Shown here in pieces: positions 1-64,000 of a stretch of DNA of 64,000 nt (its first letter is position 1; each line of letters opens with the position of its first letter). The notes beneath the pieces were generated by a model. That model did not search any database. It worked only from the letters and a program-made list of their open reading frames with translations, and had not been told where the DNA came from. The DNA lies in NCBI RefSeq assembly GCF_000012945.1, contig NC_007510.1, positions 1,612,001-1,676,000 on the forward strand. The letters are read 5' to 3'. The translations under genes were made by a program, and so were the position numbers. This stretch comes from Burkholderia lata. GTDB lineage: Bacteria; Pseudomonadota; Gammaproteobacteria; Burkholderiales; Burkholderiaceae.

Positions 1-242
1 AGGAGAAGTTGCGTGCCCAGCTCGAAGGGATCGTCGGGCCGACCCGCAACGAAGCGGGGGCATTGCAGTACGACCTGCACCGGGACCTGAAGGAGCCTGC
101 GCGGTTCGTATTCGTCGAGCGCTGGGAAAGCGAGGAGGCGCTTGCTGCTCATGCGCGTTCCGCGCACATTCTCGCTTATCGCGAAGCGGCCGCGAACTGG
201 ATCGAGCGTTCCGAAATCCGCGTGCTGTCGAAGCTCGTCTGA
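1..242 (+). CDS. Putative quinol monooxygenase, ABM domain (5' end outside window)
   Basis: The frame is open from the left edge to a TGA at 240-242, so the start lies outside. The visible 79 or so residues match the antibiotic biosynthesis monooxygenase (ABM) fold: a QYDLHRD strand, then FVFVERWES, an EALAAH helix and a closing strand. Members of this family are small dimeric cofactor-free oxygenases (YgiN-like) or uncharacterised stress proteins. The substrate cannot be read from the sequence. An in-frame TTG at position 9 could be taken as a start, but the reading frame continues upstream of it, so I treat the gene as partial. Confidence 0.75.
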   Translation, partial: EKLRAQLEGIVGPTRNEAGALQYDLHRDLKEPARFVFVERWESEEALAAHARSAHILAYREAAANWIERSEIRVLSKLV

Positions 243-282
243 GCCGGGTGGGGCGACCGGACGTGTCCGGTCGCGCGGTGCG

Positions 283-540
283 TCAGTGCGACGTGCTGGG
301 TACGTCGAGGATCAGGATGATCGTCCAGTCGGCGTCGCCGTCGTGATGGTACTGGCGCTCTGCGACGATGAACGGTTGCTGCTTGCCTTGCGGGCCGAGG
401 AACAGCACGTCGCCCTCCATCGGCAGGCACTCGATCGGCGGCAACGCGAGGAACGCGTCGGCCGAGCCGCGGGGCATCAGTTGCTTGATCTGGCGAGTGG
501 CGGCTTCGGTCCACTCGATGTCGAGTTGAATGTTGCTCAT
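283..540 (-). CDS. Conserved hypothetical protein, 85 aa
   Basis: A small soluble protein with no signal peptide or membrane segment. It begins MSNIQLDIEWTEAATRQIK. The middle is rich in Leu and Pro (FLALPPIECLPMEGD) and the end in beta-strand-like hydrophobics (WTIILILDVP). The start is supported by a strong ribosome binding site, GGAGGA, six bases before the ATG on the minus strand. I do not recognise the family. It lies convergent with the monooxygenase fragment and follows the small His/Lys-rich gene on the same strand, separated from it by a terminator. Confidence 0.7.
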   Translation of the reverse strand: MSNIQLDIEWTEAATRQIKQLMPRGSADAFLALPPIECLPMEGDVLFLGPQGKQQPFIVAERQYHHDGDADWTIILILDVPSTSH

Positions 541-618
541 GCTGTCCTCCGCACCGGGGTGCGCACGGGTGGAAAATTTCGGTGCGCGACTTTAGCACAG
601 CGCGCGGGCACCGCAACC

Positions 619-655
619 AAAAAAGCCGAACCCGGTTGCCCGGATTCGGCTTTTT
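619..655 (-). terminator. Rho-independent terminator
   Basis: An 11-bp stem, GCCGAACCCGG (625-635) against CCGGATTCGGC (640-650), with one C/A mismatch and a 4-base loop. An A-run (619-624) lies on one side and a T-run (651-655) on the other. It ends the leftward gene at 677-955 and isolates the leftward gene at 283-540. Confidence 0.8.
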
Positions 656-676
656 GCTTGTGCGGTGCCGCCGAAC

Positions 677-955
677 TTACTGGCTGGCAGCGTCTGCGGC
701 CTTGGCGGCCTTCTTGCCGGCCTTCTTCGCAGCAGCCTTGTGGTGAGCAGCCTTCTTGCCGTGGTGATGCTCTTCCTGCATCGCCGGCTGAGCGGCCTCA
801 GCCGCTTGCTGCTGCTGCAGCGCCTGTGCGCGCTGCTCGATCTCGGAGATCTTGGCCGGATCGGTAATCGTCTTGATTTCCGTGCTCTCTTGCGCATACG
901 CTGCGCCAGTCAGCGCCGACATCGCTACCAGGATAGCCAGGGACGTCTTCTTCAT
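677..955 (-). CDS. Small secreted His/Lys/Ala-rich protein, 92 aa
   Basis: The N-terminus is a clear Sec signal peptide (MKKTSLAILVAMSALTGAAY, cleavage near AYA-Q). The mature part is short: a Gln/Ala helix (EQRAQALQQQQAAEAAQ), then an EEHHHGKK metal-binding-like patch and a Lys/Ala tail resembling histone H1 or other DNA- or anion-binding basic tails. The start is fixed by GGAGG seven bases upstream of the ATG; the frame is open further upstream but has no better site. Function unknown. A periplasmic metal- or polyanion-binding role is inference only. Confidence 0.75.
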   Translation of the reverse strand: MKKTSLAILVAMSALTGAAYAQESTEIKTITDPAKISEIEQRAQALQQQQAAEAAQPAMQEEHHHGKKAAHHKAAAKKAGKKAAKAADAASQ

Positions 956-1176
956 TGCTTTACCTCCGCTAAGTGGTGATGAACCCGAGTGTTGCCGTTT
1001 TGTCTGGCGACTGCAATCGAGTGCGTGTCGAGTGTAACAAAAGTGACGGATCAATGTGCACCGGATCGTGGCGTGACGCGAGGCCCCGTTGAAGTGGCGC
1101 AACACTTCGCGTACTTCGTCACGCGCCTGCCATGGTCGTCGCCGCAGTGATTTCCGCCCCGGTTTCCCCGCAGCGG

Positions 1177-1851
1177 TCAAAACCATCCCAGCCATCGATA
1201 GACGTGGAACTGCGCGATGCCGACCAGTTCGTGAAGCGCCTGCTCGGCGTTGGTCAAATTACGCCAGCGCGGCAGCCAGCCTGTTTGTGCGCGCCGGCGA
1301 TTCGCATAGACGGGCTGCGGATCGATCCCGAAACGGCGGAAATCGAGCAATGCGCGGCGCATCTGGTATGACGAAGTGACGAGAATGCGTGCGTCGTCAT
1401 ACTGTGAGCGTAGTATAGACGCAGTGAATTTCGCGTTTTCGTAGGTTGTGCGGCTATCCGGTTCCAGAACGAGGTCCGTGGGAGCAATGCCTTCGGCGAC
1501 GAGTTGGCGCCCGTATACGGCAGCCTCGGTTTCGCCATGATGCTGCGGGTCGCCGCCCGACATCACCACGGTACAGCGCTCGGCCAGTTGCCTGCAGGTG
1601 CGGTAGAGCGCTGCGACCTTGTGGATGCGGGCAGTTCCGTCAGGTGGCGGCTGCAGCCCGAAGTCGGTGCGCTTCGTGCCGGCGCCGATGAGAATCAGCG
1701 TGGTCCGTCCGTGCATCTCCGGGTGCTCGACGGGTGCGACGCCCGACTCGGTCCAGGCGATCAGCGGTGCGGCGAGCCAACCCGTCGCGAGCAGCCAGAA
1801 CAGCGCAATGGCGGCGATCGAGATGATTCGTCGCCGCTTGCGGCAGAGCAT
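1177..1851 (-). CDS. YdcF/ElyC-type DUF218 membrane protein
   Basis: A DUF218 domain follows a transmembrane segment (IISIAAIALFWLLATGWLA). Family hallmarks are visible in order: LILIGAGT, VVMSGGDPQHHGETEA, the acidic/Ser/Asn block EPDSRTTYENA, and VTSSYQMRRAL, where family members usually have His for this Gln. Relatives (SanA, ElyC, YdcF) act in envelope maintenance, and some in cell-wall precursor metabolism. The domain would face the periplasm. The start is uncertain: the ATG at 1851 has no good ribosome binding site. The frame is open upstream and encodes another hydrophobic stretch (LILFDSFVLLFICF), so a TTG near 1893 could be the true start and would give two membrane helices. Confidence 0.75.
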   Translation of the reverse strand: MLCRKRRRIISIAAIALFWLLATGWLAAPLIAWTESGVAPVEHPEMHGRTTLILIGAGTKRTDFGLQPPPDGTARIHKVAALYRTCRQLAERCTVVMSGGDPQHHGETEAAVYGRQLVAEGIAPTDLVLEPDSRTTYENAKFTASILRSQYDDARILVTSSYQMRRALLDFRRFGIDPQPVYANRRRAQTGWLPRWRNLTNAEQALHELVGIAQFHVYRWLGWF

Positions 1852-2050
1852 GAAACAGATGAAGAGAAGTACAAATGAATCGAACAGAATCAATTTGATT
1901 GGGGTATGGTGTCTTTTTATGGACGGCTGACGATCCGGCCCTGACGCGACGCCGAACGTCGGCCTCCAGAATCGGTGGCGGTATCGGTGGGCGGAGACGC
2001 CGCCCGGCGCGCCGCTTCGCATTGTCGCTGCACTTTAAGAAAGAATCGAG

Positions 2051-2368
2051 ATGGCCACGTATTCCAACGAAGCGGTGCTCGACGCATTGAGACGAGTGCA
2101 GTACCGCCAGGTACCGTGGGCACGCCGCCCGGGTGTGTTCGAGTATCTCCGTTCGCTCGGGCTGATGGACACGGTCAGGCAGAAAACCGTTGCCCCCGCG
2201 CCGGGCTTCCATGCACCGGTCGACATTGCCGTCCTGACCGAAAGCGGTCGAGCCGAATTCTCGCGCCTCGAGCGCGACGAGAAATTACTTTCCTGGACCG
2301 ATCGCCGCATGGCCGACTACGCATTGAGCGAAGCGAGTGCCGTGGCGATTCTCGAAAGCCGCCTGTAG
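2051..2368 (+). CDS. Conserved hypothetical protein, 105 aa
   Basis: A small soluble protein with no signal peptide, starting MATYSNEAVLDALRRVQYRQ. It has alternating helical segments and a basic, Arg-rich character, and ends MADYALSEASAVAILESRL. A purine-rich stretch (AAGAAAGAATCGAG) precedes the ATG. The helical pattern loosely resembles a winged-helix or MarR-like small protein, but I cannot assign a family. It is divergent from the DUF218 gene, with about 200 bp between them. Confidence 0.6.
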   Translation: MATYSNEAVLDALRRVQYRQVPWARRPGVFEYLRSLGLMDTVRQKTVAPAPGFHAPVDIAVLTESGRAEFSRLERDEKLLSWTDRRMADYALSEASAVAILESRL

Positions 2369-2414
2369 CGGCCGATCATCCCGTCGCCCGCATCGTCGTA
2401 CGGCTGGCGATGCC

Positions 2415-2445
2415 AAAAAAAAGCCCGTATCGCGAGGATACGGGC
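2415..2445 (-). terminator. Rho-independent terminator for the leftward gene at 2563-2814
   Basis: A perfect 9-bp stem, GCCCGTATC (2423-2431) with GATACGGGC (2437-2445), preceded on the plus strand by eight A (2415-2422), which is a T-run in the leftward transcript. Confidence 0.85.
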
Positions 2446-2562
2446 GTACCGGATACTTTTGCTGTTGCCACGCTGTGCTCATGGCAACGTTGTGACTCGT
2501 CGCGTGCGGCGCAGTTCCCGACCGCGGCCATTTTCTTTGGCTAAATCCCGAAATTGGCAGGA

Positions 2563-2814
2563 CTACGGATGACGCGGCACGTCGGACGGCTGCGAGCCGA
2601 TGCGCGCTCGCGCGTTGCTGGCGATGTCGCCACGCAGGTCGCCGCGCGGCACAGTCTGCCGGTTGGGCGGGTTGGCGGACGGTGGCTGGCGGAGGGTATT
2701 CCGGTGGTCCTGCTGGCGATGAGGCGGCTTCACGCGATCGTCGGCGTGAGCTGGAGCGGACAACGCCAGGGAAATGACAATGCCGCATGCGACGAGCAGT
2801 GACATTGGTTTCAT
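2563..2814 (-). CDS. Small exported hypothetical protein, 83 aa
   Basis: The Sec signal peptide starts MKPMSLLVACGIVISLALS with cleavage near AHA-D. The mature part is about 60 residues, basic, and rich in Arg, Pro, Asn and Gln (RQPPSANPPNRQ), with low predicted order. GGGAG lies 9 bases upstream of the ATG. A terminator follows, so it is monocistronic. No family recognised; probably periplasmic. Confidence 0.6.
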   Translation of the reverse strand: MKPMSLLVACGIVISLALSAPAHADDRVKPPHRQQDHRNTLRQPPSANPPNRQTVPRGDLRGDIASNARARIGSQPSDVPRHP

Positions 2815-2970
2815 GGCGGGGCTCCCTTCAAGCCGTCGACGCGGCCTGTTGATATGTCGCTAAGGTAAGCGTGGGAGTGCAGGCTTGCTGTAAATATTGG
2901 TAAATAGATGTATCGCGGCACGACAACGGTAATCGACGGCAACGCAAGCGTCGCGAACAGGTCGCGTCGC

Positions 2971-3000
2971 AGAAAGAAACCGGGCGGCCGAAGCCGCCCG
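2971..3000 (-). terminator. Rho-independent terminator for the leftward DUF4096 gene
   Basis: A perfect 8-bp stem, CGGGCGGC (2981-2988) with GCCGCCCG (2993-3000). The loop is UUCG when read leftward, followed by an interrupted T-run (complement of 2971-2980). Confidence 0.7.
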
Positions 3001-3012
3001 ATCGAGCATTCA

Positions 3013-3414
3013 TTACGCCATCTTGACGGGCGCGCGCCAGGATTCCGGATTGGTCCAGAAGGCGCCGCGCAGCCGGTCGCGGCTCGGCGGTGCGGGCGGC
3101 TTCGCAGCGCTTGCGCCGATGCGCCCGCGCAGGGAGATCTGCCGGCCGCTCGTGCCGAGTCGCTTCACGATTTCGGCGAGCGTGCCGTCTGCCTGCCATT
3201 CGTCGAAGCGACGGCGGCAGGTCGGCGGCGACGGATAGCGGCCCGGCAGCTTCGACCAGCCTTCACCCGTCGACAGCACCCACAGCACGGCGTTCACCAC
3301 CGAGCGGGCTTCCACGCGGGGGCGGCCGCGCCGCTCACTCCGTGCGGGTTCAGAGCAAAACAGACCCTCGACCAGCGCCCACTCGTTATCTCTCAAATCG
3401 TCGAACAGCATCAT
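3013..3414 (-). CDS. Solo IS5-type transposase N-terminal domain protein (DUF4096), 133 aa
   Basis: The protein begins MMLFDDLRDNEWALVEGLF and has the DUF4096 pattern (L.D.EW..V..L, RGRPR, VVNAVLWVLSTG, W..LP.RYPS..TC.RRF..W). That domain is normally the N-terminal DNA-binding part of IS5/IS1031-type transposases. Here it ends after an unrelated basic tail (RLGTSGRQISLRGRIG onward), and no DDE catalytic domain follows. There is a GAGG ribosome binding site and its own terminator, and I see no flanking inverted repeats. The most economical reading is a domesticated DNA-binding protein rather than an IS remnant. A second one lies at 30647. Confidence 0.75.
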   Translation of the reverse strand: MMLFDDLRDNEWALVEGLFCSEPARSERRGRPRVEARSVVNAVLWVLSTGEGWSKLPGRYPSPPTCRRRFDEWQADGTLAEIVKRLGTSGRQISLRGRIGASAAKPPAPPSRDRLRGAFWTNPESWRAPVKMA

Positions 3415-3842
3415 GTCCTCACCTCAGCGAAGCTAACTCCGGTGCGCTGCCCTGCGCCGCGCACTCTTCAAGCACTCGATCGTCGAGTGCCGGGTGGGGG
3501 CGTCCGGTTGGCCGGCAGCGGCGTTTCTGCTCTTCCGTCCGACGAAACCTGCGCCCTGTGCGCCAGGTAATGCACGAAGCGTGCCATGTCGGAGGTAAAT
3601 CCTTCGAGAGCCGCTTGGCAGCGAGCTAACGGCTAAGTCAGCTAGGGGCGTATAAGACGCCAAAATAACCCGGCAGCAAATCGGGACAATCACCAATCTT
3701 GTGCAGTTCGCCCGCACCACGTGCGTTCGCGGATGTATTGCACCGCAGCGAAACATGTGGGGCAGGTGCCTGATTCGTACATCGAAGCCGGATTCGCGCA
3801 TTAAAATCGCGCATCGATATCGACGATTGATGAGGTCAGGAA
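3415..3842. other. 428-bp intergenic region between divergent DUF4096 and LysR genes
   Basis: No convincing gene. It contains a perfect inverted repeat, GCACTCGA-TCG-TCGAGTGC (3472-3490). Its A/T content rises towards the LysR gene (about 3640-3840), where promoters are likely, but I could not define clear -35 and -10 boxes. An open frame on the minus strand here has no ribosome binding site and Burkholderia-atypical composition. Confidence 0.5.
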
Positions 3843-4745
3843 ATGAACGTCACGCTGCGCCAGCTTCGCGTCTTCATCGAGGTAGCGCGGCTCAAGAGCT
3901 TCAGTCGCGCGGGCGACGAGATCGGGCTCACGCAGTCCGCGGTCAGTCGCTGCGTGCGCGAGCTCGAGGCCGAGCTCGGGTTGAAGCTGATCGATCGCAC
4001 GACGCGCGACGTGCAGCTGACCGATGTTGGGGCGAACCTGATCGCGAGCGTGTCCCGTCTGCTCGACGATCTCGACGACACGCTGCGCGAGATTCGCGAG
4101 ATCGGTGAGCAGCGCCGCGGGCGGGTGATCGTCGCGGCCAGCCCGACGATCGCGTGCCGGCTGATGCCGCGCGTGGTTGCGTCGTGCGAGCGCCAGTTTC
4201 CGTTCGTGACGTTGGGTTTACGCGACGACGTGCAGAGCGACGTGTTGCGCAAGGTGAAGTCGAGCGAGGTCGACTTCGGCGTCGTGATCGGTCCGCTCGC
4301 GGTGGCCGATCTCGTCTGCGAATCGTTGATGACCGATTCGTTCTGCCTTGTTGCGCGCGCCGACCATCCGCTCGCGGCGCGTGCCGAGGTGCCCTGGACG
4401 GCGCTGGACGGCGAGCGCCTCGTGCTCCTCGATCATGCGTCGGGAAGCCGGCCGCTGATCGATGCCGCGCTGGCCGCCCATCGTGTCAACGCGACGGTCA
4501 TGCAGGAGCTCGGGCATTCGGCGACCGTGTTCGGCCTCGTCGAGGCCGGCGTCGGTGTAAGCGTGCAGCCGTGGCTGTCGCTGCCGCTACCTGCCGGCTC
4601 GACGCTCGTTGCACGGCCGCTCACGCCGCGCACCGAGCGCACGGTCGAACTCGTGCGCCGCCGCGACCGGTCGTTGTCGCCCGCTGCGCAAGCGATCTGG
4701 GAACTCGTGCGGCAGATGCCGGCGAGGGCGGAGGACCTCGACTGA
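3843..4745 (+). CDS. LysR-family transcriptional regulator, 300 aa
   Basis: Typical LysR length. The N-terminal winged helix-turn-helix (residues 1-60) carries LRQLRVFIEVARLKSFSRAG and LTQSAVSRCVRELEAELG. It is followed by a linker helix and the periplasmic-binding-like effector domain (about 90-295), with VDFGVVIGPL and a GVGVSVQPWLSLPL segment near the end. An AGGAA site lies just before the ATG. The next gene downstream (75 bp) is a broken aminotransferase. The regulator probably controls an amino-acid or related metabolic gene, but the sequence does not show its effector. It is divergent from the DUF4096 gene. Confidence 0.9.
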   Translation: MNVTLRQLRVFIEVARLKSFSRAGDEIGLTQSAVSRCVRELEAELGLKLIDRTTRDVQLTDVGANLIASVSRLLDDLDDTLREIREIGEQRRGRVIVAASPTIACRLMPRVVASCERQFPFVTLGLRDDVQSDVLRKVKSSEVDFGVVIGPLAVADLVCESLMTDSFCLVARADHPLAARAEVPWTALDGERLVLLDHASGSRPLIDAALAAHRVNATVMQELGHSATVFGLVEAGVGVSVQPWLSLPLPAGSTLVARPLTPRTERTVELVRRRDRSLSPAAQAIWELVRQMPARAEDLD

Positions 4746-4820
4746 CGCCCGCCGACGTGCGCCTCTCCGGCTTGCGGGCCGGTACACTACGCGGATCGTG
4801 TTCCTCGAAGGTGGTGCTCG

Positions 4821-6040
4821 ATGGCGTATTCCGCAGATTCTTTTCCGGTAGCCGGCGCGCCGGCGGCCCGTGACGCAGTGCGCGCGTTGCGTCCGTCGCT
4901 GATCCGGGAAGTGGCAAACGCCGGCTTCGGTGTGCCGGACATGCTGCCTTTCTGGTTCGGCGAATCCGATCGCGTGACGCCGGACTTCATCCGCGACGCC
5001 GCCGCGACGGCGCTACGCGATGGCGCGACCTTCTACACGCACAACCTCGGCACTGCGCCGCTGCGCGATGCGATTGCGGCCTACGTCAGCGCCCGTCACG
5101 GTGCGACGGCGGCCGACACCGTGGCTGTGACGAGCTCGGGCGTGAGCGCACTGATGCTGGCTGCGCAGATGCTGGTCGGTCCAGGCGAGCGCGTCGTCGC
5201 GGTCACACCGCTGTGGCCGAATCTAGTCGAGATTCCGAAGATACTTGGGGCGCAGGTCGAATGCGTGCCGCTCGGCTATGGCGATGCGGGCTGGCGACTC
5301 GATGTCGGGCGGCTGCTTGCGGCGCTGACGCCCGATACGCGGATGCTGCTGATCAACTCGCCGAACAATCCGACCGGCTGGACGATGTCGCCCGGCGACC
5401 AGCAAGCGGTGCTCGCCCATTGTCGCCGCCATGGCACTGGCTCGTTGCCGACGAGGTGTACGAGCGGCTCGCGTTCGACGCGAACGGCGCGGACGGCGCG
5501 GACGGCGCGCCATCGTTCCTCGACATCGCGTCGCGCGACGAGCGGGTCGTCGTCGTGAATTCGTTTTCGAAAGCGTGGGCGATGACGGGCTGGCGCCTGG
5601 GGTGGCTCATCGCGCCGGCAGCGGTGATGGCTGACCTGTCGAAGCTCGTCGAATACAACACGTCGTGTGCGCCGGGCTTCGTGCAGGCCGCGGGTGAAGT
5701 CGCATTGCGCGATGGCGAGCCGTTCGTGCGGTCGTTCGTCGCGGCGCTGCGCGATGCGCGCGATCACCTGGTTGCCGCGCTACGTACCCTGCCGGGTGTC
5801 GAGGTACCACCTCCGTCGGGTGCGATGTACCTGTTTCTGCGCCTGCCGGGCGCGTCAGACAGTCTCGCCTTCTGCAAGACGCTGGTGCGCGAGGCGGGAC
5901 TCGGACTGGCGCCCGGGCGGGCGTTCGGCCCCGAGGGGGAGGGGTTCGTGCGCTGGTGCTACGCATGCGATCCGGCACGGCTCGATGCGGGTGTCGAGCG
6001 GTTGCGCCGGTTCCTCGCACGCGGCGTGGCCGTCCGCTGA
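4821..6040 (+). pseudogene. Class I/II PLP aminotransferase disrupted by a frameshift
   Basis: Two adjacent frames together encode one roughly 406-residue fold-type I aminotransferase. The first (from ATG 4821) covers the N-terminal arm, GDATFYTHNLG-like segments, TSSGVSALMLAAQ, and INSPNNPTGWTMS, the PLP/substrate-contact Asn-Pro motif. The second continues with LVADEVYERL, the Schiff-base lysine segment NSFSKAWAMTGWR and the small domain. The switch lies at 5433-5440: after His-Gly (CAT GGC) only two bases, AC, precede TGG, where the family needs a full codon. One base is missing. It is either a recent pseudogene or a sequencing error. The substrate is unknown; relatives act on aspartate or aromatic amino acids. 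Confidence 0.85.
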
Positions 6041-6092
6041 AGCGGGGCCGGAGCGGAGGCGGCGCGCTGGTGGCAGCTCGTTCGGCTCATCT

Positions 6093-6117
6093 TTACGCAC
6101 CGGGCAATTTTGCGTAA
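6093..6117. promoter_or_regulatory. Inverted repeat upstream of scpB
   Basis: Perfect 7-bp arms, TTACGCA (6093-6099) and TGCGTAA (6111-6117), 11 bp apart, about 200 bp before scpB. This could be a regulator site or part of the scpB promoter region. No T-run follows, so it is not an obvious terminator for the broken aminotransferase. Confidence 0.35.
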
Positions 6118-6312
6118 TATGGCGCTCAGTCACGCGGTTCCGTCGTTGAGCCGTGCTGTTCCGTCCGGTTTGGGCCTGGCCTGAAGTTGGTTCGCCGCCC
6201 CCGGTTCGTGCTCCCATCAATATGACCGATCAGAATCGGGCGAGCGCGTCTTCCGTTCCTTTCGTCTGTTTGTTGATCCGGTTCGTTTGACCACAGGGTC
6301 TGGCCTAGCTGC

Positions 6313-7344
6313 ATGAATACCCAAGAGGCGAAGATCGTCCTCGAGACTGCTTTGATCTGTGCGCAGGAACCGCTGAAACTCGGCGATTTGCGCAAGCTCT
6401 TTGCCGACGGCGTGTCGGCTGACACGGTCCGCACGTTGCTCGAAGATCTGAAACAGGATTGGTCCGGCCGCGGCGTCGAACTGGTGGCGCTGGCAACCGG
6501 ATGGCGCTTCCAGAGCAAGCCGGCGATGCGTCACTATCTGGATCGCCTGCATCCCGAGAAGCCGCCGAAATATTCGCGTGCGGTGCTCGAAACGCTCGCG
6601 ATCATTGCGTACCGGCAACCTGTCACGCGCGGCGACATCGAAGAGATTCGCGGCGTGACGGTCAATACGCAGGTGGTCAAGCAACTCGAGGATCGCGGCT
6701 GGATCGAAGTGATCGGTCATCGCGACGTGCCGGGACGCCCGGCGCTGTATGCGACGACCAAGCAGTTCCTCGACGACCTCGGCCTGAAGGCGCTCGATGA
6801 TCTGCCTGCGCTCGAAGAGCCGGCCGCGAACATCGAGGCCGCGCTGCTTGCGCAGCAGGCGATGGATTTCGACGAGGGCATGCCGGTTGCCGACGACGCA
6901 ACGGGCGACGCGCCGCAAACGGATGAGGCATCCGCCGGTCAATCGGCGGGATTGCCGGATGATCCCGCGGCGGACGTCGCGTCGACGCATGAAATCGCGA
7001 GCCGCGATACGCTCGATGCTGTTCGCGGGCAAACGGAACAAATGGAACAGGCTGGCGCCGAAGCAGTGCCAGCCGGTGTGCAGCCCGAGCCGCTGCGCGC
7101 GGATTGGAGCGAGGAAGATCGCAAGCCGGCTGCCGAAGCGGTTGCCGGAGACGGAGCGGAAGCGGCCGGCGACATGCCCGGCGAGGCTGGCCAGGCCGAC
7201 GCCCCCCGTTCCCGTCCTGCGGACGACGAGATGCTGGACGACACGTCCGACAGTCTCGCCGATGCCGTACGAAGCGCCAGTGCACCCATCGGTGCCGATG
7301 CGCTGCCGGACGACGAAGCAGAACCTGAACAGCGTCGCGCCTGA
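6313..7344 (+). CDS. scpB: Segregation and condensation protein B, 343 aa
   Basis: ScpB is the winged-helix (kite) subunit that works with ScpA and Smc in chromosome condensation. The first 170 or so residues hold the family core: [15 protein letters not shown], then [19 protein letters not shown] and [13 protein letters not shown], ending [17 protein letters not shown]. Residues from about 175 to 343 are an acidic, Ala/Asp/Glu-rich, probably disordered extension that most bacterial ScpB (about 180-220 aa) lack but beta-proteobacterial ones often carry. The gene is immediately upstream of rluB, a common pairing. The 60-bp gap has no terminator, so they are probably co-transcribed. Confidence 0.92.
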
Positions 7345-7404
7345 TCGCGGCCAACTTCTTGCCGCGCCCGCGCCGGGCGCGAGACCTGACATTTTGAGGT
7401 TGTT

Positions 7405-9171
7405 TTGACAGATATCCACGATATTGAATCGTCCGCGCCTGCCGTGCAGGCAGCGCGTGCCGACGATGCACCGGAGCAGGGCGCTTCGGCCGAGGGTGGC
7501 GACGAGCGTCCCCGCCGCGGTCTGCGGCGAGGCCCGCGCAGCCTGATCGCGCGGCGTCGCGCGGCGGCCAAGTCGAAGGGCGCCGAAGGCGAGCCGCAGG
7601 GCGGCGAAGGCGCTGACGCGCAGCCGGCCGAAGCCGCCGAAGCGCAGCAGCCGACGCGTGCGCCGCGCAAGGAAGGTGCGGCCAAGGGTGCTCGCAAGCC
7701 GGCCGCCAAGCGCGAAGGCGCGGCCAAGGCCCCGGGCGGCCAAGGCGGCCAGAGTCGTCGCAGCAGCGCACCGAAGGCTGAAGGTGGTGCGGCAAAGGTG
7801 GAGGGCGATGCGTCCCAGGACGAACTGTTCGCCTACGTGACGTCGCCGGCATTCGACGCGGACAACTCCGCGGGCGGTAGCGGCGTGCGTGCGCCGATGC
7901 TGCGCCGCGGTCGCAGCCAGCCGGCGAACAAGCGCGTGCTGTCGCCGGACGACGACGCGCCGAAGCTTCACAAGGTGCTGGCGGAAGCGGGCATGGGCTC
8001 GCGCCGCGAAATGGAAGAGCTGATCGTCGCCGGCCGCGTGTCGGTGAACGGTGAGCCCGCGCACATCGGCCAGCGCATCATGCCGACCGACCAGGTGCGG
8101 ATCAACGGCAAGCCGGTCAAGCGCAAGCTGCCGAACAAGCCGCCGCGCGTGCTGCTGTACCACAAGCCGACGGGCGAGATCGTCAGCCATGCGGATCCGG
8201 AAGGTCGTCCGTCGGTGTTCGACCGCCTGCCGCCGATGAAGACGGCGAAATGGCTCGCGGTGGGGCGCCTCGATTTCAATACCGAAGGTCTGCTGATGCT
8301 GACGACTTCGGGCGACCTCGCAAACCGCTTCATGCATCCGCGCTACAGCGTCGAGCGCGAGTACGCGGTGCGCGTCGTCGGCGAACTGGCCGAAGGCATG
8401 CGGCAGAAGCTGCTGCACGGCGTCGAGCTCGATGACGGCCCGGCGAACTTCCTGCGCATCCGCGACGGCGGCGGCGAAGGCACGAACCACTGGTATCACG
8501 TTGCGCTGGCCGAAGGCCGCAACCGCGAAGTGCGCCGGATGTTCGAGGCGGTCGGCCTGATGGTGAGCCGCCTGATCCGTACGCGTCACGGCCCGATTCC
8601 GCTGCCGCGCGGCCTGAAGCGCGGTCGCTGGGAGGAGCTCGACGACACGCAGGTGCGCAAGCTGATGGCGACCGTCGGCCTGAAGGCGCCGTCCGAGGAG
8701 AAGGGCAAGCGCGGCGGTACCGGCCAGGCCGAGCGTCGCCAGCCCGATCCGATGCAGACGTCGATGGGCTTCATCGGCCGTGAGCCGGTGCTGACGGCGC
8801 ACGGGCAGCTGGATCAGCCGCGTCGTGGCAGTGGTCGTCGCGGCGGGCCGGGTCTGCCGGGTCTGAGCGGCTACGGCAGCCTGCCGGTCGCGCCGTCGGG
8901 CTTTGGCAATCGCGCTGGCGGCGGCCGGGATGGCAACCGTGCGGGCGGAGGCGGGCGCGACGGCAATCGCGCCGGCGGTGGCCGTGGCGATGTCGACGGC
9001 AACCGCGCGTCGTACGGCGCAGGCCCCAAGCGTGATGGCGCGGGCCCCAAGCGCGGCGGCAGCAAGGGCGGTAATCGCAACCCGAACGGCAATCGTGCCG
9101 AGGGCGCCGGTAACAGCGGCGGCCCGCGCGGTGGTCAGCGTCCGCAGCGCAGTCGCACGCGCAGCCGCTGA
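7405..9171 (+). CDS. rluB: 23S rRNA pseudouridine synthase with long N- and C-terminal tails, 588 aa
   Basis: RsuA/RluB-family enzyme that isomerises a uridine (U2605 in E. coli) of 23S rRNA. Residues 1-180 are a basic Ala/Lys/Arg/Gly-rich extension. The S4 RNA-binding domain is at about 185-232 ([18 protein letters not shown]). The catalytic domain is at about 245-420, with the nucleophile Asp290 in [13 protein letters not shown] and the later [11 protein letters not shown] block. Residues from about 430 are a Gly/Arg/Asn tail with [13 protein letters not shown] repeats. The start is TTG at 7405, preceded by GAGG at 7396-7399; no nearby ATG is in frame. The tails roughly double the usual length of 290 or so residues. 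It follows scpB. Confidence 0.9.
8905..9010 (+). repeat. Coding tandem repeats in the rluB tail
   Basis: About four imperfect copies of a 9- to 10-residue unit of the type GGGRDGNRA (roughly 27-30 nt each). They encode an RGG-like, arginine/asparagine-rich tail that would suit nonspecific RNA binding. Confidence 0.6.
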
Positions 9172-9408
9172 GCATTCAGGCGAGCGGCGCAAGGCCTCCG
9201 GCGTGCCGGCCGAATCGGCATCCGGCTGGCCTTGTCGGCGCCGGGCATTGCATTTATTGCTTTCGACTGTATATATGTCACGTGCCGCTAAAAGGCCGCT
9301 GGCATAACCGATCTCCGGCGCGTCACGATGGCGCCCGTTGATCGAGCAGCCCGATTTCGCATTTTTGGGCCCGTAAAGGCAGACGACACGCTGCTTTTAC
9401 CGGCTGGC
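9172..9408. other. Intergenic DNA after rluB
   Basis: No gene seen. CAAGGCC and GGCCTTG near 9190-9230 could pair around a GC-rich interior, but no T-run follows, so this is at best a weak terminator for rluB. Confidence 0.35.
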
Positions 9409-9437
9409 TTGGCGTTTGCGCCAAAAATCGCTATAAT
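9409..9437 (+). promoter_or_regulatory. Sigma70 promoter for the rimP-nusA-infB operon
   Basis: -35 TTGGCG (9409-9414), exactly 17 bp spacer, perfect -10 TATAAT (9432-9437). This is the best promoter match in the window. Transcription would start near 9444, giving a leader of about 180 nt before rimP. Confidence 0.8.
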
Positions 9438-9497
9438 CGCGGAGTCGCTGGGCGTACGGATTCAATGTGCGGCTCAGGTGCGACCACCAGTAAGAAG

Positions 9498-9522
9498 ATG
9501 GGCGTTCCGCCCATTTTTTTTT
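9498..9522 (+). terminator. Leader terminator (putative attenuator) upstream of rimP
   Basis: A 7-bp stem, ATGGGCG (9498-9504) with CGCCCAT (9508-9514), loop TTC, running into nine T (9514-9522). It lies about 55 nt after the predicted transcription start and about 100 nt before rimP, so it would stop most transcripts unless read through. Confidence 0.75.
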
Positions 9523-9624
9523 GCTGAAACGGTTAGGCATCTCGGGTAGCGCTTCCTGCGCCGGCTAAGGCGCGCGCCCGCGGGTGAATCGCGAGCGGCG
9601 GGCGCGAACACCTGAGAGGACACA

Positions 9625-10083
9625 GTGCAACTGACGGAACTGATAGAAACCACGGTCACCGGGCTCGGCTACGAGCTGGTGGATCTCGAGCGCACCGGGC
9701 GCGGCATGCTTTGCATCTATATCGATCAGCCTGCCGGCATCTCGCTCGAAGATTGCGAAAAGGTCACGCGTCAGCTCCAGCACGTCTTGACGGTCGAAAA
9801 CATCGATTACGAACGGCTCGAAGTCTCGTCCCCGGGGCTCGACCGCCCGTTGAAGAAGCTGGCCGACTTCGAGCGCTTCGCTGGCAGCGAAGTTTCCGTG
9901 ACCTTGAAAAAGCCGCTGGACGGGCGCAAGACGTACCGGGGCATTCTGCACGCGCCGAATGGCGAAACGATCGGTTTGGAATTTGAGGGGAAGAAGGGCG
10001 AGGCAGCCATGCTGGATTTCACGCTGGCCGATATCGATAAAGCCCGCCTGATTCCGCAAGTTGACTTTAGGAGCCGCAAATAA
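9625..10083 (+). CDS. rimP: Ribosome maturation factor RimP, 152 aa
   Basis: RimP helps late assembly of the 30S subunit. The sequence has the family blocks [17 protein letters not shown], the [19 protein letters not shown] segment, and [20 protein letters not shown], followed by an SH3-like C-terminal domain. Length is normal. Start GTG at 9625 with GAGAGGA six to eight bases before. The stop overlaps the nusA start (TAATG), so translation is coupled. First gene of the rimP-nusA-infB-rbfA-truB operon. Confidence 0.95.
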
Positions 10084-11558
10084 TGAGTCGCGAAGTGTTG
10101 ATGCTGGTGGATGCGCTGGCGCGCGAGAAAAACGTCGACAAGGATGTGGTGCTGGGCGCCCTCGAGGCTGCGCTCGCGTCTGCTTCCAAGAAGCTGTTCG
10201 ACGAAGGCGCCGAAATCCGCGTCCATATCGATCGCGAAAGCGGCGAGCACGAAACCTTCCGTCGCTGGCTCGTCGTGCCCGACGAGGCAGGCTTGCAGGA
10301 GCCGGATCGCGAGATCCTGCTGTTCGAAGCACGTGACCAGAATCCCGACGTCGAAGTCGGCGAGTATGTCGAGGAACCCGTTCCGTCGATCGAGTTCGGC
10401 CGCATCGGCGCGCAGGCCGCGAAGCAGGTGATCCTGCAGAAGGTGCGCGACGCAGAGCGCGAGCAGATCCTGAACGATTACCTCGAGCGTGGCGAAAAGA
10501 TCATGACGGGTACGGTGAAGCGCCTCGACAAGGGCAACTTCATCGTCGAATCCGGCCGTGTCGAGGCGCTGCTGCGCCGCGATCAGCTGATCCCGAAGGA
10601 AAACCTGCGCGTGGGCGACCGCGTGCGCGCGTATATCGCGAAGGTCGACCGCACCGCGCGCGGCCCGCAGATCGAGCTGTCGCGTACGGCGCCCGAATTC
10701 CTGATGAAGCTGTTCGAGATGGAAGTGCCGGAAATCGAGCAGGGCCTGCTCGAGATCAAGGCGGCTGCCCGCGACCCGGGCGTGCGCGCGAAGATCGGCG
10801 TCATCGCGTACGACAAGCGGATCGATCCGATCGGCACCTGCGTCGGCATCCGCGGTTCCCGTGTGCAGGCCGTGCGCAACGAGCTCGGTGGCGAAAATAT
10901 CGACATCGTGCTATGGTCGGAGGATCCCGCCCAGTTCGTGATCGGCGCGCTCGCGCCGGCAGCTGTCCAGTCGATTGTCGTCGATGAAGAAAAGCACTCG
11001 ATGGACGTCGTCGTCGACGAGAACGAGCTGGCTGTCGCGATTGGCCGCAGTGGTCAGAACGTTCGCCTTGCAGGTGAGCTGACCGGCTGGCAGATCAACA
11101 TCATGACGCCGGATGAATCCGCCCTGAAGCAGGGTGAAGAGCGCGACCGTCTGCGTGCGCTGTTCATGGCGCGTCTCGACGTCGACGAAGAAGTTGCCGA
11201 CATCCTGATCGACGAAGGCTTCACGAGCCTGGAAGAAATCGCGTACGTGCCGCTCAACGAAATGCTCGAAATCGAGGCATTCGACGAGGACACCGTACAC
11301 GAACTGCGCAACCGCGCACGCGACGCGCTGTTGACGATGGCTATCGCGAACGAAGAAAAGGTCGAGAACGCAGCGCTGGATCTCAAGAGCCTCGACGGCA
11401 TCACGCCGGAGTTGCTCGCGAAGCTGGCCGAACACGGCGTGCAGACGCGCGACGATCTCGCCGAGCTGGCTGTAGATGAACTGGTCGACTTGACCGGGAT
11501 GGAAGAGGATGCCGCTAAGGCGTTGATCATGAAAGCACGTGAACACTGGTTCCAGTGA
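10083..11558 (+). CDS. nusA: Transcription termination/antitermination protein NusA, 491 aa
   Basis: NusA binds RNA polymerase and nascent RNA and controls pausing, termination and antitermination. The N-terminal RNAP-binding domain (1-130) begins [19 protein letters not shown]. The S1 domain starts near residue 141 ([15 protein letters not shown]). Two KH domains follow ([19 protein letters not shown] near 260, and [18 protein letters not shown] near 320). The C-terminal acidic repeats of the proteobacterial type occupy about 360-491 ([29 protein letters not shown]). It starts within the rimP stop codon. In other bacteria the operon is feedback-controlled by NusA, which fits the upstream leader terminator. 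Confidence 0.97.
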
Positions 11559-11649
11559 GAAATGACCATGGCGCACTGATTTGATGGCGGCCGTATGGCC
11601 TGACCCGATGCTAACCGCAAGGAATCGGTCCTTGCACTAAGAGGAATGA

Positions 11650-14568
11650 ATGGCGAGTAACAACGTAGCCCAATTTGCCGCGGAACTGAAAATGCCTGCT
11701 GGTGTGCTGCTCGAACAGCTGCAGGCAGCGGGCGTCCAGAAAGCGAGTGAAGACGATGCGCTGTCCGAAACGGACAAGGCGCGTCTGCTCGATCATTTGC
11801 GCAAGTCGCACGGCGCAACCGACGGCGACAAGCGCAAGATCACGCTGACCCGCAAGCATACGTCGGAGATCAAGCAATCTGACGCGACGGGCAAGGCTCG
11901 CACCATTCAGGTCGAGGTCCGCAAGAAGCGTACGTTCGTCAAGCGCGACGACGTGAGCGAGGGTGCGGAACAGGGTCAGGCGCAGGTCGCCGAAGCGGAC
12001 GACGATGCAGAACTGAAGCGTCGCGAAGAAGAGGCGCGCCGCGAGGCCGATCTGCTCGAGAAGCAGGCGCAGGAACTGCGCGAGCGTCAGGAACGCCTCG
12101 AGCGCGAGGAAGCAGAGCGCCGCGCCCGCGAGGAAGCGGCTGAAGCCGAGCGTCGTCGCGCCGAAGAAGAAGCGGCGGCGAAGCGTGTCGCGGCTGAAGC
12201 TGCGGCGGCACAGCAGCAGGCAGCCGCACAGCAAGCCGCTGCAGCCGAGCAGCAGGAAGCGGCGAGCACGCAGTCCGCGCAGGACGAAGCACGCGCAGCT
12301 GCCGAACGTGCGGCTCAGCGCGAAGCGGCGAAGAAGGCTGAAGACGCTGCCCGCGAGGCGGCGGACAAGGCGCGCGCCGAGCAGGAAGAGATCAGCAAGC
12401 GTCGTGCGGCGGCAGAAGCCGAAGCGCGTGCGATTCGCGAAATGATGAACACGCCGCGCAAGGCCGTGGTCAAGGCAGTCGAGCCGCCGAAGCCGGTCGA
12501 GCCGCCGAAGCCGGCCGAAGCGAAGGGCACGCTGCACAAGCCGGCAAAGCCGGAAGGTGCGCAGGCGCGTCCGGCCGTGAAGAAGCCGGCCGGTGCTGCA
12601 GCGCCGGCTACGACTGCGCCGGCAGGCGCGGGCGACCGCAACAAGAAGCCGGGCGCAGGCAAGGGCGGCTGGCAGGACGACGCGTCGAAGCGTCGCGGTA
12701 TCAAGACGCGCGGCGATTCGAGCGGCGGCGTCGACCGCGGCTGGCGCGGCGGCCCGAAGGGTCGCGGCCGTCACCAGGACAGCTCGACGTTCCAGGCGCC
12801 GACCGAACCGATCGTCCGCGAAGTGCACGTGCCGGAAACCGTGTCGGTTGCCGACCTCGCGCACAAGATGTCGGTCAAGGCCTCTGAAGTCATCAAGGTG
12901 ATGATGAAGATGGGCCAGATGGTCACGATCAACCAGGTGCTGGACCAGGAAACGGCGATGATCATCGTCGAGGAACTGGGCCACCGCGCGGTTGCCGCGA
13001 AGCTGGACGATCCGGAAGCGCTGCTCGTCGAAGGCGAAACGGGTACCGATGCGGAGCAACTGCCGCGTCCGCCGGTCGTCACGGTCATGGGTCACGTCGA
13101 CCACGGCAAGACCTCGCTGCTCGACCACATCCGCCGCGCGAAGGTTGCCGCTGGCGAAGCGGGCGGCATTACGCAGCACATCGGCGCTTATCACGTCGAC
13201 ACGCCGCGTGGCGTCATCACGTTCCTCGATACGCCGGGTCACGAAGCGTTCACGGCAATGCGTGCACGCGGCGCGAAGGCGACCGACATCGTCGTGCTGG
13301 TGGTGGCGGCCGACGACGGCGTGATGCCGCAGACGAAGGAAGCAATTGCCCACGCGAAGGCGGGTGGCGTGCCGATCGTCGTCGCGATCAACAAGATCGA
13401 CAAGCCGGACGCGAATCTCGATCGCGTCAAGCAGGAACTGGTCGCGGAAGGCGTCGTGCCGGAAGAGTACGGCGGCGATTCGCCGTTCGTGCCGGTTTCG
13501 GCGAAGACGGGCGCGGGTATCGACGATCTGCTCGAGAACGTGCTGCTGCAAGCCGAAGTGCTGGAACTGAAGGCACCGGTCGAGGCGCCGGCCAAGGGCA
13601 TCGTGATCGAAGCGAAGCTCGACAAGGGCAAGGGCCCGGTCGCAACGATCCTGGTGCAGGCCGGTACGCTGAACCGAGGCGACATCGTGCTGGCAGGTAC
13701 GGCCTACGGCCGCGTGCGTGCGATGCTCGACGAAAACGGCAAGCCGACGAAGGAAGCCGGCCCGTCGATCCCGGTCGAAATCCAGGGTCTGTCGGAAGTG
13801 CCGGGTGCGGGCGAAGAAGTGATCGTGCTGCCGGACGAGCGCAAGGCGCGTGAAATCGCACTGTTCCGTCAGGGCAAGTTCCGCGACGTCAAGCTTGCGA
13901 AGCAGCAGGCTGCGAAGCTGGAGAGCATGCTCGAGCAGATGGGCGAAGGCGAAGTGCAGAACCTGCCGCTCATCATCAAGGCCGACGTGCAGGGCTCGCA
14001 GGAAGCACTCGTGCAGTCGCTGCTCAAGCTGTCGACCGACGAAGTGCGCGTACAGATCGTGCACAGCGCGGTGGGTGGCATCAGCGAAAACGACGTCAAC
14101 CTCGCAACGGCATCGAAGGCGGTCATCATCGGCTTCAACACGCGTGCAGATGCACAGGCGCGCAAGCTGGCCGAGTCGAACGGCATCGACATCCGTTACT
14201 ACAACATCATCTATGACGCAGTGGATGAGGTGAAGGCGGCGATGTCGGGCATGCTGGCACCGGAGAAGCGCGAAGTCATCACCGGCATGGTCGAGGTGCG
14301 CCAGGTCTTCAAGGTACCGAAGATCGGTGCAGTCGCCGGCTGTATGGTGACGGACGGTATCGTCAAGCGCTCGTCGTCGGTGCGCGTGCTGCGCAACAAC
14401 GTCGTGATCTTCACGGGCGAACTCGAATCGCTGAAGCGCTTCAAGGACGACGTGAAGGAAGTGAAGCAGGGCTTCGAGTGCGGTATGTCGGTGAAGAACT
14501 TCAACGACATCGTCGAAGGCGACCAGTTCGAAGTCTTCGAAGTGACCGAAGTCGCGCGTACGCTGTAA
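11650..14568 (+). CDS. infB: Translation initiation factor IF-2, 972 aa
   Basis: IF-2 is the GTPase that brings initiator tRNA to the 30S subunit and promotes subunit joining. A short IF2 N-terminal domain (1-55) is followed by a long Glu/Arg/Ala-rich helical linker (about 120-270) and a Lys/Pro/Gly-rich region. A second IF2_N domain lies near 390-445. The G domain starts at about 480 with [21 protein letters not shown] and NKIDKPDA, followed by domains II-IV. GAGGA lies five bases before the ATG. The gap from nusA is 91 bp with no terminator. Confidence 0.97.
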
Positions 14569-14587
14569 CCCTCGCGCATCGGCTCAT

Positions 14588-14617
14588 GGGCGGGGCAGGC
14601 TTGGGCCTGTCCCGCCC
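14588..14617 (+). terminator. Strong stem-loop between infB and rbfA
   Basis: A 13-bp stem (14588-14600 with 14605-14617, one G-U pair, loop TTGG), followed only by ATTTTC. It could be a partial terminator or mRNA-stabilising hairpin rather than an operon end, because rbfA and truB normally belong to this operon. Confidence 0.6.
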
Positions 14618-14682
14618 ATTTTCATGGTGGCGTGCCAACACTGGCCGCCGCTTTATCCTGATAAACGGATCACGGATCGATC

Positions 14683-15081
14683 ATGTCCAGGAAACGTACT
14701 TCCCCCAATCGCAACGTACAGATTGCTGACCAGATTCAGCGCGATCTGTCCGAACTCATCATGCGCGAGGTCAAGGACCCGCGCATCGGCATCGTGACCA
14801 TTCAGAGCGTGGAACTCACGCCGGATTACGCACATGCGAAGGTCTACTTCACCGCGTTGACCGGCGATCCGGCCAAGACGCAGGAAGCGCTGAACCACGC
14901 GTCGGGTCACTTGCACAACCTGTTGTTCAAGCGCCTGCACATTCATACGGTGCCGACGCTGCATTTCCACTACGACCAGACGATCGAGAAGGCCGTGGAA
15001 ATGTCGCGCCTGATCAAGGAAGCGAACTCGACGCGCGCGAAGGACGACGACGAGGCCGATGCGGCCGCCAAGGACGACTGA
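14683..15081 (+). CDS. rbfA: 30S ribosome-binding factor A, 132 aa
   Basis: RbfA is a cold-shock-associated factor for 16S 5'-end maturation and 30S assembly. The KH-type fold is recognisable: [48 protein letters not shown] and the final [18 protein letters not shown]. An acidic and Ala/Asp-rich tail ([12 protein letters not shown]) follows. It lies 13 bp upstream of truB. Confidence 0.95.
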
Positions 15082-15094
15082 GCTCGACCGGCCT

Positions 15095-16027
15095 ATGACG
15101 ACTGCAGCATCCCAACGTCCGCGCGTGCCCCGGCGCCTGCTGGACGGTGTCCTCCTGCTCGACAAGCCGGTCGGCCTGTCGAGCAACGACGCGCTGATTC
15201 GCGCGAAGCGTCTGCTGCTCGCGAAGAAAGCCGGTCACACCGGCACGCTCGATCCGCTGGCTTCGGGCCTGCTGCCGCTGTGCTTCGGCGAGGCGACGAA
15301 GTTCTCGCAGGATCTGCTCGAAGCGGACAAGACCTACGAAGCGACGATGCGTCTCGGCCAGCGTACGGCCACCGGCGACGCGGAAGGCGAGGTGATCGAC
15401 ACGCGGCCGGTCGAATGCGACCGCGCAGCGGTGGAAGCCGCGCTCGTGCGCTTCACCGGCGAGATCGTGCAGGTGCCACCGATGTATTCGGCGCTCAAGC
15501 GCGATGGCAAGCCGCTGTACGAATATGCGCGCGCGGGGCAAACCGTCGAGCGCGAGGGCCGCAACGTGACGATCCTCGCTCTCGCGTTGCTCGCATGCGA
15601 CTTGCCTGACGTGACGTTTCGCGTGACCTGCAGCAAGGGCACGTATGTGCGCACGCTGGCGGAGGATATCGGCGAGGCACTCGGTTGCGGTGCGCACCTG
15701 ACGATGCTGCGTCGCACGGGTGTTGGTGCGCTGACGCTCGAGCATGCGGTGACGCTCGATGCGCTGTCCGATGCCGACGACGCGTCGCGCGATGCGTGGC
15801 TCCAGCCGGTCGACGCGCTGCTGTCGACATTTCCGCTGGTTCGTCTCGATGAAACCAGCGCGAAGCGGTTCCTGCACGGCCAGCGTCTGCCGCTGTCGGC
15901 GCTCGACCCGATCGATGCGGCCGAAGGCGAGCGTGTGCGTGTATATGACGCGACTCGGCTGCTCGGCGTGGCTCGCAAGGCGAACGGCGTACTGGCGCCG
16001 GAACGGCTCGTCGTTACGGCGGCCTGA
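15095..16027 (+). CDS. truB: tRNA pseudouridine(55) synthase TruB, 310 aa
   Basis: Makes pseudouridine 55 in the T-loop of tRNAs. The nucleophile is Asp53 in GHTGTLDPLASGLLPLC; other family blocks are DKPVGLSSNDALI, KTYEATMRLG, VPPMYSALKRDG and CSKGTYVRTLAEDIG. I chose the ATG at 15095, 13 bp after rbfA. The frame is open 12 codons further upstream, but that would overlap rbfA with no support. A strong bidirectional terminator follows, so this ends the operon. Confidence 0.95.
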   Translation: MTTAASQRPRVPRRLLDGVLLLDKPVGLSSNDALIRAKRLLLAKKAGHTGTLDPLASGLLPLCFGEATKFSQDLLEADKTYEATMRLGQRTATGDAEGEVIDTRPVECDRAAVEAALVRFTGEIVQVPPMYSALKRDGKPLYEYARAGQTVEREGRNVTILALALLACDLPDVTFRVTCSKGTYVRTLAEDIGEALGCGAHLTMLRRTGVGALTLEHAVTLDALSDADDASRDAWLQPVDALLSTFPLVRLDETSAKRFLHGQRLPLSALDPIDAAEGERVRVYDATRLLGVARKANGVLAPERLVVTAA

Positions 16028-16060
16028 CACAGCCGCGCGAACGCGCTTCCGTCGAAATGA

Positions 16061-16093
16061 AAAAAGCCCGGTCGATGTCGACCGGGCTTTTTT
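16061..16093. terminator. Bidirectional terminator between truB and emrB
   Basis: A 10-bp perfect stem, GCCCGGTCGA (16066-16075) with TCGACCGGGC (16078-16087). It has a T-run at 16088-16093 and an A-run at 16061-16065, and serves the convergent truB and efflux operon. Confidence 0.9.
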
Positions 16094-16114
16094 GTTTGCG
16101 TTCAGGTTGCGTGT

Positions 16115-17674
16115 TCAGTGCGCAGCCGATGCCGCGGCACCTGCATCGCCACCACCGGAGCGCTCGGGCTTTGTGATCCAGATCAGCCCGATCAGCAGCA
16201 CGAAGATCGCCGCCGAGATGTAGAACAGATCGTTCACGCCGAGCTGCGCGGCCTGCTGCGTGGCCATGTTGTTGATCAGCCCGTGCGCCTGGTCCTGCGT
16301 CAGCCCGAGGTTGCCCATCTGCGTGACGGCCTGGTTGAACGTCGGGTTGTAGACGTTCGTCTGCTCGACCAGTTGCGCGTGATGGAAGTTGTTGCGATGG
16401 TCCCAGGCCGTCTGGAAGATCGACGTACCGATACCGCCGCACATGATCCGCACGAAGTTCGACAGGCCCGATGCCGCGGGGATGCGGTGGCCGGGCAGGC
16501 CGGACAGCGTGATCGACACCAGCGGGATGAAGAAGCCGGCCATCGCGATGCCCTGCACGAGCGTCGGCAGCGTCAGCGACCATTCGTCGACGCCCGTCGT
16601 GTAGCGCGAGCGCATCCAGAAGCACAGCGCAAACGTCAGGAACGACGCCGTCGAGATAAAGCGCGGATCGGTGCGCGGCAGATACTTCCCGGTGAGCGGC
16701 GACAGCAGGATGGCGAACAGCCCGACCGGCGCCATCACGAGACCGGCGTCGGTCGCGGTGTAGCCGATCTGCGTCTGCAGCCACAGCGGCAACAGCACGA
16801 GGTTGCCGAAGTACAGGCCATACCCGATCGACAGCGCAACCGTGCCGCCGGTGAAGTTCCGCATGCGGAACAGCGACAGGTCGACAACCGGATGCTCGGC
16901 GGTCAATTCCCAGATGACAAAGAACGCGAACGCAATGACGGCGGTCAGCGCGAGCACGATGATGGTCGTCGACGCGAACCAGTCGAGATCCTTGCCCTTG
17001 TCGAGCATGATCTGCAGCGAGCCGACCCAGATGACCAGCAGCGCGAGGCCTACGCCGTCGATCGGCGCGCGGCGCACGGCCGACTCCCGGTTGCGGTAGA
17101 TCGCCCACGTCGCGGCGGCGGCGGCGATGCCGACCGGGATGTTGACGTAGAAGATCCACGGCCACGAGTAGTTGTCCGAGATCCAGCCGCCGAGAATCGG
17201 GCCGGCAACGGGGGCAATCAGTGTCGTCATTGCCCATAGCGCGAGCGCCATGGGCGCTTTGGCGCGCGGATAGCTCGACAGCAGGAGCGCTTGCGACAGC
17301 GGAATCATCGGGCCCGCCACCGCGCCTTGCAGCACGCGTGACCCAAGCAGGAACGGCAGGTTGGGCGAGAGCCCGCACATCCACGACGAAATCACGAAGA
17401 GGATGATCGACGCGAGGAACAGGCGCACCTGCCCGAAGCGGTCAGTCAGCCAGCCGGTCAGCGGCACCGAGATTGCGTTCGCGACAGCGAACGACGTGAT
17501 GACCCACGTGCCCTGGTCGGACGACACGCCGAGGTCGCCCGAGATGGTCGGGATCGCGACGTTCGCGATGGACGTGTCGAGCACGTTCATGAACACCGCG
17601 AGCGATACCGCGATCGTCCCGATCACGAGTTGCCCGCCCTGCAAGGGCGGGTGAGAGACAGGAGCCTGTGCCAT
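16115..17674 (-). CDS. emrB: EmrB/QacA-type MFS drug exporter (DHA2 family), 519 aa
   Basis: Inner-membrane proton antiporter of a tripartite efflux system. About 14 transmembrane segments are expected, and the family signatures are visible: NVLDTSIANVAIPTISGDLG (motif D1 region), then GTWVITSFAVANAISVPLTG and the loop LTDRFGQVRLFL (motif A). A GPILGGWISDNYSWPWIF motif C follows (antiporter signature). Last gene of the leftward operon, 28 bp after emrA. Typical substrates are hydrophobic drugs or fatty acids; the specific substrate cannot be read from the sequence. Confidence 0.9.
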   Translation of the reverse strand: MAQAPVSHPPLQGGQLVIGTIAVSLAVFMNVLDTSIANVAIPTISGDLGVSSDQGTWVITSFAVANAISVPLTGWLTDRFGQVRLFLASIILFVISSWMCGLSPNLPFLLGSRVLQGAVAGPMIPLSQALLLSSYPRAKAPMALALWAMTTLIAPVAGPILGGWISDNYSWPWIFYVNIPVGIAAAAATWAIYRNRESAVRRAPIDGVGLALLVIWVGSLQIMLDKGKDLDWFASTTIIVLALTAVIAFAFFVIWELTAEHPVVDLSLFRMRNFTGGTVALSIGYGLYFGNLVLLPLWLQTQIGYTATDAGLVMAPVGLFAILLSPLTGKYLPRTDPRFISTASFLTFALCFWMRSRYTTGVDEWSLTLPTLVQGIAMAGFFIPLVSITLSGLPGHRIPAASGLSNFVRIMCGGIGTSIFQTAWDHRNNFHHAQLVEQTNVYNPTFNQAVTQMGNLGLTQDQAHGLINNMATQQAAQLGVNDLFYISAAIFVLLIGLIWITKPERSGGGDAGAAASAAH

Positions 17675-17702
17675 GTCGGTTGTTTTTCCGGAGTCGGAAC
17701 GG

Positions 17703-18917
17703 TTACATCATCTTCGCGACGGCATTCGACTTCGACGCGGCCGGCGCCGATGCGTTGCTGCCTGCGTTCTCGGCAATGACGCGGGCGATTTCGGCATCGG
17801 CTTCGTCGCCGTACTTCGCGAACACGTTGGTCTCGTAGACGGTGTTCGGCGCGTTCACGAGCTGGTCGCCGCGTTCGTCCTTGATGTCCACGTCGACCTG
17901 CATCGACAGGCCAATGCGCAACGGGTGCTTGTCGAGATCCTTCGGATCGAGTTCGATCCGCACCGGCAGGCGCTGCACGACCTTGATCCAGTTACCCGTC
18001 GCGTTCTGCGCGGGCAGCAGCGAGAATGCCGAGCCCGTACCGGCCGAGAAGCCGACCACCTTGCCGTGGTAGACCGCCGACGAGCCATAGATGTCGGCCG
18101 TCAGTTCGACCGGCTGGCCGATGCGCATGTGCTTGAGCTGCACTTCCTTGAAGTTCGCATCGACCCACACTGCGTTCAGCGGCACCACCGACATCAGCGG
18201 CGTGCCTGGCGACACGCGCTGGCCGACCTGCACCGAGCGCTTCGCGACATAGCCGGTGACCGGCGCGGGCAGCACGTTACGCGCGTTTGCCAGGTACGCG
18301 TCGCGAACCTTCGCGGCCGCAGCCATCACGTTCGGATGCGAGGCGATCGTCGTGTTGGCGGTCAGCGCGCGGTTCGATGCGAGTTGCTGCTGTGAGGCGT
18401 CAAGCGATGCCTGGGCGGCGCGAACGGCGTCGCGAGCGTGCGAGATTTCTTCCTGCGACACGGCGCCCGTCTGTGCGACGGCCACGCGGCGGCGGAGGTC
18501 GTCCTCGGCCTTCGACAGGTCGGACTGGCGCAGCGCGACCTGAGCGCGGTACTGATCATCGTTGACGAACAGGCCGCGCACCTGGCGCACCGTTTGTGCG
18601 AGATTGGCTTCGGCCTGCTGCAGCGCGACCTGCGAGTCGGCCGGGTCGAGCACGACGAGCGGATCGCCGGCCTTGACCGTTTGCGTATCGTCGGCCTTCA
18701 CCGCGATCACGGTGCCGGTGACTTGCGGCGTGATCTGCACGACGTTGCCGTTCACGTACGCGTCGTCGGTCCCTTCATGGAAGCGGGCGACGAGGAAGTA
18801 GTACAGGCCATACGCGATGGCCGCGATCACGATGACCGCGATGAGCAGCGTCATCATCCGTTTGCGCTTGCCGTTGTTCTGCGGCTGCGCGCCGGCGGCG
18901 TTTTGTTGGTCGCTCAT
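17703..18917 (-). CDS. emrA: HlyD/EmrA-family membrane fusion protein, 404 aa
   Basis: Periplasmic adaptor linking EmrB to the outer-membrane channel. One N-terminal membrane helix (IAVIVIAAIAYGLYYFLV, about 25-42) is followed by a split lipoyl/barrel-sandwich domain (VVQITPQVTGTVIAVKADDT ... VLPAPVTGYVAKRSVQVGQ), a helical hairpin (LDASQQQLASNRAL) and beta-barrel domains. GGAGAAAA lies before the ATG. Sits between the outer-membrane gene (52 bp) and emrB (28 bp). Confidence 0.9.
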   Translation of the reverse strand: MSDQQNAAGAQPQNNGKRKRMMTLLIAVIVIAAIAYGLYYFLVARFHEGTDDAYVNGNVVQITPQVTGTVIAVKADDTQTVKAGDPLVVLDPADSQVALQQAEANLAQTVRQVRGLFVNDDQYRAQVALRQSDLSKAEDDLRRRVAVAQTGAVSQEEISHARDAVRAAQASLDASQQQLASNRALTANTTIASHPNVMAAAAKVRDAYLANARNVLPAPVTGYVAKRSVQVGQRVSPGTPLMSVVPLNAVWVDANFKEVQLKHMRIGQPVELTADIYGSSAVYHGKVVGFSAGTGSAFSLLPAQNATGNWIKVVQRLPVRIELDPKDLDKHPLRIGLSMQVDVDIKDERGDQLVNAPNTVYETNVFAKYGDEADAEIARVIAENAGSNASAPAASKSNAVAKMM

Positions 18918-18969
18918 GGCGATTTTCTCCGTCCGTTATTTCGAGTGTCTGCGTAGTGGTGGCGCCGGA

Positions 18970-20466
18970 TCAGTTGGCGGCCTGTTTTGTCGGCTTGTCG
19001 GCATCGGGTGCGGCGAGCGGCGTGCCGGTCGCGTCGAACCCGCCACCCAGCGCCTTGATCAGCGCGAGCTGCATGTCGCGGCGGCGCATCTTCAGGTTGG
19101 TCACCGTCTGCTCCGATGCGAGGCGGTTGCTGTCCGCGGTCAGCACCTGCAGCTGCGGCGACAGGCCGGCCTTGTAGCGGATGACCGCGAGGTCATAGGC
19201 GCGCGTCGATGCGTCGAGTGCGCGTTGCGCATCGCCCATCTGGCGATCGACCGCGCGGATCGACGCGACCTGCGTCGCGACGTCGTTCAGCGCACTGATC
19301 AGCGTCTGGTTGTAGTTCGCCACCGACAGGTCGAAGTCCGCATAGCGGCCCTTGAGCTGCGCGCGCAGCGCGCCGGCGTCGAAAATCGGCAGGTGGATCG
19401 CCGGGCCGAACTGCGCCTGACGGCTCGCGAAGTTCAGGAATTTGCCCCAGCCGAACGCATCGAAGCCGAAGCCGGCCGCGAGGTTCACGTCGGGATAGAA
19501 CTCGGCCTTCGCTTCCTTCACGTCGTGCATCGCGGCTTCGACTTGCCAGCGCGCGGCGACGATGTCGGGGCGGCGCGCGACGAGATCGGCCGGCAGGTTG
19601 CCGGGCAGCGCGACTTCGCCGCTCGGGTTCAGCACGGGCGCCGCGATCTGCAGCCCGCGATCCGGACCCTTGCCGAGCAGCGCGGCGAGCTGGTAGCGCA
19701 CCGTCGTGATCTGGCCATCGAGATCCGACAGCGAAGCCTGGGTCGTCGCGATATTGCCGCGCGCCGTCTGGCGTTCGACGTTGGTGTCGAGACCGGCCGA
19801 CACGCGGCCGTCGGTGATCTTGCCGACCGTCTCGCGGTTGGTGATCTCGCGCTGCGCGATATCGCGCAGCGCATAGAGTTGCGCGAGCGAGTTGTAGGTG
19901 CGTGCGACCGACGACGCGAGCGTGATGCGTGCCTGCTGCATGTCGGCTTCGGCTGCCTTTTCCTGCGACACGGCGGTGTGCAGGCGTTCGCGGTTCTTGC
20001 CCCACAGGTCGAGTTCCCACGACGCGCTCGCCAGTGCGTTGTTCTCGCTGTACCACTGGCCGCCGTACGGGGGCGGGAACAGGGCGTTCCCCGAATACAG
20101 CTCGCGCGTCCACGAATAGCTGGCTTCCGCCTTCGGCATCAGGCTCGATCGCGACGATTCGATGTACGACGACGCCTTTGCGATGCGCGCCTGCGCCTGC
20201 GCGATCGACGGATTGCCCTGCAGGGCCTCGTCGATCAGCTTCGGCAGCTGCGGATCGCCGAACTGGCTGGCCCAGTCGAGCGCCGGCCACTGGCCGCCCT
20301 GGGCCGGCAGGCTCTGGGCGGATTCGAATTGCGACGCGGGAGCGATCTGCTTGTCGCTCTTGATGCCGATGTAGTTCGCGCAGCCCGCCAGCGCCAGTGC
20401 GGCGACCGCGGCGGCGACGGCGGCGCGGCACGACCCGGCGCGCACGGACAACGGGGAGGATTTCAT
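18970..20466 (-). CDS. NodT-family outer-membrane efflux lipoprotein, 498 aa
   Basis: TolC-like outer-membrane channel of the efflux system. The lipobox is L-A-G-C after an Ala-rich signal (C at about residue 29). Two OEP repeats are seen, with typical segments such as ALLGKGPDRGLQIAAPVL and DLVARRPDIVAARWQVEAAM. I chose the ATG at 20466 (AGGGA nine bases upstream). A GTG 12 codons earlier has a weaker site and would spoil the signal peptide. Second gene after marR. Confidence 0.88.
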   Translation of the reverse strand: MKSSPLSVRAGSCRAAVAAAVAALALAGCANYIGIKSDKQIAPASQFESAQSLPAQGGQWPALDWASQFGDPQLPKLIDEALQGNPSIAQAQARIAKASSYIESSRSSLMPKAEASYSWTRELYSGNALFPPPYGGQWYSENNALASASWELDLWGKNRERLHTAVSQEKAAEADMQQARITLASSVARTYNSLAQLYALRDIAQREITNRETVGKITDGRVSAGLDTNVERQTARGNIATTQASLSDLDGQITTVRYQLAALLGKGPDRGLQIAAPVLNPSGEVALPGNLPADLVARRPDIVAARWQVEAAMHDVKEAKAEFYPDVNLAAGFGFDAFGWGKFLNFASRQAQFGPAIHLPIFDAGALRAQLKGRYADFDLSVANYNQTLISALNDVATQVASIRAVDRQMGDAQRALDASTRAYDLAVIRYKAGLSPQLQVLTADSNRLASEQTVTNLKMRRRDMQLALIKALGGGFDATGTPLAAPDADKPTKQAAN

Positions 20467-20535
20467 CGCGCTGATCCCTGACTCGGAATGAATGATGGAC
20501 ACTGCAAGGATTTCCTTACATTAATCTGTCAAAAG

Positions 20536-20556
20536 TAATTGTTATGGCAACTATTA
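20536..20556 (-). promoter_or_regulatory. Putative MarR-type operator between marR and the efflux genes
   Basis: Imperfect palindrome TAATTGTT-ATGGC-AACTATTA (7 of 8 arm positions match), overlapping the marR stop codon and about 70 bp before the outer-membrane gene. The half-site AATAGTTG recurs upstream of marR at 21062-21069. Confidence 0.45.
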
Positions 20557-21045
20557 CGTGATGCTGCCGCCGGCGGTCTCGCAGTAGTTGCTGAGAATGC
20601 GGCGCAGCATGCTCTTCAGGAACCCGACTTCTTCCGGCGTAAACCCGTCCAGTACCTGGTCGAGCACACTGCGGAAAATCGGCGGCAGCCGTTCGGCGAG
20701 CGCACGGCCTTCGTCGGTCAGCTCGAGGCGCACGACGCGCCGGTCCTCGATGCTGCGGACGCGGGACAGCAGGCCGCGTTTCTCGACCCGGTCGAGCAGG
20801 CGCGTGACCGCGCTTGCGTCGATCCCGTACTCGCGCGCGAGCTCGGCGGCCGTCGAGCACTTGCCGACCGCGATCATGAACAGCATGCTGGCCTGCGTAC
20901 CCGTGATGCCGAGCTCTTCCTGCGTGCGTTGCGTGACGAGGTTGGTCATCACCGACTTCACGCGCGACATCAGATAACCGACGCTGTCGTTCATCTGATA
21001 CGAAGACAGCGGCGAGACGGGTGGTTGGGTAGAAGAATCCGACAT
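20554..21045 (-). CDS. MarR-family regulator of the efflux operon, 163 aa
   Basis: Winged-helix repressor. GITGTQASMLFMIAVGKCS leads into helix-turn-helix TAAELAREYGIDASAVTRLLDRVEKRGL, then the wing SRVRSIEDRRVVRLELTDEG and C-terminal dimerisation helices. I chose the ATG at 21045 (AGGG upstream); the frame extends 21 codons further without a site. As the first gene of the marR-OMF-emrA-emrB set it probably represses the operon and is relieved by a small aromatic or drug ligand, as for family members such as EmrR. Confidence 0.88.
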   Translation of the reverse strand: MSDSSTQPPVSPLSSYQMNDSVGYLMSRVKSVMTNLVTQRTQEELGITGTQASMLFMIAVGKCSTAAELAREYGIDASAVTRLLDRVEKRGLLSRVRSIEDRRVVRLELTDEGRALAERLPPIFRSVLDQVLDGFTPEEVGFLKSMLRRILSNYCETAGGSIT

Positions 21046-21282
21046 AAAACCCTGAAGCTGCAATAGTTGACTAGGCAGCAGTATAGGCACAGTTGCTTGC
21101 CGCGGCAAATGTTAATCGAACGGCAAAGGGCGCGCTTTGTGTCCCACAAATCCCTTTTTCCAATAAGGTTTTTGGGCTTGCCGATGACGCAGGCTTCGGC
21201 CGACTGGCGGGTTCGAGGGGAGGGCAAGCGAGCCGTCTTGTGTTGGGTCGCGACGTGCCCGTCAGCTCTCGACATCCGCACG

Positions 21283-21291
21283 TGCTATAAT
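21283..21291 (+). promoter_or_regulatory. Extended -10 promoter for typA
   Basis: TGC-TATAAT (TGn at 21283-21285, perfect -10 at 21286-21291). No convincing -35 stands 16-18 bp upstream, which is usual for extended -10 promoters. Confidence 0.55.
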
Positions 21292-21317
21292 TTGTGGCTT
21301 TCCAAGCTGCAATGCGC

Positions 21318-21346
21318 GCGCCCGTGAAAAACGAGCGGGCGCTTTT
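21318..21346 (+). promoter_or_regulatory. Leader hairpin upstream of typA
   Basis: 7-bp stem GCGCCCG (21318-21324) with CGGGCGC (21336-21342), followed by four T, 28 bp before typA. Possible weak attenuator or translational control element. Confidence 0.4.
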
Positions 21347-21373
21347 GCGCGTTCAAACGATTTCCAGGTTTCT

Positions 21374-23200
<1,827 letters not shown>

Positions 23201-23231
23201 GCGTTTCGGCCGTTCACTGCATCACGGAAAA

Positions 23232-23255
23232 GGCTGCCTGCGGGCAGCCTTTTTT
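23232..23255 (+). terminator. Rho-independent terminator of typA
   Basis: 7-bp stem GGCTGCC (23232-23238) with GGCAGCC (23243-23249) and six T (23250-23255). Confidence 0.9.
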
Positions 23256-23517
23256 GCATCTGCGCAGTGTGCAATCCGATTGTCTGCAAAACACTGTTCC
23301 TGCGGGTCGTGGCAATCCGGCAAAACCCCGTCGCGTGGTGCTTTCAGGCACATTTCGCCGTGAACTTCGGTATCGGTTCTGTGATATGCTGCGCGCACGC
23401 AAGTTTAGGTCCTTCCAAGCAAGACTTGATTCGCAATCCGCTAAACGGTCAGGCCGTGTCGCGGAAGGTTGAGTAACCCGCTATTTCTCGAGAAACTCGA
23501 AGAAAGGTGAGCGTAAA
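23256..23517 (+). promoter_or_regulatory. Upstream region of odhA with candidate extended -10
   Basis: TGA-TATGCT at 23382-23390 resembles an extended -10 element. No clear -35. The TTCTCGAGAA palindrome near 23487 and a GAAAGGTGAG ribosome binding site precede the odhA ATG. No gene seen. Confidence 0.35.
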
Positions 23518-26382
23518 ATGTCAGATGTAATGAAGCAGTTTCAGCTGAACTCCTATCTGTTCGGCGGCAATGCTTCGTACGTTGAAGAACTGTACGATGC
23601 ATACCTCAACAATCCGGCATCGGTGCCGGAGAACTGGCGAGAGTATTTCGACGCGTTGCAGAATGTTCCTGCAACGGACGGTACGAATGCTAATGACGTC
23701 GCCCATTTTCCGATCGTCGAATCGTTCGCCGAGCGCGCGAAGGCCAATGCCTTCATCCCGCGCGAAAGCACCACCAATCTGGCTGCGGCACGCAAGCAGG
23801 TGCACGTCCAGTCCCTCATCAGCGCCTATCGCTTCCTCGGCTCGCAATGGGCCAATCTGGATCCGCTGAAGCGTCGCGAACGTCCCGCCATTCCCGAGCT
23901 CGAACCCGCGTTCTACGATTTCTCCGAAGGCGACCTCGACCAGACGTACAGCGCAAGCAACCTGTACTTCGGTTTCGACCAGGCTTCGCTGCGTGACATC
24001 GTCAAGGGTCTGCGCGACACGTATTGCGGCACGATCGGCGCCGAATACATGTACATCAGCGATCCGGAGCAGAAGCGCTGGTGGCAGGAGCGCCTGGAGT
24101 CGACGCGCGCGACGCCGAACTTCTCGGCAGACGAGAAGAAGCACATCCTGAATCGCCTGACGGCCGCTGAAGGCCTCGAGCGCTACCTGCATACCAAGTA
24201 CGTCGGCCAGAAGCGCTTCTCGCTCGAAGGCGGCGAAAGCTTCATCGCGGCGATGGACGAAGTCGTCCAGCACTCGGGCAAGCGCGGCGTGCAGGAAATC
24301 ATCATCGGCATGGCCCACCGCGGCCGTCTGAACGTGCTGGTCAACACGCTGGGCAAGATGCCGGCCGACCTGTTCGCCGAATTCGAAGGCAAGCACGTCG
24401 ACGACCTGCCGGCCGGTGACGTGAAGTACCACAAGGGCTTCTCGTCGGACGTGTCGACGGAAGGTGGCCCGGTTCACCTGTCGCTCGCGTTCAACCCGTC
24501 GCACCTCGAAATCGTGAACCCGGTGGTCGAAGGTTCCGCGAAGGCGCGGATGGACCGTCGCGGCGACGAAGACGGCCTGCAAGTGCTGCCGGTGCAGATC
24601 CACGGTGACGCGGCCTTCGCTGGCCAGGGCGTCGTGATGGAAACGCTGAACCTCGCGCAGACGCGCGGCTACGGCACGCACGGCACGCTGCACATCGTCA
24701 TCAACAACCAGATCGGCTTCACGACGTCCGATCCGCGCGATGCGCGCTCGACGCTGTACTGTACCGACGTCGTCAAGATGATCGAAGCGCCGGTGCTGCA
24801 CGTGAACGGCGACGATCCGGAAGCTGTCGTGCTCGCGATCCAGATCGCGATCGACTACCGGATGCAGTTCCACAAGGATGTCGTGATCGACATCGTCTGC
24901 TTCCGCAAGCTGGGCCACAACGAGCAGGACACGCCGGCGGTCACGCAGCCGCTGATGTACAAGAAGATCGCGCAGCACCCGGGCACCCGTGCGCTGTACG
25001 CCGAGAAGCTCGTGCAGCAGGGCGTGATCAGCGCGGAAGACGCCGACAACTTCGTGAAGGCGTACCGCAAGGCGATGGACGACGGTCACCACACGGTCGA
25101 TCCGGTCCTGTCGAACTACAAGAGCAAGTACGCGGTTGACTGGGTTCCGTTCCTGAACCGCAAGTGGACGGATGCAGCCGACACGGCCGTGCCGCTCGCA
25201 GAACTGAAGCGCCTCGGCGAACGCATCACGACGGTCCCGGAAAACTTCAAGGTCCACCCGCTCGTCGAGCGCGTGATCAACGACCGCCGCAACATGGCGC
25301 GTGGCGACCAGCCGCTCGACTGGGGCATGGGCGAACACCTCGCGTTCGCGTCGCTCGTCGCATCGGGCTACTCGGTGCGCCTGACCGGCCAGGACTCGGG
25401 CCGCGGCACGTTCACGCACCGTCACGCGGTGCTGCACGACCAGAACCGCGAGCGCTGGAACGACGGCACGTACGTGCCGCTGCAGAACATCGCAGAAGGC
25501 CAGGCGAAGTTCACGGTGATCGACTCGGTGCTGTCGGAAGAAGCGGTGCTGGGCTTCGAATACGGTTACTCGACCGCCGAGCCGAACACGCTCGTGCTGT
25601 GGGAAGCGCAGTTCGGCGACTTCGTCAACGGCGCGCAGGTCGTGATCGACCAGTTCATCTCGTCGGGCGAAGTGAAGTGGGGCCGCGTGTCGGGTCTGAC
25701 GATGCTGCTGCCGCACGGCTATGAAGGCCAGGGTCCGGAACACTCGTCGACGCGTATCGAGCGTTTCCTGCAACTGTGCGCCGATCACAACATGCAGGTC
25801 GTTCAACCGACGACGCCGGCACAGATTTTCCACCTGCTGCGTCGCCAGATGATCCGCCTGTTCCGCAAGCCGCTGATCGTCGCGACGCCGAAGTCGCTGC
25901 TGCGTCACAAGGAAGCGGTGTCGGACCTGTCGGAACTCGCGAAGGGTTCGTTCCAGCCGGTGCTGGGCGAAACCGACGGCGGCATCGACGCGAAGAAGGT
26001 CAAGCGCGTGCTGGCATGCTCGGGCCGTGTGTATTACGACCTCGTCGCACATCGCCGCGAAGCGAAGGCGAACGACGTCGCGATCATCCGTATCGAGCAG
26101 CTGTATCCGTTCGCGCACAAGCAGTTCGAAGCCGAAATGAAGAAGTACGAGAACGCGACTGAAGTGGTCTGGGTGCAGGACGAGCCGCAGAACCAGGGCC
26201 CCTGGTTCTACGTCGAGCACCATCTGAAGGAAGGCATGAAGGAAGGGCAGAAGCTGGCATACAGCGGCCGTCCGGCTTCGGCCTCGCCGGCGGTTGGCTA
26301 CTACGCGAAGCACTACGAGCAGCAGAAGGCCCTCATCGAAGGTGCTTTCGGCCGCCTGAAGAGCGCATCGATCGCGAAATAA
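23518..26382 (+). CDS. sucA: 2-oxoglutarate dehydrogenase E1 component, 954 aa
   Basis: Thiamine-diphosphate-dependent decarboxylase of the TCA cycle complex, cytoplasmic. Visible blocks are SYLFGGNASYVEELYDAYL (E2-binding N-terminal region), MAHRGRLNVLVN (near 264) and HGDAAFAGQGVVMETLNL (near 361). The ThDP/Mg region HIVINNQIGFTTSDPRD and the C-terminal transketolase-like part with LGFEYGYS (near 677) follow. Full length for the family. First gene of the odhA-odhB-lpd operon; 135 bp before odhB, with a stem-loop in between. Confidence 0.97.
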   Translation: MSDVMKQFQLNSYLFGGNASYVEELYDAYLNNPASVPENWREYFDALQNVPATDGTNANDVAHFPIVESFAERAKANAFIPRESTTNLAAARKQVHVQSLISAYRFLGSQWANLDPLKRRERPAIPELEPAFYDFSEGDLDQTYSASNLYFGFDQASLRDIVKGLRDTYCGTIGAEYMYISDPEQKRWWQERLESTRATPNFSADEKKHILNRLTAAEGLERYLHTKYVGQKRFSLEGGESFIAAMDEVVQHSGKRGVQEIIIGMAHRGRLNVLVNTLGKMPADLFAEFEGKHVDDLPAGDVKYHKGFSSDVSTEGGPVHLSLAFNPSHLEIVNPVVEGSAKARMDRRGDEDGLQVLPVQIHGDAAFAGQGVVMETLNLAQTRGYGTHGTLHIVINNQIGFTTSDPRDARSTLYCTDVVKMIEAPVLHVNGDDPEAVVLAIQIAIDYRMQFHKDVVIDIVCFRKLGHNEQDTPAVTQPLMYKKIAQHPGTRALYAEKLVQQGVISAEDADNFVKAYRKAMDDGHHTVDPVLSNYKSKYAVDWVPFLNRKWTDAADTAVPLAELKRLGERITTVPENFKVHPLVERVINDRRNMARGDQPLDWGMGEHLAFASLVASGYSVRLTGQDSGRGTFTHRHAVLHDQNRERWNDGTYVPLQNIAEGQAKFTVIDSVLSEEAVLGFEYGYSTAEPNTLVLWEAQFGDFVNGAQVVIDQFISSGEVKWGRVSGLTMLLPHGYEGQGPEHSSTRIERFLQLCADHNMQVVQPTTPAQIFHLLRRQMIRLFRKPLIVATPKSLLRHKEAVSDLSELAKGSFQPVLGETDGGIDAKKVKRVLACSGRVYYDLVAHRREAKANDVAIIRIEQLYPFAHKQFEAEMKKYENATEVVWVQDEPQNQGPWFYVEHHLKEGMKEGQKLAYSGRPASASPAVGYYAKHYEQQKALIEGAFGRLKSASIAK

Positions 26383-26396
26383 CCGACGGAAGCGAA

Positions 26397-26423
26397 ACGG
26401 GAAGGCGCCATGCGCTTTCCCGT
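26397..26423 (+). promoter_or_regulatory. Intercistronic stem-loop sucA/sucB
   Basis: 12-bp stem with one G-U pair (26397-26408 with 26412-26423, 3-base loop), followed by CTCTTTT. Probably a 3'-end-stabilising or weak attenuating element, not a full terminator. Confidence 0.55.
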
Positions 26424-26517
26424 CTCTTTTGGCCCGCCGGGCGCATTGCGCGCCGCACCGGCCGAAGGAATCGCACGAACCTCGTCATTACCCAGATTAA
26501 GCATCCAGGAAAATCAC

Positions 26518-27792
26518 ATGGCTATCGTAGAAGTCAAAGTCCCCCAGCTTTCGGAGTCGGTTTCGGAAGCCACCATGCTGCAGTGGAAGAAGAAGCCGGG
26601 CGAAGCAGTTGCTCAAGACGAAATCCTGATCGAACTCGAGACCGACAAGGTCGTGCTCGAAGTGCCGGCACCGGCAGCGGGCGTGCTCGCGCAAGTGCTG
26701 CAGAACGACGGTGACACCGTCGTTGCCGATCAGATCATCGCGACGATCGACACCGAAGCGAAGGCGGGTGCAGCCGAAGCCGCCGCAGGCGCCGCCGAAG
26801 TCAAGCCGGCAGCAGCGCCTGCCGCAGCCGCACCGGCAGCACAGCCGGTCGCCGCAGCCGCATCGTCGACGACCGCATCGCCGGCCGCATCGAAGCTGCT
26901 GGCCGAGAAGGGCCTGTCGGCGGGCGACGTCGCAGGTTCGGGCCGTGACGGCCGCGTCACGAAGGGCGACGCGCTGGCAGCAGGCAGCGCACCGAAGGCC
27001 GCTCCGGCTGCCGCACCGGCCAAGACGGCCGCTGCGAAGCCGGCGCTGCCGGAAGTGAAGGTGCCGGCATCGGCCGCGACCTGGCTGAACGACCGTCCGG
27101 AACAGCGCGTGCCGATGTCGCGCCTGCGTGCGCGTATCGCCGAGCGTCTGCTCGAGTCGCAGCAGACCAACGCGATCCTGACGACGTTCAACGAAGTGAA
27201 CATGGCTCCGGTCATGGAACTGCGTAACAAGTACAAGGACAAGTTCGAGAAGGAACATGGCGTGAAGCTCGGCTTCATGTCGTTCTTCGTGAAGGCAGCT
27301 GTCCACGCGCTGAAGAAGTTCCCGCTCGTGAACGCGTCGATCGACGGTAACGACATCGTCTACCACGGCTACTTCGACATCGGTATCGCTGTCGGCTCGC
27401 CGCGCGGCCTCGTCGTGCCGATCCTGCGCAACGCGGATCAACTGAGCCTCGCCGAGATCGAAAAGAAGATCGCCGAGTTCGGCCAGAAGGCGAAGGACGG
27501 CAAGCTGTCGATCGAGGAAATGACGGGCGGTACGTTCTCGATCTCGAACGGCGGTGTGTTCGGCTCGATGCTGTCGACCCCGATCATCAACCCGCCGCAG
27601 TCGGCCATCCTCGGCGTGCACGCGACGAAGGAGCGTCCGGTCGTCGAAAACGGCCAGATCGTGATCCGTCCGATCAACTACCTCGCGCTGTCGTACGACC
27701 ACCGCATCATCGACGGCCGCGAAGCCGTGCTGTCGCTCGTCGCGATGAAGGATGCGCTGGAAGATCCGGCACGTCTGCTGCTCGACCTGTAA
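26518..27792 (+). CDS. sucB: Dihydrolipoamide succinyltransferase (E2), 424 aa
   Basis: Core acyltransferase of the 2-oxoglutarate dehydrogenase complex. One lipoyl domain (1-77) with lipoylated Lys44 in [12 protein letters not shown]; an Ala/Pro linker; the E1/E3-binding peripheral domain (about 122-160, [20 protein letters not shown]); and the catalytic domain with His395 and Asp399 in [12 protein letters not shown] chose the ATG at 26518, because the lipoyl domain begins [11 protein letters not shown]. The frame is open 36 codons upstream but includes the stem-loop region. Confidence 0.97.
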
Positions 27793-27818
27793 GCCGAGTT
27801 TCACTGCATTGACCCGCA

Positions 27819-27852
27819 CCGCACGGGCGCGCCACGCGCGTGGCCCGTGCGG
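27819..27852 (+). promoter_or_regulatory. Intercistronic stem-loop sucB/lpd
   Basis: Perfect 10-bp stem CCGCACGGGC (27819-27828) with GCCCGTGCGG (27843-27852). The loop can itself pair through CCACG and CGTGG. No T-run follows. It lies directly upstream of the lpd ribosome binding site. Confidence 0.6.
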
Positions 27853-27875
27853 CTGCACAAGAAGAAAGGATTGTC

Positions 27876-29306
27876 ATGTCCAAGGAATTTGACGTCGTCG
27901 TGATCGGCGCCGGCCCCGGCGGCTACATCGCCGCGATCCGCGCCGCGCAGCTCGGCAAGACCGTTGCCTGTATCGAGAAGTGGAAGAACCCGGCCGGCGC
28001 GCTGAAGCTTGGCGGTACGTGCCTGAACGTCGGCTGCATTCCGTCGAAGGCGCTGCTCGCGTCGTCGGAAGAGTTCGAGAACACGTCGCACCACCTGGCC
28101 GACCACGGCATCACGGTCGACGGCGTGAAGATCGACGTCGCGAAGATGCTCGGCCGCAAGGACGCGATCGTCGAGAAGATGACGAGCGGGATCGAGTTCC
28201 TGTTCAAGAAGAACAAGATCACCTGGCTGAAGGGCCATGGCAAGTTCACCGGCAAGACCGACGCCGGCGTGCAGATCGAAGTGAGCGGCGAAGGTGAAAC
28301 CGAAGTCGTCACCGCGAAGAACGTGATCATTGCGACGGGCTCGAAGGCGCGTCACCTGCCGGGCATCCCGGTCGACAACAAGATCGTGTCGGACAACGAA
28401 GGTGCACTGACGTTCGACGCGGTGCCGAAGAAGCTTGCCGTGATCGGCGCAGGCGTGATCGGCCTCGAGCTCGGCTCGGTGTGGCGTCGCCTGGGTGCCG
28501 AAGTGACGGTGCTCGAAGCGCTGCCGGCCTTCCTCGGCGCAGCTGACGAAGCGCTCGCGAAGGAAGCGGCCAAGCTGTTCAAGAAGCAGGGCCTCGACAT
28601 CAACCTCGGCGTGCAGATCGGCGAAGTGAAGGCGACCGCGAACGGCGTGTCGATCGCCTACACGGACAAGGACGGCAACGCGCAGACGCTCGACGCCGAC
28701 CGCCTGATCGTGTCGGTCGGCCGCGTGCCGAACACCGACAACCTCGGCCTCGAGGCTATCGGCCTGAAGGCGAACGAACGCGGCTTCATCGACGTGGACG
28801 ACCACTGCCGCACGGCGGTGCCGAACGTGTACGCGATCGGCGACGTGGTGCGTGGCCCGATGCTCGCGCACAAGGCGGAAGACGAAGGCGTGCTGGTCGC
28901 GGAAGTGATCGATGGCCAGAAGCCGCACATCGACTACAACTGCATTCCGTGGGTGATCTACACGTACCCGGAAATCGCATGGGTCGGCAAGACGGAGCAG
29001 CAGCTGAAGGCGGAAGGCCGCGAGATCAAGTCGGGCAAGTTCCCGTTCTCGATCAACGGCCGCGCGCTCGGCATGAACGCGCCGGACGGCTTCGTGAAGA
29101 TGATCGCGGACGCGAAGACCGACGAACTGCTCGGCGTGCACGTGATCGCGGCGAACGCGTCGGACCTGATCGCGGAAGCCGTGGTGGCGATGGAATTCAA
29201 GGCGGCGTCGGAAGACATCGCCCGCATCTGCCATCCGCACCCGTCGATGTCGGAAGTGATGCGCGAAGCGGCGCTCGCCGTCGACAAGCGCTCGCTGAAC
29301 AGCTGA
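27876..29306 (+). CDS. lpdA: Dihydrolipoyl dehydrogenase (E3), 476 aa
   Basis: FAD flavoprotein that reoxidises the lipoyl group with NAD. FAD-binding [17 protein letters not shown] near the start; redox disulfide Cys49/Cys54 in [19 protein letters not shown]-binding [20 protein letters not shown] motif [17 protein letters not shown]; catalytic His near residue 453 in [12 protein letters not shown] at 27876 has AAGGA seven bases before. Third gene of the odh operon; being directly linked, it is the E3 for this complex. Confidence 0.97.
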
Positions 29307-29355
29307 GCGCGGTGTAGCGCCGGCCGGCAATCGGCCAGCGCAGCCGTCTCATGAC

Positions 29356-29392
29356 GAGGGCGGGCGGGATTTCCCGTCCGCCTTCGTTTTTT
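29356..29392 (+). terminator. Terminator after lpd
   Basis: GC-rich stem GGCGGGCGGG with CCCGTCCGCC (one G-U pair), closed by TTCG and six T (29387-29392). It ends the odh operon just before zapE. Confidence 0.75.
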
Positions 29393-29404
29393 CCGGTTTG
29401 CCCG

Positions 29405-30502
29405 ATGAACGTCACCGAATACTACACGCGCGAATTGACCACGCGCGGCTATCAGTCCGATCCCGCGCAGCGCGCGGCCGTCGATCGCCTGCAGCAATGC
29501 TTCGACGAGTGGGTCGAGTACAAGGCGCGTCGCTCGAACGCGTTCAAGAAGCTCATCAATCATCCCGACCTCCCGCGCGGCGTCTACATGTGGGGCGGTG
29601 TCGGTCGCGGCAAGAGCTTCCTGATGGACAGCTTCTACGCGGTCGTGCCCGTGCAGCGCAAGACGCGCCTGCATTTCCACGAATTCATGCGCGAAGTGCA
29701 CCGCGAGCTCGAGGAACTGAAAGGGCAGGCCGATCCGCTCGACGAACTCGCACGGCGCATCGCGAAGCGCTACCGGCTGATCTGCTTCGACGAGTTCCAC
29801 GTGTCGGACATTGCCGATGCGATGATCCTGTACCGTCTGCTCGACCGCCTGTTCAACAACGGCGTGCAGTTCGTGATGACGTCCAACTACGATCCCGACG
29901 ACCTGTATCCGGACGGCCTGCATCGCGACCGTATGCTGCCGGCAATCGCGTTGATCAAGTCCAGGCTCGATGTGCTCAACGTCGACGCGGGCGTCGATTA
30001 TCGCCAGCGCACGCTCGCTCAGGTGAAGATGTATCACACGCCGCTCGGCGCGGATGCCGATCGCGAATTGCGGCATGCGTTCCAGAAGCTCGCTGCCGTT
30101 CCCGATGAAAGCCCGCTCCTGCATATCGAGAAGCGCGAGCTGAAGGCGCTGCGCAAGGCGGACGGCGTCGTATGGTTCGACTTCGCGACGCTGTGCGGCG
30201 GCCCGCGCTCGCAGAACGACTATCTCGAGCTCGCGAGCCGCTTCCACGCGATCGTGCTGTCCGAGGTGCCGCAGATGTCGCCGCGGATGGCGTCCGAGGC
30301 GCGCCGCTTCACGTGGCTCATCGACGTGCTGTACGACCACAAGGTCAAGCTGCTGATGTCCGCGGCGGTGCCGGCGGAGCAGTTGTACGTCGAAGGCCCG
30401 ATGGCCAACGAGTTTGCGCGTACGGTCTCGCGAATCGTCGAGATGCAGTCGAAGGAATACATCGAAACGCCGCGCCGCATCGTCGATACGTCGTTGACCT
30501 GA
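29405..30502 (+). CDS. zapE: Cell division protein ZapE (AFG1-like ATPase), 365 aa
   Basis: AAA+ ATPase associated with the Z-ring under stress in enterobacteria. Walker A is GGVGRGKS (64-71) and Walker B with the adjacent motif is LICFDEFHVSDIADA (about 124-138). Later blocks are FVMTSNYDPDDLYPDGLHR and PQMSPRMASEARRFTWLID. ATG at 29405; an upstream in-frame start would lie inside the preceding terminator. Downstream of lpd, as in many beta-proteobacteria. Confidence 0.93.
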   Translation: MNVTEYYTRELTTRGYQSDPAQRAAVDRLQQCFDEWVEYKARRSNAFKKLINHPDLPRGVYMWGGVGRGKSFLMDSFYAVVPVQRKTRLHFHEFMREVHRELEELKGQADPLDELARRIAKRYRLICFDEFHVSDIADAMILYRLLDRLFNNGVQFVMTSNYDPDDLYPDGLHRDRMLPAIALIKSRLDVLNVDAGVDYRQRTLAQVKMYHTPLGADADRELRHAFQKLAAVPDESPLLHIEKRELKALRKADGVVWFDFATLCGGPRSQNDYLELASRFHAIVLSEVPQMSPRMASEARRFTWLIDVLYDHKVKLLMSAAVPAEQLYVEGPMANEFARTVSRIVEMQSKEYIETPRRIVDTSLT

Positions 30503-30511
30503 GTGCGATTT

Positions 30512-30545
30512 CCGGCAATTGACGGGATTCAAACGTCAATTCCGG
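30512..30545. repeat. Inverted repeat between zapE and the DUF4096 gene
   Basis: Arms AATTGACG (30517-30524) and CGTCAATT (30534-30541), 9 bp apart, extended by CCGG on both outer sides with one bulged C. No T-run follows. It lies 102 bp upstream of the DUF4096 start. Confidence 0.6.
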
Positions 30546-30646
30546 TCAAATTAAGGCAATCTCGGGGTATTTTCGGATTTGTCTTATATTCATTGTTGAG
30601 GTGAGCCGATATCGTTGTGTCATGGTTACTAAGGCTGGAGATGTCC

Positions 30647-31057
30647 ATGACACCGTATCGCGATCTGACCGACCAAGAGTGGCGCTGCGTAGCGTCGCTT
30701 CTGCCCGAAATGCAGCCGCGCACCGAGTTGCGCGGCCGTCCGTTGGCCAATACGCGTGCCGTCCTGAACGGCGTGCTCTGGGTGATCTACAGCGGCGCAA
30801 CGTGGTCGGCCATGCCGCGTCGTTACCCTTCCTACCAAACTTGCCATCGTCGCTTCAAGGTCTGGCACGAGACGGGCACGTTGATGAGTGTCATGCGTGA
30901 ACTCTATGGCGACGCGGGTGTGAATCTGTGCAACGAGTTGTCGACGCGGATGCGCAAGCACACGCAATCGAAGGCGGCGGAAGCACGCAGCAATGTGGCG
31001 CCCGCGTATCGCGCACCTGGTAGCTATGTGTCGGACACGCTGAAGCATGCAGCGTGA
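30647..31057 (+). CDS. Second solo IS5-type transposase N-terminal domain protein (DUF4096), 136 aa
   Basis: Begins MTPYRDLTDQEWRCVASLL and continues LRGRPLANTRAVLNGVLWVIY, then W..MPRRYPSYQTCHRRF, the DUF4096 pattern. The catalytic DDE part of a transposase is absent. A Ser/Arg/Ala tail ends APGSYVSDTLKHAA. GGAG lies six bases before the ATG at 30647; an ATG two codons earlier (30641) is possible. The gene has its own terminator and no IS ends. Related to, but clearly diverged from, the protein at 3013-3414. Likely a domesticated DNA-binding protein. Confidence 0.75.
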   Translation: MTPYRDLTDQEWRCVASLLPEMQPRTELRGRPLANTRAVLNGVLWVIYSGATWSAMPRRYPSYQTCHRRFKVWHETGTLMSVMRELYGDAGVNLCNELSTRMRKHTQSKAAEARSNVAPAYRAPGSYVSDTLKHAA

Positions 31058-31091
31058 TGTTCTTCAGTTCCCGCTACGCACGCACCAAAAG

Positions 31092-31129
31092 AAAATCGGC
31101 CTGACGACTTCGTCGCAGGCCGATTTTTT
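31092..31129. terminator. Bidirectional terminator
   Basis: Stem AAAATCGGCCTG (31092-31103) with CAGGCCGATTTT, plus an inner GACGA/TCGTC pairing, six T on the right and an A-run on the left. Serves the convergent DUF4096 and DUF2147 genes. Confidence 0.85.
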
Positions 31130-31160
31130 CATTGAGCCGCGCGTTTAAGCGCGAGCCGCA

Positions 31161-31622
31161 TTATTGCTGGCGAACCCAGGTCTGCGAACGACCGAGCAGC
31201 GACACGCCGATGTAACCGCGCACGACGAGCTTCTGGCCGCCGTCTTCAAGCGTCATCTTGCACTTGTAGACCTTGCCGTTCTCCGGGTCGAGAATGTTGC
31301 CGCCGTCCCAGTGGTCGCCTTCCTTCTTCATGGCCTTGATGATCGTCATGCCCTTGATGAGCTGATCCTTGCGCTCGTCCGTGCAAGCGGTGCAGCGGCG
31401 ATCGGGCGTATCGTTCGCGCCGAGGCCCTTGACGACCTTGCCGGTCAGCGCACCGTCACCGTCCTCGGCGATCTGCACGAGTGCCTTCGGCTGATGCGTG
31501 TTGTCGTCGATCGTCTGCCACATGCCGATGGGGTTGTCTGCTTGTGCAAACGTGGGGGCAGCGCAAGCGAGCAGTACGCCGGCGATGGCGATTGCACGAA
31601 ACGGGCGGGTCAGTTGAATCAT
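31161..31622 (-). CDS. Exported DUF2147 protein, 153 aa
   Basis: Signal peptide starting MIQLTRPFRAIAIAGVLLA with cleavage near TFA-Q. The mature domain has the DUF2147 pattern: PIGMWQTIDDNTHQPKALVQ, then a Cys pair CTAC and ILDPENGKVYKCKMTLEDGG, ending LLGRSQTWVRQ. It is lipocalin-like and periplasmic, with unknown biochemical role. GGAGG lies upstream of the ATG. Monocistronic. Confidence 0.85.
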   Translation of the reverse strand: MIQLTRPFRAIAIAGVLLACAAPTFAQADNPIGMWQTIDDNTHQPKALVQIAEDGDGALTGKVVKGLGANDTPDRRCTACTDERKDQLIKGMTIIKAMKKEGDHWDGGNILDPENGKVYKCKMTLEDGGQKLVVRGYIGVSLLGRSQTWVRQQ

Positions 31623-31752
31623 TGTCGTCCTCCTTGTTTTGCATGTCGTGTTCGATTTGCCCGCACGACCGTCTGCATGGGGCGGGCATGTTGCGAGCTT
31701 CGTCAGAATACGTGAAACAACGCGCCACGTTTGATAGAGGGGACTCTAATCG

Positions 31753-31779
31753 AAACAGCCCGCGTGGCGCGGGCTGTTT
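31753..31779 (-). terminator. Stem-loop after the TpsB gene
   Basis: Perfect 12-bp stem AAACAGCCCGCG (31753-31764) with CGCGGGCTGTTT (31768-31779), 3-base loop, followed leftward only by three T. Probable terminator of the leftward tpsB operon. Confidence 0.65.
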
Positions 31780-31788
31780 GGTGACCGA

Positions 31789-33474
31789 TCAGTTGAGCTG
31801 ATACGAGAATGCGGCGTTGATGCGTGGGCTGCGTGATGCGCTTTCGACTGGCGCGTCACCCACCGGCTTCGCGACGTTCAGGTCGAGGCTATAGAAGCGG
31901 CTGTCCGTGAAACGCACGCCGATGCCGACCGACGACATGCGGTTTGGCGACGGTGTACCCGAGTGCAGGTACACACGTGCCATGTCGTAGGCGATGTACG
32001 GCGTAACGGATTTCATGTACGTCCAGCCCGGCGTGAAGCCGCGGTTGACCTCCAGCGACATCCCCCATCCCGAGTCACCCGACGCTTCGCCCGGCTGATA
32101 GCCGAGCGCGTAGCGCGTCGAGCCGAACGAGATCTGCTCGGACGTCGGCAGCGAGTCCGGGCTGTATTGCCCGGTCAGCGAGACCGACGTGCCGATCCGG
32201 AACGGCCATTCGTTGGTTTGCGTGAAGGTCGCGCCGGTGCGGACGAAGGTCAGTGATGTCGGGTCGGCGTACGTATACGTCGTGCCGTTAACCAGGCCGG
32301 TCTGCGATTTCGATGCGCCGAGGATGTCGAATGCCTTTGCGACGTTGACGCTCAGTTTTCGCACCTGCTTCGGTTGTACGCTCGTGTAGTCGAGCTGCAA
32401 TTGCAGCACGCGGACCTGCGACCTGTTGTCGAGGGTATTGCCGTTGATTTTGTTCTGATAGTTGTCTTCGTTATGCGCTGCATAGCCCGACACCGTGCCG
32501 AGCAGGCTGCGCTGGTTGTTCAGAAGTATTGGGTAGGATGCCGAAAGACCGAGCTTCTCGCTTTTTACGGTTCGCTGGACGGTCGACGGCAGCCCCGGAT
32601 TGTCAGTCGGCTTGCCGCGATACGTGCTCGCGTCGAGGCGCGTGATCAGGCCGCTGCTGCCCACGGGTACCGCGCCGCTGAATGCGACGTAGGTCTGCTT
32701 GTCGCGCCCCGGCGGCGCCAGTGCGGAAATGCTCAGTTGCTCGCCGAACGATGTGAGGCCGTTTTCGGTCGCGGTGATGAGACCCTGGACGCCCGGGTGG
32801 TTGAAGTCGATACCGGTGCTGACGTTGAACGGCTTGCGGTCTACCGCGAGTTCGAGCGTCGTGGCACCGTCGGTGGTTTGCGGCGGTGGTACGTTCGCCT
32901 TTACCGTGAGGCCGGGCAACAGGCCGAACGTGTTCACGTAGCGTTCGAACGTCGCGCGGCGCAGCGGGCGATCGGCAGTGATATGGGCGGCGATTGCACG
33001 AATCTTCGATTCCATCGCACCGGGCTTGCCGGTGACCTTGACGTCCGACACATAGCCTTCGACAACCGTGATGCGCACGACGCCGTTCTCGAACGTCTGC
33101 GCAGGAACGAACGCGAACGACAGCGCGAAGCCGCGATCCTGGTACAGCTTCGTCACGCCGTTGGCCGTTTCGATCAGATCGCCGATCGTGATGTCCTTGC
33201 CGACGAGAGGGGTGAAGCGACGCGAGATTTCGTCGAACGGCACGGACTTCACGCCTTCGACCTGGAATGTGGTCGGCGTCAGGTGACGCGACAGCAGCTC
33301 CTGCAACTGCGGCGCCTGCGGTGCGACCTGCACGGTCACGTTCGGGCCGGTTTTCGGCGCGTTGATCTGGGGCAGGGAGTCGAGCGGGTTACCTCCGACG
33401 CGCGTTTGTGCATGTGCCGTGCCTGCTGCCGCGATGGCGAGCAGCATCATCCATCGGTCGAGTCTGGATTTCAT
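31789..33474 (-). CDS. ShlB/FhaC/HecB-type outer-membrane transporter (TpsB), 561 aa
   Basis: Two-partner secretion transporter. Signal peptide with AHA-Q cleavage near residue 22. A POTRA domain (about 68-145) includes VEGVKSVPFDEISRRF and VVRITVVEGYV, and a second POTRA-like segment runs to about 225. The 16-strand barrel follows (about 230-561), with VSTGIDFNHPG as first strand and a C-terminal aromatic strand NAAFSYQLN. The L6 tip usually reads VRG-Y/F; here it is RYALGYQPGE, with no obvious Arg. No TpsA gene with a TPS domain is adjacent. The two genes upstream in the operon encode repeat lipoproteins that may be its clients. Co-directional, 144 bp after the second lipoprotein. Confidence 0.85.
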   Translation of the reverse strand: MKSRLDRWMMLLAIAAAGTAHAQTRVGGNPLDSLPQINAPKTGPNVTVQVAPQAPQLQELLSRHLTPTTFQVEGVKSVPFDEISRRFTPLVGKDITIGDLIETANGVTKLYQDRGFALSFAFVPAQTFENGVVRITVVEGYVSDVKVTGKPGAMESKIRAIAAHITADRPLRRATFERYVNTFGLLPGLTVKANVPPPQTTDGATTLELAVDRKPFNVSTGIDFNHPGVQGLITATENGLTSFGEQLSISALAPPGRDKQTYVAFSGAVPVGSSGLITRLDASTYRGKPTDNPGLPSTVQRTVKSEKLGLSASYPILLNNQRSLLGTVSGYAAHNEDNYQNKINGNTLDNRSQVRVLQLQLDYTSVQPKQVRKLSVNVAKAFDILGASKSQTGLVNGTTYTYADPTSLTFVRTGATFTQTNEWPFRIGTSVSLTGQYSPDSLPTSEQISFGSTRYALGYQPGEASGDSGWGMSLEVNRGFTPGWTYMKSVTPYIAYDMARVYLHSGTPSPNRMSSVGIGVRFTDSRFYSLDLNVAKPVGDAPVESASRSPRINAAFSYQLN

Positions 33475-33518
33475 TGTTCTTCCTCGTTGGCCTTGCTTTT
33501 CGTCTTCTTTGTAATGCC

Positions 33519-33546
33519 GGCGCGCGACACCAAGGTGCCGCGCGCC
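33519..33546 (-). promoter_or_regulatory. Intercistronic stem-loop between lipoprotein 2 and TpsB genes
   Basis: GGCGCGCG (33519-33526) pairs with CGCGCGCC (33539-33546). An inner CACC/GGTG pair continues across one mismatch. Twelve paired bases, no T-run; probably an mRNA-stabilising or translation-limiting hairpin. Confidence 0.5.
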
Positions 33547-33618
33547 GCGTGCCGCAATGCCGGTTGTGTTTGTACGGTCGCGCCATCCGCTCCGGCTGCG
33601 AAGGTGCGACCGTCCTCC

Positions 33619-35040
33619 TTACTTGCCAACGCTACCCAGCGTACCCAGCAATCCCGTTACCGGTGCCAGCAGGCCCGTCGACCCGCCGCCCGACGATGCC
33701 GAACCCGTGACACCGCCGACCAGCGACGTGACCGGTGCGAGCGGGCTCGCTCCCCCCGATCCTGCTGCGCCGCCAACTGCTCCGGTGACAGTATTCAGCA
33801 AACCGGTGACAGGCGCGAGAGGGTTTGCACTGCCTGCACCACCCGTTGCGCCACCGAGCGTGCCCGTGACCGTCGACACGAGATTCGTGACGGGGGCGAG
33901 CGGGCCGCCGCTGCCGCCCGCTGCACCGCTCAGTGCACCGGTGACGGTGGAGACGAGGCCCGTGACGGGCGCGAGCGGGCTGCTGCCCGAACCGCCGGTC
34001 GCGCCGCCGAGTGCGCCCGTGAGCGAGCCGAGCGGCGTCGAGCCGAGACCCGACAGCAGGCCGCCGAGCGGATTCGTCGAGCCGGAACCCGACGACGTGC
34101 CGTTCTGTACGGTCGCCGTCGAGCCGCCGACGAGGCTCGTGATCAGGCCGGGGATCGGTGCCGCGCCGTTCGGGCCGTTCGGGTTGACGAGGCCGCCCGC
34201 GTTGGTCACGGTGTTGCCGACCGCAGTGACGAGCTGGCCGACATCGCCGACGAGCGGCTGGCTCGACGTACCGCCGACCTGCTTGCCGGCCGAGCTGATC
34301 GCGCCGCCGACCTGGCCGAGCAGGCCCGAGACGGGTTGGCCGAGGCCGGTCGTCGTGCCGACCTGTTGCGTGACCTGGCCGGCGGTGATCACGAGCGGCG
34401 TGATCGCCGAGCTGAGCGGCTGCGTCACCTGCTGCACGGCGCCCGACGACAGCGTCGAGCCGATCGTCGTGCCGGCGGCCGTCAAGCCGTTGGCCACCGT
34501 ATCAAGCACGGTGCCGACCGGGGTCGTGACGGGCGCGAGCGGCGCGAGCTGACCGGTGCCGAGCGCCTTGACCGTCGAGCTCAGGCCGGACACTGTGTTG
34601 CTCGTCGCGCCGACCACGTTGCCGAGGCCTGCGACGGTCGTGCCGACCGGATCCTTGGTCGTGCCGATCTGTCCCAGCCCGTTGCTCACGGCATCGGCGG
34701 CTGCGCCGACGATCGTGCCGGTGCTGGAGAGCGTGCTGCCGACCCCCTTCGTCACGCCGTCGCCGAGCCCCGGCACGCTGATGTTGCCGACCGTGCTGCC
34801 GAGGTCGGTGGCCGTCTGGCCAACCGTGCTGACGACGCCCTTGGTACCGGTCGACGTGCCGCTGGTGCCGCTCGTGCTCGGCGTACCGCTCGTGCTCGGG
34901 TTGTTGCTGTTGCTGCTGGTCGGCGGCGAGCTGACGCCGCCGCCGCCGCAGGCGGCCAGCAAGCAGGCGGCGGCGAAGGCCGTGAGGGGCACGCGCCATT
35001 GGCGCACGGCGGCGGTCGTGAGAGAACGTTGCTGGGACAT
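33619..35040 (-). CDS. Repeat-rich lipoprotein 2, collagen-like/low-complexity, 473 aa
   Basis: Lipoprotein signal with lipobox L-A-A-C (Cys31) followed by GGGG. Then comes a Ser/Thr/Asn spacer with a few S-G-T triplets (residues about 35-65). The rest is almost only Gly, Ser, Thr, Val, Leu, Ala, Pro and Asn, with no Cys after Cys31. The C-terminal third carries about five copies of a roughly 25-residue unit related to PLAPVTGLVSTVTGAL. It is a tandem paralogue of lipoprotein 1 (both share a TTKDPVGTT/ATKDPLGTT block). GAGGAG lies before the ATG. 40 bp downstream of lipoprotein 1. Probably surface or periplasmic; no enzymatic motif, no TPS domain. Confidence 0.8.
   Translation of the reverse strand: MSQQRSLTTAAVRQWRVPLTAFAAACLLAACGGGGVSSPPTSSNSNNPSTSGTPSTSGTSGTSTGTKGVVSTVGQTATDLGSTVGNISVPGLGDGVTKGVGSTLSSTGTIVGAAADAVSNGLGQIGTTKDPVGTTVAGLGNVVGATSNTVSGLSSTVKALGTGQLAPLAPVTTPVGTVLDTVANGLTAAGTTIGSTLSSGAVQQVTQPLSSAITPLVITAGQVTQQVGTTTGLGQPVSGLLGQVGGAISSAGKQVGGTSSQPLVGDVGQLVTAVGNTVTNAGGLVNPNGPNGAAPIPGLITSLVGGSTATVQNGTSSGSGSTNPLGGLLSGLGSTPLGSLTGALGGATGGSGSSPLAPVTGLVSTVTGALSGAAGGSGGPLAPVTNLVSTVTGTLGGATGGAGSANPLAPVTGLLNTVTGAVGGAAGSGGASPLAPVTSLVGGVTGSASSGGGSTGLLAPVTGLLGTLGSVGK
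33690..34020 (-). repeat. Tandem coding repeats in lipoprotein 2
   Basis: About five imperfect 70-80-nt units encoding PLAPVTGLVSTVTGAL..AAGGSG-type segments. Copies vary in the Gly/Ser spacer and in Leu/Val choices. Confidence 0.7.
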
Positions 35041-35080
35041 GATTGACTCCTCGCTGTCTTGTCGATTGATGGATGTTGGT

Positions 35081-36757
35081 TTACTTGCCGTGCGTGCCGC
35101 CGAGCAGGCCGCCGATCAGCGACGTGACAGGTGCGAGCGGATTCGACGACGAGCCACCGTTCGTGACGGCACCCGTGCCGCCGGTCAATGCCGGCGCGCC
35201 GACCGCGTTGGTCACCGTGGACACGACGTTCGTCACCGGGGCGAGCGGGCTGCTGCCGCCTGCGCCGCCCGTCACGCCGCCGAGTGCGCCCGTGACCGCG
35301 CCGAGGAGACCCGTGACCGGCGCGAGCGGGCCGCTGCTCGTGCCGCCCGTTGCGCCGCCGAGCGCGCCCGTGACCGTCGAGACGAGGCCGGTGACCGGGG
35401 CAAGCGGGCCGCCGCTGCCGCCTGCTGCACCGCCGAGTGCGCCCGTGACCGTCGAGACAAGGCCGGTGACCGGGGCGAGCGGGCCGCCGCTGCCGCCTGC
35501 TGCACCGCCGAGTGCGCCCGTGACCGTCGAGACGAGGCCGGTGACCGGCGCGAGCGGGCCGCTGCCGCCACCCGCTGCACCGCCAAGCGCACCGGTGACC
35601 GTCGAGACGAGGCCGGTAACCGGAGCGAGCGGGCTGCTGGCGCCACCCGTTGCGCCGCCGAGCGTACCCGTGACCGTCGTGAGGAGACCCGTGAGCGGGG
35701 CGAGCGGGTTGGTCACGCCGCCGCTGCCGCCCGTGAGCAGGCCACCGACGGCCTTCACGGTGTTGCCCGTGGACGAGACCGTGTTGCCAAGGCCGGTCGT
35801 GACGGGGTTGCCGCCCGTTGACGCGAGCAGGGCGCCGGCCTGGTTCAGGCCGTTGCCGACCGTGCCGAGCAGCGTGTTGACGGGCGCGCCGAGGCCGGTC
35901 GCCGTGCCGATCGTCTGGGTCGTCTGGCCGACCATCGTCGTGATCGGCGTGATGGCCGAGCTGACCGTCTGCGTGACTTGCTGGATCGGGCCGGTCGACA
36001 GTGCGTTGGTGAGGGTGTTGCCGCCGTTCGAGACGGCACCGCCAAGGGTCGACACGAGGCCGCCGACGGCGCCCGTGACCGGTGCGAGCGGCGACAGCGG
36101 GCCGCTGCCGAGGCTCGTGACCAGGGTGCCGGTCTGCGTGACCGCGCCGCCGAGTTGATTGACCACGTTACCCGTGCTGGCGAGCGTGGTGCCGAGCGGA
36201 TCCTTCGTCGCGCCGAGCTGGCCGAGACCGTTGCCGAGGCCGTTGCCAAGTGCCGTCACCGCGCCGCCGACGCTTTGCACGACGCCGCCTGCGGCTTTCG
36301 TGGTGGCCGGGTTGACGCCCGGCAGCGACTGGCTGCCGATGACGGAGCCCAGACCCGAGACGGTGCTGCCGACACCCGTGATGATGTTGCTGCTGTTTGC
36401 GAGGACATTTCCCACCGGGTTCGACGACACACCCGAGGTGCCGGAAGTACCGCTCGTGCCCGACGTACCGCTGGTGCCGCTCGTACCCGAGGTTCCGCTG
36501 GTGCCGGACGTACCGCTGGTACCCGAAGTGCCGCTGGTGCCCGACGTGCCGCTCGTGCCGGAGGTACCGCTGGTGCCCGAGGTACCGCTCGTGCCCGACG
36601 TGGAGATCGTGTCGCCGCCGCCCGAACTCGAGCCGCCGCCGAGACCCTGGCTGATGGAACCGGAACCACCGCACGCGGAGAGGGAAAGCATGGCTGCAAC
36701 GGTGGCCGCGATCAGAGTCGTCCGGAACACGCCATGAGGGATAACCTTAATGTCCAT
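35081..36757 (-). CDS. Repeat-rich lipoprotein 1, collagen-like (Ser-Gly-Thr tract), 558 aa
   Basis: Lipobox L-S-A-C (Cys29) after a hydrophobic signal. A Gly/Ser spacer follows, then an uninterrupted run of about 18 Ser-Gly-Thr triplets (residues about 53-106). This fits the Gly-X-Y spacing of collagen-like proteins but has no proline. The middle is a Val/Thr/Gly/Asn region, and residues about 350-520 are tandem 25-26-residue units around GPLAPVTGLVSTVTGAL. Annotators would call it collagen-like; only the S-G-T run justifies that. GAGGAC lies before the ATG. First gene of the leftward set, divergent from flp. Likely a cell-surface or adhesive protein (inference). Confidence 0.8.
   Translation of the reverse strand: MDIKVIPHGVFRTTLIAATVAAMLSLSACGGSGSISQGLGGGSSSGGGDTISTSGTSGTSGTSGTSGTSGTSGTSGTSGTSGTSGTSGTSGTSGTSGTSGTSGTSGTSGVSSNPVGNVLANSSNIITGVGSTVSGLGSVIGSQSLPGVNPATTKAAGGVVQSVGGAVTALGNGLGNGLGQLGATKDPLGTTLASTGNVVNQLGGAVTQTGTLVTSLGSGPLSPLAPVTGAVGGLVSTLGGAVSNGGNTLTNALSTGPIQQVTQTVSSAITPITTMVGQTTQTIGTATGLGAPVNTLLGTVGNGLNQAGALLASTGGNPVTTGLGNTVSSTGNTVKAVGGLLTGGSGGVTNPLAPLTGLLTTVTGTLGGATGGASSPLAPVTGLVSTVTGALGGAAGGGSGPLAPVTGLVSTVTGALGGAAGGSGGPLAPVTGLVSTVTGALGGAAGGSGGPLAPVTGLVSTVTGALGGATGGTSSGPLAPVTGLLGAVTGALGGVTGGAGGSSPLAPVTNVVSTVTNAVGAPALTGGTGAVTNGGSSSNPLAPVTSLIGGLLGGTHGK
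35270..35710 (-). repeat. Tandem 75-78-nt coding repeats in lipoprotein 1
   Basis: Five to six units encoding PLAPVTGLVSTVTGALGGA-type segments. Copies around 35390-35540 are nearly identical at DNA level, so they are prone to copy-number change. Confidence 0.8.
36438..36599 (-). repeat. Eighteen 9-nt repeats encoding (Ser-Gly-Thr)18
   Basis: Eighteen consecutive 9-nt units with a fixed protein sequence but mixed serine codons (AGC and TCG families), mixed Gly (GGT/GGC) and mixed Thr codons. Confidence 0.85.
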
Positions 36758-37433
36758 TTTGTCCTCGCATTAAAAATGTGTTGTGAACTGCGTTGTGTTG
36801 AGTGGTGCGAGGACTACTCTGCAACTGTCGTGCCATTTCGATGCTCGACGGTTCGACAACTGGTTTTAAACGAGGCAATTCCTTGTCAGAAAAGGAAGTT
36901 ATGGAAATTGAAAGATTGTTGAATCTGTTTAAGCGCAGACAAATGAGAACGGTTTCGAGCGTTGCGTAACGTAACGTCACAACATTGGCGTTACGCGTGC
37001 GGCGTAACGTGGGGGCCGCGCAGGCTTGGTGGACGAGGCAATGGTTTTACTGGTGGATTAGGCGTGCACATCTAACCTATCGTAAATCCTATGTGTAAGT
37101 CGTACCGAAACGCCGTACAAATACGTTGTGCTCCTGGCCATTTTTTTCCGTCCAAGTCGTTAAAAGAGGTTGGAAGTTAAATGGGATCGGATATAGAATC
37201 CGGAGCAGATGTAAGCAAATGTACGGTTCGGTACACAACGTTCGAGGAGGGTCACTATCGCGAATGTTAACTTGCATCAAATGGTGAACAATGCCCCTCG
37301 GGGCGACCTATAAAGAAAGCGCACCCGACTGTCGTTACAGCAGATGTGGCGAACAAAACGGGGCAACCGGCCGGATATGCGGGGATATACGTATAAAAGG
37401 CCAAAAAACGTAAATACAGGCACGAGGAATAAA
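36758..37433. other. 676-bp divergent control region, lipoproteins/flp
   Basis: No gene recognised. It is unusually A/T-rich for this genome, especially 36760-36960 and 37040-37300. It contains a cluster of GCGTAACG elements (36964-37010), a GCCCCTCGGGGC hairpin near 37293 and TATAAA-like boxes near 37309 and 37392. I could not define a reliable promoter, and no sigma54 (-24 GG / -12 GC) pair was found. Confidence 0.6.
36964..37009. promoter_or_regulatory. Cluster of GCGTAACG sites
   Basis: GCGTAACG at 36964-36971 (followed by a second GTAACG at 36971-36976), inverted as CGTTACGC at 36989-36996, and direct again at 37002-37009. Possible regulator binding array between the divergent operons. 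Confidence 0.5.
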
Positions 37434-37604
37434 ATGAAAGCAATCATCAAGCGTTTCCTTAAGGAAGAAGACGGGGTTACCGCAGTCGAGTACGGGCTCA
37501 TCGCCGGACTGGTAGCCGTTGCTCTCGTCACTGCCGTTGGCACGTTGACGACGGGTATCTCGGGGGCGTTCAGCTACATCGCGAGCCAGCTGCCGAAGGC
37601 ATAA
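37434..37604 (+). CDS. flp: Flp-type pilin, 56 aa
   Basis: Major subunit of the Tad pilus. Short Lys-rich leader (MKAIIKRFLKEEDG) with prepilin-peptidase cleavage expected after the Gly, then the Flp hydrophobic helix VTAVEYGLIAGLVAVAL containing the required Glu and the adjacent Tyr. A short C-terminal segment ends ASQLPKA. GAGGA lies before the ATG; the open frame extends 30 codons upstream without a site. First gene of the Tad locus, followed by a perfect hairpin before tadV. Confidence 0.95.
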   Translation: MKAIIKRFLKEEDGVTAVEYGLIAGLVAVALVTAVGTLTTGISGAFSYIASQLPKA

Positions 37605-37640
37605 CGACCGAGCTTTTAGCTCATTTCCCTGTTGTTAGGG

Positions 37641-37666
37641 ACGCGGATTGCTTCGGCAATCCGCGT
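37641..37666 (+). promoter_or_regulatory. Perfect stem-loop between flp and tadV
   Basis: 11-bp stem ACGCGGATTGC (37641-37651) with GCAATCCGCGT (37656-37666), closed by a TTCG tetraloop. Only GTTTTG follows 8 bases later, so it is probably a partial terminator or 3'-stabiliser for the flp mRNA. Confidence 0.75.
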
Positions 37667-37693
37667 AGGTAAGTTTTGCCGCTCGGGGCGTAA

Positions 37694-38188
37694 ATGATCC
37701 TGCTAACTGGCGTCGGGGTTTTCCTCGCGTGGGCGGTGCTTGTCGCGCTCGAGGATATCCGTCATAGGCGTATACCCAATTCACTGGTGATCGGTGGATT
37801 TGTATCCGCATTTCTGGTCTCCGGACATAATCCATTCGGCATATCGGTGAATCAGGCGCTCATTGGCGCACTGATCGGCCTTGCCAGTCTTTTCCCGTTT
37901 TTTGTACTGCGCGTCATGGGCGCCGCGGATGTCAAGGTGTTCGCGGTGCTCGGCGCGTGGTGCGGTCCTCAAGCCTTGTTGTGGCTCTGGATCATGGCGA
38001 GCCTGCTCGCGCTCGCCCATGTCGGCACACTGGTTTTCGCAACCCGTACGCCGGTATTGGCGTTATGGCAGCGGCGCTCGCCGACGATGGAGATCGCCGG
38101 ATTCCGGGCGTCGCCGTATGCCGCCTTTCTCGTGATTCCGGCGGTGCTGTGGTGCGTGTACAGGATCGCGACCGGGGGGATGCAATGA
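37694..38188 (+). CDS. tadV: A24 prepilin peptidase TadV/CpaA, 164 aa
   Basis: Membrane aspartyl protease that cleaves the Flp and TadE/F leaders. The first catalytic Asp is in LEDIRHRRIPNSLV (about residue 21) and the second in the MGAADVKVFAVLGAW loop (normally GxGD). Several hydrophobic helices, as in the short TadV group without the N-methyltransferase domain. Overlaps tadE by 4 bp (ATGA). Confidence 0.92.
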   Translation: MILLTGVGVFLAWAVLVALEDIRHRRIPNSLVIGGFVSAFLVSGHNPFGISVNQALIGALIGLASLFPFFVLRVMGAADVKVFAVLGAWCGPQALLWLWIMASLLALAHVGTLVFATRTPVLALWQRRSPTMEIAGFRASPYAAFLVIPAVLWCVYRIATGGMQ

Positions 38189-38679
38189 CGTCGCGTCGTG
38201 TCGCAGCTGGCATGAGGCGTCGCGAGCGCGGCACGACGGCTATCGAATTTGCGCTGATGCTGCCGATGTTCTTTCTGATCCTGTACGCGATCATCACGTA
38301 CGGGATGATCTTTGCCGCGCAGCAAAACCTGACGCTTGCCGCGACAGAGGGCGCACGCGCCGCGTTGAACTATCAGCAGGTCGGATCGGCTGCGTCGGTG
38401 CAGGCTGCGCAGCAAGCCGCGCTTGCGTTACGGGCCCAGGCTGCCTGCACGGCTGCAACGAACCTGACCACGTGGCTGAAGGGGGCGACGTGCGCGCAGA
38501 CGCAGCAAGGCACCTGTTCGTACGATGCGACGATGTTGTGCGTGCAGATCACGCTGACCTATCCGTATTCGCAAAGCCCGCTGATCCCGGCGTTCCCGCT
38601 GCTCGGTTCGCTGTTGCCGGTGCCGTCGACGCTCACCGGAACGGCGATGGTGCAGATCAGCCCGGTCAACATCATTTAG
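38185..38679 (+). CDS. tadE: TadE-type pseudopilin, 164 aa
   Basis: Leader RRRERGTTAIEFALMLPMFFL has the TadE-like signature: a Gly at the cleavage point, a Glu at +5 and a hydrophobic helix. The periplasmic part contains a pair of Cys-rich segments (QAACTAATNL, TCAQTQQGTCSYD). Start ATG at 38185 inside the tadV stop (ATGA), so translation is coupled. Minor pilin-like component needed for pilus assembly. Confidence 0.88.
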   Translation: MTSRRVAAGMRRRERGTTAIEFALMLPMFFLILYAIITYGMIFAAQQNLTLAATEGARAALNYQQVGSAASVQAAQQAALALRAQAACTAATNLTTWLKGATCAQTQQGTCSYDATMLCVQITLTYPYSQSPLIPAFPLLGSLLPVPSTLTGTAMVQISPVNII

Positions 38680-38774
38680 AAGACAGCGATGGCGCCGTGC
38701 GTGATCGAGGGTGGCCGGTCGGTAATGCCGCGCGGAGAATTCAATCGTAAGTAGCGGGGAAACATAACAACACC

Positions 38775-39677
38775 ATGGCCAACAATCTGACGAAGATCAT
38801 TGCGGGCTTGCTGATCGCGATCGCGGTCCTTCTTGGCGTCTATGCGTGGATGCTCGGTCGCAAGCCGGCGGATGTCGCGCCGGTCGCCGCGACGGTTGCT
38901 ACCCAAAGCGTGCCGGTCGTCGTCACGACGCGGGCATTGCCGGCCGGGCAACCGATTCCGGCCGATGCACTGAAGGTCCAGCAGTCGACCGCCGCGCCGC
39001 AGGGCGCGTTCGCCGATCCGTTGCAACTCGTCGGCCGCGTCCCGGCCGCGGACATTCCGGCGCAGGCAGCTATCGTCGCCAGCGCACTGTCGTCCGGCCT
39101 GGCCGAGCAGATCGCGCCGGGAGAACGTGCCGTCGCGATCAAGGTTGACGAGACCAACGCGGTCGGCAACCGCGTGCGGCCCGGCAACTATGTCGACGTG
39201 TTCTTGAACCTGAAGCGTGACGGGACTGGCGTGGCGATCGGCGGCACGTCGACGGCCGAGATCGTGAATACCCAGGCACGCCTGCTGATGTCGAAGGTCC
39301 GGGTGCTCTCGTTTGGCGATGCAACGACCGAGCGTGACAGCTCGAATGGTTCCGTGGTCGGCATGCGGACCGCGGTGCTTGCCGTACCCACCGCGCAGGT
39401 TGACGCGCTGACGCTCGCCGAGCAGAGCGGTCGGCTCGTGCTCGCGCTTCGCAACCCGCGTGACGACGATGTCGCCGCGCAGACCGTCGCGGTTCGAGTG
39501 GGCGACGACAAGAGCCCGTCGGCGCTTGCTGCCACCGGTGTCGTGCTGGGCGAGTTGTCGAAGAGTGCGACTGCGCCGGCCCCGCGTGCTGCGGCGGCGC
39601 GGGTGGTCACGCGGCATTCGAGCGGCGGCGGTATCGAAGTGATTCGCGGCGGGCGGGCCGAGATGGTCGCCTATTGA
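38775..39677 (+). CDS. cpaB: Flp pilus assembly protein CpaB/RcpC, 300 aa
   Basis: One N-terminal membrane anchor (KIIAGLLIAIAVLLGVYAW), then an SAF domain (about 48-110, VVVTTRALPAGQPIPADALK) and the RcpC domain with VKVDETNAVGNRVRPGNYVDV. The protein is periplasmic and stabilises or gates the secretin. The 95-bp gap after tadE contains only a 21-codon open frame without support. Standard position before the secretin. Confidence 0.92.
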   Translation: MANNLTKIIAGLLIAIAVLLGVYAWMLGRKPADVAPVAATVATQSVPVVVTTRALPAGQPIPADALKVQQSTAAPQGAFADPLQLVGRVPAADIPAQAAIVASALSSGLAEQIAPGERAVAIKVDETNAVGNRVRPGNYVDVFLNLKRDGTGVAIGGTSTAEIVNTQARLLMSKVRVLSFGDATTERDSSNGSVVGMRTAVLAVPTAQVDALTLAEQSGRLVLALRNPRDDDVAAQTVAVRVGDDKSPSALAATGVVLGELSKSATAPAPRAAAARVVTRHSSGGGIEVIRGGRAEMVAY

Positions 39678-39732
39678 GAGCGGGACAAAGACGACAACCA
39701 GAGAAGGGGGGCGGTTCGATGCCTCCGAAACA

Positions 39733-41064
39733 ATGAAAAAGAAACTGATTGGATTAGCTATTGCATTGAGCGCGCTGGCCATGCCGCCGCTGTCGGGCGC
39801 GGCCGACACGAGCGGGACGATCAGCCTGGCGGTCGGCGCACAACGGCAGCTCGCGACGGGGCGTGCGCTGCAGCGGGTTGCGGTCGGCGATCCGTCGGTC
39901 GCCGACGTGATGGTCGTGAAGGGCGGGCGTGGCGGTGTCCTGCTGATAGCGAAGAGCGCCGGCGCGACGAACGTGATGATCTGGGAGCGCGGTCACGACG
40001 AACCGACCGTCTACAACGTGAGCGTCACGAGCGGCGCGGCGCGTGCGTTGCTTGACGGTGGGACGTCGAGCGTGAATACGTACGGCGGCACGACGGTGAT
40101 CGGCGGTGCGTCCGGGTCGCTCGACGGGCATCAGCGGGCGGTTCATGCGGCGAAGACGGTCAGCGGCAAGGACGGGACGACGATCGATGCGTCGACGATC
40201 TCCGGCAAGAACGTCGTGCAGGTCGATGTGCGCGTCGTCGAATTCAGCCGTTCGGTGCTGAAGCAGGCAGGGCTGAACTTCTTCAAGCAAAGCAACGGTT
40301 TTTCGTTCGGTGCCTTCGCGCCGACCGGGCTCACGTCGATTACCGGTTCGCCGGGCGGTGCGCTTACGTACAACACGAACGTGCCCATTTCGTCAGCGTT
40401 CAATCTGGTCGTCAATTCGGTGTCGCACGGGTTGTTCGCCGATCTGTCGATCCTCGAAGCCAACAATCTCGCCCGCGTGCTGGCACAGCCGACGCTCGTC
40501 GCGTTGTCCGGCCAGAGCGCGAATTTCCTGGCGGGTGGTGAAATTCCGGTGCCGGTGCCGCAATCGCTGGGCACGATCTCGATCGAATGGAAGCCTTACG
40601 GCGTGGGGCTGACCGTCACGCCGACCGTGTTGAACCCGCGCCGGATCGCGCTGAAGGTCGCGCCCGAGTCGAGCCAGCTCGACTTCGTGCACTCGATCAC
40701 GATCAACGGTGTTCAGGTGCCCGCGCTGACGACCCGGCGCGCGGATACGACGGTCGAGCTCGGCGATGGCGAAAGCTTCGTGATCGGCGGTTTGATCGAT
40801 CGCGAGACGACCTCGAACGTCAACAAGGTGCCGTTCCTGGGCGATCTGCCCATCATCGGCGCGTTTTTCAAGAATTTGAGCTATCAGCAGAGCGACAAGG
40901 AACTCGTGATCATCGTAACGCCGCATCTCGTTGCGCCGATCGCGCAGGGCGCGTCGCTGCCGGCGACTCCGGGAGAACTGTCCGAGCAGCGCGACGGCCC
41001 CGTGTGGCGTTCCTATCTGGGCGGCATGGCGTCGCCGGATGCAGGGCCGGGGTTCTCGAAATGA
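39733..41064 (+). CDS. cpaC: Type II/Tad secretin RcpA/CpaC, 443 aa
   Basis: Outer-membrane channel for the Flp pilus. Signal peptide with GAA-D-type end near residue 25, then an N-terminal BON/pilus-assembly domain (AVGAQRQLATGRALQRVAVGD) and the secretin domain. The domain has VDVRVVEFSRSVLKQAG, ARVLAQPTLVALSGQSANFLAGG and the signature IGGLIDRETTSNVNKVPFLG, then ELVIIVTPHLVAPI. The stop overlaps a possible 35-codon frame at 41061. Confidence 0.93.
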   Translation: MKKKLIGLAIALSALAMPPLSGAADTSGTISLAVGAQRQLATGRALQRVAVGDPSVADVMVVKGGRGGVLLIAKSAGATNVMIWERGHDEPTVYNVSVTSGAARALLDGGTSSVNTYGGTTVIGGASGSLDGHQRAVHAAKTVSGKDGTTIDASTISGKNVVQVDVRVVEFSRSVLKQAGLNFFKQSNGFSFGAFAPTGLTSITGSPGGALTYNTNVPISSAFNLVVNSVSHGLFADLSILEANNLARVLAQPTLVALSGQSANFLAGGEIPVPVPQSLGTISIEWKPYGVGLTVTPTVLNPRRIALKVAPESSQLDFVHSITINGVQVPALTTRRADTTVELGDGESFVIGGLIDRETTSNVNKVPFLGDLPIIGAFFKNLSYQQSDKELVIIVTPHLVAPIAQGASLPATPGELSEQRDGPVWRSYLGGMASPDAGPGFSK

Positions 41065-41168
41065 GCGCGCCGAATCATGACGGGACAGCGCAGGCGGTCG
41101 CGCACGACGCGACGCCTTGCTTCATTGTGAGTATCCAAAATGAATGCGAGAACCTATTCTTTGGCTGA
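41061..41168 (+). CDS. Possible 35-aa small protein overlapping the tadZ start
   Basis: ATG at 41061 is inside the secretin stop (ATGA), so it could be translated by coupling. It encodes MSAPNHDGTAQAV... ending ECENLFFG, and overlaps the first nine codons of tadZ in another frame. No family recognised. It may only provide translational coupling to tadZ, whose own ribosome binding site is weak, or be a chance frame. Confidence 0.3.
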   Translation: MSAPNHDGTAQAVAHDATPCFIVSIQNECENLFFG

Positions 41169-42378
41169 GCCCGCCGTCACCGACCTCTTCGTATGCGCAT
41201 CGTCGCTTGCGGAGCACGTGCAATGGCTGTCCCAGTCGCTGGTCTCGGCTGGCGCGGTCGAGGGGGCACCGCTGGAAGGTGCGGCGCTGTCGCAGCGCAT
41301 CGGTGTACTGAATCCGGCGCTGGTATTCATCGATTTTTCGGGTGATTGCGCCGCGGCGAGCACGGTAGTCGCCGCCGTGCGCCTGTCTCATCCGGGCGTG
41401 CCGGTCGTTGCGCTGGGCTCGCTCGCGCAACCGGAGGGGGCGCTCGCCGCGCTGCGCGCGGGTGTCCGCGATTTCGTCGATTTTTCCGCACCGGCCGATG
41501 AGGCGCTGCGCATCACGCGCGTGCTGCTCGACAACGTCGGCGAGCCGGCGAACCGCCACGGGAAGGTCACCGCGTTGCTCGGCGCGCGCGCCGGGATGGG
41601 CGTGAGTACGTTGGCCGCGAACTTGTCGGTGCTGATGCAGAGGCGGCCCGCCGATCCTGCTCACGCGGCTGCGCTCCTCGATCTCGGGTTGCCGGCCGGC
41701 GACGGCGCGCTGTTCCTGAACACGCGCTGCGAATTTCATTTCGTCGAGGCCGTGCGCAACCTGCGCCGGATCGATCGCACGTTCGTGACAACTGCGCTCG
41801 CTCGCCATGCAAGCGGCGTCGCGCTGACCACGCTGCCGCCGAACCTCGCCGATCTGCGCGAAGTGGCAACGGCGTCGTGCGCGGCGTTGTTGAACCGGCT
41901 GCGTGCATTTTTCGATCACCAGATCGTCGATCTCGGCGGTTTCCCGAATCGGGAATTCATTGCGCAGGTCGTGAATCTTGCCGACGAAGCATGGCTCGTT
42001 TGCGACCAGGGCGTGGCGTCGGTCGTATCGGCGATCGAGATGCTGGACGGCTTGCGCGATGCGGGCGCCACGACCGAACGGATCAGGCTCGTGGTCAACC
42101 AGTTCGACGCCGAGCTCGGGCTGATGCCCGCGCAGATTGCCGAACGGCTTGATCTGTCGTTGCTTGCGACGCTGCCGTCACGGCGCGTGTCGATCGGGCA
42201 TGCGGCGAACCAGGGCAAGCTGATTGCCGAGGTCGCGGAACGCGATCCGTACGTGCGTGCGCTCGGGCCGCTGGTCGAGCGCCTCGCGGGCGCACCGGCG
42301 CCCGGGGCGGCACAGCGTGCTGCGGGCGGCCTGTCGGCACTCAAGCGAATCATTCAATCCTCTACGAAGCGGTCGTAA
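41140..42378 (+). CDS. tadZ: TadZ/CpaE, ParA-like pilus localisation protein, 412 aa
   Basis: N-terminal receiver-like domain (about 15-135, PALVFIDFSGD and VVALGSLAQPEGALAALRAG). The ParA/MinD-like domain starts with GARAGMGVSTLAANLS (about 147). The P-loop lysine of GK-S/T is replaced: the sequence reads G-V-S-T. TadZ proteins place the pilus machine at the pole and recruit TadA. The downstream Walker-B-like VDLGGFPNREF block is present. Weak ribosome binding site; possibly coupled to the small frame at 41061. Confidence 0.88.
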   Translation: MNARTYSLAEPAVTDLFVCASSLAEHVQWLSQSLVSAGAVEGAPLEGAALSQRIGVLNPALVFIDFSGDCAAASTVVAAVRLSHPGVPVVALGSLAQPEGALAALRAGVRDFVDFSAPADEALRITRVLLDNVGEPANRHGKVTALLGARAGMGVSTLAANLSVLMQRRPADPAHAAALLDLGLPAGDGALFLNTRCEFHFVEAVRNLRRIDRTFVTTALARHASGVALTTLPPNLADLREVATASCAALLNRLRAFFDHQIVDLGGFPNREFIAQVVNLADEAWLVCDQGVASVVSAIEMLDGLRDAGATTERIRLVVNQFDAELGLMPAQIAERLDLSLLATLPSRRVSIGHAANQGKLIAEVAERDPYVRALGPLVERLAGAPAPGAAQRAAGGLSALKRIIQSSTKRS

Positions 42379-42381
42379 GCG

Positions 42382-43725
42382 ATGGCACACGACATTCAAT
42401 TTGCCGACGGCGCAGCGCCGTTCTCGCAGACGCAACAGTTCCACGACATCAAGAATGCCGCGCACGAGCATTTGCTCACGCGGATCGAGGAGCTGGGTGC
42501 GGAATTCGGCCGTTGGTCGCGGCAGGCGATCAACCAGTTCGTCGATCTCGAGATTGACAGCTTCGTGCGGTTGCGTCGGATCCCGCTCAACGAGAGCGAG
42601 GTGCGCGCGGTTGCCGAGGCGCTGACGAAGGAACTCGCCGGCTTCGGGCCGATCGAGGACCTGCTGGCGGACCCGCACGTCGAGGACATCCTGATCAACG
42701 GATACAACGACATCTATGTGTCGCGGCACGGGATTCTGTCGAGGCTGCCGATCCGCTTCACCGATAACGCCCATCTGCTGCGGATCGTGCGACGGATTCT
42801 CGCGCCGGTCGGCCGGCGGCTCGACGAATCGAATCCGATGGTCGATGCGCGGCTGCCCGACGGCGGGCGTGTCAACGTCGTCATCGAGCCGCTGTCGATC
42901 GACGGCCCGGTCGTATCGATCCGGAAGTTCCGCAAGGACCCGCTGAAACCCGAGGATCTGCTGGGCAACGGCACCTTCAACGAGGAAATCGGGCGGCTGC
43001 TCGAGGCTGCGGTCGAGGCGCGCTGCAACATCCTCGTGTCGGGCGGTACCAGTTCGGGCAAGACGTCGCTGCTGAATGCGCTGGCGTTCCACATCCCCAT
43101 GGTGGAGCGCGTCGTGACGATCGAGGATACGGCTGAGCTGTCGCTGAATCACCCGCACGTCGTACGGCTCGAGAGTCGCCCCGGCGGCTTCGACGGCAGC
43201 GGTGTCGTGACGATTCGCGACCTGCTGCGCAACACGTTGCGGATGCGGCCGGACCGGATCATCGTCGGCGAAGTGCGCGGCGGTGAAGTGCTCGAAATGC
43301 TGCAGGCGATGAATACGGGCCACGACGGATCGATGGGCACCGTGCACGCGAGTTCGCCGCGCGAGTGTCTGTACCGGCTCGAGATGCTTGCCGGCTTCGC
43401 CGGCTTTCAAGGCACCGAGGCAAGTCTGCGTCGGCAGATCGCCAACGCGATCGATTTCATCGTGCAGATCGGCCGGCTGTCAAACGGCCGCCGGCGCATC
43501 CTGTCGATCACCGAAGTCACCGGCATGTCGGACAACATCGTATCGACGCAGGAGCTGTATCGCTACGAGGCACGCGTCACGCCAGAGGGCGACGAGATCG
43601 ATCATTGGGAGTCGCTCGGCATTCATCCGCATTCGCCGAAGCTTGCACGCTTCCGCAACACGCTTGTGTCGAGCGGCGGCGGGTTTGGCGGCAACTTCGG
43701 GCGAGGCGGGGGCTTCAATGTCTAG
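42382..43725 (+). CDS. tadA: Tad secretion ATPase TadA/CpaF, 447 aa
   Basis: Hexameric ATPase that powers pilus assembly. N-terminal domain to about 150 ([19 protein letters not shown]), Walker [16 protein letters not shown] near 221, [20 protein letters not shown], Asp box [14 protein letters not shown] and His box [13 protein letters not shown]. The C-terminus is Gly/Phe-rich ([14 protein letters not shown]). Starts three bases after tadZ; its stop overlaps the tadB start by 8 bp. Confidence 0.95.
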
Positions 43726-44698
43726 CGCCACCCTGCTGGCGCTGATGTTCGCGCTGATCTGCGCGGCGGCCGGGTTGCTGCTGTGGCGCGGAAGCCAGGT
43801 CCGCGAAGGGCGCGCCCATACGCAGCGGTTTTTCGACAGCCGGGTGGGACAGGGCGCGCACGCCGCAGCGCCGGCTGGCGACGCGCGCGCCGCGCGAGCT
43901 GCGGCGCCCGGTGCGGCGAATTCGCAGGCGCCGGAGCAAGGGTTCGCGCGCTGGCGTGCGTCGGTGTTCGATGCGTGGACCGTGCTGTCCGACCGTGCGG
44001 GCCTTGACGAGATTCGCGCCGGCCTCGTGCTGGCGCTTGTGGGCATCGCGCTGCTCGCGCTGTGGGCCGGCCTGGCCGGCGGCGTGCTTGCCGCGGCTGC
44101 CGCGCTCGTGGCGGGCGGGGTGCTCGTCGTGCTGTGGATCACGTCGCGAATCAGCCGGCGGCGCCTGAAGATCGTCCGGCAACTGCCTTCGTTTCTCGAC
44201 GGGATCGTGCGGCTGGTGACGCTCGGAAACAGCGTGCCGGCGGCGTTCCAGTCGACGCTTCAGACGGCCGAGATGCCGCTGCGCCGCTGCCTCGACGACG
44301 TGTCGCGGATGCTGCGATCCGGCGTCGAGATCGATCGCGCCATGCTGCATGTCGCGCACACGTACCGTATCCGCGAATTCGAACTGGTCGGCGCGGTGCT
44401 GCGTCTGTCGGTCCGCTACGGCGGGCGGGCGGACGTGATGCTCGACCGGATGTCGACGTTCATGCGCGACCTCGAGCACGCGGAGCGCGAACTGTCCGCG
44501 ATGTCGGCTGAGACCCGGATGTCTGCCTGGGTGCTGGCGCTGATGCCGATCGCGGTCGGCAGCTTCGTCATTGCCACGAGCCCGCACTATTTCACGGCGA
44601 TGTGGAACGACGATAGCGGGCGTCAGCTGGTCTATCTGGCGTTTGCGCTACAGACGATGGGCGGTTTTTGGTTGTACCGGCTCGCGCGGTTGAGGTGA
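43718..44698 (+). CDS. tadB: Tad inner-membrane platform protein TadB, 326 aa
   Basis: T2SSF/GspF-type polytopic protein. First membrane helix at the N-terminus (LLALMFALICAAAGLLLW), a cytoplasmic region with an Ala/Gly-rich stretch, a helix pair (AGLVLALVGIALLALWAGLA), then the GspF domain (about 150-280, LKIVRQLPSFLDGIVRLVTL) and C-terminal helices. ATG at 43718 inside the end of tadA; the open frame extends upstream but overlaps tadA heavily. Confidence 0.92.
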   Translation: MSSATLLALMFALICAAAGLLLWRGSQVREGRAHTQRFFDSRVGQGAHAAAPAGDARAARAAAPGAANSQAPEQGFARWRASVFDAWTVLSDRAGLDEIRAGLVLALVGIALLALWAGLAGGVLAAAAALVAGGVLVVLWITSRISRRRLKIVRQLPSFLDGIVRLVTLGNSVPAAFQSTLQTAEMPLRRCLDDVSRMLRSGVEIDRAMLHVAHTYRIREFELVGAVLRLSVRYGGRADVMLDRMSTFMRDLEHAERELSAMSAETRMSAWVLALMPIAVGSFVIATSPHYFTAMWNDDSGRQLVYLAFALQTMGGFWLYRLARLR

Positions 44699-44702
44699 AT
44701 CG

Positions 44703-45701
44703 ATGGATGCAAACCGTTTAGGCGCACTTGCGCTGGTGCTCGGATCGATCGGCGTGCTGCTGCTTGCCGTACTGGCGATCGTTCGCGTCGTGCTCGTGCA
44801 GCGCGCCGAACGTGCGCTGGTGAATGCGCTTGACCGCCGGACTGCGGCGGTCGAAGCGGCGGCCGCGCGAGCCGGTTCCGCTGACCCCGCGAGGGATGCC
44901 GCTGGACACGCCGCGCCGCGCGCACGTCTCGCGGGGTTGCGCGAACGCTTCGAAGACGTCGGGATGCGGTGGCTCGAAACCGGCTTCAGCCGTTATCTGA
45001 TCGCGGACGAAGATCGTCAACTGCTGGAGCAATGCGGTTTCGTCGACGTTCGGGCGAGAGCACTGTTCGTCAGCGCACGCATTGCGTGCGCGGTCCTGCT
45101 GCCTGCGCTCGCCGTGTTGGTGCTGATCAGCCGCGGCCACGGGGGGCGCTGGGCGCTCTGGATCTCGGTCGCGCTCGTCACCGGATACATGCTGCCGAAA
45201 ATCTATGTGCGCCGGCGAGCCACTGCACGCCGGCGGAGCATTTCGGCCGAATTGCCGCTGCTGGTCGACATGCTGCGGCTGCTGCAGGGTGTCGGCCTGT
45301 CGCTCGATCAGAGCATCCAGGTCGTCGTGCACGATTTTCAGACCATGCTGCCCGTGCTGTCGTGGGAGCTTGCCGTTGCCCAGCGGCAGTTCGCGGCGGG
45401 ACGCACGCGCGAACAATCGCTGCAACGCCTCACGAACAGTTTCGACAATGAGGATCTGCGCGCGATCGTGCGATTGCTGATTCAGGTGGACAAGCACGGC
45501 GGTGCAGTTCAGGAGCCGCTGAAGCAGTTCGGCGATCGTCTGCGCGAAGGGCGTCGCGCGACGTTGCGCGAGCAGATCGGTCGACTGACGGTGAAGATGA
45601 CCGGCGTGATGATCGTCACGCTGTTGCCGGCACTGTTGATCGTTACCGCGGGGCCCGGGGTCATGACCGTGCTGGCCGCGCTTGCCGAGTTTCAACGCTG
45701 A
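44703..45701 (+). CDS. tadC: Tad inner-membrane platform protein TadC, 332 aa
   Basis: Second GspF-type platform protein. N-terminal membrane helix (GALALVLGSIGVLLLAVLAIV), two more in the middle (about 120-160), then RRRSISAELPLLVDMLRLLQGVG and a GspF core ending in C-terminal helices (VMIVTLLPALLIVTAGPGV). Four bases after tadB; co-translated. Confidence 0.92.
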   Translation: MDANRLGALALVLGSIGVLLLAVLAIVRVVLVQRAERALVNALDRRTAAVEAAAARAGSADPARDAAGHAAPRARLAGLRERFEDVGMRWLETGFSRYLIADEDRQLLEQCGFVDVRARALFVSARIACAVLLPALAVLVLISRGHGGRWALWISVALVTGYMLPKIYVRRRATARRRSISAELPLLVDMLRLLQGVGLSLDQSIQVVVHDFQTMLPVLSWELAVAQRQFAAGRTREQSLQRLTNSFDNEDLRAIVRLLIQVDKHGGAVQEPLKQFGDRLREGRRATLREQIGRLTVKMTGVMIVTLLPALLIVTAGPGVMTVLAALAEFQR

Positions 45702-45730
45702 CGCGGCATGAAGGGAAGGAGCGACACAAG

Positions 45731-46558
45731 ATGAATGGATTTGGCTGGATCCGCACGATCGCAGGCGCGACGGCGTTCGCGTTGCTCGCCAGCGGATGCT
45801 CGTTGTTCAAGGAATCCGGGTACGGGATCGGTGCGCAGGCAGAACGCGGTGCGCTGATGCAGGCAGCTGCCGACAAGAGCGCACCGCCCGATACGCCGGG
45901 CATGTATCTTGGCCTGATCGAACGGATGCAGGGGCAGGGCCTGTATTTTGCGTCGCTGGCGCACATCGACCAGTACGAGAAGCAGTATGGCGCATCGCCA
46001 GACACGATCCTGTTGCGCGCCGATGCCTTGCGCGCGACTGGCCAGTACGACGCTGGTGTGGCCGCCTATACGAAGTTGCTGACGACACCGCTCGCCGCGC
46101 GCGGCTATCGCGGGCTGGGCCTGACGGCCGGCGCTCGCGGCGATTTTGCGCTGGCCGCGCAGCAACTCCAACAGGCGACGGTGCTTGCGCCGACCGATGC
46201 GGCGACGCTGTCCGACCTCGCGTATTCGCAGATGCGTGATGGCGATCTGGCAGGGGCGCGCGTACCGCTGTTGAAGGCGGCGGAGCTCGAGCAGAAAAAT
46301 CCGAAAATCCTCAGCAATTTCGTGCTTTATCTGCTCGTGAGCGGTCACGGGAAGGACGCGCGGCGGCTGATGGATCAGCAGAAGCTTTCGCCCGCGGTGC
46401 GCGGCGAGATTCGCGATGACGAGACGAAAATCGCGGCCGCGATGCGCGCGAAGCAACGGGCAGTCGTACACGCGTCCGGCAATGCGACCGTGCCATCGGT
46501 GGCGAGCAGCGACAACTTCGATCTTGCCGTGCCGCTGCTGCAGCGTTTCGCGCGATAA
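45731..46558 (+). CDS. tadD: TPR lipoprotein TadD, 275 aa
   Basis: Lipoprotein signal with lipobox L-A-S-G-C (Cys at about 23), followed by TPR-like helical repeats (TILLRADALRATGQYDAGVAAYTKLL, then LAAQQLQQATVLAPTDA, then LSDLAYSQMRDGDLAGARVPL). TadD is thought to act as a pilotin-like factor for the Tad secretin. GGAG is present upstream of the ATG. Confidence 0.9.
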   Translation: MNGFGWIRTIAGATAFALLASGCSLFKESGYGIGAQAERGALMQAAADKSAPPDTPGMYLGLIERMQGQGLYFASLAHIDQYEKQYGASPDTILLRADALRATGQYDAGVAAYTKLLTTPLAARGYRGLGLTAGARGDFALAAQQLQQATVLAPTDAATLSDLAYSQMRDGDLAGARVPLLKAAELEQKNPKILSNFVLYLLVSGHGKDARRLMDQQKLSPAVRGEIRDDETKIAAAMRAKQRAVVHASGNATVPSVASSDNFDLAVPLLQRFAR

Positions 46559-46581
46559 CGACGACATTCACGGAGGCCATC

Positions 46582-46914
46582 ATGTTTCACCTTTCCCCAG
46601 TCCGCGTGCGAGCCGCGTGCATCGCGTTCGTGTGCACGCTTTGCGCGGGCGTCGCTCATGCGCAAGGCAACCCGCCGGCGTCCGAAATCGGTCATGCAAC
46701 GAACGCGTTGCTCGACTTGCAGCGCTCGAATCGCGCGGCCGCCGCGCCGCAGCCGATCGACGGCGCGGCCGGTACGTACGCCTATCAGCGGTATATCGAT
46801 TCGTTCAAGGCGCCGATCCCGCAGTGGTTCGGCACGATGTCGACTTCGGGCGGCGGTAGCGGCGGCAGTGGTGGTGGCGGTGGCGGCCAGTCCGGTGGCG
46901 ACCTCGCGCACTGA
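46582..46914 (+). CDS. Exported DUF3613 protein of the Tad locus, 110 aa
   Basis: Signal peptide with AHA-Q cleavage near residue 30. A conserved core follows (ATNALLDLQRSNRAAA ... YAYQRYIDSFKAPIPQWF), then a Gly/Ser tail. The core matches the DUF3613 family found in beta-proteobacterial Tad loci, role unknown. CGGAGG lies five bases before the ATG. Sits between tadD and tadG, so a periplasmic or secreted pilus accessory is likely. Confidence 0.75.
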   Translation: MFHLSPVRVRAACIAFVCTLCAGVAHAQGNPPASEIGHATNALLDLQRSNRAAAAPQPIDGAAGTYAYQRYIDSFKAPIPQWFGTMSTSGGGSGGSGGGGGGQSGGDLAH

Positions 46915-46926
46915 CGGAGCAAAACG

Positions 46927-50038
<3,112 letters not shown>

Positions 50039-50092
50039 TTAATGAGATAAAATCGCGCTGAATTACAACGACTCGGGCGGGAATAGAACTTC

Positions 50093-50794
50093 ATGAGCCA
50101 TATGACGGGGTTGGGAAGGGCGTGCGTATTGTTCGCCCTGGCGGGAGGCATTCAGGGCGCATACGCGCAAAGTCTGGCAGACAGCGGTTCGCCGGCCGTA
50201 CAGCAGGCGTCGGCGCCGGTGGCCGCGATTCCGGTGATCGATTCGCAGGCGTCGATGCAGCCGCAGGCGGGCGAGTCGACGGGGCCGAGCACGGTCGACG
50301 ACTTGCAGCGCCAGATCCAGTCACACACGCTGACGGAAATGCGCACGAGCTACAACGGCAGCTACGGTGCGAGCTTGCTGTTCAACGTGAAGGACGGTGC
50401 GTACTTCGTCGCGCTGTTCCAGCAGAAGGCGTTCTGGCGCGTCATCAAGACTTACGACGAAACGCGTGCGGAAGCGATCTATCGCGATTTCTCGCGCCAG
50501 GCGGAGCGGCTGGCCGTGAACGAACTGCGGGCGGCGAAGCTGGAATCGCAGAAGTCGCAAATGGACAAGCAGATCGAAGTCACGCAGGATCGCGCGCGGC
50601 GTCTGCAGGCCGATATCTCGATCGCACGCCAGCAGCAGGCGGCGGTCGCGGATCGCCAGAAGAGCGTACGCAACGAGACGGCCGCATTGCAGGCGCAGCA
50701 GGCCGAGCTTCAGTCGCAACTGCGTGCGTTGCAGCAGCAGGTGCGTTCGTTGCAGCGTGAGGCCGATGCGGGCCTGCCGACGACGGCACGCTGA
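50093..50794 (+). CDS. Exported DUF2968 protein, 233 aa
   Basis: Signal peptide with AYA-Q cleavage near residue 25. A conserved domain (about 65-140, TEMRTSYNGSYGASLLFNVKDG ... YYVALFQQ-type strand) is followed by a long coiled coil (about 145-225, MDKQIEVTQDRARRLQADIS and further Gln/Ala heptads). This is the Burkholderia-type DUF2968 architecture; function unknown. Monocistronic, ended by a terminator before hfq2. A second Met at residue 4 could be the start. Confidence 0.8.
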   Translation: MSHMTGLGRACVLFALAGGIQGAYAQSLADSGSPAVQQASAPVAAIPVIDSQASMQPQAGESTGPSTVDDLQRQIQSHTLTEMRTSYNGSYGASLLFNVKDGAYFVALFQQKAFWRVIKTYDETRAEAIYRDFSRQAERLAVNELRAAKLESQKSQMDKQIEVTQDRARRLQADISIARQQQAAVADRQKSVRNETAALQAQQAELQSQLRALQQQVRSLQREADAGLPTTAR

Positions 50795-50837
50795 ACCCGG
50801 CGGCGGTGCGGCGACATGCCGCGCCGGCCGCACAAGT

Positions 50838-50866
50838 AAAAAGGGCAAGCCGGTTGGCTTGCCCTT
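50838..50866. terminator. Bidirectional terminator between DUF2968 and hfq2
   Basis: Perfect 11-bp stem AAGGGCAAGCC (50841-50851) with GGCTTGCCCTT (50856-50866), A-run on the left, TTTTGTTTT on the right. Confidence 0.85.
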
Positions 50867-50871
50867 TTGTT

Positions 50872-51450
50872 TTACTGGCCGTCCGGCACGATTCGCCGGC
50901 GGCGCGTCACGATGACCGGCCCGCTGCCGCCGCGGGAATCCGACGACGATGCGTTGCCGGATGCGTCGCCGGTGTCGCGCGGCGCGCCGTAGCTTTCGCG
51001 CGGTTCACGGGGTTCGCGCGGGGCACCGTAGCCTTCGCGCGGCTCACGCGAGCCGTAACTCTCGCGCGGTTCGCGCGAGCCATAGCCTTCACGCGGTTCG
51101 CGGGAGCCGTAGCCGCCGTCGCCGCGCGATTCGCGCGGGCCACCGTGCGAGCCGTACGGGCTGTGACCGCCGCCTTCACGGCCGCCGGGGCGCCCGCCGG
51201 TGCGCGGCCCGCGGGGGCCGCTGCCGCCCGGGCGCGAGCCGCCCGTGTCGAGCTGGATCGTGGAAATCGCGCGCTTGTAGATGCCTTGCAGACCCACGGG
51301 GGTGCGCAGCATCACCAGGTACTGGTCGAACGACTCGATACACCCCGTCAGACGAATGCCGTTGACGAGATAGATTTCAACGCGCTTACGTTCCTTGCGC
51401 GCCGAATTGATGAAGTCGTTTTGCGGATGGGATTCTGCGGGATTGGCCAT
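50872..51450 (-). CDS. hfq2: Hfq2, RNA chaperone with long repetitive C-terminus, 192 aa
   Basis: The Sm domain (residues about 8-70) is recognisable: Sm1 [21 protein letters not shown] and Sm2 [12 protein letters not shown]. The usual Hfq YKHAIS motif is YKRAIS here. Residues from about 75 form a Gly/Arg/Pro/Ser tail with repeated YGSREPRE units, ending [14 protein letters not shown]. The cepacia complex is known to carry a standard Hfq plus a longer Hfq2, and the length and tail fit. Start ATG at 51450; the frame extends 21 codons upstream without support. Confidence 0.92.
50985..51125 (-). repeat. Coding repeats in the hfq2 tail
   Basis: About five imperfect 27-30-nt units encoding [10 protein letters not shown] and the variant YGAPREPRE. 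Confidence 0.75.
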
Positions 51451-51745
51451 TGAGGTGCGGCAGGAGCCTGCGTCAGAGAATATGTTGTGCGTGTGTGTGG
51501 CGTGTTCGTCCACAAGGTGTTTGGCGGGATTCTACCCTGTTCAATCGGGGAGCGCGCAGTCGTGATTGTGTCGAACCGTAACCCACTATAGACGTTCCAG
51601 CGCATTTTCGCGATTCGGCCAAACGGCTAATCCGATTTCGTTACGCCGCGTTACGACTCTCGCAGTGCCGTATCACCTTGGTTCGCGCGCGACGCATACA
51701 TTGGCTGCGCGAGCCGGGCGGGCCGGTATATCAGGGATTCAGAAC

Positions 51746-52030
51746 ATGAACAAGAGGCGCTGGACAGGGTGGGTCGGGGGCGTAGCGTTGCTGGCTTCCG
51801 GCAGTGCGATGGCGGGGCATGTCGACCTGTCGGTCGGCATCGGCGTACCGGTCGCACCGGTCTATGTCGAGCCGGCTCCGGTCTATGTGGCACCGCAGCC
51901 GGCTGTGGTCGCCTATCCGGGCTATGGATACGGCTACTACGGCGATGACGACGACGATCGCTATCGCAAGTGGCGCAAGCACTACTACAAGCATTGGCAC
52001 CGGCACCATGGCGACGACGATGACGATTGA
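51746..52030 (+). CDS. Small exported Tyr/Asp/His-rich protein, 94 aa
   Basis: Signal peptide MNKRRWTGWVGGVALLASG with cleavage near AMA-G. The mature part has a VPVAPVYVEPAPVYVAPQP proline-rich strand, a GYGYGYYG segment and a DDDDD/HHGDDDDD acidic-His tail. AGGGA lies upstream of the ATG at 51746. The ion-binding-like tail suggests metal or proton interaction, which is inference only. Related short exported proteins with PVYVEP repeats occur in Burkholderia; function unknown. The 295 bp before it hold no further gene. Confidence 0.65.
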   Translation: MNKRRWTGWVGGVALLASGSAMAGHVDLSVGIGVPVAPVYVEPAPVYVAPQPAVVAYPGYGYGYYGDDDDDRYRKWRKHYYKHWHRHHGDDDDD

Positions 52031-52057
52031 ACCAGAGGCCAGCCCTGACGGCACGCA

Positions 52058-52975
52058 TCAGAACGCGTAGTCGGGGTTTTTCGGGTCGAAGGCGGTGTCG
52101 TCGAGCGTCGCCGGTGCGATTTTCTCGATGACGATCCGCTCGAAGATCTTGCCGTCGTTGTCATAGGACTCGACGGTCCGGAAATAGGGCGCGTGCAGGT
52201 CGAGCCCGAGGACTTCCTTCTTCGCGTAGAACTGCGGTCGCCCGGTCGGCGTTTCGTAGGTGAGCGTAACGACCCGCACACCGTTGATCGTCTTGGCTTC
52301 GACATCGGTCGGCCGTTGCACGCCGGCTTCCAGATATTTCTTCCCTTCGGTCAGGTACAGGTTCGTGATGAACTCGGTGCCGAGATCCTTCACTTGGTGA
52401 TTCGACTGGGCGCGCGCCAGTGCGCCGTCGATTGCCGTCCACAGCGGAATCTTGCCGAGCAGGCCGCCGAGGTGGCCGTACATCTCGTCCTTGCGCTGCG
52501 TCGTGTCGTAGATGGTCTCCTGTCCGGCATGCGCGCCGCCCGGCAACCATTTCGCATAGACGCGCAGCGGCTCGCGGGTAGTCTTCACGAGCATGCGGTC
52601 GGGTGTATCGGACCATTTTCCGCTGATGCGCTCCTGGCGCACCATCGTGAACTGGTAGGACGGATAGCCGTTCGGACCGTTCCGGATATAGAGCGGCACG
52701 GCGAGCGGGTCGAGTGCCTTGAAGAGCGCCGTGAGCGTCGCGTCATCGAGTTGCGCGAGCGTGCCGCGCTGCGCGGCCGTGCGCAGCCAGCGCGCCTGCT
52801 GCGCGACCGGCTCGCGTACGACTTTCGCGAGATCCGCCGGCAGTGCGACCTCCGGCGTCGCGCTCACGGCGCTGGCCGTTTCCTGCGCATGCAGGCCAGT
52901 CTGGGCGAGCGACAGCATGCACGCGACTGCCAACGCGGCGGCATGCCGCGCGTGGCGCTTCTTTCCTTCGTTCAT
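52058..52975 (-). CDS. Exported DUF1571 protein, 305 aa
   Basis: Signal peptide with LHA-Q cleavage near residue 30. The DUF1571 domain follows (about 80-300), with YQFTMVRQERISGKWSDTP, REPLRVYAKWLPGG and VVTLTYETPTGRPQFY. Probably periplasmic; the fold is beta-rich. It follows fadD on the same strand with a 29-bp gap, so they may be co-transcribed. Function unknown; lipid or envelope-related context is inference from the neighbour. Confidence 0.85.
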   Translation of the reverse strand: MNEGKKRHARHAAALAVACMLSLAQTGLHAQETASAVSATPEVALPADLAKVVREPVAQQARWLRTAAQRGTLAQLDDATLTALFKALDPLAVPLYIRNGPNGYPSYQFTMVRQERISGKWSDTPDRMLVKTTREPLRVYAKWLPGGAHAGQETIYDTTQRKDEMYGHLGGLLGKIPLWTAIDGALARAQSNHQVKDLGTEFITNLYLTEGKKYLEAGVQRPTDVEAKTINGVRVVTLTYETPTGRPQFYAKKEVLGLDLHAPYFRTVESYDNDGKIFERIVIEKIAPATLDDTAFDPKNPDYAF

Positions 52976-53004
52976 CGACGGCGTCTCCCGGGGCGATGGA
53001 TCGT

Positions 53005-54759
53005 TCAGCCTTGCTTCGCGGCCTTGATTTTGGCGAGCTCCTCGTCGCGCAGCGCGCGGCGCAGGATCTTGCCGACGTTCGTCTGCGGCAGCGCGTCGCG
53101 GAACTCGACGAATTTCGGCATCTTGTAGCCGGTCAGGTTCTTGCGGCAGTGCGCGAGGACGTCGTCGACCGTCAGCGACGGGTCGCGGCGCACGACGAAC
53201 ACCTTGATCCGTTCGCCCTGTACCTCGTCAGGAATGCCGATCGCCGCGGCTTCGCTGATGCCCGGATGCATCACCAGCACTTCCTCGATTTCGTTCGGAT
53301 ACACGTTGAAGCCCGACACGAGGATCATGTCCTTCTTGCGGTCGATCAGGCGGATGAAGCCGCGTTCGTCCATCACGCCGATGTCGCCGGTGCCGAGCCA
53401 GCCGTCGGCGTCGATCACCTTGGTCGTCTCGTCGGGGCGCTGCCAGTAGCCGCGCATCACCTGCGGACCATGCACGCACAGCTCGCCCGGTTCGCCGATG
53501 GGCGCCCAGGTGCCGTCCTCGCGGCGAAAGCGCACGACGGTGGACGGCGCGGGCAGGCCGATCGAACCGCTGAATGCGGCCATGTCGTTCAGGTCCACGG
53601 GATTCATCGTGACGATCGGCGAGCATTCGGTCAGGCCGTAGCCTTCGACGACCGGCCGGCCTGTCACCTGCTGGAAGCGCTCCGCGACCGCGCGCTGCAT
53701 CGCCATCCCGCCGGCCATCGCGAGCTTGAGCTTCGAGAAATCGCGCTTGCGGAATTCCTCGTTGTCGAGGAACGCGTTGTACAGCGTGTTGATGCCGGTG
53801 ATCCCGGTGAACGTCTCGTTGCGGATGATCTTCATCACCATCGTCATGTCGCGCGGGTTCGCGATCAGGATGTTGCGCCCGCCGAGCCCCATGAAGATGA
53901 ACGCGTTCACCGTCAGCGAATAGATGTGATACAGCGGCAGCGGCGTGAGCACGGTTTCGACATCGCCCGAGACCTGGTCGGCGATCCACGCCTTCGCCTG
54001 CAGCAGGTTCGCGATCAGGTTGCCGTGCGTGAGCATCGCGCCTTTCGCGACGCCGGTCGTGCCGCCCGTGTATTGCAGGAACGCGAGGTCGTCGCGCGTG
54101 ATCTGCACGGGCTGCGGCTTGCCGCGCGCACCGAGCGCAAGGGCGGAGCGCAACCGGATGGCCTGCGGCAGATGGTAGGCCGGCACGAGCTTCTTCACGT
54201 GCTTCAGCACGAAATTGATCAGGCGTCCTTTCGCATTGAAGCCGTCGGCGAGCAGGTCGCCGAGCGCGGTGACGACGATGTTCTTCACCTGCGTTTCCGG
54301 CAGCGCGTCCTGCAGCGTGCGCGCGAAGTTCTCGAACACGACGATCGTCTGCGCGCCGCTGTCCTTCAGCTGGTGCGCGAGTTCGCGCACGGTGTAGAGC
54401 GGATTGACGTTGACGACGATCGCGCCGGCCTTCAGCGTGCCGAACAGCGCGACCGGGTACTGGAACGTGTTCGGCAGCATGATCGCGACGCGGTCGCCGG
54501 GCTTGATGCCGATGCTTTGCAGGTACGACGCGAACGCGTCGACTTTCTGCGCGAGCGTGCGATAGGTCATCGATGCGCCTGCGCTCACGTAGGCGACGCG
54601 TTCGGCGAAGCGGCTCGTGCATTCGTCGAAGAACTGCACGAGCGATGCGTATTGCGTGACGTCGATCTCGTGCGGGACGCCGGGCGGGTATGACGCGTAC
54701 CAGATGCCGTCGGTGTTCGGCGGAACCTGGGCCGCTGCGGTTGCTGCGGAAGATGACAT
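53005..54759 (-). CDS. fadD: Long-chain fatty acid-CoA ligase FadD, 584 aa
   Basis: ATP-dependent acyl-CoA synthetase. P-loop YTGGTTGVAKGAMLTH near residue 226, then GYGLTECSPIVTMNP, the GELCVHGPQVMRGYW block, and the LGTGDIGVMDERGF and VSGFNVYPNEIEEVL motifs. The conserved catalytic Lys sits near the end (TNVGKILRR). I chose the ATG at 54759, where GGAGA precedes; the frame is open 39 codons upstream. The TetR/PsrA-like regulator gene is just upstream on the same strand. Confidence 0.93.
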   Translation of the reverse strand: MSSSAATAAAQVPPNTDGIWYASYPPGVPHEIDVTQYASLVQFFDECTSRFAERVAYVSAGASMTYRTLAQKVDAFASYLQSIGIKPGDRVAIMLPNTFQYPVALFGTLKAGAIVVNVNPLYTVRELAHQLKDSGAQTIVVFENFARTLQDALPETQVKNIVVTALGDLLADGFNAKGRLINFVLKHVKKLVPAYHLPQAIRLRSALALGARGKPQPVQITRDDLAFLQYTGGTTGVAKGAMLTHGNLIANLLQAKAWIADQVSGDVETVLTPLPLYHIYSLTVNAFIFMGLGGRNILIANPRDMTMVMKIIRNETFTGITGINTLYNAFLDNEEFRKRDFSKLKLAMAGGMAMQRAVAERFQQVTGRPVVEGYGLTECSPIVTMNPVDLNDMAAFSGSIGLPAPSTVVRFRREDGTWAPIGEPGELCVHGPQVMRGYWQRPDETTKVIDADGWLGTGDIGVMDERGFIRLIDRKKDMILVSGFNVYPNEIEEVLVMHPGISEAAAIGIPDEVQGERIKVFVVRRDPSLTVDDVLAHCRKNLTGYKMPKFVEFRDALPQTNVGKILRRALRDEELAKIKAAKQG

Positions 54760-54915
54760 GACGAGTCTCCGGTCTGTGCTCTCGGCGAGGGCGGGCGCTT
54801 CTGCGCCGGCCCGTGCCCCGTGCCGCACGGTCGATCGACGGGGCGCCTCGACGCCCCGCACGACCGCGCGTTTCAATCAAATCGTGAACAGGAAGCCGCG
54901 CGTGGCCTCGCGCGC

Positions 54916-55737
54916 TCAGTTCGTGGAATGCAGCGTCGCCGTATCGATGGCGGTCGCAGCCGACTGCGGCAGCCCGAACGCTTCGCTGGCCCCCGCGTCG
55001 TCGAGCACGGCCGCGAAGATCGACAGTTGCGCACTGTCGGGCATCGGCGCTTTCAGCGCGGCGACGATCAGCGACGACAGTCGCGCGATCATCTGCACGT
55101 CGTTCATCGTGCGGCCTTGCGAGAACTCGTCGATCAGGCTTTCCGTTTCGGCGCCCGCGAGCGCGCCGGACAGCGCGCCGATCGCGAAGTGCAGCCGCCA
55201 GCCGAGCTCCGTGCGCGGCAGGTGCGGCAAGGCACGCTGGAACGCGTCGAAGAAGCGGCCCGCGACGCTTGCGTAGTGTGCGGTCAGGAAGTTGCGCACG
55301 AACGGTGACGGATCGGTGTACGCACGGCCGATCAGCCGCAGGAATCCGGGCCCGCCGCGTTCGGGGTTGCGCGATGCCTTCAGTGCGGGGATGAACATCG
55401 CGCCGAGCACGTGCTCGCAGGTGATGTGCGTGCCGAGCTGCGCATCGAAGCGGTCGAGGATGCCGAGGCGTTCCTGGTTGAGCTGGTCGAGCCGGCGCGA
55501 CAGCATCGCGTGGATCAGCGCTTCCTTGCTGCCGAAGTGGTAGTTGACCGCGGCGAGGTTGACCGCCGCGCGCGAGGTGATCTGGCGCATCGACATCGCC
55601 TCGAAGCCATGCTCGATGAACAGATCCTCGGCTGCATCGAGGATGCGCGCCTTCGTCCCGCCGGTCTGCCGCGTGCCGGATGACCGTGCCCCGGACGGCC
55701 GTCCCGCGGATGGCCGCCCCTCCTGACTTACTGCCAT
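54916..55737 (-). CDS. TetR-family regulator, PsrA-like, 273 aa
   Basis: N-terminal low-complexity Gly/Ser/Arg segment (1-25), then the TetR helix-turn-helix (RILDAAEDLFIEHGFEAMSM, then ITSRAAVNLAAVNYHFGSKEALIHAM) and a C-terminal ligand domain. PsrA-type regulators sense long-chain acyl-CoA and control beta-oxidation genes. The adjacent fadD supports that role. A CAAAC-N4-GTTTT element lies about 57 bp upstream of its ATG (55794-55807). Length is longer than the usual 200-240. Confidence 0.85.
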   Translation of the reverse strand: MAVSQEGRPSAGRPSGARSSGTRQTGGTKARILDAAEDLFIEHGFEAMSMRQITSRAAVNLAAVNYHFGSKEALIHAMLSRRLDQLNQERLGILDRFDAQLGTHITCEHVLGAMFIPALKASRNPERGGPGFLRLIGRAYTDPSPFVRNFLTAHYASVAGRFFDAFQRALPHLPRTELGWRLHFAIGALSGALAGAETESLIDEFSQGRTMNDVQMIARLSSLIVAALKAPMPDSAQLSIFAAVLDDAGASEAFGLPQSAATAIDTATLHSTN

Positions 55738-55781
55738 GTCCCGCCTCCCATGCCGGTCGCCCGGCCGCGAACTGGTGATTT

Positions 55782-55807
55782 GTTTGTCTGATTCAAACAG
55801 TCGTTTT
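55782..55807 (-). promoter_or_regulatory. PsrA-box-like element upstream of the TetR gene
   Basis: CAAAC (55794-55798) AGTC GTTTT (55803-55807) matches the published PsrA half-site pattern, with the last base T instead of G/C. A GTTTG at 55782-55786 forms an outward-facing repeat with the same CAAAC. Confidence 0.4.
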
Positions 55808-55952
55808 TATTAAGATAAAAAATCGCGGACGGAGCGGGCAAGCAGGGAATCTGGACAAATTCCTCTAGTTCGATGTGCGAATGCGGAAAGTATCGCGCGT
55901 GCCCTCGGCGGGACGGGGCACACGCGATGATGCGGTGCGGCAACGCGCGGGT

Positions 55953-57173
55953 TCAGGTGACCGTGCTACGCGTATTGACCGATTGCGTCATGTCGATGCC
56001 GCGCCGCTCGCGGCTGAACAGGATCAGCACGGCGATCACGACGGCGACGATGCCGGCCACGAGCGCGAGCGCGAAGCTGTAATTGTTGTTGTTCGAAACG
56101 GCGAGCGAGGCCTGCATCGTCGCGTTGCCCGACGCGAGCAGGTTGCCGAGCTGGTAGACGACGCCCGGGAAGGTCGCGCGGAGCTCGTCGGGCGAGATCT
56201 CGTTCAGGTGAACCGGGATCACGCCCCACGCACCCTGCACCGAGATCTGCATCAGGAACGCGCCCGCGGCGAGGGCGACCGGGCCGCTCGAGAACGCCCA
56301 CAGCGGCAGCACGGGCAGGGCGATCAACGCCGCGATGAAGATGGCACGACGCCGGCCGATCCGTTCCGAGATCGCGCCGAACGACAGGCCGCCGACGATG
56401 GCGCCGATGTTCAGCACGATCGTGATCCACGACACGGTATGCGGATCGAAGTGATGCTGTTCGCGCAGGAACGTCGGGTAGAGATCCTGCGTGCCGTGCG
56501 AGAAGAAGTTGAACGCGGTCATCAGGACGATCGCGTAGATCGTGAGCTTCCAGTTCTGCTTCAGCGTGGTGCCCAGGCTCGGGCGCGGGCGCTTCTCCAT
56601 CTGCTTCCACGCCGGCGATTCGGGCACGTGAGCGCGCACGTACAGCACGAGCAGCGCGGGCAGCACGCCGACCATGAACATCCCGCGCCAGCCGATGTAC
56701 TGGTAGAACAGGCCGAACACGACGGACGCAAGCAGGTAGCCGCTCGGATAGCCGGCCTGCAGCAGCCCCGATACAAAGCCGCGCGCATGGGTCGGCACGG
56801 TTTCCATCGTCAGTGCCGAGCCGACGCCCCATTCGCCGCCCATCGCGACGCCGAACAACGCGCGCAACACGAGCAGTGCGGTCAGGCTCGGCGCGAAACC
56901 CGATGCGAGTTCGAGCAGCGAGTAGCACGCGATGTTGACCATCAGCGTCGGACGGCGGCCGAAGCGATCGGCGAGCCGGCCGAAGATCAGTGCGCCGAGC
57001 GGGCGCATCGCGAGCGTCAGTGTGAGCGCGAACGCGACGGCGGGAATCGTCGACCCGAATTCGGCGGCGATGTCCTTCAGCACGAAGACCATCAGGAAGA
57101 AGTCGAACGCATCGAGTGTCCAGCCCAGGTAGGCGGCGATCGTGACGTTGCGTTGTTCGCGGGTCCAGCTCAT
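55953..57173 (-). CDS. MFS transporter, SHS/NanT-like, 406 aa
   Basis: Twelve-helix major facilitator. It begins MSWTREQRNVTIAAYLGWTL, then DAFDFFLMVFVLKDIAAEFG, the motif-A loop GRLADRFGRRPTLM, GVAMGGEWGVGSALTMETVP, and a second motif-A-like GAISERIGRRRAIFI. The start and the EWG segment are those of sialate/carboxylate:H+ symporters (SHS family), so a lactate, pyruvate or other monocarboxylate is a reasonable substrate guess (inference). GGAGA lies before the ATG at 57173. Nothing in the neighbours indicates its substrate. Confidence 0.85.
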   Translation of the reverse strand: MSWTREQRNVTIAAYLGWTLDAFDFFLMVFVLKDIAAEFGSTIPAVAFALTLTLAMRPLGALIFGRLADRFGRRPTLMVNIACYSLLELASGFAPSLTALLVLRALFGVAMGGEWGVGSALTMETVPTHARGFVSGLLQAGYPSGYLLASVVFGLFYQYIGWRGMFMVGVLPALLVLYVRAHVPESPAWKQMEKRPRPSLGTTLKQNWKLTIYAIVLMTAFNFFSHGTQDLYPTFLREQHHFDPHTVSWITIVLNIGAIVGGLSFGAISERIGRRRAIFIAALIALPVLPLWAFSSGPVALAAGAFLMQISVQGAWGVIPVHLNEISPDELRATFPGVVYQLGNLLASGNATMQASLAVSNNNNYSFALALVAGIVAVVIAVLILFSRERRGIDMTQSVNTRSTVT

Positions 57174-57453
57174 GTCCGAGGTCTCCTCGTTGGCTTGCGC
57201 GCTCGCGATGTGCATGCGGATGCCGGCCGGCTTGCGCGCGGTGCGGGGGCATTGATCGAGTGTAGGCCGCGACGCCGGACGATGTGGGGCGCGATAACGT
57301 CGAATCGGGAATAATCCCTAGGAAATGAACTGTTGCGGAATGGGAAACGCCGCCGCATGAAACAGGCGACAGGCATCTGTATCATTCCGGAAGGCTGTTT
57401 GTATCTGTTTTGTAATGTCCCCGATGCGCATCGTCACCGAATCAGGAGTCCCG

Positions 57454-57996
57454 ATGACCGAACGTTCCGCCGCCACGCTGCCCGTGCTCGAAACTGCCCG
57501 GCTGTGGTTGCGTCCGCGTGTGATGGCCGACCTCGATGCGTGCCTTGCGATGGATTGCGATCCCGAGGTCACGCGGCACATCGCCGGGCCGTGGCACGAT
57601 CCCGTCGAGCATCGGCGCTTCGTCACGCACCGGATCACGTGCGACTATCCGCCGGGTCTCGGCTACTGGTCGATCTTCGAGAAGGCCGTGCCCGATGCGT
57701 TCATCGGCTGGATCCTGCTGATTCCCGACTATGTGGACGGTGCGCACGACGTCGAGATCGGCTGGCGGCTGGTGCGTGCGACATGGGGGCGTGGCATCGC
57801 GAGCGAGGCCGCGGCAGCGGTCGTGCGCCACGCCTTCGACACCGTGCGCCTGCCGCGCGTGATCGCCGATATCGCGGAGGCCAACAGCGGCTCGCTGAAT
57901 GTCGCACGCAAGCTCGGGATGCGTCGCGTGAGCGTCGTGCACGATGGCATTCCTTACATTCGACATCGTCTCGAACGCAACGATCTGCGCGCGTAG
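57454..57996 (+). CDS. GNAT acetyltransferase, RimJ/RimL type, 180 aa
   Basis: Begins MTERSAATLPVLETARLWLRP, the typical Acetyltransf_3 start. The acetyl-CoA-binding region is EIGWRLVRATWGRGIASEAAAA, followed by IADIAEANSGSLNVARKLGM. Acts on an amino acid or peptide N-terminus, small molecule or antibiotic; the substrate is unknown. I chose the ATG at 57454 (GGAG five bases before); an ATG at 57415 is in frame without a site. Divergent from the MFS gene. Confidence 0.85.
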   Translation: MTERSAATLPVLETARLWLRPRVMADLDACLAMDCDPEVTRHIAGPWHDPVEHRRFVTHRITCDYPPGLGYWSIFEKAVPDAFIGWILLIPDYVDGAHDVEIGWRLVRATWGRGIASEAAAAVVRHAFDTVRLPRVIADIAEANSGSLNVARKLGMRRVSVVHDGIPYIRHRLERNDLRA

Positions 57997-58124
57997 CGCG
58001 GCGCCGTGCGCGCTCAGGAGGGTGTCAGAGATGGTCAATCGGATGCGTATCGAGGTCATGACGTATTAACGGCTCGCGCGATCAGGAGTATCGTTGCCGG
58101 AATTTCGCAACATGGGGTACGACC

Positions 58125-58751
58125 ATGGCTCTCGGCAACGATGTTCATCTGATTCCCGTCAAGCTGGAAGAACTGCGTCCCACGCAGATGACGGTCGGCT
58201 ATCGCGAAGTCAAGGCGAAGCGCAAGCACTGGAAGGCGCTCAGCAAGCGCGCGCGCAAGGCCGCGATCGAATCGCACTGGTTCCCGGCGGTGCTCGGCCC
58301 GGACGGGCTGCACTACATCACCGATCACCACCACCTCGGCCTCGCGCTGATCGAGGAAGGCGAGGCGCGCGTGAACGCGATGCTGCTGAAGGATCTGTCG
58401 TGGCTCGACGAAACGATCTTCTGGCGGATGATGGAACACAACCAGTGGGTGCATCCGTTCGGCGCGGACGGCACGCGCCGCGACTACGGGAATCTGCCGA
58501 AGGCGCTGACGGGGCTCGTGGACGATCCGTACCGCAGCCTCGCCGGCGAGCTGCGCACGGCGGGCGGCTATGCGAAGGATGCGACGCCGTTCAGCGAATT
58601 CCTGTGGGCCGATTACCTGCGTCAGCACGTGTCGCTCGACCAGATCCGCAAGAACTTCGCGAAGGCGCTCGATATCGCATTGCATCGTGCGCATGAGCAG
58701 GATGCACGCTATCTGCCCGGCTGGTCGGGCGTCATCGCCGTCAAGCCCTGA
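58125..58751 (+). CDS. ParB-like nuclease-fold protein (ParBc_2), 208 aa
   Basis: Begins MALGNDVHLIPVKLEELRPT. The ParB-like core follows (MTVGYREVKAKRKHW, LGPDGLHYITDHHHLGLAL), where DHHH resembles the D-G-H-H-R motif of ParB/Srx proteins. The C-terminal half (LSWLDETIFWRMMEHNQWVHPFG, FLWADYLRQ) is typical of the ParBc_2 family, which is not the chromosome-partition protein. It ends 7 bp before the SulP gene, so the two are probably co-transcribed. Biochemical activity is unknown. Confidence 0.82.
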   Translation: MALGNDVHLIPVKLEELRPTQMTVGYREVKAKRKHWKALSKRARKAAIESHWFPAVLGPDGLHYITDHHHLGLALIEEGEARVNAMLLKDLSWLDETIFWRMMEHNQWVHPFGADGTRRDYGNLPKALTGLVDDPYRSLAGELRTAGGYAKDATPFSEFLWADYLRQHVSLDQIRKNFAKALDIALHRAHEQDARYLPGWSGVIAVKP

Positions 58752-58758
58752 CCCCCTC

Positions 58759-60489
58759 ATGACGACCGCCCCGATCCGCCCCGATGCCGGCCCGCAGCAT
58801 GCCGACCATTTCGCCGCGCTCGACGCGGCCTCGCCGCCGCCCACGCGACGTATCGGCCTCGATGCGCTGGCCGGCTTGTCGATCGCGGGCCTGCTGATCC
58901 CCGAGGCGGTCGCGTATGCGGGGCTGGCGAACCTGCCGCCGCAGGCCGGTCTCATCGCGTTGCTGTCGGGGCTCGTCGTCTATGCGCTCACCGGCAGCAG
59001 CCGCTTCGCGATCGTGTCGTCGACGTCGTCGTCGGCCGCCGTGCTCGCGGCGACCGTGCTCGCGGAATCGGGGATGGCGCTTGCCGCACAGCTCGCGCTC
59101 GCCGCCGCGCTCGTCGCAATGACGGGCGTGCTGTTCATCCTGGCGGGTGCCGCGCGGCTCGGCGGCATGTCGGATTTCGTCGCGCGGCCGGTGCTGCGCG
59201 GCTTCACGTTCGGCCTCGCGCTGACGATCGTCATCAAGCAGTTGCCGAAGATTCTCGCGATCTCCGTGCAGCACAGCGATGCGCCGCATGTCGCGCTCGA
59301 CCTGATCACCGGCGCACCGCATGCGAATCTCGCGAGCGTCGTGCTCGGCGCGATCGCACTGGCGTTGCTGTTCGCGCTCGGGCGGAGCTCGCGCGTGCCC
59401 GCGACGCTCGTCGTGATCGTGCTGTCGATCGCGGCCGGCTATGCGATCGACTGGCAGCGATACGGGATCGCGATCGTCGGCCATATCGATTTCAAGCATA
59501 TCGAGTTCGGCCTGCCGACCCTCGACCGCAACGCGTGGATGCAGACCATCGAGCTTGCATTCGCGCTGATGCTGATCCTGTACGCGGAATCGTACGGATC
59601 GATCCGCAACTTCGCGTTGAAGCACGGCGACAGCGTGTCGCCGAACCGCGACCTCGTCGCGCTCGGCTGTGCGAATCTCGTATCGGGCCTGCTGCACGGG
59701 ATGCCGGTCGGCGCCGGGTATTCGGCGACCTCGGCGAACGAAGCGGCCGGTGCGCAGTCGCGCTTTGCCGGCCTGTGGGCGGCGGGTGTGGTCGCGCTGA
59801 TCGTCTGGCTGCTGCTGCCGCAGCTCGCGCGCACGCCGGAGCCCGTGCTCGCGGCGATCGTGATCTTCGCGGTCAGCCACTCGCTGCATCCGTCGGTATT
59901 CCGGCCGTACTGGGCCTGGCATCGCGACCGGCTCGTCGTGATCGCCGCGCTGCTCGCGGTGCTCGTGCTCGGGGTGCTGCACGGGCTGCTCGCGGCCATC
60001 GGCGTGAGCCTGCTGCTGACGCTGCGCAAGCTGTCCGAACCGAACGTCAGCGTGCTCGGCAGGCTGCGCGACAGTCACGATTTCGTCGACGTGGCGAGCC
60101 ATGCCGATGCGAAGCCGGTGCCGGGCGTGCTGATCGTACGGCCCGAGGCGCAACTGTTCTTCGCGAATGCGGACCGGATGCTGAACCGCGTGCGTGCGCT
60201 GATGAAGGCCGCGCCTGACGCGCATACCGTGATGCTGAGCCTCGAGGAAACGCCGGATGTCGACAGCACGACGATCGAATCGTTGCGCACGTTCGCAGCC
60301 GAATGCACGGCGCGCGGGTTGCGGCTCGCCATCGTGCGGCTCAAGGTGCACGCACTGCATGCGTTGCGCCGGGCGGCCGACGATACGCTGCACGACAATG
60401 CAATGTCCGAACTGAGCGTCGACGAGAGCCTGCAACTGCTGCAGGCCGGGATGCCGCCGGACGGCAGCGACGGCACGACCGCCGCGTGA
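58759..60489 (+). CDS. SulP-family anion transporter with STAS domain, 576 aa
   Basis: Inner-membrane transporter with about 14 predicted membrane segments. Family blocks: GLSIAGLLIPEAVAYAGLAN, PPQAGLIALLSGLVVYALTG, SSTSSSAAVLAATVLAESG, then the cytoplasmic STAS domain (about 460-560, VPGVLIVRPEAQLFFANAD and TPDVDSTTIESLRTFA). SulP members carry sulfate, bicarbonate, dicarboxylates or similar anions; the substrate is not decidable. I chose the ATG at 58759, because the frame is open 63 codons upstream only through the ParB-like gene. Confidence 0.9.
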   Translation: MTTAPIRPDAGPQHADHFAALDAASPPPTRRIGLDALAGLSIAGLLIPEAVAYAGLANLPPQAGLIALLSGLVVYALTGSSRFAIVSSTSSSAAVLAATVLAESGMALAAQLALAAALVAMTGVLFILAGAARLGGMSDFVARPVLRGFTFGLALTIVIKQLPKILAISVQHSDAPHVALDLITGAPHANLASVVLGAIALALLFALGRSSRVPATLVVIVLSIAAGYAIDWQRYGIAIVGHIDFKHIEFGLPTLDRNAWMQTIELAFALMLILYAESYGSIRNFALKHGDSVSPNRDLVALGCANLVSGLLHGMPVGAGYSATSANEAAGAQSRFAGLWAAGVVALIVWLLLPQLARTPEPVLAAIVIFAVSHSLHPSVFRPYWAWHRDRLVVIAALLAVLVLGVLHGLLAAIGVSLLLTLRKLSEPNVSVLGRLRDSHDFVDVASHADAKPVPGVLIVRPEAQLFFANADRMLNRVRALMKAAPDAHTVMLSLEETPDVDSTTIESLRTFAAECTARGLRLAIVRLKVHALHALRRAADDTLHDNAMSELSVDESLQLLQAGMPPDGSDGTTAA

Positions 60490-60511
60490 CGAGGCGGCGC
60501 GCCGGCCCGTG

Positions 60512-61447
60512 CTATTGCGAAACTGCGGCGTCGGCGGAGCGATCGATCATGTCGGTCACTTCGGCCGCTGTCGGCGCATAGGCGCCTGCATGCGCACAGG
60601 CAACCGCCGCACACGCGGCTGCGTAGCGCAGGTGCTCGGCGTCTGACGCATCGGGACGCGCGAGCTGGCTCGCGAGCCAGCCGCCGATGCTCGCATCGCC
60701 GCAGCCGACGGTGTCGGCCACTGCGGTCGGGAACGCGGGCTGGAACAGCACGGTGTCGCGATGCAGGAGCTGCATCCCGGATGCGCCGCGCGTGACGAGC
60801 ATCGTCGCGTCGGGCGCCCACGTGCGCAGTTGCGCGAGCGCAGCGGCTTCATCGAGTTCGGGAAACAGTCCGCGCAGATCCTCGTCGGATACCTTGATCC
60901 AGTCGGCGAGCCCGGCCAGCTTGCGCAGCGTGTCGCGATACGACGGTGCCGCCATCGGCGCGCGGAAGTTCGGGTCGAACGAGATCCGTTTGCCGGCCGC
61001 CCGCGCAGCGTGCGCCACTTCGATCAGGCGCGACGCGAGCGGCTCGCGCACGACGCCGAGCGAACCGACATGCACGATCTCGGCCGCGTCGAGTGCGCCG
61101 GCGGGCAGGTCCGCCGGATCGAACGCGAGATCGGCGCTGTTCTCGCCGATGAAGAAGTAGTGGGGCGGCTGCTTCGATACGACCATCGCGAGCAGCGGCG
61201 CGCGATCGACCTGCCGGATGAAGCGCAGGTCGAGCCCCGCGTCGGCGCTCTTGCGCATCAGCTCGTCGCCAAAGGTGTCGCGGCTGACCGTGCCGGCGAA
61301 GGCCGTCGGCACGCCGAGTCGCGCACCGACGCGCGCGACGTTCCAGCATGAGCCGCCGGCGACGCTGTGCCAGTGCTGCGCGTCGTCACGGATGAAATCG
61401 GTCAATGCTTCGCCGAATACGATCAGGCGGGGAAACGTCTTCGTCAT
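60512..61447 (-). CDS. PfkB-family sugar kinase (fructokinase-like), 311 aa
   Basis: Ribokinase-fold kinase. N-terminal signature IVFGEALTDFIRDD ... VAGGSCWNVARVGARLG, the middle block KRISFDPNFRAPM, and the C-terminal signature DTVGCGDASIGGWLASQL with the catalytic Asp in G-C-G-D. It is the last gene of the leftward sugar ABC operon, 130 bp after the substrate-binding gene, and probably phosphorylates the imported sugar (fructose or similar; inference). Convergent with the SulP gene. Confidence 0.9.
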   Translation of the reverse strand: MTKTFPRLIVFGEALTDFIRDDAQHWHSVAGGSCWNVARVGARLGVPTAFAGTVSRDTFGDELMRKSADAGLDLRFIRQVDRAPLLAMVVSKQPPHYFFIGENSADLAFDPADLPAGALDAAEIVHVGSLGVVREPLASRLIEVAHAARAAGKRISFDPNFRAPMAAPSYRDTLRKLAGLADWIKVSDEDLRGLFPELDEAAALAQLRTWAPDATMLVTRGASGMQLLHRDTVLFQPAFPTAVADTVGCGDASIGGWLASQLARPDASDAEHLRYAAACAAVACAHAGAYAPTAAEVTDMIDRSADAAVSQ

Positions 61448-61504
61448 GTCGAACCTTGTGCCACGGCGTGGTGCGCGGCCATGCAGCGATTGATCTGAAA
61501 TGAC

Positions 61505-61550
61505 GGGCAGTGCAGGCCGTCGCAGGTTGCGATGCGGTCCGGCACTGCCC
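61505..61550 (-). promoter_or_regulatory. Stem-loop between sugar-binding protein and kinase genes
   Basis: Perfect 9-bp arms GGGCAGTGC (61505-61513) and GCACTGCCC (61542-61550) around a 28-base loop. No T-run. Likely lets the binding protein mRNA outlive the kinase mRNA. Confidence 0.5.
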
Positions 61551-61577
61551 GGTTGCGTGGGCGGACGGGCGGCGCGA

Positions 61578-62522
61578 TCAGCGCGGGGTGCTCCAGCCCT
61601 TGTAGCTCTTCACGTTGTCGCGCGTGATGAGCGTCGGTTCGATCAGGATCATCGGGTTGGCCGGCTTCTGGCCGTTCATGATGCCGTAGCCGACGTTGAC
61701 CGCCTGCTGTGCCATCGCCCACGGATCCTGGCTCGACGACGCCTGCACGAGCGTATTCGACTTGAGCGCGACCTCGATATCCGGTGCACCGTCGACCGAC
61801 GTGATCACGATGCCCGGGCGGTTCAGCTGCTTCGCGGCGAGATCGCTGCCGATCGCCTGCGGGTCGTTGATCGTGAACACCGCATCGAGCTTCGGAAAGC
61901 GCGTCAGGTAGCCCTGCATCGCGTTCATCCCGCCTTCGCGCGAGCCTTTGCCGTCCTGGTCGCTCGACAGCACCTTGATGCCGGCGCTCTTCGCGAGCAC
62001 GGTCTTGCAACCGTTGACGCGATCGATCACGGCCGACACCTGCGGGCCGTTCTCGATGATCACGTTGCCCTTGCCGTTGAGCTTCTTCGCGATGTAGTCG
62101 CATGCCAGCTCGCCGGCCTTCACGTTGTTGGTCTGCACGGTCGCGTTCGCGCCAGCCGCCGCGACGTCGACCGCGACGACCGTGATGCCGGCCGCCTGCG
62201 CCTTCTTCACCGCCGGCTCGATCGCCTTCGGATCGGTTGCGTTGAGCAGGATCATGTCGACGTGCGCGGAGATGAAATTGTCGATCTGCGTGAACTGCTT
62301 GTTCAGGTCGTAGTCGGCCGACACGGCCGTGACTTTCGCGTTCGGGTTGATCTGCCTGGCGCGCGCCTCGGCGCCCTTGACGATCGTGACGAAGTACGGG
62401 TTGCCGAGCGACCCGACCGTGACGCCGATCGATTTGAGCGGCTTGTCGGTCGCGTGCGCGGCGGAAGCGCCGAAGGCGAGTGCGCAGGCGACGGCGGTCA
62501 GGGCGGCTTTGTGCTTGAACAT
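61578..62522 (-). CDS. Sugar ABC transporter substrate-binding protein (RbsB-like), 314 aa
   Basis: Signal peptide starting MFKHKAALTAVACALAFGAS with AHA-T cleavage near residue 24. A periplasmic-binding type 4 domain follows (KSIGVTVGSLGNPYFVTIVKGA, KQFTQIDNFISAHVDMILLN, VFTINDPQAIGSDLAAKQLN). The ATG at 62522 begins the signal; the frame is open 20 codons upstream. It captures a monosaccharide for the permease encoded upstream. Ribose, xylose, fructose and similar sugars are all possible. Confidence 0.9.
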   Translation of the reverse strand: MFKHKAALTAVACALAFGASAAHATDKPLKSIGVTVGSLGNPYFVTIVKGAEARARQINPNAKVTAVSADYDLNKQFTQIDNFISAHVDMILLNATDPKAIEPAVKKAQAAGITVVAVDVAAAGANATVQTNNVKAGELACDYIAKKLNGKGNVIIENGPQVSAVIDRVNGCKTVLAKSAGIKVLSSDQDGKGSREGGMNAMQGYLTRFPKLDAVFTINDPQAIGSDLAAKQLNRPGIVITSVDGAPDIEVALKSNTLVQASSSQDPWAMAQQAVNVGYGIMNGQKPANPMILIEPTLITRDNVKSYKGWSTPR

Positions 62523-62604
62523 GTCGTTGTGTCTCCGTGAAGTTGCTTGGCGAGCTGGCGCGGGGATCGGCCCGCGCCGCAAGGTTGGATGGACGGGCAG
62601 GCGC

Positions 62605-63642
62605 TCAGGTACGTGCCGAATCGCGCTGGCGGTAGCGGTCGAGCGCGACCGCGCCGATGATCACGAGCCCCTTGATGATGTATTGCCAGATGTCGGATAC
62701 GCCGAGCAGTACGAGGCCGTTCGTCAGCACCGCGATGATCAGCGCACCGATCAGCGTGCCGACGATCGAACCGACGCCGCCGACGAAGCTCGTGCCGCCG
62801 AGGATCACCGCGGCGATCGCGTCGAGTTCGTACGACTGGCCGAGCTGCAGGCCGTTGGCCGCATAGAGCCGCGCGGCCGACATCACCGCGCCGAGGCCGG
62901 CGAGCAGCCCCGACGCCGCGTACACGAACATCTGGATCGCCCGCACGTTGATGCCCGACAGGCGGGCGGCTTCCGGATTGCCGCCAACCGAATAGATGCG
63001 CATCCCGAGCACCGTGCGGCGCAGGATGAACCACGAAATCGCGATCACCGCGCACGCGATCACGACGAGCCAAGGCACGCCGAGGATCGTGCCGTTGCCG
63101 ATGAACGCGAACGGCAATTGCGGATTGAACACGGTCGTGTCGTTGCCGATCAGGCGCGCGACGCCGCGTACGGCCGTCATCGCGCCGAGCGTGACGATGA
63201 ACGGCGGCAGGCGCAGGAACGAGATCAGGCCGCCGTTGATCGCGCCGAACACGAGGCCGACGATGAGCGCGAACGGCACGCCGAGCCAGCCCCAGCCCGG
63301 GATGGTCGACGCGAGCAGCGCCGCGACGGCGGCGGCGGCGAGCACCGAGCCGACCGACAGGTCGATGCCGCCCGTCAGGATCACGAAGGTCATGCCGGCG
63401 GCGAGCACGATGTTGATCGACGCCTGCTGCGTGACGATCGACAGGTTCTGCAGCGTGAAGAAACCGTCGGTCAGGAAACCGAAGCCGATGCACAGAACCA
63501 GCAGCACCGGCAGCATGCCGGCGGTGCGGATCAGCGATTGCATGCGGGCGCGGTGATCGGCGCCGCGCAATAGCGGCGTACGGGTGGCCACCGGCTGGGC
63601 CGTCGCGGAAGCGAGGTTCCGCTGCTTGGTCGGGTTGATCAT
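62605..63642 (-). CDS. Sugar ABC transporter permease (RbsC-like, CUT2), 345 aa
   Basis: BPD_transp_2 permease with about ten hydrophobic segments. Blocks: LPVLLVLCIGFGFLTDGFF, SINIVLAAGMTFVILTGGID, LSVGSVLAAAAVAALLAS, and the cytoplasmic EAA-like loop GGNPEAARLSGINVRAIQM. 42 bp downstream of the ATPase gene and 82 bp upstream of the binding-protein gene, so one operon. Confidence 0.92.
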   Translation of the reverse strand: MINPTKQRNLASATAQPVATRTPLLRGADHRARMQSLIRTAGMLPVLLVLCIGFGFLTDGFFTLQNLSIVTQQASINIVLAAGMTFVILTGGIDLSVGSVLAAAAVAALLASTIPGWGWLGVPFALIVGLVFGAINGGLISFLRLPPFIVTLGAMTAVRGVARLIGNDTTVFNPQLPFAFIGNGTILGVPWLVVIACAVIAISWFILRRTVLGMRIYSVGGNPEAARLSGINVRAIQMFVYAASGLLAGLGAVMSAARLYAANGLQLGQSYELDAIAAVILGGTSFVGGVGSIVGTLIGALIIAVLTNGLVLLGVSDIWQYIIKGLVIIGAVALDRYRQRDSART

Positions 63643-63684
63643 TTCGTTAACCTGAATGTAAGAAGGAAATGAAAAGGGCGAGGC

Positions 63685-64000
63685 TCAGTGCGCGTCGGCG
63701 AGCTCGGCTTGCGAGCCGGTGGCGAGCGCGATGATGGCTTCCTGCGTGATGGGTGTCTGCGTGTAGCCGCCGAGTTCTCCGGCGATCTCGCCTTCGCGCA
63801 TCACGAGCACGCGGTCGGCCACACCGATGATCTCCGGCAGTTCGCTCGAGATCACGATCACGCCAACACCGGCCCGTGCCAATTCGTTGATGATCCGGTA
63901 GATCTCGGATTTCGCGCCGATGTCGACGCCGCGCGTCGGTTCATCGAGGATCAGCACGCGCGGCTTCGTCTCGAGCAGGCGCGACAGCAGCACTTTCTGC
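63685..64000 (-). CDS. Sugar ABC transporter ATPase (RbsA-like), C-terminal part only
   Basis: The frame is open to the right edge of the window, so only the last 105 or so residues are seen. They contain Walker [21 protein letters not shown], the H-loop region [20 protein letters not shown] and a short C-terminal tail ending AELADAH. This is the second half of the double-ABC-domain CUT2 ATPases. The full protein should be about 500 residues and start beyond position 64000. Confidence 0.88.

What the first reader, a model, noticed from the sequence alone, without database searches (positions are those of the whole stretch)
31789..36757. TpsB transporter in an operon with twin repeat lipoproteins and no TpsA
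A two-partner-secretion-type barrel protein is encoded with two paralogous, lipobox-bearing, Gly/Ser/Thr/Val repeat proteins, all leftward, and divergent from a full Tad pilus locus. Neither lipoprotein has the FhaB-type TPS domain that POTRA domains of TpsB proteins normally bind, and no such gene is nearby. The barrel's L6 motif (normally VRG-Y/F) lacks an obvious Arg. Seen: the three genes, lipoboxes and repeats. Known: TpsB proteins export TpsA exoproteins. Inference: the transporter may flip or export these lipoproteins to the cell surface, a non-canonical use of the TpsB fold.
Basis: partly seen in the sequence, partly recalled or inferred. Interest (0 to 1): 0.78.

Follow-up and report, generated by a model that had tools for sequence, protein, structure and literature searches.

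The report
TpsB-type exporter paired with surface lipoproteins
An outer-membrane transporter of a type known for exporting large beta-helical proteins is, here and in many related bacteria, inherited together with 'collagen-like' lipoproteins instead, which suggests an undescribed route for putting lipid-anchored adhesins on the cell surface.

Summary
The three genes are as described: a POTRA_2+ShlB transporter (31789-33474, -) below two paralogous lipoproteins (33619-35040, 35081-36757). The lipoproteins are Collagen_mid (PF15984) proteins, by layout orthologs of BCAL1523/BCAL1524 of B. cenocepacia; BCAL1524 is reported in vesicles and in autoaggregation. The pairing is far from chance. Of 150 Burkholderiaceae genomes, all 75 with Collagen_mid have this transporter; a 76th transporter has an internal stop and no Collagen_mid was found with it. 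Of 299 genomes of the phylum, the same 8 have both. In 58 of the best 80 relatives from one genome scan, Collagen_mid lies just upstream on the same strand. No TPS domain was found in those 80 loci, against 11 of 20 other TpsB loci. The transporters form one branch apart from the other TpsBs sampled. Collagen_mid is predicted helical, unlike the beta-helical TPS domain. The missing L6 Arg is real, but relatives with the same partner keep it, so it does not mark lipoprotein export. Best explanation: a TpsB subfamily dedicated to exporting lipid-anchored adhesins. Export is inferred, not shown; membrane topology is open.

The parts
31789..33474 (-). TpsB-subfamily outer-membrane transporter (two predicted POTRA domains + barrel; L6 Leu457, partner Asp497 kept)
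33619..35040 (-). Collagen_mid lipoprotein 1 (473 aa), ortholog of BCAL1523 by layout
   Evidence: PMC10224339 Table 1
34186..34842 (-). seven predicted long helices (residues 67-285) of lipoprotein 1, covering the Collagen_mid domain
   Evidence: Pfam span residues 89-286
35081..36757 (-). Collagen_mid lipoprotein 2 (558 aa) with a run of 19 GTS/GVS triplets at residues 55-111, ortholog of BCAL1524 by layout
   Evidence: PMC10224339 Table 1
31161..31622 (-). DUF2147 protein downstream of the transporter (BCAL1520 by layout); membership of the functional unit uncertain
   Evidence: putative operon BCAL1524-1520 named in PMC2753556 (passage)
37434..37604 (+). Flp pilin gene, start of the divergent Tad/Flp pilus locus (neighbour, not part of the unit)
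   Evidence: read; further Tad genes

Best explanation
The transporter belongs to a distinct TpsB subfamily whose dedicated cargo is Collagen_mid lipoproteins. Proposed path: Sec export and lipidation at the lipobox Cys; Lol carriage to the outer membrane (no Asp at +2); capture by the POTRA domains through the helical Collagen_mid domain and/or the Gly/Ser/Thr repeats and C-terminal tail while not fully folded; passage through the TpsB-type barrel, so that repeats and helical domain reach the outside as an aggregation or adhesion layer. Shown here: genes, domains, co-inheritance, linkage, no TpsA beside it. Inferred: each transport step, the recognition element, and the final place of the lipid (flipped to the outer leaflet, or kept inside with the chain threaded out).
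For: Family sample of 150: Collagen_mid in 75, all 75 with the transporter; of the 75 without Collagen_mid, 73 have none, G124 has a 138-bit remnant with a TAA, G117 a copy with an internal TAA. Class sample of 369: Collagen_mid over cut-off in 3, which also hold the three best transporter matches, genes adjacent. Phylum sample of 299: the same 8 for both, adjacent in each. In 58 of 80 relatives Collagen_mid lies just upstream on the same strand; gap 37-434 bp, median 145, by start codons guessed in a script. 71 of 76 Collagen_mid frames carry a strict lipobox; +2 is never Asp in 72 parsed. TPS domain found in 0 of these 80 loci and in 11 of 20 other TpsB loci. Separate branch, SH-aLRT 100. 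Predicted fold closest to CdiB and FhaC. BCAL1524 in vesicles; autoaggregation lower in its deletion (PMC10303873).
Against: No experiment links transporter and lipoprotein. Five genomes of the 80-locus set with a transporter gave no Collagen_mid: L120 Neptuniibacter, L141 P. putida, and the drafts or MAGs of L115, L155 and L172; L120 has another repeat lipoprotein in its place, L141 none adjacent. Pandoraea separates the genes. Nine of 20 other TpsB loci also lack a TPS domain in the stretch fetched, so its absence alone is not unusual. Vesicle location does not prove outward topology. The L6 motif reported essential in FhaC (PMC5422565) has lost its Arg in this clade.
Confidence: 0.74

Rival explanations
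1. The lipoproteins stay in the periplasm as accessory factors (compare the bcpO product of Burkholderia CDI), and the transporter exports some other, unlinked protein.
For: bcpO codes, depending on species, for a predicted periplasmic lipoprotein needed by BcpA (PMC5422565 passage). Pandoraea and P. putida show that the transporter gene can stand away from Collagen_mid.
Against: No TPS domain found in 80 loci; in the window's genome the two TPS-domain matches have POTRA_2 matches on the same contig 1.8 and about 29 kb away. Co-occurrence follows Collagen_mid itself. BCAL1524 is in vesicles and acts in aggregation (PMC10303873).
Confidence: 0.12
2. The lipoproteins reach the surface by another machine (Tad secretin, type II secretion, Slam, BAM) and are only co-inherited with the transporter as parts of one adhesion regulon.
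For: Tad proteins are encoded near the pair in 26 of 30 Burkholderia s.l. loci, 4 of 4 Cupriavidus and 2 of 3 Halomonadaceae. PulA uses type II secretion (PMC7857515 passage).
Against: The transporter loci show no Tad hit in 18 of 18 Enterobacterales and 6 of 6 Methylophaga/Piscirickettsiaceae. SlipAM (PF04575) gave no match in the window's genome, but its controls rang nowhere, so this is weak.
Confidence: 0.08
3. The proteins are handled as ordinary type Vb cargo that is not lipid-anchored at the surface: the lipobox is unused, or the chain is cut off and released.
For: Four Methylophaga-group proteins have Ser at -3 of the lipobox. PSORT calls BCAL1524 extracellular (PMC10224339 Table 1).
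Against: A lipobox is nearly universal across widely separated lineages; a released protein would not need it.
Confidence: 0.06

Closest known systems
Two-partner secretion (type Vb): FhaC/FHA, CdiB/CdiA, HxuB/HxuA
   Same: Transporter family: POTRA_2 + ShlB domains, predicted fold nearest to CdiB and FhaC; cargo gene next to transporter gene; repetitive cargo.
   Different: Cargo has no TPS domain, carries a lipobox, and its conserved domain is predicted helical; 18 of the 58 linked loci hold two cargo genes.
Slam / type XI secretion of surface lipoproteins (TbpB, fHbp)
   Same: Outer-membrane protein that serves surface lipoproteins; Slam1 shown to translocate unfolded TbpB into liposomes (PMC9090332 abstract).
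   Different: No SlipAM match to this transporter; POTRA domains and a TpsB-type barrel instead.
NalP (lipidated autotransporter); RcsF through BamA
   Same: Lipoproteins crossing the outer membrane through a type V or Omp85 barrel (PMC7857515 passages).
   Different: Here transporter and cargo are separate genes, and the barrel is neither fused to the cargo nor the general BamA.
Bcc collagen-like proteins BCAL1523/BCAL1524 (Collagen_mid adhesins)
   Same: The same proteins by layout and domain (PMC10224339, passages and section 3.2).
   Different: That paper lists BCAL1522 as 'putative exported heme utilization-related protein' in a possible operon; no export role is given in the parts read.

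Membership tests
TpsB transporter family (Omp85/TpsB superfamily) | POTRA_2 (PF08479) and ShlB (PF03865) above curated cut-offs | tested here: met
   70.9 bits (cut-off 24) and 70.8 bits (cut-off 22.7)
TpsB transporter family (Omp85/TpsB superfamily) | Two POTRA domains and a beta-barrel, fold like FhaC/CdiB | tested here: met
   Prediction only: pLDDT 79.1, pTM 0.74 (number of barrel strands not settled from the listing); top Foldseek matches CdiB 6wim and FhaC 4ql0
TpsB transporter family (Omp85/TpsB superfamily) | L6 hallmark motif VRGY/F with Arg | tested here: not met
   Leu457 here. In the 79 full frames of the 80 loci, Arg is kept in all 30 rows of other gammaproteobacterial lineages and in 1 of the other 49. 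Read as a loss within a clade; homology to TpsB stands on the two rows above
Two-partner secretion system (TpsA+TpsB) | Partner exoprotein with a TPS domain (PF05860) | tested here: not met
   None at the window locus; none found in the 80 related loci with a local profile
Slam / type XI secretion | SlipAM barrel (PF04575, DUF560) | tested here: not met
   Pfam scan of the transporter lists only POTRA_2 and ShlB at E up to 1
Surface lipoprotein | Lipobox with Cys and no Asp at +2 | tested here: met
   Window proteins LAAC-G and LSAC-G; relatives
Surface lipoprotein | Exposure on the outer surface | not testable with these tools
   Vesicle location and aggregation phenotype of BCAL1524 in print (PMC10303873); topology not shown in the passages read
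Collagen_mid family (PF15984) | Domain above curated cut-off | tested here: met
   213.5 and 226.9 bits against 31.1
Collagen triple-helix protein | Gly-X-Y repeat (PF01391) forming a triple helix | tested here: inconclusive
   PF01391 only in the 558-aa protein; triple helix not tested

The most novel reading that the evidence does not exclude
A new branch of type V secretion: a TpsB subfamily, spread over several families of Pseudomonadota, whose cargo is lipid-anchored and has a helical recognition domain in place of the beta-helical TPS domain. One transporter serves several cargoes, including unlinked paralogs, and the barrel threads the chain outward from a lipid-fixed N-terminus, the reverse of the TPS-domain-first order favoured for TpsA.
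Probability: 0.4. Interest if true: 0.87.

Novelty: new variant of a known kind. Interest (0 to 1): 0.76.

Why it matters
How lipoproteins cross the outer membrane is known for few routes; a review of surface lipoproteins names type II secretion, NalP, BAM/RcsF and Slam, and its main text does not contain 'two-partner' (PMC7857515, passages). A TpsB subfamily dedicated to lipoproteins would add a route, would show that the TPS beta-helix is not the only thing a TpsB can recognise, and would explain how the collagen-like adhesins of the B. cepacia complex get out of the periplasm. The pair can be tested in non-pathogens because it also occurs in Methylophaga, Halomonas and Caballeronia.

Tried and rejected
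An orphan TpsA elsewhere as the true partner: the window's genome has two TPS-domain matches and four POTRA_2 matches (one of the four just at its cut-off). One TPS match starts 1.8 kb from a POTRA_2 match; the other is about 29 kb, start to start, from another, which is a weaker pairing. Not supported.

L6 Arg loss as the signature of the new use: rejected, since relatives with the same partner keep Arg.

Tad pilus as the real partner: a recurring neighbour, but no hit beside the transporter in the Enterobacterales, Methylophaga-group or Pandoraea loci of the set.

C-terminal tail as a signal: a hydrophobic tail pattern is in 76 of 112 Collagen_mid frames against a mean of 14% of interior windows, and 104 of 112 have Lys, Arg or His in the last five residues. 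The pattern was chosen after looking at the tails, and the 112 frames include the same genes fetched twice, so this is only a lead.

Promoter and terminator scan: 2 promoter-like sites and fewer terminator-like sites than in shuffles; uninformative.

Unlinked Collagen_mid paralogs of the window's genome: two of three show a lipobox; none was seen in the first 250 residues of the frame of the third.

Weak Collagen_mid matches below cut-off: two in the class sample (G191, G288) and four in the phylum sample (G288, G574, G634, G713) had no transporter match at the limits used. Stretches around G191 and G288 were fetched and not examined.

Cut-offs: the 200-bit line between this subfamily and other TpsBs was set after seeing the gap between best matches of 288.6 and 88.6 bits, with only the G124 remnant (138.2) between them. 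In G068 the gene lies in two frames and in G137 on two contigs; both were counted as present. G053 and G061 have two copies. The genome samples overlap in a few genomes, and the Fisher tests ignore relatedness.
Full report
WHAT IS THERE. The window belongs to an 8.68-Mb genome in three contigs, a Burkholderia by its named nearest relatives. A DUF2147 gene follows (31161-31622). Gene lengths and order match BCAL1520, BCAL1522, BCAL1523, BCAL1524 and the Flp pilin gene BCAL1525 of B. cenocepacia J2315 in Table 1 of PMC10224339 (passages and section 3.2 read); sequences of that strain were not compared.

DOMAINS. The transporter has POTRA_2 and ShlB above cut-off. Both lipoproteins have Collagen_mid (PF15984); only the longer one has the Gly-X-Y collagen repeat model, a run of 19 GTS/GVS triplets. 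A predicted structure of the transporter (pLDDT 79.1, pTM 0.74) is nearest to CdiB and FhaC. A predicted structure of the 473-aa lipoprotein gives seven long helices at residues 67-285, ten-residue means of pLDDT mostly 67-85, and low confidence for the repeats that follow (overall 60.9, pTM 0.45). So the 'collagen middle region' is predicted to be helical: not a triple helix, and not the beta-helix that TPS domains form (PMC5422565, passages).

IS THE PAIRING REAL? Three genome samples were used. (a) 150 Burkholderiaceae genomes: the transporter scores above 200 bits in 76 and Collagen_mid is over cut-off in 75; all 75 have both. The one left, G117, has a stop inside the transporter; a remnant with a stop in G124 also has no Collagen_mid. 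All other TpsB matches in the sample score at most 88.6 bits. (b) 369 genomes across the class: Collagen_mid over cut-off in three, G000, G309 and G512. The three best transporter matches are in the same three, and the genes are adjacent in G309 and G512. The next two matches (G241, G508, 139-142 bits) sit beside genes with TPS domains. (c) 299 genomes across the phylum: Collagen_mid over cut-off in eight, and transporter matches of 180 bits or more in the same eight, on neighbouring coordinates in each; the ninth match has 107.6 bits. Below-cut-off Collagen_mid matches in four further genomes have no transporter match at E <= 1e-30. The genomes are related, so they are not independent trials, and the samples overlap in a few genomes.

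LINKAGE. One scan of named genomes with a profile of the subfamily found 282 relatives; the best 80, ranked by likeness to a Methylophaga transporter, were kept. With a Collagen_mid profile grown in three rounds from the window's two domains, 58 of the 80 loci hold a Collagen_mid gene, in each of them just upstream on the same strand; the gap is 37-434 bp, median 145, by start codons guessed in a script, or by frame start where no ATG fitted. These loci come from Methylophaga, Chromohalobacter, Halomonas, Vibrio proteolyticus, several Enterobacterales, Burkholderia, Paraburkholderia, Caballeronia, Trinickia and Cupriavidus. Pfam's own model confirms all five distant cargo proteins given to it. 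Of the 22 without, five begin less than 800 bp from a contig edge (L113, L115, L155, L163, L174), 14 are Pandoraea, one is a Pandoraea-like MAG (L172), one Neptuniibacter (L120), one P. putida (L141). Fourteen of the 22 were searched whole for Collagen_mid. Of six Pandoraea genomes among them, five carry it elsewhere and one, P. horticolens (L152), does not; L152 lacks a full transporter frame. The genomes of L113, L163 and L174 have it. Those of L115, L120, L141, L155 and L172 gave none. Neptuniibacter has instead a 263-aa repeat lipoprotein whose C-terminal half resembles that of the Methylophaga lipoprotein (BLASTP E 1e-09 for this one pair, low-complexity sequence).

CONTRAST WITH ORDINARY TpsB. 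A local TPS-domain profile found the domain in 0 of the 80 loci and in 11 of 20 loci of other TpsBs fetched for comparison, none of which had Collagen_mid. Nine of those 20 had neither in the stretch fetched, two of them at contig ends and one (L107) with its likely TPS gene in another stretch. In a tree of 58 rows, 38 subfamily rows separate from the 20 others with SH-aLRT 100 (quick method, midpoint root). L141 and L120 fall inside the subfamily, so their lack of Collagen_mid looks like loss or replacement.

LIPOBOX. Of 76 Collagen_mid frames in the 58 loci, 71 show a strict lipobox behind a signal-like stretch; four of the Methylophaga group have Ser at -3, and one is cut by a contig end. 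Position +2 is Gly, Ser, Ala or Thr in all 72 that a second script parsed, never Asp, which by Lol sorting rules (recalled) favours the outer membrane.

L6. Leu457 stands where VRGY/F has Arg; Asp497, its salt-bridge partner by alignment, is kept. In the 79 of 80 loci with a full frame, the 30 rows of other gammaproteobacterial lineages have Arg. The 48 Burkholderiaceae rows (L172 included) have Leu 42, Gln 3, Ala 2, Arg 1, and a Luteibacter MAG has Tyr; the Asp is kept in 78 of 79. In FhaC the motif is reported essential (PMC5422565). The loss is thus real and nearly clade-wide, but the pairing with lipoproteins exists without it.

FUNCTION IN PRINT. BCAL1524 was found in outer membrane vesicles; its deletion lowered autoaggregation and virulence in Galleria (PMC10303873, abstract and passages). 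BCAL1520, BCAL1523 and BCAL1524 are induced with Flp genes on contact with host-membrane vesicles (PMC7970998, passage). BCAL1524-1520 was named a putative operon, and several genes of the cluster were lower in cepR mutants (PMC2753556, passages). BCAL1522 itself occurs in one paper of the library. Searches showed no paper, in the listings and the passages read, that gives a TpsB a lipoprotein cargo; most subscription papers and all bioRxiv preprints are not held.

MECHANISM. Most likely the transporter exports these lipoproteins. Established steps for lipoproteins (Sec, Lgt/LspA/Lnt, Lol) would bring them to the outer membrane; the POTRA domains would take the place that they have for TpsA, and the barrel would pass the chain. 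A lipid-anchored N-terminus is at odds with the TPS-domain-first order favoured for TpsA (PMC5422565), so either the lipid crosses too, as for Slam cargo, or the chain is threaded out from an anchored end. Nothing here decides between these. One transporter probably serves several cargoes: the window's genome has five Collagen_mid genes and one such transporter.

VERDICT. The transporter is a TpsB-family protein by sequence and predicted fold, but the system is not filed as a TPS system because the TPS domain is missing. New variant of a known kind.

Noticed in passing
L120 (Neptuniibacter), 8107-8898: Beside the same transporter type stands a 263-aa repeat lipoprotein without Collagen_mid, ending DPLVGGLL much like the Methylophaga cargo: a possible minimal cargo.
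   Followed up: partly
L141 (P. putida), 8833-12356: Transporter of the subfamily with no Collagen_mid found in the genome; a type IV leader peptidase (PF01478) gene lies 1.4 kb downstream.
   Followed up: partly
window 37434-42378 and loci L112-L191, L224, L227: Tad/Flp pilus genes neighbour the transporter in several separate lineages, suggesting a joint adhesion module.
   Followed up: partly
L121 (Halomonas), 6260-8779: Cargo lipoprotein with two Collagen_mid stretches by Pfam.
   Followed up: no
L100 (Methylophaga), 6442-7419: A 325-aa repeat protein with a signal-like N-terminus and no lipobox by eye follows the transporter.
   Followed up: no
window 30617-31057: Short frame beside the operon at the place of the putative transposase BCAL1519; a transposase fragment by reading only.
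   Followed up: no
G117 / L152 (Pandoraea horticolens) and G124: Broken transporter copies occur in genomes where no Collagen_mid was found, as expected if the two are lost together.
   Followed up: partly
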